From contig JANQID010000023.1 of assembly GCA_028282325.1 (NCBI GenBank), forward strand, positions 1-40,221: 40,221 bases of DNA, read 5' to 3'. This document shows, in pieces, positions 1 through 40,221 of this stretch; within the stretch, counting starts at the first letter, position 1; the number at the start of each line of letters is the position of its first letter. The position numbers were made by a program, and so were the translations under genes. This DNA is from Chloroflexaceae bacterium (GTDB lineage: Bacteria > Chloroflexota > Chloroflexia > Chloroflexales > Chloroflexaceae). The notes under the pieces were generated by a model, which was not told the origin of the DNA, ran no database searches, and worked only from the letters and a program-made list of their open reading frames with translations.

Positions 1-4
1 GGCC

Positions 5-59
5 GGAGCGCGGGCGGCCCGCCCGCTCAGGCGGGATGCGGGCAAGCTGCCCGCGCTCC
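5..59. repeat. GC-rich imperfect palindrome in intergenic DNA
   Basis: Positions 5-18 and 46-59 are inverted copies matching at 13 of 14 bases (GGAGCGCGGGCGGC against GCTGCCCGCGCTCC). The enclosed segment holds a smaller CCCGC/GCGGG stem. It lies downstream of the permease gene ending at 119. It resembles REP-type intergenic palindromes; a role as a transcript end is possible, but no U-run follows on either strand. Confidence 0.5.
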
Positions 60-118
60 CAGGCCGCAACTCCCTGCGGACTTCCAAATGGCTGTACTAA
101 AGTTATATCGGTATAGCC

Positions 119-988
119 CTACAACAAGCCCACGCCGCCGTCGCGCTCGTCGAGATTGCGATTGGCCGCCACGAGAAAGACCAGCGTCGGCGCGATGAAG
201 AGGAGCGCCGAGGCCGCCGCGAGAGCCGGATCGCTGCTGCGCGCGGTTACGAACGCCAGCAGCGGCAACGTAAACACCTTGCCGCCGCCGATCAACAGCG
301 TCAGCGCATATTGGCCCCAGCTTATCAGAAAAGCCAGCAAGGCCGCCACCGCCAGCGACGGGCGCAGCAACGGCAGCGTGACATGCCAGAAAGCCCGCCA
401 GTTGGTCGCGCCAAGCGAGCGCGCCTGCTGCTCCCATTCCGAACCCAGCCCGGCGAAGGCGCTGGCCAGGATGAGAACTGCATAGGGCAGCGAGAAGACC
501 ACCTGCACCAGCAGAACGCCGAGCAGCGTGTCGGTCAGGCCCAGCCGAATAAACAGCACCTGCACACCCATCGCCACCGTAATCGGCGGCGTCAGAATCG
601 GAGCGAAGACCAGCAACTCGAAGAGCGTGCGTCCGCGAAATTGATAGCGCCCCAGCGCCAGCGCCGCCGGAATGCCCGCCGCCAGCGTCGCCAGCGTCAC
701 CAGCGTGGAGAGCGCCAGGCTGGTGAGGAGCGCATCCAGCGCACGCGCCGTCGGCGAGAAGACGTAGCTCCAGGCGCGGACGCTCCATTGCTGCGGCAGC
801 AGATCGGGCCAGCGCCAACCGCCGCTCAACGACCAGAGCGGCAGCGGCAGCAACGGCAGGAGTATCCAGGCCAGCGTAACAACAACCAGAAGCCAGCGTA
901 CGACGACGGTTGACCGGCGACGAGCGGGCGGCGTCAGGGGCCGATCGGCGTCGGCGCCGGCGCTATGTGATCTGGTGTTGCGGATCAT
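119..988 (-). CDS. ABC importer permease, MetI-type (second permease of a YnjB-like system)
   Basis: Integral membrane permease of a binding-protein-dependent ABC importer. Several hydrophobic spans are visible. The cytoplasmic EAA loop that docks the ATPase is clear (EWEQQARSLGATNWRAFWHV, followed by a TLPLLRPSL segment). Length of about 289 residues is normal for single MetI permeases. I prefer the ATG at 988; an in-frame GTG at 1000 would add four residues. It is the last visible gene of a minus-strand operon: binding protein (4281-3004), permease (3031-2147), kinase (2095-1046), then this gene. A dispersed palindromic repeat sits in the 57-base gap before it. The matching ATPase gene is not in the 118 bases to the left edge, so it lies further downstream or elsewhere. 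Substrate unknown; the family match is firm, the specificity is not. Confidence 0.88.
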   Translation of the reverse strand: MIRNTRSHSAGADADRPLTPPARRRSTVVVRWLLVVVTLAWILLPLLPLPLWSLSGGWRWPDLLPQQWSVRAWSYVFSPTARALDALLTSLALSTLVTLATLAAGIPAALALGRYQFRGRTLFELLVFAPILTPPITVAMGVQVLFIRLGLTDTLLGVLLVQVVFSLPYAVLILASAFAGLGSEWEQQARSLGATNWRAFWHVTLPLLRPSLAVAALLAFLISWGQYALTLLIGGGKVFTLPLLAFVTARSSDPALAAASALLFIAPTLVFLVAANRNLDERDGGVGLL

Positions 989-1004
989 ATTGAACCACAC
1001 CCGC

Positions 1005-1025
1005 GGCTGTAGGACTGCCAGTCCT
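1005..1025. repeat. Dispersed 21-bp palindromic repeat, copy 1
   Basis: GGCTGT followed by AGGACTGCCAGTCCT, a near-perfect 7-1-7 palindrome. The identical 21 bases recur at 38565-38585, where a second inverted arm follows. Here it is a single unit between the kinase and permease genes, so it would be transcribed within the operon and could fold into a small hairpin. Confidence 0.75.
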
Positions 1026-1045
1026 CACACCGTCATAAGTGCGCA

Positions 1046-2095
1046 TCAGGCCAGCCATTCGGCGAACAGCGCATCCAAATACTCTGGTCGGAGATACTCC
1101 TCAATACGCACCAGCGTATCATTGTTCGCGATCGCCCGCCCCGCGCCGGTGTACTCAACCCACGCACTCGCGCACCAACTCACTGCGCGCAGCAAGATGA
1201 AAGGATAGCGCAGGTGCAAGCGCTCGCGCAGATCCGCAGCATCGAGATCGGGCCGTGCAGCGCAATAGGCGTCGAGAAACGCCGCGCGCTCGGCGACGGA
1301 AAACTCGTAGTCGCATTTCCAGCGCGTTGTCGTCGGGATCAGGAAATGCGCCAGATCATACGTGGGATCATCAACCAGCGGGCGCTCCCAATCGACCAGC
1401 CAGCAGTCGAGCGCCGCGTCGCCGCGGTCATCCGCACGCTCGTTGACGATGAAATTGTGCGCCTGGGCGTCGGTATGCACCAGGCCGGTTGGGGCGGGAA
1501 AGCGATCACCGCAGCGTTCGGCGGCGATGGCGGCGCGATCAAGCAGGCGCGCGAACCGATCACGGCATTCCACTGGCGCCCGCGCGCAGGCGAGATAGTT
1601 CGCCAGCCAGCCCTGCGCCTCAACCACATCACCGTGCGGCGTGCGGCGCCGGATAAACGGGGCGTCGTCGGGAATGCGCACGCGATGCAGACCGGCCAGC
1701 GTGCGCGCCGCCGCGACCAGGTGGCGTGGATCGGCGTAATGCAGCGGGCTGCCGGGAACATACTCCATCATCAGCCAGCCGTAGGGCAGCCGCGCCAGCG
1801 TATCGTCGACATAGACCAGGCGCGGCGCAACCCCGCTCGCTCCGACCGCGCGCATCGCCACAGCCTCGTAGGCAATCTGCGCGCCACCAGCCATGCCGAT
1901 CTGCGTGCCGCCGACGTTGACGCGCGCCACCAGCCGCCGCCCGTCATCAATGCGCAGCAGGTAGTTGATGTTGTACTCGCCTTGTGCGAGAAACTGCGCC
2001 TGCCAGTGCGCGTCCGGCGACAAGCCCAGCGCCGCGCGCACATCCGCCGCGTCGATCACTTGCTCCAATTGCGGGAGCACCGCTTCAGCCAGCAT
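1046..2095 (-). CDS. APH/choline-kinase-family phosphotransferase
   Basis: Cytoplasmic small-molecule kinase of the aminoglycoside/choline/thiamine kinase superfamily (protein-kinase-like fold). Visible hallmarks are the catalytic-loop motif GLVHTDAQAHNFIV (HxDxxxxN pattern) and the metal-binding LVDWERPLVDDPTYDLAHFL segment; the N-lobe has LVARVNV and a hinge-like WLMMEYVPGSPL. I chose the ATG at 2095 because GGAGGAG lies 8 bases upstream; an ATG at 2137 with a weak ribosome site would add 14 residues. The gene lies between the two permease genes of an ABC importer, so it probably phosphorylates the imported compound, which would trap it in the cell. That role is inferred from position only. 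The substrate could be an amino alcohol, a thiamine-like compound or a sugar. A resistance kinase is less likely in this context. Confidence 0.85.
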   Translation of the reverse strand: MLAEAVLPQLEQVIDAADVRAALGLSPDAHWQAQFLAQGEYNINYLLRIDDGRRLVARVNVGGTQIGMAGGAQIAYEAVAMRAVGASGVAPRLVYVDDTLARLPYGWLMMEYVPGSPLHYADPRHLVAAARTLAGLHRVRIPDDAPFIRRRTPHGDVVEAQGWLANYLACARAPVECRDRFARLLDRAAIAAERCGDRFPAPTGLVHTDAQAHNFIVNERADDRGDAALDCWLVDWERPLVDDPTYDLAHFLIPTTTRWKCDYEFSVAERAAFLDAYCAARPDLDAADLRERLHLRYPFILLRAVSWCASAWVEYTGAGRAIANNDTLVRIEEYLRPEYLDALFAEWLA

Positions 2096-2146
2096 CGTAT
2101 CCACTCCTCCGACAGGGGCGAATGATTTCTCGTCCATATAAACGCT

Positions 2147-3031
2147 TCACCAGGCGCGCCGCGCCTGGCGCAACAGCCAGATGTACGGCGGCACAGCCAG
2201 CGCCGTCAGCGCCGCGATCAACGTGTTCAGAGCCAGCGCGCCGGGGCGGACGGTCAGGTCAACGTCCTGATAGAGCATATAGGCTTCGACCGCCAACACA
2301 CGCGGGTAACTCTGCCCAAGCAGCAACGGCACCTCGAAAGCGCCAAAGGCGAACGCGAATACGATCGTCGCCGAGCCAATTAGCGCCGGCGCAACCAGCG
2401 GCAGAGTAACGTGCCAGAATGCTTGCCAGGGCGAAGCGCCGAGATTGCGAGCTGCCTGCTCCAATTCGTTTCCGGCGGACCGCAGCGCAGCCAGAGCAAC
2501 CAGTGTGATGAAGGGCAGCTCTTTCCAGACATAGGTGACAATAATTCCCACCGCCCCGCGATCATACACCAGCGCCGGGAAATCGGACGGCTCGGCAAGC
2601 AGACCGGCGGCGTAGAACAATCGCGCGAAGATGCCACTCTGCGTAAGAAGCAGCGTGACGCCGATCGCGGCCGCCAGATGTGGCGTCGGCAACGGCAATT
2701 GCACCAGCAAACGCACCAGCCGCGCCCCGCGAAAGGAGCGCCGCAACAGCAACGCCAGCCCCAGACTGAGCATAGTCGCCAGCGCCGTCGAAACCAGAGC
2801 AATGTAGAGCGTGAGCAGCAACGAGCGGAGAAAATCGCTGCTCAACACTGCATCGGCGTAAAAGCGCAGTGTCGGGCCGCCGACATCCACCACGCTGAAC
2901 AAACCCAGGCTCTGGGCCAGGCCGAACGCCAGCCCGCCAAGAAACGGCCCGCCCAGGATGATCAGCGCTGGGAACAACAGCAATATGAAGCCGCGCCGGG
3001 CGGCTATGGCTTTAACACTTCGGTTTGCCAA
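2147..3031 (-). CDS. ABC importer permease, MetI-type (first permease of a YnjB-like system)
   Basis: Membrane permease with about six hydrophobic spans and an EAA docking loop (ELEQAARNLGASPWQAFWHV, then TLPLVAPALIG). At 294 residues it is typical of PotB/ThiP-half-type permeases. E. coli YnjC is a single long protein of two fused permease units; here the two units are separate genes. The start at 3031 is TTG and overlaps the end of the binding-protein gene by 28 bases, which suggests translational coupling; no ATG is available in the N-terminal region. It is transcribed with the binding protein upstream and the kinase downstream. Specificity unknown. Confidence 0.87.
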   Translation of the reverse strand: MANRSVKAIAARRGFILLLFPALIILGGPFLGGLAFGLAQSLGLFSVVDVGGPTLRFYADAVLSSDFLRSLLLTLYIALVSTALATMLSLGLALLLRRSFRGARLVRLLVQLPLPTPHLAAAIGVTLLLTQSGIFARLFYAAGLLAEPSDFPALVYDRGAVGIIVTYVWKELPFITLVALAALRSAGNELEQAARNLGASPWQAFWHVTLPLVAPALIGSATIVFAFAFGAFEVPLLLGQSYPRVLAVEAYMLYQDVDLTVRPGALALNTLIAALTALAVPPYIWLLRQARRAW

Positions 3032-4281
3032 TCTTCTTCAATCCGCGTCAGCCAATCGGCCTGCAACTCCGGCAGCGCATTTGCCGCTAGCTCCTCGGCG
3101 GTCAGGGTCGCTACGCCCTGGGGTATCGCCGCCAAAAGCTCGCGATCCGACTCCGGCAGTGACTCAACCGCCATCACCGGCAGATCACCCCAGACTTCAG
3201 GTTTGGCTTTCTCGATTTGAGCCTGCGGCGACTGCAAGAAGTTCGCAACGACCATCGCAGCAGCCTTGTTGGTGGCATTAAACGGAATAGCCACATAATG
3301 CGTGTTGGCGATAGTTCCCGCATCAAAGAGATACGTGCGCACGCTGTCGGGGAAGACACCGCGGGCGATCGCGCCACTGGCAAAAGCCGGATTGTAGCTC
3401 ATCGTAAAATCCGCTTCGCCGTTGGCAAAGAGTTGATTGAGCTGATCGATCGTCTGTGGATAGGTCTCACCCTCGCGCCAGAGATACGGCTCCAGTTGGT
3501 TGAAATACTCCCAGGCGGCGCCGGCATTGTCGGCATAGACCGTTTCATCAAACGGGCCGATCAGTCGCTCATAGCCGCTCGACACCTCATAGAAGCCGTG
3601 CCGCACAAACACGCTCCCGGTAAAATCAGGTGGCGCAGGATAGGTAAACCGGCCCGGATGCGTCTGGGTCCACTCCAACAAATCGGCGAAAGACTTCGGT
3701 GGATCGGCGACCCGCGCGCTGTCGTAAATCATCACAAACTGAGCGCGTCCCCACGGCGCTTCATAGGCATCGACCGGATAGCCAAAATCATTCGCAATCG
3801 ACGGCTCGGCCCAGGGCACATACTGCGCGTTGGGAAGATTTTCGGCCCAGGGGCCGTACAACAACTCGCCCTGGCGCATCGTGCGGAAATTCTCGCCGTT
3901 GATCCAGATTAGATCAATGGTCCCATCGCTTAGCTTGCCTTCAGTCTTCTCGCCCAACAGCTTGTTGACTGTCTCCACAATATCGTTTACCGGCGTCTGG
4001 CGCAGGGTAATGCCATATTGCGCCAGAACCTGCGGCGCGACATATTCATTAACATACCGGTTGATGTTATCGTCGCCGCCCCACATAAAGAAGTTGACCG
4101 TCACGCCGCGTGCGCTACTCTCAACCTCAGGCCAGGAAAGACGCGCGGGATCTTCCGCTGCGCTCACATCAGCCGCCGCCGCGGTCGGCGCCAACTCGGA
4201 CGGTGACTGAACACTGCAGGCCGCCAGAGCCAACATCAGTCCTATGTACGGAATCCACCGCAACCAGAGTTTGTCCATCAT
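3004..4281 (-). CDS. YnjB-like ABC transporter substrate-binding lipoprotein
   Basis: Extracytoplasmic binding lipoprotein of an ABC importer. The N-terminus has a basic start, a hydrophobic stretch and a lipobox (LALAAC) giving a lipidated Cys near residue 22. The mature part shows the conserved YnjB signature regions VNFFMWGGDDNINRYVNEYV, GTIDLIWINGENFRTM and the LLYGPWAENLPN segment. At about 425 residues it fits that family. The start at 4281 (ATG, with a second ATG at 4278) follows GAGGA by 7 bases; an upstream GTG at 4305 is in frame but less likely. It is the first gene of the importer operon and is divergent from the TetR gene at 4561. The YnjB ligand is not established. The acid-rich, Trp-containing binding face is typical of the thiamine/polyamine/iron-type fold, so the ligand stays open. 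Confidence 0.85.
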   Translation of the reverse strand: MMDKLWLRWIPYIGLMLALAACSVQSPSELAPTAAAADVSAAEDPARLSWPEVESSARGVTVNFFMWGGDDNINRYVNEYVAPQVLAQYGITLRQTPVNDIVETVNKLLGEKTEGKLSDGTIDLIWINGENFRTMRQGELLYGPWAENLPNAQYVPWAEPSIANDFGYPVDAYEAPWGRAQFVMIYDSARVADPPKSFADLLEWTQTHPGRFTYPAPPDFTGSVFVRHGFYEVSSGYERLIGPFDETVYADNAGAAWEYFNQLEPYLWREGETYPQTIDQLNQLFANGEADFTMSYNPAFASGAIARGVFPDSVRTYLFDAGTIANTHYVAIPFNATNKAAAMVVANFLQSPQAQIEKAKPEVWGDLPVMAVESLPESDRELLAAIPQGVATLTAEELAANALPELQADWLTRIEEDWQTEVLKP

Positions 4282-4500
4282 CTCCTCGTCCTCGTAGACT
4301 CTCACTCGACTGCTGAGTACATCCGCAACACCGTCGGCGCCTTCCTGCCAGGAGCCTGACCGAAAAAGACACCCTGAAGCACATCGCTGGATCCCCGCTT
4401 ACGCGGGCTCTTCGCAGCAGATGATACCACAGTCCTGACGCCACGCGCGTGACCGACAGCCAACTGATCCAGTAAATGCACTCTAACCAGGCGTCAATGC

Positions 4501-4529
4501 TTGACACGCCTGGATCGGCGTTCTATAAT
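4501..4529 (+). promoter_or_regulatory. Sigma-70-type promoter of the TetR gene
   Basis: A perfect TTGACA (4501-4506) and a perfect TATAAT (4524-4529) are separated by 17 bases. Transcription should start near 4536, inside the palindrome at 4531-4546, giving a leader of only about 25 bases before the ATG at 4561. Confidence 0.85.
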
Positions 4530-4530
4530 C

Positions 4531-4546
4531 TTGATTGACCAATCAA
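4531..4546. promoter_or_regulatory. Palindromic operator, probably for TetR autorepression
   Basis: TTGATTG-AC-CAATCAA, two perfect 7-base arms around a 2-base centre. It starts one base after the -10 box and covers the expected transcription start, a classic place for autorepression by the TetR protein encoded 15 bases further on. I see no second copy near the divergent ABC operon. Confidence 0.7.
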
Positions 4547-4560
4547 TCAACGAAAGGTGT

Positions 4561-5196
4561 ATGCCAGTGCCGCCACGCGATACCCAGGACTACGAGCAGC
4601 GCCGTCAGCAAATCATTGATGGCGCACTAAAGACCTTCGCTCGCAAGGGCTTCGAAAAAGCGACGAACAAAGACATCGCCGAAGCCGCCGGAATCGGCTC
4701 GCCGGGGCTTATCTATCACTACTTCAAAGACAAAGCCGATCTCTTCCAGCAAGTGGTCAAGCAACGCGTGCCGGTACTCCGCCTGCTGATGCATCCCGAA
4801 CCGCTGATGGATCTCCCACCACGTGAAGGGTTGTTAATCATCGGGCGCGGGTATCTCCAGGCGCTTGCGCAGCCCTCGAACGTGGCGCTGTTCCGGCTGC
4901 TAATCGGCGAAGCAATGCGCAAACCCCACATCGCCGACATGATTAACCAGATCATTCCGGGGCGCGCTTTCGCCGCGCTATCAGCCTACCTGGCCCGCCA
5001 GATGGATGCGGGGCGGTTGCGGCGGATCGATCCCGGCATCGCGACGCGCTCCTTTCTGGGGCCGTTGATGCTCTACATCCTGAGTCGCGAGATCTTCCCC
5101 CAGCCCGATCGCGACACACTCGATCCCGAAACGATGGTCGCAGCAGCCATCGACATATTTCTCAATGGAATGGAAATCGACGCCAGCGCCTCCTAA
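4561..5196 (+). CDS. TetR/AcrR-family transcriptional regulator
   Basis: A 211-residue DNA-binding repressor. The N-terminal TetR helix-turn-helix is unmistakable (QIIDGALKTFARKGFEKATN, then KDIAEAAGIGSPGLIYHYFKDKADLF, about residues 16-60). The C-terminal ligand-binding half is helical and unspecific (GAMRKPHIADMI-like core, MDAGRLRRIDP). I use the ATG at 4561 because AAAGG lies just upstream and the promoter maps immediately before it; longer in-frame readings would start inside the promoter. Its own promoter carries a palindrome over the start site, so autorepression is likely. Its target is unknown: the divergent ABC importer is a neighbour, but no matching operator was seen there. Its stop codon overlaps that of the convergent RecD2 gene. 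Confidence 0.92.
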   Translation: MPVPPRDTQDYEQRRQQIIDGALKTFARKGFEKATNKDIAEAAGIGSPGLIYHYFKDKADLFQQVVKQRVPVLRLLMHPEPLMDLPPREGLLIIGRGYLQALAQPSNVALFRLLIGEAMRKPHIADMINQIIPGRAFAALSAYLARQMDAGRLRRIDPGIATRSFLGPLMLYILSREIFPQPDRDTLDPETMVAAAIDIFLNGMEIDASAS

Positions 5197-7397
5197 ATGT
5201 CAGGGTTGCCATCTGTGCTACACCCCATCCGCCACGCCAGCCCGGTATACCGCTGTTGCACGCGCTCATTTGCCACGGCGGCCTCAATCGCGCGCCGATC
5301 GCCAACCAGCGCCGCCAATTCGCGCGCCCGCGTCACCGCTGTGTAGAGCAAGTTGCGTTGCAGCAGCATATAGTGTTGCATCAGCAGCGGCGTCACAACC
5401 GCCCGATACTCGCCGCCCTGACTTTTGTGAACGCTCAGCGCGTAGGCCAGCGCCAATTCGTCGAGCAGACTGAAGTCGTAGACCACCAGCCGATCATCGT
5501 CGAAGCGCACGCTCAATGTCTGTTCAACCGCATCGATCGCCGCTACCTCGCCGATGTCGCCATTGTAGACATCGAGATCGTAGTTGTTGCGCATCTGGAT
5601 GACGCGGTCGCCGAGGCGAAACGTCGTCGAGCCAAAGACACGCTCGGCCTTGCCCGGCGCGGCGGGGTTGAGCGCCGCCTGAAGCAGTTGGTTGAGGCTT
5701 GCCACGCCGGCCGCGCCGCGATGCACCGGCGTGAGCACTTGAATGTCACGACGCGGATTGAAGCCGAAACGGCGCGGAATGCGCTCGACCACCAGGTCAA
5801 CGACCAGTTCGGCGCAACGCTCAGGCTCGGCGGCGGCGAAGAAGAAGAAGTCGTCCAGACCTTTGTAGTGCGGCGGCTCGCCCCGATTGATCCGCTGGGC
5901 GTTCAACGCAATGCCGCTACCCGCCGCCTGACGAAAGATCGCGTCGAGATGCACGCGCGGCACATCGGGGCAGGCGAGCAGATCGCGCAACACGCGCCCC
6001 GGGCCAACGCTTGGCAGTTGATCGACATCGCCAACCAGCAACACGTGTGCAGTCGTCGGCGTCGCTTTGAGCAGGTGATTCGCCAGCAACACATCGAGCA
6101 TGCTCGCCTCGTCCACGATCAGCATATCGCATTCCAGCAGCATATCGGCGTTACGCTTGAAACTGGTCTCGCCGCGCGGCGAATATTCCAACAATCGATG
6201 GATCGTCTTCGCCTCTACGCCGGCCGCCTCGGCCAGGCGCTTGGCGGCCCGACCGGTAGGAGCGGCCAGCATAGCGCGGTAGCCGCGCGCACGCAGCAAC
6301 GTCATCAGCGTGCGCAGCGTGGTGGTTTTGCCCGTTCCCGGCCCGCCGGTCAAGATGCTCACGGACGAGGTCAGCGCCATTTGCACCGCCGCTTGCTGGC
6401 GTTCGGTCAACGCAATGGCATGTCGGTCGGCCAGGTATGCAAACACGCGCGGCCAGTTCGCCGCCCGATAGAACGCAGCCATCGCCGACGGCGCGTGCGT
6501 CAGTCGCCGGATCGCTGCGGCGACGCCCCGCTCGGCGTGGGCCAGCGGCGCGAGATAAACGGCATCGGTTGGCGCGGTGTCAGACCGATCGATCTCCACA
6601 CGCTCGATATTAGTTGTGATCGCCGGGTCGCCCAGCGCCACAGTCGCCTGGTACAGAGAGACTTCCAGTAACGCAGCGGCGCGGGTGATCAGCTCGTCGG
6701 CGGGCAAGTAGCAATGCCCATCGTCGGTCGCCTGGCTCAACGCATACCGCAGCCCGGCGCCGATTCGCCGCGGATCATCGGCGACGACGCCCATCCCGCG
6801 TGCAATCGCGTCGGCGGTGAGAAAACCGATGCCGTAGACCTCGTCGGCCAGGCGATACGGCTGCCCGCGAACCACCTCCAGCGCCGCGTCGCCATAGTGC
6901 TTGTAGATACGCACCGCCAGACCCGGCGACAGGCCCAGATCTTGCAGCACAAGCATCACTTCCTTGATATGCTGCTGCTCGCGCCACGCCTGCTTGATCA
7001 CCTCGACCCGCTTGCGCCCCAAACCTGGCACCTCGGTCAGGCGATCGGGCGTTCGCTCGATCACGTCCAGCGTGTATTTGCCGAACGTCTCGGTGATGCG
7101 CTTCGCCGTCACAGGGCCGATGCCTTTAATCAGGCCACTGCCGAGATAGCGGCGCATCCCATCGACCGTGGCCGGCATCAGGGCACGAAAAGCGGAGACC
7201 TCGAACTGCCGCCCGTGCTCGCGATGATCGACCCACTCGCCCTCCAGTTCCAGCGTCTCGCCAACGCGTATGCCAAGCAGCCGCCCGACCGCCGTCACGA
7301 CATAGGATTTGCCGCGCGGCGTCAGGCGAACGACGGTATAGCCGTCAAGCTCGCTTTGAAAGGTGATTCGTTCGATTGTGCCTTCAAGTGTGGGCAT
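5193..7397 (-). CDS. recD2: RecD2-type ATP-dependent DNA helicase (RecD/TraA family)
   Basis: A 5'-3' superfamily 1B helicase that acts in DNA repair independently of RecBC. N-terminal OB-like region (GTIERITFQSELDGYTVVRL), then helix-hairpin-helix segments (TEVPGLGRKRVEVIKQAW; YGIGFLTADAIARGMG), then the motor: Walker A LTGGPGTGKTTTLRTL near residue 350, Walker B MLIVDEASMLDV, LVGDVDQLPSVGPG, and the C-terminal motif ALSVHKSQGGEY. About 734 residues is usual for RecD2, which unlike RecD has the long N-terminal extension. The ATG at 7397 is preferred since family proteins start just before the GTIERI segment; the reading frame runs 20 codons further upstream without support. The gene converges on tetR with overlapping stops (5193-5196). 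No RecB or RecC is nearby, consistent with a stand-alone RecD2. Confidence 0.95.
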   Translation of the reverse strand: MPTLEGTIERITFQSELDGYTVVRLTPRGKSYVVTAVGRLLGIRVGETLELEGEWVDHREHGRQFEVSAFRALMPATVDGMRRYLGSGLIKGIGPVTAKRITETFGKYTLDVIERTPDRLTEVPGLGRKRVEVIKQAWREQQHIKEVMLVLQDLGLSPGLAVRIYKHYGDAALEVVRGQPYRLADEVYGIGFLTADAIARGMGVVADDPRRIGAGLRYALSQATDDGHCYLPADELITRAAALLEVSLYQATVALGDPAITTNIERVEIDRSDTAPTDAVYLAPLAHAERGVAAAIRRLTHAPSAMAAFYRAANWPRVFAYLADRHAIALTERQQAAVQMALTSSVSILTGGPGTGKTTTLRTLMTLLRARGYRAMLAAPTGRAAKRLAEAAGVEAKTIHRLLEYSPRGETSFKRNADMLLECDMLIVDEASMLDVLLANHLLKATPTTAHVLLVGDVDQLPSVGPGRVLRDLLACPDVPRVHLDAIFRQAAGSGIALNAQRINRGEPPHYKGLDDFFFFAAAEPERCAELVVDLVVERIPRRFGFNPRRDIQVLTPVHRGAAGVASLNQLLQAALNPAAPGKAERVFGSTTFRLGDRVIQMRNNYDLDVYNGDIGEVAAIDAVEQTLSVRFDDDRLVVYDFSLLDELALAYALSVHKSQGGEYRAVVTPLLMQHYMLLQRNLLYTAVTRARELAALVGDRRAIEAAVANERVQQRYTGLAWRMGCSTDGNPDI

Positions 7398-7500
7398 AGG
7401 AGCGCCGGAGCAGTATCGCGATGAACGCAGCGCCGCCTTATATCGGATCGCGGACATCAGTAAGAGGATATTCCGACCAGCGGCGAACAGATGCGGCTAC

Positions 7501-7509
7501 AGTATAGCA
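7501..7509 (-). promoter_or_regulatory. Candidate extended -10 promoter for recD2
   Basis: On the minus strand the sequence reads TGCTATACT, an extended -10 box (TGn then TATACT), about 105 bases before the recD2 start. No good -35 box lies at the usual distance. Confidence 0.3.
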
Positions 7510-7535
7510 TAGCCGCACGGGGGCGGCGGAGCAAC

Positions 7536-7565
7536 TTGACGTTGTCGCTCACCTGTGGCTATCAT
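7536..7565 (+). promoter_or_regulatory. Candidate promoter for pth
   Basis: TTGACG (7536-7541) and TATCAT (7560-7565) with an 18-base spacer. The expected start is near 7572, about 60 bases before the pth ATG at 7634. Confidence 0.5.
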
Positions 7566-7633
7566 GCCGTCTGCTTTTCGCGAATGATCGGCGCTCAGCA
7601 ACCAGGATCGCTTCTTATAGAAAAGACAATGCT

Positions 7634-8197
7634 ATGTGGTTGATTGTCGGCCTGGGCAATCCGGGCGAAAAATATGCCAACACCCGCCATAACATCGGGT
7701 TTCACTGCCTCAAGCACCTCGCCAACCAACATAATCTGACGTTTGATGGCAAACGAGCAAATGCCCGCATCGCCGAAGGGCACATCGCCGGGCAGCGTGT
7801 GGCTCTCGCCAAACCCCAGACGTTTATGAATCTGAGCGGGCAAGCGGTGTCCGGATTACACGCCTGGTATAAGCTCGACCCGGCGACCGATCTACTGGTG
7901 ATCTACGATGATATGGATCTGCCCTTCGGCAGGCTGCGCATCCGCCAGCGCGGCAGCGCCGGAACGCACAACGGTATGAAATCTATCGTCGGGCAACTTG
8001 GCACGCAGGAATTTGCGCGCCTGCGCGTCGGCGTCGATCAACCGCCGCAGGGTTGGGATGCCGTACGCTATGTGCTGGGCCGATTCACGAAAGAGGAAGA
8101 AGAGCAGTTGCCAAACATCTACGCCAATGTCGCCGATGCTGTGGAACTCATTCTGCGTGAGGGGGTGAGGGCGGCGATGAATCGGTATAACGGGTAA
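7634..8197 (+). CDS. pth: Peptidyl-tRNA hydrolase
   Basis: Releases peptides from prematurely dropped peptidyl-tRNA in the cytoplasm, recycling tRNA. The family is certain: N-terminal LIVGLGNPGEKYANTRHNIGF carries the catalytic His near residue 20, then KPQTFMNLSGQAV, VIYDDMDLPFGRLRIRQRGS and AGTHNGMKSIVGQLG follow in canonical order. The length of 187 residues is normal. The start is the ATG right before the conserved WLIVGLG block. It is divergent from recD2 and convergent with the amidase gene. It stands as a single transcription unit with its own candidate promoter. The ribosome-binding site is weak. Confidence 0.97.
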   Translation: MWLIVGLGNPGEKYANTRHNIGFHCLKHLANQHNLTFDGKRANARIAEGHIAGQRVALAKPQTFMNLSGQAVSGLHAWYKLDPATDLLVIYDDMDLPFGRLRIRQRGSAGTHNGMKSIVGQLGTQEFARLRVGVDQPPQGWDAVRYVLGRFTKEEEEQLPNIYANVADAVELILREGVRAAMNRYNG

Positions 8198-8258
8198 AGA
8201 TCTGTTTGGTTGGACAAATTCTGGAGTGTGGAACCCTCGCTTCCGCTCGTAACGGGGC

Positions 8259-9665
8259 TTACAACGCCGGTCCGCGCCATTCCGGCATCATCACAAGTTG
8301 CACCGCCAGACCCGCCGCCAGGATCACACGTTCGGCGCCGGGCATGCCAACGATTTGCACGCCGACCGGCAGCCCGGCGCCCGACCAACCGACGGGAACC
8401 GTGAGGCCCGGCAGTCCTGTCAGATTCACCCACACCTGATACGACAACGCAATCAACAACGCGCGTTTCGTCCATCCATGACGCGGCGCGGTGGTCGGAA
8501 AGATCGGACAGACCGCCACACCATCGTCGCCGATCAGGTCGTGGAGTTGCGATCGCAAGTTCTCCCGCCAGCGAACGCCATCGATGCCGATCGCGTTCGC
8601 CAGCAGCGAACCGTAGTGCGACGCCAGCCAGTACAACAACGCGCCGCCGGCAACGCGGGTCTCGCCGCGTAGCATACACGCCAGCTCGCCGAGCGGCGAC
8701 CACACCGCGCCATTCCCAAAGCTTTTGCCGATAGCATGGCGCGCAGCAGCATCGTTATAGGCCGACCAACCCGCGACCGCAAGACGGCGGGCGGAGGGTG
8801 CGCGTTCCACGGGGATCATGCCATCTTGACGCAACACCGCGACTGCAGCACGCACACCGCCGCGCACCGCGCCGCTGCTCGGTATCAGGCCATCGTCAAA
8901 CCAGTACGCCACCCGCCGGCCTTGCAGCGCGTCGCTGTCAAGCGGTTGCGGCTCAACGCCGCGCAGAACATCGAAAGCGAGGGCGACATCCTCCACGCGC
9001 CGCGCCATTGGTCCCACAGCCTCCAGATCGGCCAGCCGTCCGGTCGCAAACGGCCAGTGACCATCCTCAGGCAACACAGCGCTGGTCGGACGCAGACCAA
9101 CGATGCCGGTGAACGACGACGGCATTCGGATGCTGCCGGCGATATCCGAGCCAAGACCCAGCGGCGAACCGCCCGCCGCGATGATCGCCGCCTCGCCGCC
9201 GGTTGAACCACCGACGCTGCGTTCGATCTCCCAGGGATTATTCGTCCGCCCAAACAGCAAATTATCGGTTTCTTGATCCCAGCAGCTATCGGGCGTGTTG
9301 GTCTTGCCCAGCGGGATAGCCCCGGCATCGCGCAGCCGCGCCACCACGATCGCGTCGCGGTCGGGGATGTGATCCGAGCGCGCCGTTAGCCCGGCGGTGG
9401 AACGCACGCCGGCGACATCAAGACTGTCTTTGACGGTGAATGGCACGCCATGCAGCGGCCCGACCGTCGCCGAACTCGCCGTCGCTTCAGCGTGGCGTGC
9501 CGCCGTGCGCGCAGACTCGAACATCGATGCAACAACGGCGTTCAGAGCAGGATTGACCGCTTCGATACGCGCGATATGCGCCTCGATAACCTCGACTGGC
9601 GAGAGATCGCCCATACGTATCCGCCGAGCCAATTCGGCGGCTGACAGCGTCTTGATCGACGGCAT
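8259..9665 (-). CDS. Amidase-signature family hydrolase
   Basis: Serine amidohydrolase of the amidase-signature family (Ser-cisSer-Lys triad). Visible elements are the Lys in LHGVPFTVKDSLDVAGVRST, the cis-Ser region SVGGSTGGEAAIIAAGGSPL and the nucleophile region GLGSDIAGSIRMPSSFTGI, where the usual GGS is AGS. The C-terminal part has the family's NLTGLPGLTVPVGWSGAGLP segment. Length is about 468 residues. The ATG at 9665 has GAGGAG 2 bases away; an in-frame GTG at 9680 is possible. It is 42 bases downstream of the ABC-2/SpoIIM gene and probably co-transcribed with it. It is not a GatA in an obvious gatCAB context; GatB and GatC are absent and the substrate is unknown. Confidence 0.88.
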   Translation of the reverse strand: MPSIKTLSAAELARRIRMGDLSPVEVIEAHIARIEAVNPALNAVVASMFESARTAARHAEATASSATVGPLHGVPFTVKDSLDVAGVRSTAGLTARSDHIPDRDAIVVARLRDAGAIPLGKTNTPDSCWDQETDNLLFGRTNNPWEIERSVGGSTGGEAAIIAAGGSPLGLGSDIAGSIRMPSSFTGIVGLRPTSAVLPEDGHWPFATGRLADLEAVGPMARRVEDVALAFDVLRGVEPQPLDSDALQGRRVAYWFDDGLIPSSGAVRGGVRAAVAVLRQDGMIPVERAPSARRLAVAGWSAYNDAAARHAIGKSFGNGAVWSPLGELACMLRGETRVAGGALLYWLASHYGSLLANAIGIDGVRWRENLRSQLHDLIGDDGVAVCPIFPTTAPRHGWTKRALLIALSYQVWVNLTGLPGLTVPVGWSGAGLPVGVQIVGMPGAERVILAAGLAVQLVMMPEWRGPAL

Positions 9666-9707
9666 AGCTCCTCTAGACACGACGAGCAGGATGCAACGAT
9701 TGACAGA

Positions 9708-11942
9708 TTACGAGTAGAGCGCCGCAATAACCAGCGGCGTAAGCAGGCCCTCAACCAACGATCCTGCCAGGATCATTGGAAGCAGCACGAACAGCCAGAT
9801 TTTGGTGAAATTCGCCAGCGCCCAGAGGACATTCTGGCCGGCGCTAAATCCCTTCGGCGGAGCCAGCAACGCCGCACCGATGCGCAGACCGATCGCCGCA
9901 CTGAGAATGAATGCCGGCAGCTCGATGATGCCATGCGGAAAGACGTAGGCCAGAATGAATTGTAGCGGACTATCTGCGCCCAAAGTCAGCCAGCTTCCGC
10001 CCTGATCCGCGAGGGCGCTGGACACAAAGCCGATCTGCGCGAAGGCTACAGCCGGCACCAGGAACGCGAATATGCCGAAACTAATCGCCGAGAAGACATT
10101 GGAAAGGATCGAGACGCGCAGGTTGTTGGCGAAAATCGCCAGCGCCAGCAGCGGCGATGGCGGCGGAGCGGCGCCGACCTGAGCCAGATAAGCGTCGAAC
10201 GCGCCGACATCATAATTGCTGCCCACATAGCCGCCGCTTAACATGCCGCTGATTGCCGCCAGCAATGCAACAGCGATCGGCAGCCGCAATTCATACAATA
10301 AGCGCGGAAGCTCCTGGCGGTAGAAACGCAGCGCCGACAACGGCAGACCTTGATAGAAATCGGGCGTAACCCCTGCCGGCTGATATTCATAGAAGAACAG
10401 CCGAAACGTATCTGTAATTCGCCGGAAGCTCAACTGCTCATGCTCGCGCGAGAGGATCTCCTCGCGATTAAACGCCGCCAGGCCCGCGCGGATGAGCGCC
10501 AGCGCGATGACGGCGAGCGCAGCGACAAGAAACCAGAGTACATCCCAACGCCGGGCGATGAATAACAGCGCCTGCAACTGAAGGATAATAGCCGAGGGGA
10601 TAAGCACAAAGCTGGCCAACAATGTCGCCGCACGCACGCTGCCGGTGTGGCTGGAGATCACCACCGCCCCGGAGACCATCACCAGCGTGATCATCATAAT
10701 CATCACCAGGATCTGAACCAGATGCAAAGGCGTCATCGCAATGGCATACAGATCGGGGAAGAACGTGGCAATGCCAAACAGAAACGCCAGCATCGCGATG
10801 ATGCTAGAAACCAATGGGATAACCAGGGCTGAGAAAAGCTTACTTATGTAAAGCTGTCTGTCGGTAATCGGCATTGACAGCAGCGCCTCCAGGCTATTGC
10901 GCTCACGTTCGCCGACGAACGACTCCAGCGCGGTGATCAGCGAAAAGCTGGCGGGAACAAAGCCGACCAGCAGTGCTGCAAACGGAACAAGCAAACCGAT
11001 TTGCGATGCACCGCCCAGAAAGCCAATCGCAAAGTTTACGCCCCCCACCAGCGCTGCCGGAAGCACGCATGTCAAAATGAATACTGGGATCAGCACCCGC
11101 CAGTCGGTCAACGTCTCGACCAATTCGCGGCGAGCGATGACCACAATCGGCGGCGAGCGCCGCGACGACGGACTCACCGCCGAAGGCCGGGCGCCGGGCG
11201 CGCCCCGTTGATGTTCGCGCGAGAGGATCTCCTCACGATTGAAGGTTGCCAGACCGGCACGCACTAGCAAGCCGGATAGTACGGCCAGACCCGCGCCGAC
11301 CAGCCAGAGCGATTCCCACCGCTGGTTGATGATCAACACTGCTTCAAGCTGCACCACCCCGGCCATCGGCAATAACACCATGCTGGACATCAGATTGGCG
11401 GCGCGAATGCTGCTGATGTGACTGGAAATCACCACCGCCCCGGCAACCATCGTCAGCGCCATTAATCCAACCAGCGCGAAGAGCAGCAACAGGCGCGGCA
11501 GCGTGATCGCGGCAAAATACAGATCCGGCGTAAACACATACAGCATGAAGGTGAATACCAACATCGCCGAGAAGCTGGAAATCAGCGGGATGACGAGCGA
11601 GGAATAGAGTTTGCTGATGTATAGATCGCGATCATCGATCGGCATCGACAGCAGCGCCTCCAGGCTGTTACGCTCACGCTCGCCGACGAACGACTCCAGC
11701 GCGGTGATGAGCGAAAAGCTCGCCGGCACAAACCCAACCAGCAGCGCCGCGAACGGCGTCAGCCGCCCGGCTAACTCGGCATCATCAACATAATTGACAA
11801 CCACCCGCGACGCGCCGACCAGCAGTTGGGGCAAAATGAATGTAAGCAACGCGATCGGCAGCACAATGCGCCAGTCACTCAATGTATCTCGCACCTCGCG
11901 CCGCATAATCGTTGCAATAGCGCTTGTTTTCATTGTTTGCAT
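9708..11942 (-). CDS. Three-module membrane protein: ABC-2 permease, ABC-2 permease, SpoIIM domain
   Basis: A 744-residue membrane protein. Residues about 8-235 and 265-500 are two copies of an ABC-2/NatB-like permease unit. Each contains PFAALLVGFVPASFSLITAL, an ESFVGERERNSLEALLSMPI segment and an LYISKL segment. Each copy ends with a FNREEILSREH motif. Residues about 540-740 are a SpoIIM/DUF95-type unit (RFYRQELPRLLYELR, FANNLRVSILSNVFSAISFG, YVFPHGIIELPAFILSAAIG). These units are normally separate proteins. The ATPase gene lies immediately upstream (its TAG ends one base before this ATG), so the pair forms one exporter-type ABC complex. Exported substrate unknown. The start at 11942 is coupled to that stop; an ATG at 11933 also exists. 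The two permease copies still share long stretches of DNA identity. Confidence 0.85.
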   Translation of the reverse strand: MQTMKTSAIATIMRREVRDTLSDWRIVLPIALLTFILPQLLVGASRVVVNYVDDAELAGRLTPFAALLVGFVPASFSLITALESFVGERERNSLEALLSMPIDDRDLYISKLYSSLVIPLISSFSAMLVFTFMLYVFTPDLYFAAITLPRLLLLFALVGLMALTMVAGAVVISSHISSIRAANLMSSMVLLPMAGVVQLEAVLIINQRWESLWLVGAGLAVLSGLLVRAGLATFNREEILSREHQRGAPGARPSAVSPSSRRSPPIVVIARRELVETLTDWRVLIPVFILTCVLPAALVGGVNFAIGFLGGASQIGLLVPFAALLVGFVPASFSLITALESFVGERERNSLEALLSMPITDRQLYISKLFSALVIPLVSSIIAMLAFLFGIATFFPDLYAIAMTPLHLVQILVMIMMITLVMVSGAVVISSHTGSVRAATLLASFVLIPSAIILQLQALLFIARRWDVLWFLVAALAVIALALIRAGLAAFNREEILSREHEQLSFRRITDTFRLFFYEYQPAGVTPDFYQGLPLSALRFYRQELPRLLYELRLPIAVALLAAISGMLSGGYVGSNYDVGAFDAYLAQVGAAPPPSPLLALAIFANNLRVSILSNVFSAISFGIFAFLVPAVAFAQIGFVSSALADQGGSWLTLGADSPLQFILAYVFPHGIIELPAFILSAAIGLRIGAALLAPPKGFSAGQNVLWALANFTKIWLFVLLPMILAGSLVEGLLTPLVIAALYS
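10867..10985. repeat. Intragenic DNA repeat, second permease unit
   Basis: About 119 bases nearly identical to 11638-11757. They encode the MPI(T/D)DR-LYISKL, ESFVGERERNSLEALLS and GFVPASFSLITAL regions of the second ABC-2 unit. Confidence 0.8.
11638..11757. repeat. Intragenic DNA repeat, first permease unit
   Basis: Partner of the 10867-10985 repeat in the same orientation, encoding the same segment of the first ABC-2 unit. Identity is concentrated here while the flanking transmembrane parts have diverged. Confidence 0.8.
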
Positions 11943-11943
11943 T

Positions 11944-12942
11944 CTAAGCTACACCCTCCGCTTCACGCCGCGCGCCGCTTGTTGACGCCGCCGCACGCGC
12001 ATGGTGCTCGCTGTCGAGCGCTTCCTGCTCGGCGACAATGCGCAAATACACATCCTCCAGACTGCGCTGCACCTCGGTGATGGCTACGACCGGCAGATGA
12101 TGATCAAGAAGTCGGCGGACAATGCGCGGATTGACGAGGTGCGGCTCTGCGCAACGGTAGCGTGACACCGTCGCATCAACATACTCGACGTGCGCCAGGC
12201 CATCGAGCAGGGGAACGACTGCGGCTGCCTGATGCGACGGCGCGACACGCACCTCCCAGACCGGATCGCCCAACAACTGGCGGGTGAGCTGCTCCAACGC
12301 GCCCTCGGCGATGATCCGGCCGCCGCAGATGATAGCGATCCGATCGGCCAGCGCCTCGGCCTCGGCCAGGTTATGGGTCGTTAGCAGAATCGAACGCTCG
12401 GTAGCGCGCAACTCGCCGATGGCGTCACGCACTACGCGGGCGCTCTGCGGATCCATCGCTGTCGTCGGCTCGTCGAGGAATAACACTGGCGGGTCGTGAA
12501 TGAGCGCACGAACCAGCGCGATCTTCTGGCGCATACCTTTGGAATAGCTGTCGAGGCGTTTATCGCGCGCTTCCCACAGGTCAAATTGCTTGAGCAACTT
12601 CTCGACGCGCATGCGTGCATCGACCGGATGCATATGCTGCAACGCACCGAAAAAATCGAGATATTCAACGGCGCGCATACGGCTATACAACCCCGGGTAC
12701 TCGGTCAGCAAGCCGATGTTGCTGCGTGCTGCCTGAGCATCACGCACCACGTCGTAGCCGTTGACGCGCGCCCAACCGCTGGTTGGTTTAAGAATTGCGC
12801 CGAGCATTCGCACCGTTGTGGTTTTGCCGGCGCCATTAGGGCCAAGCAGCGCAAGCAGCTCGCCGGGACGAATAGTTAAAGTTAAATCGCGTACGGCCTG
12901 AAACGCGCCGAATCGTTTACACAGTTCATGGGCTTCGATCAT
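11944..12942 (-). CDS. ABC-2-type exporter ATP-binding protein (NatA-like)
   Basis: Cytoplasmic ATPase that powers the neighbouring ABC-2/SpoIIM membrane protein. Walker A LLGPNGAGKTTTVRMLGAIL is near residue 40, the ABC signature is LDSYSKGMRQKIALVRAL, Walker B is PVLFLDEPTTAMDP and the switch His is in ILLTTHNLAEAEALADRI. About 332 residues, with a C-terminal tail after residue 220 typical of NatA/CcmA-type exporters. The start is the ATG at 12942, before the canonical IEAHELCKRFG; GAGGA lies 7-8 bases upstream. The frame stays open to 13101, but that extension has no family support. Its stop is one base from the permease ATG. Substrate unknown. Confidence 0.93.
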   Translation of the reverse strand: MIEAHELCKRFGAFQAVRDLTLTIRPGELLALLGPNGAGKTTTVRMLGAILKPTSGWARVNGYDVVRDAQAARSNIGLLTEYPGLYSRMRAVEYLDFFGALQHMHPVDARMRVEKLLKQFDLWEARDKRLDSYSKGMRQKIALVRALIHDPPVLFLDEPTTAMDPQSARVVRDAIGELRATERSILLTTHNLAEAEALADRIAIICGGRIIAEGALEQLTRQLLGDPVWEVRVAPSHQAAAVVPLLDGLAHVEYVDATVSRYRCAEPHLVNPRIVRRLLDHHLPVVAITEVQRSLEDVYLRIVAEQEALDSEHHARAAASTSGARREAEGVA

Positions 12943-13042
12943 ACTCGTTCCTCTTATTGATAGCTGGAATTGAGCGTCTTTCTGCGAAACAGACGACCAA
13001 TCCGTATGTATTGCACCAGGAAATCTGGACGAGACATTTGTA

Positions 13043-13067
13043 TTGCTGTAAAGCAGTATAGCAGCAA
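13043..13067. promoter_or_regulatory. Inverted repeat between divergent operons
   Basis: TTGCTG (13043-13048) and CAGCAA (13062-13067) frame an A/T-rich centre, and the site lies between the ABC ATPase (minus) and deacetylase (plus) genes. On the minus strand it contains -10-like TATACT and TACAAA boxes. It could be an operator or the ABC promoter; support is limited to symmetry and position. Confidence 0.3.
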
Positions 13068-13134
13068 CCGTTCGCTTATGCCTTACCAGTGTTGCGGCCA
13101 ATTAGTCCTATCTCGCAACGGGACGGCGCGCCCT

Positions 13135-13163
13135 TTGTCAACACCTACGCCTTATGCTAGAAT
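13135..13163 (+). promoter_or_regulatory. Promoter of the polysaccharide export locus
   Basis: TTGTCA (13135-13140) and TAGAAT (13158-13163) with an exact 17-base spacer. Transcription would start near 13170, about 65 bases before the deacetylase ATG. No other good promoter was seen before 25599, where the genes are closely packed, so this may drive the whole locus. Confidence 0.6.
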
Positions 13164-13233
13164 ATGCCGCCTGGAGAACAATGCATTGATCGCTTCAGGT
13201 TGCTTTACAGCGGCTTCCGCACAAAGTTCTGCT

Positions 13234-15093
13234 ATGCGGAATCCGCGCTCTGGAATGATTTCACGACGTCTGCTGCTTGGCGCGACAATTGTTTGTTTGT
13301 TGGTAGGAGTATGGGGCTTGACAATCTTTGTTCAGCAGCGCATTGAACGCTGCGCATACGTCCCCCTCCTGGCCGACAACCTGCTCCCCAACGCCGATCT
13401 GGCAACGCCTGGCGCTGTCCCTGACATACCCCACGGCTGGGTCGCCGGCGCACCGGGCGTCCGGCTCGGCGATTTTGCTGTGGATGGCGACGGACGCGCC
13501 CTACAGTTGATCGGCATTGCCAACTATGTGCAAACACCGCCGATCTCCGTTGAGACAGGACGAAGCTACTGCTTCGATGGTCTCGCGATTACCGATGCGG
13601 CGAATCGCGGCTCGGCGACACGCTTGCAGGTAACATTCCACTGGTATAACGCTGCCAAACACGAGATTGCCGTTAACGCCACGACCTGGCAACCGGCCAC
13701 GCTCTGGCAGCCCAACAACCCGCCGGAACGCTGGTCGTCGATTTCTGCCGCATTTCAGGCTCCGCCGAAAGCCACAGAGTTGCTCATTCGCATCCATCCC
13801 GCATCCGACGATCGCGTCTACCTCGATGCAATGCACGTCCGGGCCGGCGGGCAGCCGCCCGTTACGAACTCCGAGCACGTCGTCGATTCTGACGCAACAC
13901 AGCCTAGCCTCGCACCCTGGCCCAACGGCAAACGCGCCGCCGTCGCCTTTACCTTCGATTGGGAAACGACGATGAGCGGATTGATACACTCGCGCTCGGT
14001 CGACGACCCGAATTTTACCAAGGATCCGGTGCAACGCGGCTTGCGTATGCGCGAAGGCATTACTACAACTCTGGCACTCTTTCAACCGTACAACATTCGC
14101 GCAACCTATTATGCTACCGGCTACAACTTTCTCATGGGCAATACAGCGCGCACGCAATATATGGATAACCCGACCTACGCCTGGGCCAGCACCGAGAATC
14201 GCTGGACCTCTGACCGCTGGCAAACCACGCCCTGGTTCGCCGATGACCCTTACGGCACAGTTGCAAGTCACCCGGCCTGGTATTTTGGCGATCTGACGCC
14301 GCTGCTTCAGCGCACCAACCAGGACATTCAGAGCCATACGTTTAGCCACTTTTACGGCGGCTTCGTCAACGCACACGATTGGCAAGCCGACTTCGCCGCC
14401 TGGAAGCAAGTCGCCGCCGAACGCAGCGTCCCGCCCGCGCGCTCGCTGGCTTTTCCGTGGAGCGGCAGCGGCGGGATGAGCGACGCCAGTTGGGATATGC
14501 TCGAAAGCGCCGGAATCACTTCCGTCACCCGCCTGAGCGATCAGTCGCAGTACAACCTGTTTCCGCGCGATGCGAGCGGACTGATCGCCGATCCGCGCTG
14601 CCGCCCGCTGCCCGGTCACGAACGCATCCTGGCCTGTCCCGACTTCTACCTCACGCCGCAGACCGCCGAACAGGCAATCGCCCAGATCGACGCCGCCCGC
14701 GCGGTTGGCGGGATGATCGACTTGTGGGCGCACACCGAGGAAGTGACATCGCCGGAGCAGATCGAGGCATGGCAGCGTGTGATTGATTATGTCGCCGGTC
14801 AGCCCGATGTCTGGATCGCGCCGTTGAGCGAGATTGCCGATTGGCAGCAGGCGCTCGAACACGCGCATATCACGATCATCGAACCGACGGCCGACGCTAA
14901 CCCGCTAGCCTTCCGCGTGACGAATAATGGTCAACGTGATCTGAACCGGCTGGCGCTGACGCTGCCTTTCTTGCCCACCCGTTTGACCGTCGATGGCGAC
15001 GAGCGCGGCGCGGCGTTAAGCGACCCGCCGACGCTTATCGTTGATCTGCGCGCTGGGCAAACGATGGAGGTGGAACTATGGCCGAAACTCTAG
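13234..15093 (+). CDS. Membrane-anchored polysaccharide deacetylase with N-terminal carbohydrate-binding-like domain
   Basis: About 619 residues. A signal anchor (LLLGATIVCLLVGVWGLTIF, about residues 12-32) places the rest outside the membrane. Next is a galactose-binding-like beta-sandwich (NLLPNADLATPGAVPDIPHG to VYLDAMHV), then a NodB-type deacetylase domain: TFDWE near 240-244 in place of the common TFDDG, and QSHTFSH with the metal-binding His pair near 368 and 372, then FPWSGSGGMS. A beta-rich C-terminal region follows. The Asp of TFDWE and the HxxxH pair fit a metal-dependent de-N- or de-O-acetylase. I start at the ATG at 13234; an ATG at 13255 is equally possible. The end overlaps the exporter fusion gene by 16 bases, so the enzyme probably edits the polymer exported by this locus. 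Confidence 0.85.
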   Translation: MRNPRSGMISRRLLLGATIVCLLVGVWGLTIFVQQRIERCAYVPLLADNLLPNADLATPGAVPDIPHGWVAGAPGVRLGDFAVDGDGRALQLIGIANYVQTPPISVETGRSYCFDGLAITDAANRGSATRLQVTFHWYNAAKHEIAVNATTWQPATLWQPNNPPERWSSISAAFQAPPKATELLIRIHPASDDRVYLDAMHVRAGGQPPVTNSEHVVDSDATQPSLAPWPNGKRAAVAFTFDWETTMSGLIHSRSVDDPNFTKDPVQRGLRMREGITTTLALFQPYNIRATYYATGYNFLMGNTARTQYMDNPTYAWASTENRWTSDRWQTTPWFADDPYGTVASHPAWYFGDLTPLLQRTNQDIQSHTFSHFYGGFVNAHDWQADFAAWKQVAAERSVPPARSLAFPWSGSGGMSDASWDMLESAGITSVTRLSDQSQYNLFPRDASGLIADPRCRPLPGHERILACPDFYLTPQTAEQAIAQIDAARAVGGMIDLWAHTEEVTSPEQIEAWQRVIDYVAGQPDVWIAPLSEIADWQQALEHAHITIIEPTADANPLAFRVTNNGQRDLNRLALTLPFLPTRLTVDGDERGAALSDPPTLIVDLRAGQTMEVELWPKL

Positions 15094-16910
15094 GCCAGAA
15101 CGCGCCAACCATCAACCAACAGACGCGAGGCTGGGTCGGCGCATTGATCAGCCAGCGGGCAGGGCTGCGGATCTACCAATGGTTATGGATCGTGCTCTGC
15201 ACGATCGGCGCGCTGGCGGCTGCCGCGCCGCGCATCCTTTCACAACCTGTCATCTACATGAGTAGCGCCGCCGTCCAGATCGACATCGGCGGACGCTATC
15301 ACGAACTCTACACCGACGGCAAACCCGACGCCGATTTTATCGCGGTTCAGCACATCACTTTTGAGCTTCTGCGCGTGCAATATCCCGAACTCGGATCACC
15401 AACGCTCCATGTGCGCTTTGAACCGCATTCCAACGGCAGCATCGATGTCATCGCCGTCGGCTCCAGCGCCATCGAAGCTCAGATGCTCGCAGACAGCGCC
15501 GCCGAAGAACTGGCCCGCAGCGTTCGCGCCGCCGGCGGGCGCGAGATTTTGCGCAACCTGCTCGGCTGGGAATTGGCAGCCGCGCTGCGCGGCGATGCAC
15601 CGGAAACCCCGTTCCAGAGCTTTCTGCGCGAGATCATTCGTACCGGCGTTTTCTCGCTCAACCGACCCATCGAACCGGTGTCGCAGCACATCACTGCCGA
15701 TGAACTCGCCGCGCCGGAACTGAGCGACCTGACGCGCGCGCTCGAAGTAGGTGAAGTCCAGACGCGCATCTATACGCTGCCTGCGCTGGGATTGCAACTC
15801 GCCACGGCGGAGGGTGCGGTCGCCGAACAAATCACCCGCGATCAGCAACGGCTCACCGACGGATTGCAAGCCATTCGCGACGCGCTGAATTACCTTTACG
15901 TCAACCACGACGCGCGGTTCGATCCAACCGTTCCCTCGGATGCATTCCGAAGCGCGCCGGCCTTCCTGCCAGCCGCGCCGGAGAATCGCATGATCCCCTG
16001 GCTGCTCGGATTAACCGTTCTGTTCGGATTACTCTTTGGTCTGCTTGGCGTCATCGTTGATCGCTCGGCCGGCGTTATGTCCAAGGCGCGTGAATTATGG
16101 TTCTACCGCGAACTTATCCGCAACCTGGTGCTGCGCGATCTTCGCGTGCGCTACAAAGGCAGCGCGCTCGGCTATCTCTGGACGCAACTGGCGCCGCTGC
16201 TGCTGATGCTAGTTTTCTGGTTTGTGTTCAGCGTGTTTTTCCAATCCGGCATCGCCATGTTCGCTGTATTCCTAATCGTCGGCCTGCTGGTCTGGAACTA
16301 TTGCGCCGAGTCGGTGAGCGGCGGGACGCGCAGCATCATCGACAACTCAAACCTGATCAAGAAGGTCTTCTTTCCACGAGAAGTATTGCCGCTGGTAAAC
16401 GTTTTCTCAGGACTGCTCAACTACATTTTGTCGCTGCCAACGATGCTGCTGGTGATGGCGGTTGTGCAACTGCTCTACTCGCCGTTGCAGGGATCGTTGA
16501 ATTTCTCGTGGACGATGGCATATTTGCCGATCCTGCTGATCATCCAGACGATCTTTCTCGCCGGCGTTACGCTGTTTACAAGTTCGCTCGCCGTGTTCTT
16601 TCGCGACGCCGTCCACCTGATCGGGATCATCATTCAGTTCTGGTTTTTCCTAACCCCGGTGCTATATTCGCTGGACGCAATTGATGCAACCATCGCCCGC
16701 ATCATCCGCTGGGTCAACCCGATGGCGTCGCTGGTCGATTTCTACCGCGAGATCTTGTATGGCAACACCGTCGCCGATGGCTTGATTCCTACGCCCGGAC
16801 TGCCCGCGCTCACCAGCGTGCTGCGCGTATTGATTACGTCGATCATCGTTTTGGCACTTGGCTACTGGTTCTTCCAGCGCAATAGCGGGCGGTTCGGCGA
16901 GGAGATTTAA
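15078..16910 (+). CDS. Wzz-like chain-length domain fused to Wzm-type polysaccharide ABC exporter permease
   Basis: A 610-residue fusion. Part one resembles a polysaccharide co-polymerase: TM1 about residues 33-53, an extracytoplasmic stretch to about 304 (VIYMSSAAVQIDIGG, TLHVRFEPHSNGSIDVIAV, coiled-coil-like AEQITRDQQRLTDGLQAIRD), and TM2 about 305-328. Part two, about 340-610, is a complete ABC-2 exporter permease of the Wzm/KpsM/TagG type (RDLRVRYKGSALGYLWTQLA, NLIKKVFFPREVLPLVNVFS, NPMASLVDFYREILYG). The frame is continuous and no ribosome site precedes the internal Met at 334, so this is a real fusion. The start follows a strong GGAGGTGG and overlaps the deacetylase gene. Wzt follows at 16999. 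In characterised ABC-dependent capsule systems the co-polymerase is a separate protein; here chain-length control and export are apparently joined. Confidence 0.85.
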   Translation: MAETLGQNAPTINQQTRGWVGALISQRAGLRIYQWLWIVLCTIGALAAAAPRILSQPVIYMSSAAVQIDIGGRYHELYTDGKPDADFIAVQHITFELLRVQYPELGSPTLHVRFEPHSNGSIDVIAVGSSAIEAQMLADSAAEELARSVRAAGGREILRNLLGWELAAALRGDAPETPFQSFLREIIRTGVFSLNRPIEPVSQHITADELAAPELSDLTRALEVGEVQTRIYTLPALGLQLATAEGAVAEQITRDQQRLTDGLQAIRDALNYLYVNHDARFDPTVPSDAFRSAPAFLPAAPENRMIPWLLGLTVLFGLLFGLLGVIVDRSAGVMSKARELWFYRELIRNLVLRDLRVRYKGSALGYLWTQLAPLLLMLVFWFVFSVFFQSGIAMFAVFLIVGLLVWNYCAESVSGGTRSIIDNSNLIKKVFFPREVLPLVNVFSGLLNYILSLPTMLLVMAVVQLLYSPLQGSLNFSWTMAYLPILLIIQTIFLAGVTLFTSSLAVFFRDAVHLIGIIIQFWFFLTPVLYSLDAIDATIARIIRWVNPMASLVDFYREILYGNTVADGLIPTPGLPALTSVLRVLITSIIVLALGYWFFQRNSGRFGEEI

Positions 16911-16998
16911 GCTGCCGGCAAATCAAAGATCACTGCTAGCGCGACGCGCAACGAGCGGATGGAAAGACGTTGCGCCAAACGGAAACCGCACCACAGGT

Positions 16999-18243
16999 AT
17001 GACAATCATTGAATTCGCCAACGTATCCAAACGTTTCATCTTGCACCTGAACCGACCGCGTTCGTTCCGCGATCGGCTGACCGGGATATTCAGTTCAAAC
17101 ACCCACGGCGAGGAGTTCTGGGCGCTGCGCGATGTCAGCTTTAAGATTGAGAAAGGGCAAAGCCTGGGGCTGATCGGACACAACGGCGCCGGCAAAAGCA
17201 CAGCGCTCAAGCTGATGACGCGTATTTTAGAGCCGACGAGCGGGCAGGTGCGAATGCGCGGGCGTGTGGCGGCGCTGCTTGAGTTGGGCAGCGGCTTCCA
17301 CCCCGACTTGAGCGGGCGCGAGAACGTATTTCTCTACGGTTCGTTGATGGGCTTCAGCCGCCGCGATATGCTGGCCCGCCTCGACGAAATCGTCGATTTC
17401 GCCGACATCGGCGAATTCATCGACACCGAGATCAAACACTATTCATCGGGAATGTACACACGCCTGGCGTTTGCCGTCGCCACAGCCGTTGATCCCGAAA
17501 TCCTGATCACCGACGAGGTGCTGGCCGTCGGCGATGAGGCATTTCAGCGCAAATGCATGGAGCGGATCTACAGCTTTCGCCAGGCCGGCAAAACAATCAT
17601 CTTCGTTTCACACGCATTGGAGATCGTGCGCTCACTCTGCGATCACGCAGTCTGGCTCGATCGCGGCGAGGCGCGGTGCGTCGGAACCGCCGACGAGGTC
17701 ATTGACTCCTATCTCCAGGAAACAAACCGGCGCGAAGCCAGGGAGCGCCAACGCCACACCACAGCGCAAAGCTGGGAAGACGCCGACGCCGAGCAGAGCA
17801 AGCGCTGGGGAACGCGCGAGATTGAGATCAAGCATATCGAGCTGCTCGGTCCAAAAGGAACGCCCCAGGATCTGTATTACACGGGCGAGCCTTTGACCAT
17901 TCGCTATCATTACCGGGCGAATATCCCAATCAACGACCCTCAATTTGGGCTAGCCATCTATCACGGCTCCGGCGTACATGTTACCGGCCCGAACAATCGC
18001 TTTTCCGGCTATCCCATCGCATCGGTACACGGAAGCGGGATCGTTGATTACACCATTCCCAACTTACCGCTCCTCCCCGGTATGTACTACTTGACGGTCG
18101 CCGTTCATGACGCGAATGGTCTCGTCACGTTCGACCATCATGAGCGTGCATACAGATTTACCGTGCGCTCGCACTCGCTCAAGACCAGTTACGGCCTGAT
18201 CGAACTCCCGGCGCGCTGGGTTCACGCAGCCACAGATGGGTAA
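16999..18243 (+). CDS. Wzt-type polysaccharide exporter ATPase with C-terminal carbohydrate-binding domain
   Basis: ATP-binding subunit for the Wzm-type permease. Residues 1-245 are the ATPase: SLGLIGHNGAGKSTALKLMT (Walker A, about 56-70), the family-specific HYSSGMYTRLAFAVAT signature and EILITDEVLAVGDEAFQRK (Walker B). Residues about 275-405 form a beta-rich Wzt C-terminal domain (EIKHIELLGPKG, GLAIYHGSGVHVTGPN, LLPGMYYLTVAVHD), which in O-antigen Wzt proteins binds the finished chain end. The full length of about 414 residues matches long-type Wzt. The start is the ATG at 16999 before TIIEFANVSKRF; the frame is open further upstream but has no homology there. The stop overlaps the next GT start by 8 bases. 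This supports a mechanism in which chain recognition gates export. Confidence 0.93.
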   Translation: MTIIEFANVSKRFILHLNRPRSFRDRLTGIFSSNTHGEEFWALRDVSFKIEKGQSLGLIGHNGAGKSTALKLMTRILEPTSGQVRMRGRVAALLELGSGFHPDLSGRENVFLYGSLMGFSRRDMLARLDEIVDFADIGEFIDTEIKHYSSGMYTRLAFAVATAVDPEILITDEVLAVGDEAFQRKCMERIYSFRQAGKTIIFVSHALEIVRSLCDHAVWLDRGEARCVGTADEVIDSYLQETNRREARERQRHTTAQSWEDADAEQSKRWGTREIEIKHIELLGPKGTPQDLYYTGEPLTIRYHYRANIPINDPQFGLAIYHGSGVHVTGPNNRFSGYPIASVHGSGIVDYTIPNLPLLPGMYYLTVAVHDANGLVTFDHHERAYRFTVRSHSLKTSYGLIELPARWVHAATDG

Positions 18244-19732
18244 CGCGGAAACGCCTATGCCACCACGCATTTTGCTTGTCAGCACAGATCGCGTCGGCGC
18301 ATCGATGGCCGGCCCAGGCATTCGAGCCTGGGAGCTCGCCCGATCGTTGTCACGCGTTGGCGCCGTCACGCTGGCTGTACCGGATTCCAGCGACATGCAG
18401 ACGAACGACATGCGCCTGATTACCTACGGCTCCGACCGACCACGCGCCCTCGCCGAAGCATTAACACGCGCCGATGTGGTCATCGGTCAAGGCTTTGTGT
18501 TTGAGTCCCATCCCGGACTCCTGACCACCGATCTGCCGCTGGCAATCGATCTCTACGATCCACTGATCCTTGAAAGCCTCGATCTCTATGCCAACGAAGA
18601 TCTAGCAACAGCCCAGGCCCAACATACGCGCTATCAGGCCTTGACCGAGGCGCTGCTGCGGCGCGGCGACTTTTTCTTCTGCGCGACCGAAACACAACGC
18701 GACTACTGGCTTGGCGCACTCACCGCAACAGGTCGCATCACGCCTGAGCTGGCGCGCCAGGCCGACCGCGATTTGCGCTCGCTGATCGATTGCGTTCCCT
18801 CCGGCCTGACAGAACAGCCGCCGGAGGCCATAACGCCCGTGTTGCGCGGCGTACATCCCGCCATCGCCGACGACGACTTCGTCTTGCTCTGGGCCGGCGG
18901 CCTGTGGGACTGGTTCGATCCCGACGTCATCGTTCGCGCAATGGCGGCATTGCACAACGAGTATCCACATCTGCGGCTATGCTTCTTCGCCGGCCCGCGT
19001 CCCAATCCACGCGGCGATCCATTTCGCACGCGCGTCTATGATCGCGTTCGCGCGCTGGCTGCCGAGCTTGGCATACTCGACACGGCGGTCATCTTCCTCG
19101 ACGAATGGATCGCCTATAATAAGCGCGGCGCATACCTATACGAGGCCGATGTCGGCGTATCAGCGCACCGGCCCGGCATCGAAACGCGCTTTGCATTTCG
19201 CACACGGCTGCTCGATTACCTGTGGGCACGGCTGCCGGTTGTATGCACCGCCGGTGACAGTCTCGGCGAGACCATCGCGCAAAACGGCGTGGGCGCGCTC
19301 GTTCCGGCTGGCGATGTCGAGGGTTGGATCGCAGCGCTCCGTCGGATGATCGACCAGCCGGATCTGCGCGCCGATTGTCGTTCCGCCGCCGATGCATTGG
19401 CCCGGCGCTACATCTGGTCGCGCGTTGCGGAGCCGCTGGCGGCATTCTGTCAACATCCACGCCGCACAGCGCCGCGCAAAACGGCGCCGGCAGCAACCGA
19501 GCGCATAGCCGAATTGGAGCGCGCATTAGAGGAGCGACTACGTTATACACGACACGTGGAAGCGCAATACCAGGCCGCCATCGCCCAGAATCGAACGTTC
19601 ATCGGCAAATTCTTTTCTATCGCGCAGCGCCTGTTGCATGCCAGGAACCAACGCCCACAAAACGACGCTTCGGGCGATGACCGCAATAAACGCGCCCAAG
19701 GCAACCAGCCGCAAGAAGGTGAAACATCGTGA
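18236..19732 (+). CDS. GT4-like glycosyltransferase with helical C-terminal tail (paralogue 1)
   Basis: Cytoplasmic GT-B-fold glycosyltransferase, about 498 residues. N-domain motif ILLVSTDRVGASMAGPGIRA; C-domain LLWAGGLWDWFDPDVIVRAM, a VIFLDEWIAYNKRGAYLYEA segment and DVGVSAHRPGIETRFAFRTR, where GT4 enzymes bind the nucleotide sugar. It is a close paralogue of the next gene, sharing the same order of motifs throughout. The tail (about 420-470, TERIAELERALEERLRYTRH) looks coiled-coil, followed by an amphipathic FIGKFFSIAQRLLHARNQ. The start at 18236 overlaps the Wzt stop; an ATG at 18257 is also plausible. It ends with a GTGA overlap to the next gene. Donor and acceptor sugars are unknown. 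Confidence 0.85.
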   Translation: MGNAETPMPPRILLVSTDRVGASMAGPGIRAWELARSLSRVGAVTLAVPDSSDMQTNDMRLITYGSDRPRALAEALTRADVVIGQGFVFESHPGLLTTDLPLAIDLYDPLILESLDLYANEDLATAQAQHTRYQALTEALLRRGDFFFCATETQRDYWLGALTATGRITPELARQADRDLRSLIDCVPSGLTEQPPEAITPVLRGVHPAIADDDFVLLWAGGLWDWFDPDVIVRAMAALHNEYPHLRLCFFAGPRPNPRGDPFRTRVYDRVRALAAELGILDTAVIFLDEWIAYNKRGAYLYEADVGVSAHRPGIETRFAFRTRLLDYLWARLPVVCTAGDSLGETIAQNGVGALVPAGDVEGWIAALRRMIDQPDLRADCRSAADALARRYIWSRVAEPLAAFCQHPRRTAPRKTAPAATERIAELERALEERLRYTRHVEAQYQAAIAQNRTFIGKFFSIAQRLLHARNQRPQNDASGDDRNKRAQGNQPQEGETS

Positions 19733-21513
19733 CCGAGCCATCGACAACGCCATCGAACCAGCCACACCTGCTGATCATTAGTCACGATGTGATCGGCGCG
19801 CGTATGGCCGGGCCGGGGATTCGCTACTGGGAACTGGCTCACGTCATCGCCGCGCACCAGCCCGTGACGCTGATCGCCCCACAACCGATTGATCGCGCAT
19901 CGCCGACAGTGGAAACCGGCAACTACGCCTGGGGTGACGCCGAATCGCTTGCGCGATGGGTGCAGGACGCCGATGTCGTGCTGGCGAACGGCTTTGTGCT
20001 GCCAGCGCATCCGGAACTGACCGCCATGACTCAGCCGTTGGCAATCGATCTATACGACCCGACTCTGCTGGAGAATCTGGAACTCGTGCGCACCGAACCG
20101 CCGGAACGACGCAGCGTGCAGAGCCAGCACGACATTGCCGCGCTCAAAGCGCAGTTGACCGCCGGCGACTTCTTCCTCTGCGCAACCGAGCGCCAGCGGG
20201 ATCTGTATCTCGGCGCGTTGATGGCTGTGGGACGTATCACGCCCGACGCCGTCGAGCACGATCCGTTGCTGCGCAACTTGATTGACATTTTGCCGTTTGG
20301 TCTCCCTGCCGAACCGCCGGTCAAGCGCGCACCGGCGCTCCGCAGCGTGGTTCCCGGCATCAGCGCCGACGACAGGCTCATTCTGTGGACCGGCGGTCTG
20401 TGGGATTGGATGGATCCGCTGACGCTGATTCGGGCGCTGCCCCACATCGTCGCTCAGCATCCAGATGTGCGGCTCGTTTTTTTATCCGGCCAACATCCTG
20501 GATCGATCCACCCGATGCACGCTCCCAACGAGGCCCGCGCGTTGGCCGAATCGTTCGGACTGATCGATAAGCACATTTTTTTCTATGACGACTGGATCCC
20601 ATACGCGCAACGCGCCGACTTCCTGCTCGAAGCCGACATCGCCGTCTCGCTGCACCGGAATCACCTCGAAACGGCATATGCCGCGATTCGCTCGCGGTTT
20701 CTTGATCATCTCTGGACCGGCTTGCCCAGTGTGGTAAGCGATGGCGATGCAGCATCGAGCCTGGTGCGTGAATATAGACTGGGGCAGGTTGTCCCTTCTG
20801 GGGACGTAGAACGCACTGCCGAGGCGCTGGACGCGTTGCTGCGCGATCCTGACAAACGACACGCATGCGCCGCGCGTGCGCGCGAACTCGCAGCCCGTTA
20901 TATCTGGGAGCGCGTCGCCGAACCGCTGATTGCCTTCAGTTTGCAACCTCGAACTACACGACCGCAAACCATCGCCTCAACCGCATCGCCAACGCCAACG
21001 CCGCCAGCCACACCGCTAACGCCAACGCCAGCCGCACCGACGCTGGACGATTTCATTCGTGAAACGCAGCAAACCACCCAGGCGTATGATGCATCACGCA
21101 ACGCAATACTTCAAACGCTGGAGCCGCAACGCCAGATCCACGAACCGAGCTTGCCCGGCGGAATAATCGGGCGGCTGCGCAATCTGCTGATCCGTCAATT
21201 GGTGCGCCCTTTCGTCGCGCCATTGATCGAGCGTCAGAATGCCTACAACGCCGCTGTGACGCGCGGTCTGAACGCGCTGGCAGAAAACAGCGACATTCGC
21301 CGCGCCGAAACCTATACGCTCGTGAATAGCCTCAGCGGCTACCTTGCCGCGCAAGCAGCGCTGATCGGCCCGATTCACACGCGGCTTGACGATATCGAGC
21401 GTCGCCTCGCGCATTTGGATGAACAACTGCGCGACGCCTATGACGCCGACACGTCGCTCGCCGAACGCATCGCCGATATGGCTGCTTCCGCTGAGCGCAA
21501 GGAGGACGTGTGA
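19729..21513 (+). CDS. GT4-like glycosyltransferase with Pro/Thr linker and tail module (paralogue 2)
   Basis: 594 residues. The catalytic GT-B part (about 1-405) parallels the preceding GT: LLIISHDVIGARMAGPGIRY, LILWTGGLWDWMDPLTLIRA, IFFYDDWIPYAQRADFLLEA, DIAVSLHRNHLETAYAAIRS. A Pro/Thr-rich linker (TASPTPTPPATPLTPTPAAP, about 418-440) leads to a helical tail of about 150 residues containing GIIGRLRNLLIRQLVRPFVA, PLIERQNAYN and a coiled-coil-like RLDDIERRLAHLDEQLRDAY. The start codon is GTG at 19729 in a GTGA stop-start overlap, with a GAAGGTG ribosome site. The next GT starts in a TGATG overlap, so all are translationally coupled. The tail may tether the enzyme to the membrane or to partner GTs (inference). 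Confidence 0.85.
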   Translation: MTEPSTTPSNQPHLLIISHDVIGARMAGPGIRYWELAHVIAAHQPVTLIAPQPIDRASPTVETGNYAWGDAESLARWVQDADVVLANGFVLPAHPELTAMTQPLAIDLYDPTLLENLELVRTEPPERRSVQSQHDIAALKAQLTAGDFFLCATERQRDLYLGALMAVGRITPDAVEHDPLLRNLIDILPFGLPAEPPVKRAPALRSVVPGISADDRLILWTGGLWDWMDPLTLIRALPHIVAQHPDVRLVFLSGQHPGSIHPMHAPNEARALAESFGLIDKHIFFYDDWIPYAQRADFLLEADIAVSLHRNHLETAYAAIRSRFLDHLWTGLPSVVSDGDAASSLVREYRLGQVVPSGDVERTAEALDALLRDPDKRHACAARARELAARYIWERVAEPLIAFSLQPRTTRPQTIASTASPTPTPPATPLTPTPAAPTLDDFIRETQQTTQAYDASRNAILQTLEPQRQIHEPSLPGGIIGRLRNLLIRQLVRPFVAPLIERQNAYNAAVTRGLNALAENSDIRRAETYTLVNSLSGYLAAQAALIGPIHTRLDDIERRLAHLDEQLRDAYDADTSLAERIADMAASAERKEDV

Positions 21514-22478
21514 TGCGCGCAGCCGTGATCATCCTCAGTTGGAACGGCGCAGATCATCTGGCCGATTGTCTTGACTCCGTGCAGGGGCAACGTAACAACA
21601 ACGCTCTTACGGTTGTCGTCGATAATGGATCGGAGGACGATTCTGTTGCAATAGCCCGTCAGCATAACGACGTGCAGGTGATCGAGAACAGACGCAATCT
21701 GGGCTTCGCGGCAGGTATGAACGTGGGAATTCGTTGGTTGCGCAGCCTTGTGCAGCTGCCCAATGTCGTCGTGTTGCTCAACCAGGACACGATCGTCGCA
21801 CCTGACTGGCTGCACAACCTGATCGAACCCCTGGCGCATGATCAACAGATCGCCGCCGTCGGCTGCAAAATCTACTACCCTGACGGAAAGACATTGCAAC
21901 ACGCCGGGGGCTGGCTTGATCCGGCCCGCGCGTTGTCATACCATTTCGGGCACCAAGAGCGCGACGAAGGTCAGTATGACCAACCACGCGATGTCGAGTA
22001 CGTCACGGGCGCATCGATGGCGCTGCGTATGAGCGCTCTCGATGAGGTCGGCCTACTTGATGAGGGCTATAGTCCGGCCTATTTTGAAGAAGTCGATCTC
22101 TGTTGGCGGCTGCGGCGATCGGGCTATCGCGTTCACTATACGCCTGGCGCCACGCTGCGCCATGTCGAGTCGAGTTCAATCCGCGATCCGGTTGCGCGCA
22201 ATACGCTGGCCCATCGCAACCGATTGCGTTACATATATAAGACATTCCCATTTGAACGCATCCGCGTCGATTTTATGACCGCCGAACGCTTGCGCCTGGC
22301 GTCTCTTCCACACAGCCTGGAGCGGCGAATTCTCCGCCGGGCTTACCTGGAAGGCATACTCCGGCGCGAGGAATGGCTCACCGCTCGCGCCGCGTTCTAT
22401 CCGATCAGCGACGATGAAGCCGAGCAACTCCGACACATCTGCATCGAGTTGCGAGCGGCAGCCGGCAACCATATATAA
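21513..22478 (+). CDS. GT2-family glycosyltransferase, WbbL/rhamnosyltransferase-like
   Basis: A 321-residue GT-A-fold transferase. VIILSWNGADHLADCLDSV and VVVDNGSEDDSVAIARQHND are the nucleotide-binding N-terminus, LNQDTIVAPDWL holds the metal-binding DxD-like region, and YVTGASMALRMSALDEVGLL with DEGYSPAYFEEVDLCWRLRR holds the catalytic ED region of the rhamnosyl-type GT2 group. The start is the ATG at 21513, sharing a base with the previous stop (TGATG) behind GGAGG. Transfer of a deoxyhexose such as rhamnose is suggested only by family resemblance. Confidence 0.88.
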   Translation: MRAAVIILSWNGADHLADCLDSVQGQRNNNALTVVVDNGSEDDSVAIARQHNDVQVIENRRNLGFAAGMNVGIRWLRSLVQLPNVVVLLNQDTIVAPDWLHNLIEPLAHDQQIAAVGCKIYYPDGKTLQHAGGWLDPARALSYHFGHQERDEGQYDQPRDVEYVTGASMALRMSALDEVGLLDEGYSPAYFEEVDLCWRLRRSGYRVHYTPGATLRHVESSSIRDPVARNTLAHRNRLRYIYKTFPFERIRVDFMTAERLRLASLPHSLERRILRRAYLEGILRREEWLTARAAFYPISDDEAEQLRHICIELRAAAGNHI

Positions 22479-22493
22479 GCATTGGTGAACACC

Positions 22494-23951
22494 ATGACGA
22501 ATCCTTCCGATACCACTATGCAGCGAATGCATGCACGCTACGCATTCGCCGGCCCAACGCCGACAGCCAGGCTGGATCTTCCATTGCTGCTGCCGATTAG
22601 CGTCACAAACACCGGCGCGGCCACCTGGCCCAATCGCGGCCCAAACCCGGTGAATATCGCCTACCACTGGCTCGACGCCAACGGCCAGGTTGTCGATTTC
22701 GAGGGATTGCGCACGCCACTGCCCGGAGCAGTCCCCCCCGGCGAAACGATCGAGCTTGAGGTTCAGATCGAACCGCCGCCGCATCCCGGCGATTATCAAC
22801 TGGCGATTGACCTGGTCGAAGAAGGTATAGATTGGTTTATGATTCAGGGCGTCGAGCCGCTGAAAATCCCACTCACCGTTGCGCCGCCCGACGAACTGCC
22901 GCGTGCATGCATCATCAACGGCAACTGTATGGTCAACGACGCGGTAGGCAATCATGTCGTCAACCAGTTGCGCTTCTTCCAGAATCGCGGCTATCGAACG
23001 TTAACCCTGGTAGAGCATATCGATCCGCGCCAACCGGCCAGTTTGCGCCAGAACATTTTGCCCATCACCCTCGACGAATTGCGCGACGGGCCATCGATCG
23101 GGCCGACGCGCCGAGCGGTTCATCATTTCCGCAGCGCCGACATCTACATTTTTAACTATTCTACCTACTACACGCTGGTTGATGCTATCCGGCTGGTCGG
23201 GAACGGCATCGTCGTTTTCGACTACCACGGCGTAACGCCGCCCCACCTCTGGGATGGGCCAGGCGTCGAACACCTAATCGAAGGCCAGCGAAACCTCGAA
23301 CTGGTGCGCTACGCCGATTACGCGATCGGGCATAGCGGATTTACACGCCAGGAGTTGCTGAACACCGGGTTAATTGCGCCGGAACGCGTATATCAGATGC
23401 CCTACGTCGTACCTTTGGAGCGCTTCCGCCCCGGCCCGCGCGCACCCGAACTGCTGGAGCGCTACGGCCTGACCGATGATCAGCCCGTGCTGCTATATGT
23501 CGGTCGGATGGCCACGAACAAGCGGATCGATGTGCTCGTACGCGCACTCATTGAAATCCGCGAACACATCCCCAACGCCGTCCTGATGTTGGTCGGCGAC
23601 AATCGCTCGCAGGCATACGCTCGCGCAACGAGCCAGGCGCGCGACATCGCCGCAGCATCGGGCATCGCAGACGGTTTAATCTTCACCGGGCAAATCCCCG
23701 ATAGCGAATTGGCGGCGCACTACCAACTCGCCAGCGTATTTGTCACCGCCAGTCTGCACGAAGGCTTTTGCATCCCGGTATTGGAAGCGATGAGCTGCGG
23801 AACCCCCGTGGTTGGAGCGCATGCTACAGCGCTGCCCGAAACGATCGGCGCGGCCGGCTTGACATTTGAGCCGGGAAATGCTCGCGATCTCGCGCACAAA
23901 ATACTGGCGGTTTTGGGACACATGACATTGGAATCAACAGAGCAAGCATAG
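22494..23951 (+). CDS. GT4 glycosyltransferase with N-terminal beta-sandwich domain
   Basis: About 485 residues. Residues about 10-130 form an Ig-like beta-sandwich (LLLPISVTNTGAATWPN, IAYHWLDANGQVVDFEGL, LPGAVPPGETIELEVQIEPP, GDYQLAIDLVEEGIDWF). This resembles modules attached to other GTs, methyltransferases and Wzt proteins. The rest is a canonical GT4 with VLLYVGRMATNKRIDVLVRA, LIFTGQIPDSELAAHYQLA and ASLHEGFCIPVLEAMSCGTP (E-x7-E motif). Starts at 22482 (TTG), 22485 (GTG) and 22494 (ATG) are all in frame; I list the ATG. The gene is 15 bases or less from its neighbour. The sandwich might bind the growing glycan, but a cytoplasmic location is assumed because there is no signal peptide. Confidence 0.87.
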   Translation: MTNPSDTTMQRMHARYAFAGPTPTARLDLPLLLPISVTNTGAATWPNRGPNPVNIAYHWLDANGQVVDFEGLRTPLPGAVPPGETIELEVQIEPPPHPGDYQLAIDLVEEGIDWFMIQGVEPLKIPLTVAPPDELPRACIINGNCMVNDAVGNHVVNQLRFFQNRGYRTLTLVEHIDPRQPASLRQNILPITLDELRDGPSIGPTRRAVHHFRSADIYIFNYSTYYTLVDAIRLVGNGIVVFDYHGVTPPHLWDGPGVEHLIEGQRNLELVRYADYAIGHSGFTRQELLNTGLIAPERVYQMPYVVPLERFRPGPRAPELLERYGLTDDQPVLLYVGRMATNKRIDVLVRALIEIREHIPNAVLMLVGDNRSQAYARATSQARDIAAASGIADGLIFTGQIPDSELAAHYQLASVFVTASLHEGFCIPVLEAMSCGTPVVGAHATALPETIGAAGLTFEPGNARDLAHKILAVLGHMTLESTEQA

Positions 23952-23958
23952 GATTAGG

Positions 23959-25599
23959 ATGCGGATGCAGGTTGATACGTTCGCCTATGGCACAAAGCAG
24001 CGAATCGGTTTTGTTACGCCACGCTACGGTATCGAGGTCGTCGGCGGCGCGGAAAGGCTGGTGCGCGGCACAGCCGAGCAACTCGCCGCACGCGGCTACG
24101 CTGTTGAAGCCTTCGCAACTTGCGTGCTGAACATCCACGAGTGGCGTGATCACTACCCGCCCGGCGATGAGATGGTCAACGGCGTCCTGGTGCATCGCTT
24201 CCCGCTCGATCCGGTCGATCTCGGCCAGTTGCAACGAACGACGCAGAAAGCGATGGCCGGAGAGCGCGTGGCCTATAGCGAGCAGCTTCAGTTCGTTCAG
24301 CAAAGCGTGAATAGCCAGCCGCTTTTCCACAGCTTGCGCGAACGCCAGAACGACTTCGCGTGCTTCATCTTCGCCCCGTATATGTTTGGCACAACCTATT
24401 GGGGCGTCAAAGTCGTACCCGACAAGGCGATACTCTTGCCATGTCTCCATAACGAACCGTATGCTCACTTCATCATTTACCGCGAATTGATCGAAGAAGT
24501 GCGCGGGGTAATCTTCAACGCCGAGGCCGAGCGTCGTTTCGCCATGAACGGTATGGGAATGGTCAACCCGCACACCGCTGTCGTTGGATATGGTTTTGAA
24601 CCGCCGCCCGTCGGTAACAGCGAGCATTTCCGCCGTCAACGAAACCTGCCGTCCCAATTTATTTTGTACAGCGGACGGCTGGAGTCGGGCAAAAACGTCC
24701 CCCTGTTGATCGACTATTTCACACGCTACAAAACCGAGCGGCCATCAGACCTGGCGCTGGTCTTCACCAATGATCGCGGCGACGTCACGCCGCCGCCACG
24801 ATCGGACATCGTGAGTCTGGGCTTTCTCAGCGAGGAAGATTTGCACAATGCCTATGCCGCCGCAACGACGCTTTGCCAACCCTCAGTCAATGAGAGCTTC
24901 TCGATCGTGATGATGGAGGCATGGCTGCAACACACCCCTGCCCTCGTCCATACCGACTGCGCCGTCACCAGCGATCATGTTCGACAGAGCGGCGGCGGAT
25001 GGACCTTTCGCACCTACGAGGAATTCCGCGCCGCGCTCGATCAAATTCTGGGCGATCCAGATGAAAGCCGCCGCCGTGCACAGGCCGGATGCGCCTATGT
25101 GCAACAGCAGTACAACTGGGATGCCGTCATCGAACGGCTAGTCAATGCATTAAAGCGTTTTATGCAACCGCGCAGTCTCGCCGAACAGTTGGCCCAGAAT
25201 GGCATCCGGCATGCGCTCGACTTCTCCCGTGAACGATTTGACGATCAGTTTACACGCGTCATCGAACGCGCCGAGGCCGATCTCGCTCAGGGGTTGACCC
25301 ACGATCAGATCGGCGCACTGCGCCAGGCAGCGCGCATAGCAATGCCCGACTACCAGGTTCAATCGAATATTCCGGTCATTGGCAAGTTTATCGCCTGGCT
25401 CCGCCGCCATCTCACCTCACATCTGCGCGAACCCTATATTGACCCGATCATTTCGCGCCAGGAGGTGTATAATACCCATATGCTCAATACGCTCTTGCCC
25501 GCGCTCGAACGCAGTTTGCGCGAACAACGCCGCCTGAGTCGCGAGATCGAACTGTTGCGCAAGCAGCTTGCCCACACACCGCAACGCAGCGACGACTGA
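23959..25599 (+). CDS. GT4 glycosyltransferase with C-terminal tail module
   Basis: 546 residues. The N-domain starts IGFVTPRYGIEVVGGAERLV (GT4 acceptor-side motif with GGAE); the C-domain has LPSQFILYSGRLESGKNVPL, VSLGFLSEEDLHNAYAAATT and PSVNESFSIVMMEAWLQHTP (E-x7-E). After about residue 440 comes a helical tail: NIPVIGKFIAWLRRHLTSHL, then REPYIDPIISRQEVYNTHML and the coiled-coil-like RSLREQRRLSREIELLRKQL. This tail has the same layout as that of the GT ending at 21513. The start is the ATG at 23959 behind AGGATTAGG. It is the last gene of the locus; no obvious hairpin terminator follows it. Confidence 0.88.
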   Translation: MRMQVDTFAYGTKQRIGFVTPRYGIEVVGGAERLVRGTAEQLAARGYAVEAFATCVLNIHEWRDHYPPGDEMVNGVLVHRFPLDPVDLGQLQRTTQKAMAGERVAYSEQLQFVQQSVNSQPLFHSLRERQNDFACFIFAPYMFGTTYWGVKVVPDKAILLPCLHNEPYAHFIIYRELIEEVRGVIFNAEAERRFAMNGMGMVNPHTAVVGYGFEPPPVGNSEHFRRQRNLPSQFILYSGRLESGKNVPLLIDYFTRYKTERPSDLALVFTNDRGDVTPPPRSDIVSLGFLSEEDLHNAYAAATTLCQPSVNESFSIVMMEAWLQHTPALVHTDCAVTSDHVRQSGGGWTFRTYEEFRAALDQILGDPDESRRRAQAGCAYVQQQYNWDAVIERLVNALKRFMQPRSLAEQLAQNGIRHALDFSRERFDDQFTRVIERAEADLAQGLTHDQIGALRQAARIAMPDYQVQSNIPVIGKFIAWLRRHLTSHLREPYIDPIISRQEVYNTHMLNTLLPALERSLREQRRLSREIELLRKQLAHTPQRSDD

Positions 25600-25615
25600 A
25601 CGACCCTCGCAATTG

Positions 25616-25661
25616 CTATAGCGACACTATCCGAATTTGCGCAGATCCAAAACCTGTCAGA
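25616..25661 (+). repeat. Dispersed repeat B, copy 1
   Basis: ATAGCG at 25618 is followed 30 bases later by CAAAACCTGTCAGA (25648-25661). The opposite strand of 28421-28465 has ATAGCG followed 31 bases later by CAAAACCTGCCAGA. The two copies are inverted relative to each other and flank the FG-GAP gene. Confidence 0.45.
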
Positions 25662-25792
25662 TGCGGCGTGACAAGACCTGCGAACGCACTTTGTCGCAGA
25701 TTGCTGCACCGGACAGTTTTCCGCGTCGTGTAGGATTGATCTATGTTTGAAACACCGAAGCGAAATCGGGTAGTGATCCAGTCTGGAATGGT

Positions 25793-25851
25793 GGTCATTC
25801 CGAGCGGAGCTAGAAATTCCCGACGGGACCCTTCGCTCCGCTCAGGGTTGA
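25793..25851. repeat. Degenerate copy of the TIR element (inner repeats only)
   Basis: GGTCATTCCGAGCGGAGC at the left and CTTCGCTCCGCTCAGGGTT at the right are the inner inverted repeats of the elements at 26160 and 38740. The outer TACCAAAC ends are not visible and the middle is shortened. Confidence 0.65.
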
Positions 25852-26006
25852 TATGCGCGGGAGAGCCACCACCCGAAATCGAAGTGGGTATATCAAATTA
25901 TCCCGATTATTCGGCATACTCGTTACGTCTTCACTATTGTTGCTCTGCACCGACTGAAGACTTCTTCATTCCGGACAAATCAAGGGTAATGCAGAGATAA
26001 TGGCAA

Positions 26007-26026
26007 GTATGATGCGATCATCATAC
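26007..26026. repeat. Perfect 8-bp palindrome with 4-base centre
   Basis: GTATGATG-CGAT-CATCATAC. It could be a regulator site or a small hairpin. No T-run follows, so a terminator is unlikely. It lies about 290 bases before the FG-GAP gene. Confidence 0.4.
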
Positions 26027-26159
26027 GCTTCACAGCAAAACCATCTCCTATGGAAATATCCAAATCATAAAGTTCGCCCCAATTCACCTACATTGCACGT
26101 TATGGGGAACGTACATTCCATCAAGCCTTGATCAGCCGCAGGAGATCGTCACCGCTGTA

Positions 26160-26286
26160 TACCAAACGAATTTGGATCTACCGCAAACGGTCATTCTGAG
26201 CGGAGCGAAGAATCCCGGCTGTCGGGTACGCCGAGACCCTTCGCTCCGCTCAGGGTGACATGCGGCCTGTTCATTATCGTTTGGTA
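26160..26286. mobile_element. Short non-coding element with nested terminal inverted repeats (MITE-like), copy 1
   Basis: 127 bases. The outer ends TACCAAACGA (26160-26169) and TCGTTTGGTA (26277-26286) are perfect 10-base inverted repeats. Inner ends 26189-26210 and 26239-26260 match inverted at 19 of 22 bases (core CTGAGCGGAGCGAAG). GTA flanks both sides, a possible 3-base target duplication. It encodes no transposase. Related copies are at 25793, 38740 and 40153. Ten bases after it begins the ribosome site of the gene at 26313. Confidence 0.75.
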
Positions 26287-26312
26287 GTAGTCCTGAAAGG
26301 AGAGCGCAACGT

Positions 26313-28310
26313 ATGCGCCGTCTTATCGCCACCTCACCGCTGGTATTGTTCGCCTTCGTCATTGGTTTACTCATCTCGCCGGCTACGACCCAGGCCGGCC
26401 GGAATGATAACCCGCTCCCCATATCTGGTTGGACCCACTCGCCGATTGGCGCAGACGACTCGCCTCAGCGCCACGGCATTGTGCTAGAAGGCGAGCCGAT
26501 CGTTCGCAGCTCGCCAGTTATCGCCGAGATAGATGGAAATACAGGCAACGGGCAGGAAGTTGCAGTCGGGGGAACCGATGGCAGACTCTACGTCTACGGC
26601 GCCAGCGGCTCCAAACGCTGGTCGGTCAATGTGCTGCCGGCATCCTGTACTGTCGCCGCCGGTGACACCAAGCTCGGCTCAGCGCCCGCCGTCGGCCAAC
26701 TATTCGGCGACGGCGTGCCGTATGTGGTCGTCGGCTATGGTTCGATCACAGCCAGTGAGTGTGATGGCGGCGTCGCCGCATATGACGGTCGCAACGGGAG
26801 CTTGCGCTGGCGATTCAGTTTGCGCGAGTGGCAAAGCAGCCAGGGCTATCCGGCAGAGGGACTCTACGGCGTCATTTCGTCGCCCGCGCTGGCCGACACC
26901 GACGGCGACGGACGGATGGAAGTCGGCTTTGGCGGCTTCGATCGCAACCTGTATCTTTTGAATGCCGACGGTACGGTGCGCTGGTACTACCACGCCGCCG
27001 ACACAGTCTGGTCATCGCCGGCATTTATGAATATCGACTCCGATCCAGAGTTGGAAATGATCGCCGGAACCGACATCTCGGTGAATCCGCAGGTCATCCC
27101 CCCCACATCAGATGGGGGTTTTGTCCACGCGTTTGATACACAGGCGCGCGATCCCAAACGCATCGAATTTCAAAGCGGCTTCATCTGGCGAACCTACTTC
27201 GACCAGGCGATCTTCTCTTCGCCCGCGATCGGCGACGTGCTCAGCAGCAATTCCGGCTCGGAGATCGTCATCGGCGCGAGTTGCTATTTTCCTGCCGGCA
27301 CTGCCGACAAGAGTGGCAAGTGGATCAAGATCCTGAATCCGAGCACCGGCGACGTTCTCCAGACCTTAAGTGCACCTGCCTGCGTTTCATCCTCGCCGGC
27401 GCTGGGCGATATTGACAACGACGGCAAGCTTGAAGTCGCCGCAACCGTCGGCACCGATCTCGATACTGCGGCGGGCAATAAGAGCCGAATCATCGCGTGG
27501 GACCCGGAGGAGAGTGCGAATCCGAAATGGACGACGATCCCGACCGATCATAGCGGAAACAACGACCCCTACGGCGGCGACCTGCAATCCACAGTAATCG
27601 CCGACCTGGACGGCAACGGCTCGCTGGAAGTCATCGCTGCCAATTTCTGGAGCGTCCACGTCCTCAAAGGCTCGGACGGCACACCGCTCACTTGCCAGGG
27701 ACCTTCGTGCGGATCGCAGACCTCGCTGTTTGCCTGGGGCACCCTCAAGTCGACGCCCGCCGTCGGCGATGTGAACCAGGATGGCAAGCTCGACGTGGTA
27801 ATCGGCGGTATGCACGTCAACATCGGCAGCGGCAACACAGGCGTGTTGTACGGCTGGACCGGTTTCGCCGGTTTGCTCAACAGCCCGCAGACAAACCAGC
27901 CGGCGTATGGCAAGCCCTGGCCAATGTTCCGCGGCAACGCCGAGCACAATGGACGCCTGATCGAGCCGCGAATCACATCAGCCAGCGAAAGCCTGAAGGC
28001 GTTCATCAGCCCGACGAAATCGCGGGTCTACCCGCTGGAGTTTGCCAATGCCGACGGCTCGCCGCTCAACTGGTCGGTAACTGAAGAAGACGCAAACGAT
28101 CTGGTGACACTCAATCGCACCAGCGGTACAGACAGCGATCCGCTGGAAGTGACCATTCGACAGCCGCCTACATTGGCAAGCATTAACCCCGGCACATATG
28201 AGGCTGAACTAACGATCACATCTGATGGACTGCCCGATCTGGAAATCCCGATCACCATCATATTGGCGGACACGGTCTACGATGTTTACCTGCCGCTCTC
28301 GCAACGCTGA
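26313..28310 (+). CDS. Secreted FG-GAP/VCBS-repeat protein
   Basis: 665 residues. A signal peptide (RRLIATSPLVLFAFVIGLLI, cleavage probably after TTQA near 28) is followed by a beta-propeller-like series of FG-GAP repeats. Their calcium-binding loops are visible as IDGNTGNGQEVAVGG, ADTDGDGRMEVGFGG, IDSDPELEMIAG, GDIDNDGKLEVAA, ADLDGNGSLEVIA and GDVNQDGKLDVVIGG, and many repeats carry a displayed W. A beta-rich C-terminal domain follows and the protein ends VYDVYLPLSQR. AAAGGAG lies 9 bases before the ATG. Such proteins are usually surface or extracellular binding proteins; ligand unknown. It stands alone between a repeat element and a strong terminator. Confidence 0.87.
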   Translation: MRRLIATSPLVLFAFVIGLLISPATTQAGRNDNPLPISGWTHSPIGADDSPQRHGIVLEGEPIVRSSPVIAEIDGNTGNGQEVAVGGTDGRLYVYGASGSKRWSVNVLPASCTVAAGDTKLGSAPAVGQLFGDGVPYVVVGYGSITASECDGGVAAYDGRNGSLRWRFSLREWQSSQGYPAEGLYGVISSPALADTDGDGRMEVGFGGFDRNLYLLNADGTVRWYYHAADTVWSSPAFMNIDSDPELEMIAGTDISVNPQVIPPTSDGGFVHAFDTQARDPKRIEFQSGFIWRTYFDQAIFSSPAIGDVLSSNSGSEIVIGASCYFPAGTADKSGKWIKILNPSTGDVLQTLSAPACVSSSPALGDIDNDGKLEVAATVGTDLDTAAGNKSRIIAWDPEESANPKWTTIPTDHSGNNDPYGGDLQSTVIADLDGNGSLEVIAANFWSVHVLKGSDGTPLTCQGPSCGSQTSLFAWGTLKSTPAVGDVNQDGKLDVVIGGMHVNIGSGNTGVLYGWTGFAGLLNSPQTNQPAYGKPWPMFRGNAEHNGRLIEPRITSASESLKAFISPTKSRVYPLEFANADGSPLNWSVTEEDANDLVTLNRTSGTDSDPLEVTIRQPPTLASINPGTYEAELTITSDGLPDLEIPITIILADTVYDVYLPLSQR

Positions 28311-28341
28311 GTTCAAACGAATCTGATCGCATACACAAAGC

Positions 28342-28372
28342 CGGAGCGGCATTGATGCCGCTCCGACTTTTT
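28342..28372 (+). terminator. Rho-independent terminator of the FG-GAP gene
   Basis: Perfect 11-bp stem CGGAGCGGCAT / ATGCCGCTCCG around a 2-base TG centre (effectively a 4-base loop), followed by AC and five T. It lies 31 bases after the stop codon. Confidence 0.9.
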
Positions 28373-28393
28373 CAATCGATCAAAACTCACATG

Positions 28394-28465
28394 CTATAGC
28401 AATCCTGAGCGCGTTGTAAGTCTGGCAGGTTTTGCGTCACCACAAATGAGCCAGGATTGCGCTAT
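28394..28465 (-). repeat. Dispersed repeat B, copy 2, inside a larger inverted repeat
   Basis: Outer arms CTATAGCAATCCTG (28394-28407) and CAGGATTGCGCTAT (28452-28465) are inverted, with an exact 9-base core GCAATCCTG and a 2-base offset. Inside is TCTGGCAGGTTTTG (28421-28434), matching 25648-25661 inverted at 13 of 14 bases. The right arm reaches the aminotransferase stop codon. Confidence 0.45.
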
Positions 28466-29601
28466 CAGTTCTGAAGCGCCGCACCAACACGGAGCACTTC
28501 ATCGAGCGTATTGTAGAAATGGGGCGCAATGCGCACGCCATTGCCACGCGGCGTCACGACAATGCCGGACTCATCTTCCAGGCGTTTGCACGCAGCAATG
28601 GGATCGGGATGCTCGGCGACGACGATCCCGCTCCGGTGTTCAGGCGCGGAACTGGCGGCGAGCTTGAAACCACGTTGCCTTAAATCGTCGATCAACGCAT
28701 CGATCAATGCGCTCACCTGCTCGCTAATCCGCTCAATACCCACTTCCTGAAGCATCGTCAGCGAGGCATGCAACGCCGCCGCGCCGAGGAAGTTTGCACT
28801 GCCCAGATGAAACCGATCGGCGCTCTGCGGGAGCGTGAGATTATAGTCGAGGTAATTCATAAAATCGACGACGCTTCCCGCGCCGACATACGCTCCCGGC
28901 ACTAGATCATCGATCAATTCGCGGCGACAGTACAAAAATCCGTTCCCCGGCGTTGACAACAGCCACTTCTGCGAGCCGCAGGCCAGGAAATCGATATGGC
29001 ACGCCTGCACATCCAGCGAAAACGCGCCCAGCGACTGGATGCCATCGACGACAAAATAGATGCCGCGATCCTTGCACAATTGACCAACAGCCGTAATATC
29101 GTTACGAAAACCGGTCGCGAACATCACCGTGCTCAGGGCAATCACCCGCGTGCGCTTGTCGATGCGTTGTTCCAGCACGTTGAGATCGAGACCGCCATCG
29201 CGCTGGGGAACAACTTTGGTCAAGACCCCCCGATGCGCCAGATTCATCCAGGGATACACATTCGCCGGATAATCGCCATCCAGGATAATCACGTTATCGC
29301 CGGGGCGCAACGGCAAGCTCACCGCCGCCGTGTTGAGACCGCTGGCCGTATTGGGCATCAGGGCGATCTCCTCGTGCGAACGCGCATTGAGCAGAGTCGC
29401 GATACGTTGGCGGAGATCCGTCATCTGACCAAGCAGCGCGGGAAAATAGCGCGACATCGGCTCGGTTTGAACCAACTCCATATGCGCCTGCACCGCTGCT
29501 ACTGCGCGCCGATTGAGCGGCGATACCGCGGCATGGCTGAGGAACGTGTAACGGTCGGTAATAGGGAACTCAGCTCGGTAGGCTGAGAAGTCATAGAGCA
29601 T
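28465..29601 (-). CDS. PLP-dependent class V aminotransferase (cysteine-desulfurase-like fold)
   Basis: About 378 residues, fold type I PLP enzyme. Visible motifs: FLSHAAVSPLNRRAVAAV at the N-terminus, IALMPNTASGLNTAAVSLPL (cofactor phosphate region), YFVVDGIQSLGAFSLDV (Asp that contacts the PLP ring nitrogen) and FLACGSQKWLLSTPGNGFLY with the Schiff-base Lys. It fits the broad class V group with isopenicillin-N-epimerase-like and SufS-like proteins. The catalytic Cys loop of SufS is not apparent, so cysteine desulfurase is doubtful. I use the ATG at 29601, with AGGA 7 bases upstream, over the ATG/GTG further up. It is downstream of the alpha/beta hydrolase gene and may share its transcript. 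Substrate unknown. Confidence 0.87.
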   Translation of the reverse strand: MLYDFSAYRAEFPITDRYTFLSHAAVSPLNRRAVAAVQAHMELVQTEPMSRYFPALLGQMTDLRQRIATLLNARSHEEIALMPNTASGLNTAAVSLPLRPGDNVIILDGDYPANVYPWMNLAHRGVLTKVVPQRDGGLDLNVLEQRIDKRTRVIALSTVMFATGFRNDITAVGQLCKDRGIYFVVDGIQSLGAFSLDVQACHIDFLACGSQKWLLSTPGNGFLYCRRELIDDLVPGAYVGAGSVVDFMNYLDYNLTLPQSADRFHLGSANFLGAAALHASLTMLQEVGIERISEQVSALIDALIDDLRQRGFKLAASSAPEHRSGIVVAEHPDPIAACKRLEDESGIVVTPRGNGVRIAPHFYNTLDEVLRVGAALQN

Positions 29602-29675
29602 ATGAGTATCCTGAAACGCCAATAATGTCAATTCTCATCAATATGCGAACGCTTCACGGTTCATTGACCGATCCA

Positions 29676-30563
29676 TCAAATTTGGAAATTCACCGGTTCA
29701 CCGACATCGTCTGACGCTCTCCGCTGCCTTTCCTGATACATCGTCGCATCAGACACGAGAAAATCGTGCAGATAAGCATTGTAGATATCCGGACACTCGA
29801 GCATTGGCAAATGTCCGCATTGCTCGATCCAGACCAGTTGACAATTGGGAATCAGCTGAGCGGCAAACGGCGTCCCGCGCGACGGCATAATGGCATCGTT
29901 GCGCGCACCGATTAGCAATGTGGGCGCAACAATAGTCTGTAACGCATCGTTGACAGAGACATTCACCGCGCTGGCAGCGCTTTCAAGCGCTGTGCGTTTA
30001 TCCATGCGCAGAAAATCGTCAAAATTCTGGCGGAGCATCACATCGTCGTTGGGAACGCGATAGAAAAAGCGCTTCGAAAGCGTGCGATAAAGCGTGCGGA
30101 TCTGACCCATCCATGGCTGGCGCAAGGTCATCCAGAACCCCATCAGTTTATGCATCTGCTCAATGAAGACCCGCTCGCGTTCGGTACGGAAGGTGCTAAA
30201 GCAGGTCAGCACTAGATGATGTACACGTTCAGGCCACCAGGACGCGACATACGCCGCTACGCCCGCCGAAAACGAATGCCCATTCAGATCGAAGGTTTCG
30301 ATGCCCATCGCATCGGCGAACTCGATCACAACTTCAGCCAGACGTTCACTCGAAGCTTTGTCCGGCAGCGGCGGCGACTTGCCATAGCCCGGCAGATCCG
30401 GCGCATAAATTGTATGCGAGCTAGCCAGCGCTTCGATCGTCTGCGCCCAATAGCGTGACGATCCGCCCCAGCCGTGGAGAAGCACCAGCGGCGGACCGCT
30501 CCCCGCCTGCAAGTAACGAATCAAACCGCTGCCAATTTCAATTTGATGTAACATCGCGACCAT
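29676..30563 (-). CDS. Alpha/beta-hydrolase-fold protein
   Basis: 295 residues. The oxyanion region is PPLVLLHGWGGSSRYWAQTI, the nucleophile elbow is DLNGHSFSAGVAAY, the acid is in LLIGARNDAIMPSRGTP and the catalytic His in WIEQCGHLPMLECPD, so the Ser-Asp-His triad is complete. The elbow reads G-H-S-F-S instead of G-x-S-x-G. A helical lid (about 135-200, rich in aromatic and basic residues) suggests a hydrophobic substrate, as in esterases or meta-cleavage hydrolases. ATGs at 30563 and 30554 are both possible; neither has a strong ribosome site. It has no signal peptide. The aminotransferase gene follows on the same strand. Confidence 0.85.
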   Translation of the reverse strand: MVAMLHQIEIGSGLIRYLQAGSGPPLVLLHGWGGSSRYWAQTIEALASSHTIYAPDLPGYGKSPPLPDKASSERLAEVVIEFADAMGIETFDLNGHSFSAGVAAYVASWWPERVHHLVLTCFSTFRTERERVFIEQMHKLMGFWMTLRQPWMGQIRTLYRTLSKRFFYRVPNDDVMLRQNFDDFLRMDKRTALESAASAVNVSVNDALQTIVAPTLLIGARNDAIMPSRGTPFAAQLIPNCQLVWIEQCGHLPMLECPDIYNAYLHDFLVSDATMYQERQRRASDDVGEPVNFQI

Positions 30564-30703
30564 CGCTTTACGAGGGATATAAGAAGGCGTTCACTTACCA
30601 AATCTAGCGGCCATTATAACACAATGCCATCGCCCCCCAAAGCTCATACAATACCCAGTCGCTGCAAAGCCGCTTTCGATGCAGGTCTCGCCATTTTTCG
30701 CGG

Positions 30704-30732
30704 TTGCAAAGCATACATTGGTATGGTATTAT
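30704..30732 (+). promoter_or_regulatory. Promoter of the tRNA cluster
   Basis: TTGCAA (30704-30709) and TATTAT (30727-30732) with a 17-base spacer. Transcription would start near 30739, seven bases before the first tRNA. Confidence 0.7.
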
Positions 30733-30745
30733 TTTTGTTGTGCAA

Positions 30746-30821
<76 letters not shown>

Positions 30822-30866
30822 TGCACCGGACGCCGTCAACGAGCCGATCATCGTCGTTTAGCGTTC

Positions 30867-30953
30867 GGAGGGGTGGCCGAGCGGTTGAAGGCAGTTGTCT
30901 TGAAAACAACCAGGCGATGAGCCTCGTGGGTTCGAATCCCACCCCCTCCGCCA
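30867..30953 (+). tRNA. trnS: tRNA-Ser(TGA)
   Basis: Class II tRNA. Acceptor stem GGAGGGG/CCCCTCC, anticodon stem GTTGT/ACAAC with loop CTTGAAA (anticodon TGA at 30901-30903), a long variable arm, and T-arm GTGGG-TTCGAAT-CCCAC. Discriminator G and encoded CCA follow. Confidence 0.95.
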
Positions 30954-30978
30954 TAACTCGCGCCGGCGCATAGTATCT

Positions 30979-31068
30979 GGGGAGGTCGCATAGAGGCCTA
31001 GTGCGGCGGTTTGCTAAACCGCTAGGGGAGCAATCCCCTCGAGGGTTCGAATCCCTCCCTCCCCGCCA
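30979..31068 (+). tRNA. trnS: tRNA-Ser(GCT)
   Basis: Class II tRNA. Acceptor stem GGGGAGG/CCTCCCC, anticodon stem GCGGT/ACCGC with loop TTGCTAA (anticodon GCT at 31013-31015), a long variable arm (AGGGGA...TCCCCT type), and T-arm GAGGG-TTCGAAT-CCCTC. Discriminator G and encoded CCA. Confidence 0.95.
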
Positions 31069-31072
31069 CTTC

Positions 31073-31107
31073 AGGCAGCGTGGTTCGCCATGCTGCCTGT
31101 TTTGTTC
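31073..31107 (+). terminator. Rho-independent terminator of the tRNA cluster
   Basis: An 11-bp stem AGGCAGCGTGG / CCATGCTGCCT (one G-T pair) with a TTCG tetraloop, then GTTTTGTTC. It begins 5 bases after the last tRNA. Confidence 0.88.
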
Positions 31108-31221
31108 TCGCACCCACACTGTTGCACCGCCTGGCGGAGACTGTGTCAATGAGCACTAACCAAACTCTGGCTCAAACTCCTCGCTGCGGTTGGAATCTAT
31201 AGTGCAGCAACTCACATCTCC

Positions 31222-32250
31222 ATGGTATTGATCCACCATCCTTCCTGGCGCACCTATGTTCAGCCCGACGCTTTGCCGCTCCCGGTGATCAACGACCCGG
31301 CGCTGCCACTCGTCAGCATCGTTACGCCATCGTATGAGCAGGGACGCTTTATCCGCGCGACGATCGAGAGCGTCCTGAACCAGGATTATCCGAACATCGA
31401 GTATTGGGTGATCGACGGCGGCAGCAACGACGAAACCCTTGCCATTCTGCGCGAGTACGAACACGATCCGCGCCTCCACTGGATGAGCGAGCCTGATCGC
31501 GGCCAGAGCGACGCCATCAACAAGGGGTGGCGACACTGCCGGGGCGATATCGTGGCCTGGCTGAACAGCGACGACATCTATCTACCCGGCGCGATTCGCA
31601 CCCAGGCCGCAGCGCTGCTTGACCGCCCCGAATGCGGCGGCGTCTATGGTGACGCCCTCTACATCGACGCCGAGGGCGCAACGATCGCACACGTCTATGG
31701 CCGACCATTCAGCCTGGCCGGCCTACTGCGCCTGGAGTTGCCCATCCAACCAACTGCGTTCTTGCGTCGCGACATATGCGACCGGGTTGGTCCGCTCAAC
31801 TTACGCTTCCGATATAGTATGGATACAGAATATTGGTTGCGCGCCGCCCAGATCGCACCGTTTCGTTACGAACCGACAACAATCGCCGCCTATCGACTGC
31901 ACGCCCAATCGAAAACCATCGCCGAAGCGCGCGATTTCCATCGCGAATGGCTCGCCATAGCGCTACACGCCTTCTCCAATCCCAATCTCCCCGCCGACGT
32001 CGCCAGCCAGCGGAAGGCAATTCTGGCCGACTTACACAGCGCGATGGCGAATGTCGAAGCCCGGCAAGGCGATCCCGTACGGTCGGCGGCGCTGCTATAT
32101 GCGGCGCTGGTGCTCGGCGGACCACGTCCGCGTATGCTCAAGTGGCCACCCAGCCTGATCGAGCGCAAGCTACCCTTCACGATCACGCCGCTCCTTACGC
32201 AATGGTGGTCATACGCACGCAGCCGGGCGCAACCACGCCGCACAACGTGA
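31222..32250 (+). CDS. GT2-family glycosyltransferase (WcaA-like)
   Basis: 342 residues, GT-A fold. LPLVSIVTPSYEQGRFIRAT, IEYWVIDGGSNDETLAILRE and IVAWLNSDDIYLPGAIRTQA (SDD, metal-binding) are classic GT2; the catalytic ED-like region is YSMDTEYWLRAAQI. A helical C-terminal extension (about 250-342) ends in a basic segment SYARSRAQPRRTT. No good ribosome site precedes the ATG at 31222. It opens the second glycan block just after the tRNA terminator; 24 bases later begins the glycosidase remnant. Donor and acceptor unknown. Confidence 0.88.
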   Translation: MVLIHHPSWRTYVQPDALPLPVINDPALPLVSIVTPSYEQGRFIRATIESVLNQDYPNIEYWVIDGGSNDETLAILREYEHDPRLHWMSEPDRGQSDAINKGWRHCRGDIVAWLNSDDIYLPGAIRTQAAALLDRPECGGVYGDALYIDAEGATIAHVYGRPFSLAGLLRLELPIQPTAFLRRDICDRVGPLNLRFRYSMDTEYWLRAAQIAPFRYEPTTIAAYRLHAQSKTIAEARDFHREWLAIALHAFSNPNLPADVASQRKAILADLHSAMANVEARQGDPVRSAALLYAALVLGGPRPRMLKWPPSLIERKLPFTITPLLTQWWSYARSRAQPRRTT

Positions 32251-32274
32251 CCCGATGTTAGATAAGGAGGCTCT

Positions 32275-32642
32275 ATGCGTCGCTACTCGCATACCCTGTT
32301 TGCGCTTGCTGTTATAATCGGCGTTAGCGGGGCGCTCGCGCTTCCCGTTGCTGCGCGCGAGATCTGCTTCCCCGACCAGCCGAATATCACCCAGTTGGCG
32401 CTTCGCAGCTCAACGGCGCAACATACGCCGAGACGCTCGCGACCGGCGCGCTGGAAGGCTACGCGTTTCGCAAGGGCGTGACCGTCTACCAGGTGTACTG
32501 GACCAACGACGCTACTGAACAAGAGATCGAACTGCCCGCAAACACGCGCGCAGTTTATGATACACTCGGGCAGCCTGTAGCAATTGACAGCGCTTGTTTG
32601 CAGGTTGGATTCAGCCCGATAGTGATCGAAATCGGCCCGTAA
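32275..32642 (+). pseudogene. Remnant of a secreted glycosidase: signal peptide joined out of frame to the C-terminal domain
   Basis: The ATG at 32275 has an excellent AAGGAGG site and encodes a signal peptide (MRRYSHTLFALAVIIGVSGA, then LALPVAA) and REICFPDQPNITQ; this frame stops at TGA 32479-32481. A different frame, from about 32389 to TAA 32640-32642, encodes LNGATYAETLATGALEGYAF, VYQVYWTNDATEQEIELPAN and VGFSPIVIEIGP. That part matches the C-terminus of the intact glycosidase ending at 35400 (LGSATYAGELAAGTDLEGHE, YQIYWTNDASEAVLHLPPN, VGFEPRIIEIRP). The whole catalytic barrel is missing and the frame is broken between about 32380 and 32480. It ends 2 bases before the GT-C gene, so it may still serve as its leader. 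Confidence 0.8.
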
Positions 32643-32644
32643 CA

Positions 32645-33925
32645 ATGAGTGTTTCGCTTCAGATTGGCGCTCTCTGGGCGCTGGGACTGCTCGGCAGTTT
32701 TGTGTGGCTTGGACTGAAGCCGCCCCGATCGCAACTCGCGACCGGCCCGGCAATCGCGGTGATTATGCTGGTCGCTGCGATTGCTCGCCTGATTCCCAAT
32801 TTCATCTTGCCTATGGGCGCGGGCTACGACATCGAGTCCTACCGCATCATTGGAAGCCTCGTGTTGAACGGCCAGGATGTCTATCAGCATCCCGACGCCA
32901 TTCAACGCTACCCATACTTGCCGCTGCAAATGTACTGGTCGGCAGCCGCGCTCTGGCTTGCCAACACCTTCAACGCACCGTTGATCAACATCGTACGCCT
33001 GGCGCCGATTGCCGCCGATATCGCGCTCGCGCTGGTGATATTCGGCGGGCTGCGGCGCGCCGGTCACGAACAACGTATCGCATTTCAAGGCGGCATACTC
33101 TACGCCCTGAATCCAGTATCGATCCTCGTTGTCGCTTACCATGGCCAGTTCGACTCGATTCCGGCGCTGTTTCTGGCGCTGGCGGCCCTGGCCCCGCCGA
33201 CGGCGGCCCTGTCCAGCGGAATCTGGCTGGGACTTGGCATCCTCATCAAAAGCTGGCCCGTTCTGGGGCTGCCATCATTGTTGTTCCGCCTACGCGGATG
33301 GCGCGCATCGGCCCAATTTCTCGCCATTGCCGCATTGATTCCCCTGGCCGGGGTCGCGATCTATACACTGGTCTTTCATAGCGCCTGGTTCGACGTCATC
33401 GGTCGGGCGACCGGATACAATCGCGGCGTCGGCGTGTGGGGATACACCTACTTTTTCAAACTCGCGGGATTCTTGCAACCACAGTTGCAAAGCGGATTCG
33501 TGTGGATTGTTGAGAACAGCCGCTACCTCACACTGGCGGCGCTCGCAGCGGTCTGGCTTTTCCGAGCGCGGTTCGAGCCTGCTGTGGCGGGCATTCTCAC
33601 CGTCCTCGTTACGTTCTTCGCCTGCACCCACGCATTCGCCATTCAATACTTGCTCTGGCCGGTTCCCTTCGCGATCCTGAGTCGCGAAACGAAATGGCTG
33701 ATCGTTTATACTAGCAGTGCGTTCGTCTATATGCTGCTGGCATACACGACACTGATTATGGAACTGCACATCACCGCTGTGATGTCCTGGCCGGAAGCCG
33801 ATCTGTTCATTATCATTCCAGCCGGACTCCCGGCATGGTTTGTTACCATCGGATGGATGATCAGCCGCCTTCGCCGCACGTCAGCGGTCAGAAAACAGTC
33901 AGTTCAGGCGTCCGCATCCTTATAG
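32645..33925 (+). CDS. Multi-membrane GT-C glycosyltransferase (GT87/DUF2029-like mannosyltransferase type)
   Basis: 426 residues with about ten hydrophobic spans. The first extracytoplasmic loop has GYDIESYRIIGSLVLNGQDV and YQHPDAIQRYPYLPLQMYWS, where acidic residues act in GT-C enzymes. ILVVAYHGQFDSIPALFLAL and LGLGILIKSWPVLGLPSLLF are characteristic of the GT87/alpha-mannosyltransferase group. Such enzymes use polyprenyl-phosphate sugars on the outer face of the membrane. I start at the ATG at 32645; the frame runs further up into the remnant without support. The neighbours (remnant upstream, secreted glycosidases downstream) suggest assembly of a surface glycan. The exact sugar is unknown. 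Confidence 0.85.
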   Translation: MSVSLQIGALWALGLLGSFVWLGLKPPRSQLATGPAIAVIMLVAAIARLIPNFILPMGAGYDIESYRIIGSLVLNGQDVYQHPDAIQRYPYLPLQMYWSAAALWLANTFNAPLINIVRLAPIAADIALALVIFGGLRRAGHEQRIAFQGGILYALNPVSILVVAYHGQFDSIPALFLALAALAPPTAALSSGIWLGLGILIKSWPVLGLPSLLFRLRGWRASAQFLAIAALIPLAGVAIYTLVFHSAWFDVIGRATGYNRGVGVWGYTYFFKLAGFLQPQLQSGFVWIVENSRYLTLAALAAVWLFRARFEPAVAGILTVLVTFFACTHAFAIQYLLWPVPFAILSRETKWLIVYTSSAFVYMLLAYTTLIMELHITAVMSWPEADLFIIIPAGLPAWFVTIGWMISRLRRTSAVRKQSVQASASL

Positions 33926-33966
33926 TGAGATGAGTCGTAGATTTCTACACGGAAGGCATAGACCTA

Positions 33967-35400
33967 ATGAATCCCCAGAGACCAGCAACCAATTCAACCC
34001 GACAACGCACACTCACAAGAACCGGCCTGTTTCTAGGCGTAATTCTGGTCATACTCGGCATATGGCCGACGCTCGCAGCAACTCCAACGCACACGGTCTA
34101 TTTGCCGGTGACGATGTATAACGACCCTCCGCCGGCATCGATATTCGGCGTCGAGATAAATCGCAGAAGAGTGGCGCGCGTCGAATCACGGCTGAGTGAA
34201 CTGCGCCCCGGTTGGGTGCGCTACAACGGCTTTCTCTGGTCTGAGGTCGAGTCTGATCCGGGCGAATACAACTGGAATGCGCTCCAAGCACTGGTCGAAC
34301 CCGAACTTCGCATCATTGCCAAACATACGCACAGCATTATCGCGGTGATTCGCGGCACGCCCGATTGGGCGCAGAGCGTTCCCGGCTCCGCTTGCGGCCC
34401 GATCAAGCCTGAGAATCTTGGCAATTTCGCCGCGTTCGTGCGCGAACTCGTCGTACGCTACAGCCAGCCGCCGTTTAACATCTCCCACTGGGAGATCTGG
34501 AACGAGCCCGACGTTGATCCTAGGCTAGTACCCGGAACCTCACCCTACGGCTGTTGGGGCAATCTCAGCCAACCCTATTACGGCGGCAAATATTACGCTG
34601 AGATGTTGGAATATGTATATCCGGCGATCAAAGCCGCTAACTCCGACGCCCAGGTAGTTCTGGGTGGACTGCTTCTAGACTGCGACCCGGAGAACCCGCC
34701 GCCCGGGCAAGATTGCCGATCCGGGCAATTTCTGACCGGCGTTCTGAACAACGGCGGCGGCGCTGTCTTTGATATTGCCGCATACCATGGATACGCGATC
34801 TGGCTGCCAGAAGAGACCGATTGGGATCTCACCCAGCCGAGCTGGATCCATCGCGGCGGCGGCACGCTCGGCAAGCTCGATTATGTGCGTACGATTATGC
34901 AGCGGTACGGCGTTAGCAAACCGATTATGCTGAATGAAGCAGCGTTGCTCTGCTTTGGCAGTGAAGCAACCTGCACCAGCCCGCACTTCGAAGTGGGCCA
35001 GGCAAACTATGCCATTCGAATGTACACCCGCGCCCGAGCTGAGAATTTATTGAGCGCAGTATGGTATCCGCTCAACTATTCAACCTGGCGGTATACCAGC
35101 TTGCTTGACGCCGACCAACAACCGCGACCGGCGTTCCAGACACTGGTGTTTATGCGTGAACGTCTCGGCAGCGCGACCTACGCCGGCGAACTGGCTGCCG
35201 GAACCGATCTGGAAGGTCACGAGTTCCAGGCTGGGTCAACAACCTATCAGATCTACTGGACCAACGATGCATCGGAGGCAGTACTGCACCTTCCGCCAAA
35301 CACACAAGCGGTTTATAATGCAGTCGGAGCACGCCAACCGATCGGCGCTTCGACGTTGACCGTCGGCTTCGAGCCGCGCATTATCGAAATCCGACCGTAA
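33967..35400 (+). CDS. Secreted or membrane-anchored clan GH-A-like glycoside hydrolase (paralogue 1)
   Basis: 477 residues. N-terminal hydrophobic anchor or signal (about 20-38, LFLGVILVILGIWPTLA), then HTVYLPVTMYN, then a TIM-barrel hydrolase: FGVEINRRR, WVRYNGFLWSEVESDPGEYN, the acid/base Glu180 in HWEIWNEPDVDP and a probable nucleophile Glu324 in KPIMLNEAALLC. The C-terminal region (about 400-477, YQIYWTNDASEAVLHLPPN) is a beta domain. The pattern fits GH39/GH5-type clan GH-A; the family number is uncertain. GGAAGG precedes the ATG at about 10 bases. It is in tandem with a second copy 28 bases downstream and related to the remnant at 32275. Linkage specificity unknown. Confidence 0.83.
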   Translation: MNPQRPATNSTRQRTLTRTGLFLGVILVILGIWPTLAATPTHTVYLPVTMYNDPPPASIFGVEINRRRVARVESRLSELRPGWVRYNGFLWSEVESDPGEYNWNALQALVEPELRIIAKHTHSIIAVIRGTPDWAQSVPGSACGPIKPENLGNFAAFVRELVVRYSQPPFNISHWEIWNEPDVDPRLVPGTSPYGCWGNLSQPYYGGKYYAEMLEYVYPAIKAANSDAQVVLGGLLLDCDPENPPPGQDCRSGQFLTGVLNNGGGAVFDIAAYHGYAIWLPEETDWDLTQPSWIHRGGGTLGKLDYVRTIMQRYGVSKPIMLNEAALLCFGSEATCTSPHFEVGQANYAIRMYTRARAENLLSAVWYPLNYSTWRYTSLLDADQQPRPAFQTLVFMRERLGSATYAGELAAGTDLEGHEFQAGSTTYQIYWTNDASEAVLHLPPNTQAVYNAVGARQPIGASTLTVGFEPRIIEIRP

Positions 35401-35428
35401 TGACAACGAATGCAACACTGACGCTTCT

Positions 35429-36826
35429 ATGAACTATAACAACCTTCTCCGCTCCACCGGTTTCATTATCATATGCACCCTCCTCTTGAGCCTGCTTCCG
35501 GTCATACACGTACAATCACAGGCGACCGATCAGACCGGCGCCGCGACGCACACCATCTACCTGCCCGTGATCCACTATCAACTCCCCGGCGAGCAAATCT
35601 TCGGCATCGAGATGAAGCAGATCGCCCCGGAAACCGGCCTCGATCTGGTGCTCACATCAGGCACGAAGTGGATCCGTCGCAACGCGCTGCTCTGGAAAGA
35701 CGTTGAGCCGACCGAGGGCGCAGGGTATATCTGGGATCATTCGCGCATCAAATCGCTGGAACAGGAGATGATCCGGGCCAGCCAGAACAACCTCAAGCTG
35801 ATCGTGATTGTGCGCGGCAGCCCTTCCTGGGCGACCCAGCCCTACGACGTCGATTGCGCCCCAATCAATCGGGCCAAATACGACGCCTTCGCGCGCTTTA
35901 TGGCCGCGGTGGTCGCGCGTTATAGCCGCCCGCCTTACAACGTTACCTACTGGGAGATCGGCAACGAGCCGGACGCATACCTTTTCCCGCACGATTCTCC
36001 AATGGGTTGTTGGGGCATTGTCGATGATCCTTACTACGGCGGGCGAGCCTATGGCGAGATGTTGAAACGCGTCGCCCCGGCGATGAAAGCCGCCAATCCA
36101 GAGATCAAAATCTTGAACGGCGGGCTGCTGCTGGATCGTCCCTATACGCCGGGCGACACAGACGGCCATCCCGGACGTTTTATGGAAGGCGTCTTTCGCG
36201 TCGGCGCCGGCAATGCATTCGACATTATGTCCTTCCACACCTACGCCGAATACGATGGTCGTCCGGAACTCGTCTCGGTTGATGACTGGCGCATCACATA
36301 TTTGCGCGATATGATGCAGGATTACGGCATTCCATTAAAGCCGATGATACGAACGGAAAGCGCCCTGTTGTGCCGAACGGTAACGCCAGAGTGCCGCTGG
36401 GCGCAAGCCGATTATGTCGGCATGGCTTTCGCGCGGTCGTTCAAAGACGAGCTATTGGCGAATATCTGGTATGTCTATGACAACGACTCGTATCACAATA
36501 CGGCGTTGATCGAGCCGGGCGACGTTTTTAGGCCCCGCCAGGCCTATTACGCCTTCCGCCACGCCGCCAGCATGCTCAACCACGTCGAGTATCTTGGCCC
36601 GCTCAGCGATCAACCCGCCGGCGTCGAGGGGTATCGTTTCAAACGCGGCAGCGAAACGGTAGTGATTGTCTGGTCGATTCCATGGCAATCGATTGCCATC
36701 CCGGTTCCGCCCGGCGCAACGGTTCGTTGCACCGATCGCGATGGCGGCGCTCTGGCGTGCAGCAACGACAGCGGCAATGTGCGTGTGTTCGCCCAGCGCA
36801 GTCCGATCTATGTGGTCTGGCGCTAA
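35429..36826 (+). CDS. Secreted clan GH-A-like glycoside hydrolase (paralogue 2)
   Basis: 465 residues. A signal peptide or anchor (about 8-30, STGFIIICTLLLSLLPVIHV) is followed by HTIYLPVIHYQ and the same barrel as the preceding gene: FGIEMKQIAPETGLDLVL, WIRRNALLWKDVEPTEGAGY, Glu180 in YWEIGNEPDAYL and a probable nucleophile Glu310 in KPMIRTESALLC. Both catalytic Glu are kept, so it should be active. The C-terminal beta domain (GYRFKRGSETVVIVWSIPWQ, VFAQRSPIYVVWR) is diverged from paralogue 1. It lies 28 bases after paralogue 1 and 8 bases before the second GT-C gene, so the three are probably co-transcribed. Substrate unknown; a self-made surface glycan is plausible. Confidence 0.83.
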   Translation: MNYNNLLRSTGFIIICTLLLSLLPVIHVQSQATDQTGAATHTIYLPVIHYQLPGEQIFGIEMKQIAPETGLDLVLTSGTKWIRRNALLWKDVEPTEGAGYIWDHSRIKSLEQEMIRASQNNLKLIVIVRGSPSWATQPYDVDCAPINRAKYDAFARFMAAVVARYSRPPYNVTYWEIGNEPDAYLFPHDSPMGCWGIVDDPYYGGRAYGEMLKRVAPAMKAANPEIKILNGGLLLDRPYTPGDTDGHPGRFMEGVFRVGAGNAFDIMSFHTYAEYDGRPELVSVDDWRITYLRDMMQDYGIPLKPMIRTESALLCRTVTPECRWAQADYVGMAFARSFKDELLANIWYVYDNDSYHNTALIEPGDVFRPRQAYYAFRHAASMLNHVEYLGPLSDQPAGVEGYRFKRGSETVVIVWSIPWQSIAIPVPPGATVRCTDRDGGALACSNDSGNVRVFAQRSPIYVVWR

Positions 36827-36834
36827 ACGTCTAT

Positions 36835-38373
36835 ATGCGGGACAGAATCCAATCTATACGATCCTCACAATCCTCGTTCGTGATCGCTCCGGTCTGGATC
36901 GAGCGGGCTATTTTTGTCTGGGTTGCAACAATCACAGTTCTGCTCTGCCTGCTGTTCCATAACCGTGGTTTCGATGATCCCTACATCACCTATCGGTACG
37001 CCGCCAACCTGGCCCAGGGCAACGGGCTTGTCTACAATGTGGGCGAGCGGACGCTCAGCACAACCGCCCCGCTCTACGCGCTGCTGCTGGCGCCGTTCGC
37101 CTGGTCTGGCCTTGACCTCCCCCTGGCGAGCAATACGATCGGCTGTCTGAGCCTGGCGCTCGGCGGCCTGGCGCTCTGGCGGCTCGGCCAGATCTGGCGC
37201 ACGCCATTGGTAGGACTGGTCGGGCTTCTGCTTTACCCAACCTTCTCTCTGCCGATCACGACGCTGGGCGCGGAGACGGTTTTCTCCATCACTTTGATCT
37301 TGTATGGATTTCTCGCTGTTGCCAAGGAGCGCTATCGATGGGCGGCAATCTGGCTGGCGTTGGCGACATTGGCCCGCGCCGACGGCGTGCTGGCGGTCGG
37401 CGTGGCCGGAATTTTTATCATTGCCACGCGCCTGAGCGAACCCGGAGCCAATCGCATCGACTGGCGCAAGCTCGGCGCGCCGGAGTTTTATCGGGCGTTG
37501 CCATGGGATGCGCTGGCAATCTACGCGGCGATTCTGCTTCCCTGGTTTACATTCGCCTGGCTCTACTTCGGGTCGCCGTTCCCGGTTACGCTGGCGGTCA
37601 AACAACACCAGGGCGCAATGGCGATCAGCCAGAGTTTTCTCGCCGGTCTCTGGGGGCAGATCCAGACCTATTGGCATGTCGTTCCCTACCGGCTGCATTT
37701 TGGGTTGGCGGGCATCGGATTGCTCTACGCAAGCTGGAAGCCGCGTCCCTGGCTGCTCATCCTGGGCTGGAGCGCGCTATATCTCGCCGCCTACGCCTGG
37801 TTGGGGGTCAGCGCCTATTTCTGGTACTATGCGCCGCTCAGCGTAGGTTGGATAGCGCTGGTTGGACTGGGGATCACGGCGATCTCTCAGGCGGCGCAGA
37901 AGCTTCTCTCCCGTCGCGGCAACCAGCGACTTGCCGTCATCGCCGCCGGAGTGCTGATTGCGGCACTGGTCGGCATTCACGCCAACTCGCTGGCGCGCCT
38001 CAGCGCATTGAACGATCAGCGCCTGGGCATCTACCGCGCCGTTGGCGCGTGGCTGCGCGCCGACGCTCCGCCCGACGCCAGCATCGGCACGCTCGAAGTC
38101 GGCATTATCGGGTACTATGCCGAGCGCCGCATGATCGACTTCGCCGGTCTGCTCCAACCCGACACGGCGCGCCAATTAACACCGACGACCACGTACGAAG
38201 ATGCCGCGATCTGGGCGTTCGAGCATTATCAACCAGACTACCTGGCGCTCCAACAGGGCATCTTTCCACGCCTGGAACAGAACCCGCTGTTTGTGAACGA
38301 CTGCCGCGAGCGCGAGCAATTCCGCGACGAGCGCTACCCGCACGCCATCGTTGTGTATCGCTGCGCACCTTGA
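36835..38373 (+). CDS. Multi-membrane GT-C glycosyltransferase (GT39/ArnT-like)
   Basis: About 512 residues. Many hydrophobic spans follow a short cytoplasmic N-terminus. The first extracytoplasmic loop has HNRGFDDPYITYRYAANLAQ with the DD pair typical of GT-C acceptor/donor sites, followed by GNGLVYNVGERTLSTTAPLY. The C-terminal soluble part (about 445-512, IGTLEVGIIGYYAERRMIDF, WAFEHYQPDYLALQQGI) resembles the extracytoplasmic domain seen in other membrane GTs of this type. The start is the ATG at 36835, 8 bases after the glycosidase stop; the frame is open upstream only as an overlap. It likely transfers a sugar from a polyprenyl-phosphate donor on the outer face. Donor and target unknown. 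Confidence 0.85.
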   Translation: MRDRIQSIRSSQSSFVIAPVWIERAIFVWVATITVLLCLLFHNRGFDDPYITYRYAANLAQGNGLVYNVGERTLSTTAPLYALLLAPFAWSGLDLPLASNTIGCLSLALGGLALWRLGQIWRTPLVGLVGLLLYPTFSLPITTLGAETVFSITLILYGFLAVAKERYRWAAIWLALATLARADGVLAVGVAGIFIIATRLSEPGANRIDWRKLGAPEFYRALPWDALAIYAAILLPWFTFAWLYFGSPFPVTLAVKQHQGAMAISQSFLAGLWGQIQTYWHVVPYRLHFGLAGIGLLYASWKPRPWLLILGWSALYLAAYAWLGVSAYFWYYAPLSVGWIALVGLGITAISQAAQKLLSRRGNQRLAVIAAGVLIAALVGIHANSLARLSALNDQRLGIYRAVGAWLRADAPPDASIGTLEVGIIGYYAERRMIDFAGLLQPDTARQLTPTTTYEDAAIWAFEHYQPDYLALQQGIFPRLEQNPLFVNDCREREQFRDERYPHAIVVYRCAP

Positions 38374-38470
38374 ATGCAGCCTGGCGCCGTTTCGGATCGC
38401 CATTGCAATCGCTCCCTGTGCTGCGATTACCGCTTTCCAAAGCGCTAGTGCAACCGCCCCACTGCGTAGA

Positions 38471-38498
38471 TTGAATCCGGATCACGGTATGCTATAAT
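38471..38498 (+). promoter_or_regulatory. Promoter-like sequence without an adjacent gene
   Basis: TTGAAT (38471-38476) and a perfect TATAAT (38493-38498) with a 16-base spacer. The predicted start near 38505 is about 650 bases before the next coding start, so it either drives a long leader or a short RNA. Confidence 0.45.
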
Positions 38499-38570
38499 AT
38501 GGCTGCTTTGGATTGGTTTACCCGTTGCTGAATATAGATAAATCAGTTAGAGGTCGTACAATGTGGCTGT

Positions 38571-38603
38571 AGGACTGCCAGTCCTTGAAGGACTGGCAGT
38601 CCT
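38571..38603. repeat. Perfect 15-bp inverted repeat, double copy of the 1005-1025 unit
   Basis: AGGACTGCCAGTCCT (38571-38585), TGA, AGGACTGGCAGTCCT (38589-38603). The arms are exact reverse complements. The 21 bases 38565-38585 are identical to 1005-1025. Each arm is itself nearly palindromic. No T-run follows. Confidence 0.85.
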
Positions 38604-38739
38604 CGATTGTCTATTCTCAGGCTGATCTCTCTATAGATCGCCCTGATCAATTCAGTGCATTATATTGACGAATCCTATATCTTGGCAGATCTAATGCCTT
38701 CTGCTCATCTTGGGTCTATTGCATACTCCTAATTTAGAT

Positions 38740-38882
38740 GCTACCAAACAATATGGAAGACACCGCATGGTGTCATTCTGAGCGCAGCGAAGAATCTCAG
38801 ATTCCCACAGCGTCGAGACCCTTCACGCTGCCGGCGGCTCCGTTCAGGGTGACATGCGACATGGGTAGCATCGTTTGGTAGC
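38740..38882. mobile_element. Short non-coding element with nested terminal inverted repeats (MITE-like), copy 2
   Basis: 143 bases. Outer ends GCTACCAAACAAT (38740-38752) and ATCGTTTGGTAGC (38870-38882) match inverted at 12 of 13 bases. The inner left end TGTCATTCTGAGCGCAGCG (from 38771) pairs with CGTTCAGGGTGACA (38841-38854), and about ten extra bases interrupt the right inner arm. GAGACCCTTC in the middle is shared with copy 1. No coding capacity. Confidence 0.75.
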
Positions 38883-39157
38883 TACTTTGTTTATCTATAC
38901 TGTGCAGCCTATGCTGTAATCATAGTGACAGAGTGTAAGCCCAACACCAGGATATCACCCATAAACAAAATTCTCGTCCACTTGCAAGCCTACTTGCTGA
39001 ACAGCAGCTCGAACTGACAAGAAGCTTATACAATGGTGCATAGCAGGTTGAGCATTGCTTGCCCCTCCCTTGCAGTCAGATTTCGGTTGAGTGCATCCTA
39101 ACCTTCTATTTTAATCTATCGATGTAGACAAAGTCGAATTTAGCAAGGTGATATTCT

Positions 39158-40135
39158 ATGTCTGTGAAGGTCTCCATAATCATCCGATGCTACAACGAGG
39201 AGCAACATATTGGGCGCCTGTTGGATAGTATTATGGACCAGACGCTTCAAGACTTTGAGATTATTGTGGTCGACTCGGGATCGACCGATTCGACAAGAGA
39301 TATTGCATCAAACTATCCGGTGAGAATGCTCTCGATCCAACCCAGCGAATTCTCATTTGGTCGTTCGCTCAATATGGGATGTACAGCGGCGCGAGGTAAC
39401 TTCATCGTTATTGCAAGTGCACATATCTATCCAGTCTATCGAGATTGGGTTGAGCAGTTGCTGGTTCCATTCAGCAATCCGCGCGTTGCACTGGTGTACG
39501 GCAAACAGCGTGGCGATGAGAACACCAAATACTCTGAGCATAGAGTCTTCTCGCGCTGGTTCCCCGATATTTCACGCCCCATCCAAGATTACCCTTTCTG
39601 CAACAACGCGAACGCTGCGATCCGGCGTTCGATATGGTTGAATATGCCATACAACGAAAGTTTGCCGGGTCTTGAAGATGTCGACTGGGCCAATCGCGCC
39701 ATTCAAGCTGGTTACATACTGTCATACGTCGCCGAGGCGGAGATCATCCACGTGCATGACGAGACGCCTCAGCGCATCTACAATCGATATCGCCGCGAAG
39801 CGATCGCTATGAAACGGATCTTTCCCTATGAACACTTCAGCTTGTGGGATTTTCTACGTCTGTTTGTAGCCAATGTTGTCAACGATTGGTATCACGCTCT
39901 GCATGATCGCGTGCTCCATCTGTATTTGGTGCAAATAGTGATGTTCCGATTGATGCAGTTCTGGGGAACTTATCGAGGCTTCTCCTTACGCGGGCAAATG
40001 ACTGCGACGTTGAAACAGACATTCTATTACCCGAATACGTGGAAGCGCTCACGTCCACAGCGACGCGCAGCGCCGGAGCTGCAAATTCGTGAAGCAAACG
40101 CCGAGATTGATCGAGCCAGAGAATCGTATGATTGA
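39158..40135 (+). CDS. GT2-family glycosyltransferase, rhamnosyltransferase-like
   Basis: 325 residues, GT-A fold. KVSIIIRCYNEEQHIGRLLD and FEIIVVDSGSTDSTRDIASN form the nucleotide-binding N-terminus. The usual DxD position reads IASAHIYPVYRDWVEQL, as in a known GT2 subgroup with SAH. FCNNANAAIRRSIWLNMPYN and LPGLEDVDWANRAIQAGYIL supply the ED catalytic region, and H-x-H-D-E (IIHVHDETPQRIYNRYRREA) follows. An amphipathic region near 225-270 may touch the membrane. AAGGTGA lies 6 bases before the ATG. The gene is less G/C-rich than its neighbours and sits between two copies of the same repeat element, which hints at separate ancestry. Confidence 0.88.
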   Translation: MSVKVSIIIRCYNEEQHIGRLLDSIMDQTLQDFEIIVVDSGSTDSTRDIASNYPVRMLSIQPSEFSFGRSLNMGCTAARGNFIVIASAHIYPVYRDWVEQLLVPFSNPRVALVYGKQRGDENTKYSEHRVFSRWFPDISRPIQDYPFCNNANAAIRRSIWLNMPYNESLPGLEDVDWANRAIQAGYILSYVAEAEIIHVHDETPQRIYNRYRREAIAMKRIFPYEHFSLWDFLRLFVANVVNDWYHALHDRVLHLYLVQIVMFRLMQFWGTYRGFSLRGQMTATLKQTFYYPNTWKRSRPQRRAAPELQIREANAEIDRARESYD

Positions 40136-40152
40136 TATCTCCACACCTATTC

Positions 40153-40221
40153 GACCCAACGAACTTGGATCTACCGCAAGCGGTCATTCTGAGCGCAACG
40201 AAGAATCCCGGCTGTTGGGGA
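40153..40221. mobile_element. MITE-like element, partial copy 3 cut by the window end
   Basis: 40153-40220 aligns without gaps to 26160-26227 at 60 of 68 bases, covering the outer end, the GGATCTACCGCAA segment and the inner TCATTCTGAGCG arm. The right half lies beyond the window. It starts 17 bases after the GT2 stop codon. Confidence 0.75.

Follow-up and report, generated by a model that had tools for sequence, protein, structure and literature searches.

An ABC-2 permease fused to a SpoIIM module and conserved across Chloroflexota

Introduction

What is a SpoIIM (DUF95) module doing at the end of an ABC transporter permease? The question is raised by a single gene in the 40,221 nucleotides of DNA analysed here (this whole stretch is termed the window), which come from a filamentous green bacterium of the Chloroflexaceae, whose 744-residue product joins two ABC-2 units to such a module. 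According to the available part of PMC5898192, the SpoIIM family is old and widespread, occurring in all major archaeal lineages and in many bacteria, and the Bacillus protein serves as a scaffold for SpoIID and SpoIIP. In the available part of PMC6131525, loss of the DUF95 gene lcyD leaves a mature circular bacteriocin inside the cell, so that in one system at least a SpoIIM protein acts in export. We found no description of the fusion itself in the partly available literature on SpoIIM/DUF95 with ABC transporters, ABC-2, fused permeases, Chloroflexi or Lgt.

One frame encodes two ABC-2 units and a SpoIIM module

The fusion gene occupies positions 9708..11942 of the minus strand and starts with ATG; the open reading frame, Pfam, a domain scan and an AlphaFold2 model were used to delimit it. 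ABC-2 unit 1 spans residues 1-247 (11202..11942, minus strand; Pfam 11-198, domain scan 9-247 and the helices of the model), and unit 2 spans residues 265-505 (10428..11150, minus strand; domain scan 266-504 and the model). Residues 506-744 (9711..10427, minus strand) hold the SpoIIM module together with its N-terminal helices, as defined by PF01944 and by a separate model. In Pfam-A, ABC2_membrane_2 (PF12679) matched two stretches of the protein (3.6e-15, 56.4 bits against a cut-off of 27.2), as did PF01061, and SpoIIM (PF01944) matched at full length, i.e., profile positions 6-163 of 163, at residues 564-736 (9735-10253; E 3.8e-17, 63.1 bits, above the cut-off of 26.9). The original prediction had placed two ABC-2 units and SpoIIM in one 744-residue chain and proposed that a failure of residues 540-740 to match SpoIIM would count against it; Pfam recovers all of these parts above the curated cut-offs, the SpoIIM domain among them. 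A weak match to NF041647 (ABC_perm_CPBP), also in two stretches, scored 46.7 bits and fell far below its cut-off of 435. The two ABC-2 units are identical at 141 of 238 aligned residues, and the fusion gene is present in a single copy in its genome. The same genome carries a second, stand-alone SpoIIM gene (locus L168, 1174-2142, on contig C127; 322 residues, 125.4 bits).

Within the module lies the signature PHGIIE, at residues 669-674 (9921..9938, minus strand). Across 60 aligned SpoIIM domains, the P and H of this PHGxxE motif are invariant and the G and E nearly so. Modelled separately, the module reached a pLDDT of 95.6. Its fold search returned a weak top Z of 5.2 with unrelated entries, several type I importer permeases being among the top matches, and since Z did not exceed this value we make no claim of fold relationship. 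By sequence, a search of PDB with the SpoIIM profile gave one match, at chance level (E 0.33), and the whole 744-residue protein likewise found only a chance match.

The fusion is conserved across the phylum

The source genome is a draft of 140 contigs, which could raise the suspicion that the frame is an assembly or annotation error. We therefore looked to its relatives, searching 400 genomes of the phylum with the fusion protein. In the window's family (f1), a single open frame covers the full query in all 23 genomes (in one of them, G353, the match falls in two pieces, joined by a 768-residue frame), and in family f2 all seven matched from residue 7 or 8 to 743, again in one frame. Two sister families have just the second permease unit with SpoIIM, in 7 of 9 genomes of f3 and in the one genome of f4; the other two f3 genomes, of genus g11, gave no match to the fusion in this search. 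A domain scan of 117 deduplicated fusion proteins assigned 31 to the ABC2-ABC2-SpoIIM architecture (hereafter the triple form) and 86 to ABC2-SpoIIM (the single form), and Pfam agreed with both architectures in seven further proteins (two triple, five single). The triple form occurs in three single-contig genomes (G118, G134 and G238), in the complete-genome record of Herpetosiphon aurantiacus (CP000875.1, 760 residues), and in named records of Chloroflexus, Chloroploca, Oscillochloris, Viridilinea and Herpetosiphon, and the single form in those of Roseiflexus and Anaerolineae.

With 31 distinct triple proteins from many genomes, complete ones included, the frame is not an assembly error, and because its two units differ at 97 of 238 positions it does not stem from a duplicated read. 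The relatives thus refute an artefact, to which we assign a negligible probability. The fusion is real and conserved across the phylum, and its basic form, ABC2-SpoIIM, is widespread in Chloroflexota. A first contig search for the fusion beyond Chloroflexota found no match; a second returned, among the best 79 loci listed, only Chloroflexota groups and two entries named only 'bacterium'. A plasmid search gave no full-length match; a Pediococcus plasmid permease that it returned aligns with 26% of the query, lacks SpoIIM among the neighbours listed for it, and was rejected.

The fusion keeps its partner ATPase

An ABC ATPase gene (11944..12942, minus strand, in a 332-residue reading; PF00005, 1.4e-30) directly precedes the permease gene, and its open frame extends back to 13101. 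Its TAG stop is followed by one base and then by the permease ATG, exactly the spacing originally reported. The coupling of the two genes that had been proposed on this basis also holds in relatives, where the ATPase is adjacent or retained. It lies directly upstream of the fusion in 19 of 23 f1 genomes and in 3/3, 7/7 and 1/1 of the f2, f3 and f4 loci examined, respectively. For loci outside the window's order, we discarded duplicates and matches below 100 or above 400 bits, leaving 74, and omitted from the count of any given neighbour those loci too near a contig end to show it; the ATPase was adjacent in 70 of the 71 deduplicated loci with enough upstream sequence. The four f1 genomes in which adjacency is broken (G094, G198, G230 and G375) still encode the ATPase, at 66-71% identity, the next paralogues reaching ~45% or less; in G198 and G230 the unlinked gene is on the fusion's own contig, some 25-26 kb away. 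This retention of the ATPase when unlinked is stronger evidence of partnership than synteny alone.

In locus L103, we found no partner ATPase beside the fusion, and a frame that looks FtsK/SpoIIIE-like by eye (2391-4886) lies 27 bases ahead of it. When un-fused ATPase, ABC2 and SpoIIM neighbours were sought within the phylum, no such ATPase was found beside the SpoIIM-only genes (L071-L075). Three of these (L071-L073), encoding a stand-alone SpoIIM of 242 residues, sit beside genes labelled by eye as an Xaa-Pro peptidase, EF-P and a biotin carrier protein.

The two ABC-2 units are predicted to form a pseudo-dimer

The AlphaFold2 model of the 744-residue chain (pLDDT 90.6, pTM 0.82) was compared with solved structures. 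Its residues 1-497 superposed on the fused permease of a mycobacterial efflux pump, the solved pseudo-dimer 8k1p (chain A; Z 19.8, 449 residues, 4.5 A), with both halves in one chain, and residues 5-499 on ABCA4 (7lkz_A; Z 19.7, 449 residues, 4.4 A); unit 1 by itself matched the NosFY chain 7o0z_E (Z 21.0, 221 residues, 3.0 A). This superposition of the first 497-499 residues on complete ABC-2-type membrane domains suggests that the units face each other within the chain.

Each unit also carries the motif GERExxxLExLLxxP in a cytoplasmic loop, which we take to be the coupling helix where ABC-2 permeases receive the ATPase. In the window, the motif reads GERERNSLEALLSMP in unit 1 (residues 87-101, 11640..11684, minus strand) and is identical in unit 2 (residues 344-358, 10869..10913, minus strand). 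By pattern it is found in the N unit of 31/31 triples and in the C unit of 24/31, the remaining seven C units (Chloroflexus-type) keeping GERERNT(L/F)E.LCA.P, i.e., a small change of LL to LC. Over the 31 triples, this loop is where N and C units are most alike, with a mean identity of 0.77 at residues 81-112 compared with 0.27-0.39 in four other stretches. Recent gene conversion between the units was considered and rejected: identical codons number 27 of 49 in the window's coupling region and 43 of 92 outside it (Fisher p 0.38). High loop identity without raised synonymous identity in the window points to selection rather than recent conversion. A single ATPase gene would supply a homodimer in need of two alike docking sites, which fits the likeness of the two loops.

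Alternatively, the chain might not be self-sufficient, two 744-residue chains pairing with one ABC-2 unit of each being structural only. The divergence of the units outside the coupling loop and the long branches of both units in some lineages would be compatible with this, yet the coupling loop persists in N and C units alike throughout the 31 triples, apart from the small changes in Chloroflexus C units, and the model pairs both units within one chain; we give such an arrangement a slim chance. The earlier proposal that the fused half-permeases make a complete pseudo-dimer is instead well supported as a structural prediction, by the fold matches to complete transporters and by the presence of the coupling loop in both units, and an ABC-2 pseudo-dimer with a C-terminal SpoIIM module is very probably the architecture of this protein.

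The same fold matches bear on whether the protein is a transporter at all. It could be a transmission device, in which ATP hydrolysis moves SpoIIM and so controls cell-wall hydrolases as in Bacillus, where SpoIIM has a known scaffold role (available part of PMC5898192); SpoIIM is, moreover, fixed to the ABC part throughout. However, the matched structures are ABC-2-type transporters with complete translocation domains and are not FtsX-like, and the neighbours tested did not include a conserved wall hydrolase, making such a device distinctly improbable. An ABCA/ABCG-like fold does not alone imply lipid cargo.

The second permease unit was added to an older fusion

The older unit is the ABC2-SpoIIM fusion, which the triple form elaborates at the level of the order. 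Two unit trees were built, a larger one of 90 rows (both units of each of the 31 triples, 62 in all, plus 28 single units that we selected from the 86) and a smaller one of 38 of these rows, again our choice, omitting the fast Chloroflexus units and L066. In the larger tree, which shows long branches in both units of some lineages, the N units of the window's family form the sister clade of its C units, and the f3 single units branch outside both. The f2 units also lie outside this N+C group, and in both trees the same is true of the N and C units of Herpetosiphonaceae, a family that includes a bin (L094) with the single form. Together, the outside position of the Herpetosiphonaceae units and the single form of L094 favour two independent duplications of the permease unit. 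In AU tests on the smaller tree, p was 0.28 for all N units as one clade, 0.047 for all C units, and 0.30 for Herpetosiphonaceae N and C units together as one clade. Two separate duplications are thus favoured by these trees, not proven.

Gene neighbours point to lipids and lipoproteins

Outside the window's order, the fusion recurs in an operon whose genes encode, in this order, a CDP-alcohol phosphatidyltransferase (PF01066), Lgt (PF01790), the ATPase, the fusion itself and a metallo-beta-lactamase (MBL)-fold hydrolase, exemplified by L056 (2809-7466). Among deduplicated loci there with at least 3.2 kb of upstream sequence, Lgt is upstream in 37/63, the CDP-transferase in 40/63 and both in 33/63, and the MBL hydrolase lies downstream in 38 of the 71 loci with enough downstream sequence, neighbours common to related genomes not being independent observations. 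Within the window's order, the neighbours are variable and the Lgt operon was not seen. In five Roseiflexaceae loci (L041, 4687-6021; L042; L068; L069; L089), Ffh/SRP54 follows the single-form fusion after 83-84 bases; L067 and L043 lack it there. The phosphatidyltransferase, Lgt and Ffh neighbours suggest a part in lipid, lipoprotein or membrane-protein biogenesis.

The amidase downstream of the fusion in the window, for which tests of co-transcription had been proposed, belongs to PF01425, to our knowledge not a family of cell-wall amidases. In a comparison of fusion loci it was found only in the window's genome, i.e., it is not a conserved neighbour; we rejected it as a partner, and a functional link with it is not supported.

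Divergent from the ATPase gene, the window encodes a polysaccharide deacetylase recognised by a weak match, an ABC-2 permease whose N-terminus carries a long extension, and a Wzt-type ATPase (12970-18243); G246 also has the deacetylase as a neighbour, at 57% identity. In L034, a CHAT-domain protein (PF12770; 7670-9757) follows the triple fusion, and L039 has a like-sized frame at that place.

The neighbourhood also bears on another possible role, namely the export of a peptide or a pump for self-protection; the protein would then be a fused counterpart of the circular bacteriocin sets of ATPase, membrane protein and SpoIIM. Such clusters do encode SpoIIM together with membrane proteins and an ATP-binding protein (PMC8659200, PMC10888436 and PMC6131525, as far as available), and the ATPase of the window resembles DrrA (TIGR01188, 279.3 bits, below the subfamily cut-off of 312.45). 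Nonetheless, no precursor-peptide gene was recognised adjoining the pair, small frames having been screened only unsystematically, and conservation across the phylum with Lgt as a neighbour looks like housekeeping, unlike a variable bacteriocin locus. We regard this role as unlikely.

Discussion

The permanent fusion to ABC-2, kept across the phylum with its ATPase, implies that SpoIIM works with an exporter. On balance, we somewhat favour an ABC-2 exporter, driven by ATP, whose entire membrane part comes from one polypeptide, with SpoIIM as a built-in accessory and a cargo of a lipid type. The lipid-type neighbours and the export role of lcyD lead us to take the fusion as an exporter or flippase of a hydrophobic or lipid-linked envelope component; that the cargo is a lipid or lipid-linked, most likely an envelope lipid or a lipid-anchored component, is proposed tentatively. 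In such an exporter, the two ABC-2 units would pair within one chain to form a complete translocation part, and the ATPase would dock as a homodimer on the coupling loop kept by each unit. SpoIIM, fixed at the C-terminus, may lie beside the channel and assist the entry or exit of a hydrophobic or lipid-linked cargo. In single-unit relatives, two chains would pair, so that each transporter has two SpoIIM modules; once the permease unit is duplicated, a complete transporter would have one.

Beyond the original prediction, the analysis adds that the fusion is conserved phylum-wide, that the triple form came later, and that the ATPase stays while the amidase is not included. The fusion ties the sporulation-named SpoIIM family directly to membrane export and, with its ATPase, makes a compact complex for purification. 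The existence of both a single and a triple form amounts to a natural experiment in stoichiometry, with either one SpoIIM per transporter or two, and the operon with Lgt and the phosphatidyltransferase leads to a testable cargo. A bolder scenario, put forward with considerable doubt, is that SpoIIM/DUF95 is a general ABC-2 export module; that the Chloroflexota fusion, working together with Lgt and a phospholipid-type synthase, is dedicated to the transport of membrane lipids or nascent lipoproteins; and that Chloroflexaceae and Herpetosiphonaceae, possibly twice independently, converted it to a machine made of one chain, in which each transporter has one SpoIIM.

Among known systems, the mycobacterial efflux pump (PDB 8k1m-8k1p, which we take to be Rv1217c-Rv1218c) likewise has both ABC-2 halves in one chain, its ATPase presumably being a separate chain; identity is ~13%, and its 509-530-residue aligned chain matches only the ABC-2 part, SpoIIM not being aligned. 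NosFY and the NatAB/DrrAB-type exporters share with the fusion locus an ATPase and an ABC-2 permease, but their permease halves are separate and SpoIIM is absent. NF041647 proteins also join an ABC permease to another membrane module, which is a CPBP intramembrane protease instead of SpoIIM. The SpoIIM of Bacillus subtilis (DMP complex) has the same PF01944 domain, yet in the available part of PMC5898192 it is a stand-alone scaffold for sporulation wall hydrolases, with no ABC part. Finally, LcyD and its circular bacteriocin relatives differ from the fusion in having SpoIIM on its own gene, a peptide cargo and no duplicated permease, but resemble it in that, according to the available part of PMC6131525, SpoIIM works with an ABC ATPase in export.

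Follow-up and report, generated by a model that had tools for sequence, protein, structure and literature searches.

A single open reading frame of the window (the whole analysed stretch of 40,221 nucleotides from a Chloroflexaceae bacterium) encodes a 610 amino-acid protein that assembles a domain of the Wzz/polysaccharide co-polymerase (PCP) fold (residues ~25-331) and a complete permease of the Wzm/KpsM/TarG type (residues 343-610). The frame is uninterrupted on the plus strand, from an ATG at 15078 to a stop ending at 16910, and its first 16 bases overlap with the 3' end of the gene upstream. An earlier note on this DNA had read it as one 610-residue frame with the PCP plan followed by a complete Wzm/KpsM permease; the open frame, the kinship, the fold and the ABC2_membrane match all bear this out. 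Both halves are of known kinds. As far as the open literature searched shows, there is no published description of a PCP-Wzm fusion, of the 1:1 ratio that it imposes or of its use in the absence of an outer membrane. The protein is organized as follows, from the 5' to the 3' end:

15066-15073, plus strand: ribosome-binding site GGAGGTGG, read from the sequence, just 5' of the ATG at 15078
15078-16910, plus strand: PCP-Wzm fusion protein, 610 aa, one open frame, kept as a single frame in relatives
15171-15239, plus strand: putative TM1 of the PCP domain, residues 32-54, a helix in the predicted models
15240-15992, plus strand: extracytoplasmic PCP dome and crown, residues 55-305, from the AlphaFold2 model and Foldseek
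15993-16070, plus strand: TM2 of the PCP domain, residues 306-331, from the alignment and predicted models
16059-16103, plus strand: TM2-permease joint, residues 328-342, from the alignment of fused homologues
16104-16910, plus strand: Wzm/KpsM/TarG-type ABC-2 permease, residues 343-610 and stop, from PF01061 and VIA-align

Judged by profiles, residues ~25-331 are distant sequence relatives of Wzz (PF02706), a kinship that emerges only from family HMMs and from comparing profile with profile and fold with fold. When residues 1-335 were scanned as a single sequence, neither Pfam nor NCBIfam returned a match over the cut-off, the top-ranked family being Pfam Wzz, far under it; phmmer and profile searches of the PDB sequences with the N-terminal part matched no PCP. 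Within an alignment of 31 homologous N-terminal parts (A2), Pfam Wzz is the family matched by most members (best E 0.0053). Against a profile of 39 Wzz-family proteins from the source and related genomes, the N-terminal profile reached a probability of 96.6 and a score of 72.8, compared with at most 20.1 for 100 column-shuffled profiles and 23.3 for the reversed profile. The ectodomain without its TM helices gave a probability of 94.2 and a score of 51.5 (controls at most 15.9), and the tail at the C-terminal end of the PCP part reached no more than 26-27% in hhalign on its own. An HMM of these Wzz-family proteins matches the fused Herpetosiphon protein (L106) over residues 23-294, from TM1 to TM2 (E 1.9e-5), and in the reverse direction a PF02706 protein (G037:C2:677064) is among the second-tier matches of the A2 profile. 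The Wzz similarity proposed for the N-terminal part thus stayed under the cut-off in the single-sequence Pfam search and was recovered by profile-profile comparison and the family HMM.

The AlphaFold2 model of residues 1-335 (pLDDT 92.6, pTM 0.84) has the predicted plan of PCPs: TM1, an alpha/beta dome with a helical crown, and TM2. The dome strands comprise residues 60-68, 110-116, 121-128 and 289-293, and the long crown helices residues 131-170, 212-243 and 246-277. The position of TM1 is a probable one, based on the sequence and on structure alignments with KpsE and WzzE; in TM2, G317 is invariant and G321 near-invariant across homologues. All 50 best Foldseek matches in the PDB are PCPs (WzzE, Wzc, KpsE, WzzB), and KpsE (8tun_K) superposes at 4.5 Å over 195 residues in the range 29-335. 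VIA-align yields Z values of 8-9 for PCPs, and MoaC, an unrelated small dome, reaches 8.5; what carries the fold claim is therefore the Foldseek ranking together with the coverage from TM1 to TM2. The crown is longer by about 16-20 residues in 18 of 34 aligned homologues (from L014-L035, e.g. L026, L028 and L032); these possess exactly two cysteines in the pattern DALC...C, absent from the window's protein, and a disulphide at the crown tip is possible.

The permease half opens with the interface helix, and its residues 347-561 match ABC2_membrane (PF01061) over the cut-off (E 3.6e-14), as the earlier note had anticipated. Its best sequence relative of solved structure is the Wzm permease 6m96 (E 4.6e-17), and its fold aligns to those of TarG, Wzm and KpsM with VIA-align Z values of 22-27. 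In an alignment of 34 fused homologues, down to 35% identity (A1), the segment that starts at G317 of TM2 and ends at R344 of the interface helix counts exactly 28 residues in all 34 sequences, whereas the crown varies between 92 and 131 residues. Pairs of these homologues share on average 39% identity across the PCP part, against 52% across the joint and 60% across the permease. In the KpsMT-KpsE structure, the TM2 helices of KpsE form the inner ring, and the TM2 end fits a pocket that KpsM forms from TM3 and TM6 together with the N-terminal portion of its interface helix (PMC11041684). As KpsE contacts KpsM at this place, the fusion would covalently link segments that, judging from the published structure, touch each other in the unfused complex.

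The fusion is widespread and intact in its order. Among related genomes, source included, 52 of 61 contain a near-full-length match and 58 some match, while across the 82 genomes analysed of the order Chloroflexales the PCP part is strongly matched in 72. Frames of at least 570 aa harbor 64 of these 72 matches. The eight shorter ones consist of seven that reach contig ends (three were fetched and checked, and the others begin at most 6 bases from the contig end) and one, in G005, that is frameshifted within the PCP half. The PCP half never occurs as a separate gene among the 72 matches in these 82 genomes, and it is fused to the permease in every homologue with a complete frame; no split pair was found of the kind that, in close relatives, would have betrayed two distinct genes. 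Among the named genera that carry the fusion are Chloroflexus, Roseiflexus, Oscillochloris, Chloroploca, Viridilinea and Herpetosiphon. Elsewhere in the class Chloroflexia there is one carrier, the deep-branching Chloroflexia bacterium isolate Zod_Metabat.323 (G087, L108), and in a sample of 400 genomes across the phylum all 39 strong matches fall in the order. The frameshift in G005, a MAG, affects locus L047 (G005:C250, 7197-9241, minus strand), near the conserved AAGGREILRNLLGWEL stretch, and is either real or an assembly error.

Among the 80 best loci of a scan of all genomes, nearly all from Chloroflexota, the unfused permeases closest to the fused ones are about 260 to 380 aa long and belong to Ardenticatenaceae, Anaerolineae and Caldilineaceae. 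A tree built from 85 permease domains, 30 of them fused, places the fused ones on one side of a branch with support of 99, and that of isolate Zod_Metabat.323 is the first branch among them. Since the fused permeases form one clade, a single origin of the fusion is the simplest reading of the tree. Several independent fusions within the phylum were considered and rejected, as the permease tree displays one change.

Could the N-terminal part be an unrelated two-TM ectodomain rather than a PCP? The lack of Pfam or NCBIfam matches over the cut-off, the PDB sequence search devoid of PCPs and the VIA-align Z values, no higher for PCPs than for MoaC, would all agree with it. Such a reading is nevertheless very improbable in view of the profile-profile scores, which exceed those of the shuffled and reversed controls with or without the TM helices, of the Wzz HMM match from TM1 to TM2 and of the Foldseek top 50. 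On these lines and on the AlphaFold2 model, the outcome that the earlier note had named as fatal to its claim, residues 30-330 devoid of PCP similarity or fold, did not materialize. The joining of two separate genes by a sequencing or assembly error has a negligible probability: the frame is single in 64 genomes of the order, some of them in single contigs, the fused permeases form one clade, and the sole frameshift falls within the PCP half, away from the joint. Conservation of the single frame across the order rules out an assembly artefact.

The fusion is located within a set of genes, all on the plus strand, related to glycan synthesis, modification and export:

13234-15093, plus strand: polysaccharide deacetylase-like (NodB-type) protein, membrane-anchored and extracytoplasmic, from phmmer and conservation
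16999-18243, plus strand: Wzt, an ABC ATPase (PF00005, E 2.7e-22) with a C-terminal glycan-binding domain, Wzt_C (PF14524, E 3e-30)
18236-25599, plus strand: five glycosyltransferase genes (GT4/GT2 types) after wzt, from Pfam Glycos_transf_1, Glyco_trans_1_4 and Glycos_transf_2

The upstream protein resembles the polysaccharide deacetylase 3rxz (phmmer E 2.2e-6). Its ORF opens at 12970; homologues start near residue 89-97, and the start is therefore likely 13234 or 13255. A homologue is present in 73 of the 82 genomes of the order, mostly adjoining the fusion on its upstream side, and none was found beside unfused permeases; in G039, the gene is on a different contig from the fusion. Wzt directly follows the fusion in the window and in most relatives. 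Most of the partner Wzts checked carry Wzt_C. The domain has no match in the full-length Wzts adjoining the fusion at L038 (5611-6828) and L044 (10689-11939), which belong to one side lineage (g21 of family f4) and may recognise another chain end. In the Roseiflexus genome G042, the best-matching Wzt, which is the closest to that of the window (60% identity; G042:C1:1070690-1071892, L198 and L230), is an orphan: about 3.1 Mb separate it from the fusion, and no permease gene is in its vicinity. Gene order is thus an incomplete guide to partners. Pfam scans of the window revealed no Wzy gene.

Two further genes of the window border this set. On the 3' side of the glycosyltransferases, 26313-28310 (plus strand) encodes a protein of 665 aa that contains FG-GAP and beta-propeller repeats and may be a secreted surface protein. 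On the other side, 9708-11942 (minus strand) encodes a protein of 744 aa in which two stretches resembling ABC-2 permeases precede a SpoIIM domain; it adjoins its own ABC ATPase (11944-13101, minus strand) and represents another multi-domain membrane fusion beside the locus.

The carrier bacteria appear to lack an outer membrane. Neither OPX (PF02563; Wza/KpsD) nor Omp85 (PF01103) has a match in the source genome, both families being detected in diderm controls, which fits the guess of the earlier note that no LPS-type outer membrane is present. With neither of them, the PCP part has no outer-membrane pore to lead to, unlike KpsE. The source genome contains five other Wzz-family matches, all on other contigs and distantly similar to the fused domain, and no free PCP is encoded in the fusion neighbourhoods examined. 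The same genome also possesses a conventional unfused Wzm-Wzt pair (G000:C118:40000-59900, L049), with a Wzz-family gene about 9 kb away. A tandem pair of short Wzz-type proteins, of about 217 and 232 aa (G000:C115:11283-12251, L004 and L005), is present in several related genomes too.

We propose, as a reading for which the arguments are about evenly balanced, that the tethered PCP, present at 1:1 with the permease, acts as a vestibule built in at the exit and as a docking module instead of a length ruler. Two copies of the fusion and two Wzt would assemble as a (PCP-Wzm)2(Wzt)2 exporter, in which Wzt_C would recognise the lipid-linked glycan in the cytoplasm and the Wzm dimer would move it across the membrane. 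The two PCP domains, next to the channel mouth on the outer side of the membrane, would form a vestibule guiding the emerging chain and may dock partners outside the cytoplasm. The likeliest of these is the deacetylase, whose gene overlaps the fusion upstream, a link drawn from gene order alone. Without an outer membrane, the bridging task of KpsE to the outer-membrane pore would fall away, and a tethered domain at 1:1 would replace the free eight-subunit cage. In an engineered strain, KpsE was dispensable for inner-membrane translocation (PMC11041684), and a role of the PCP after translocation is thus likelier than one in the transport step. Against the vestibule, two PCP domains alone cannot close an eight-membered ring of the KpsE type. 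More tentatively, and with doubt prevailing, the protein might represent a fourth kind of PCP, a 1:1-tethered exit vestibule coupling export to extracytoplasmic deacetylation or wall attachment in bacteria without an outer membrane.

A true chain-length regulator, sensing or limiting length as Wzz does for Wzy polymerases, was the view of the earlier note; we regard it as quite unlikely, even though the PCP half descends distantly from Wzz and length in ABC-dependent capsules is presumed to result from synthesis and export combined (PMC12220298). The window lacks, in the Pfam scans, the Wzy gene that such a regulator would accompany. Polymerisation takes place at the cytoplasmic face in ABC-dependent pathways, hence away from the PCP domain, which makes length control less likely. 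The PCPs of ABC exporters, such as KpsE, are not known to set chain length. The partner Wzt, besides, carries Wzt_C, described as the chain-end reader of O-antigen systems (PMC9445017). What stands of the "chain-length regulator fused to permease" is therefore the fused PCP, the regulator label being weakened by KpsE-type PCPs and by Wzt_C. It is unlikely, albeit conceivable, that the tethered PCP pair seeds a KpsE-like octamer with separate Wzz proteins or with the PCPs of neighbouring exporters, in which case the fusion would cluster exporters or nucleate a cage. A KpsE octamer does surround one KpsMT (PMC11041684), and the five other Wzz-family matches of the source genome could provide subunits; their genes, however, are on other contigs and only distantly similar to the fused domain, and the fusion neighbourhoods examined contain no free PCP.

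Whether or not the vestibule and docking reading holds, two proteins known only as separate partners are here one polypeptide, and every channel subunit carries its own helper, at a PCP:permease ratio fixed at 1:1 instead of the 8:2 of the solved KpsMT-KpsE complex. A PCP retained on an ABC exporter in a genome without an outer-membrane channel indicates that outer-membrane bridging is separable from other PCP roles. Chain-length control in ABC-dependent export is said to need further investigation (PMC12220298), and the constant joint within a single gene makes the role of the PCP in this export addressable by one truncation.

The KpsM-KpsT-KpsE capsule exporter (PDB 8tsh, 8tun) likewise brings these two folds together in one membrane complex, and the window's protein is covalently joined at the place where KpsE TM2 touches the KpsM interface helix (PMC11041684). 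KpsE, a class-3 PCP, is however a separate protein, with eight copies around two KpsM, whereas here each permease has one PCP; KpsE leads to the outer-membrane pore KpsD, whereas the source genome offers no OPX partner. With neither a separate encircling protein nor an OPX partner, the fusion falls outside the strict PCP-3 (KpsE) definition. KpsT is not described with Wzt_C, unlike the Wzt of the window, which in this respect resembles that of the O-antigen exporter, with its C-terminal glycan-binding domain. The Wzm-Wzt O-antigen exporter (7k2t, 6m96) and TarGH (9cfl, 6jbh) share the permease fold (Z 22-27) but have no PCP attached, Wzm beginning directly at its N-terminal segment and interface helix. 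Finally, Wzz and Wzc (WzzE 6rbg, WzzB 3b8p, Wzc 7nhr; PF02706) have in common with residues ~25-331 the predicted fold and a distant kinship. They partner Wzy polymerases and are free or fused to a tyrosine kinase, whereas the PCP of the window is fused to its partner, an ABC permease.
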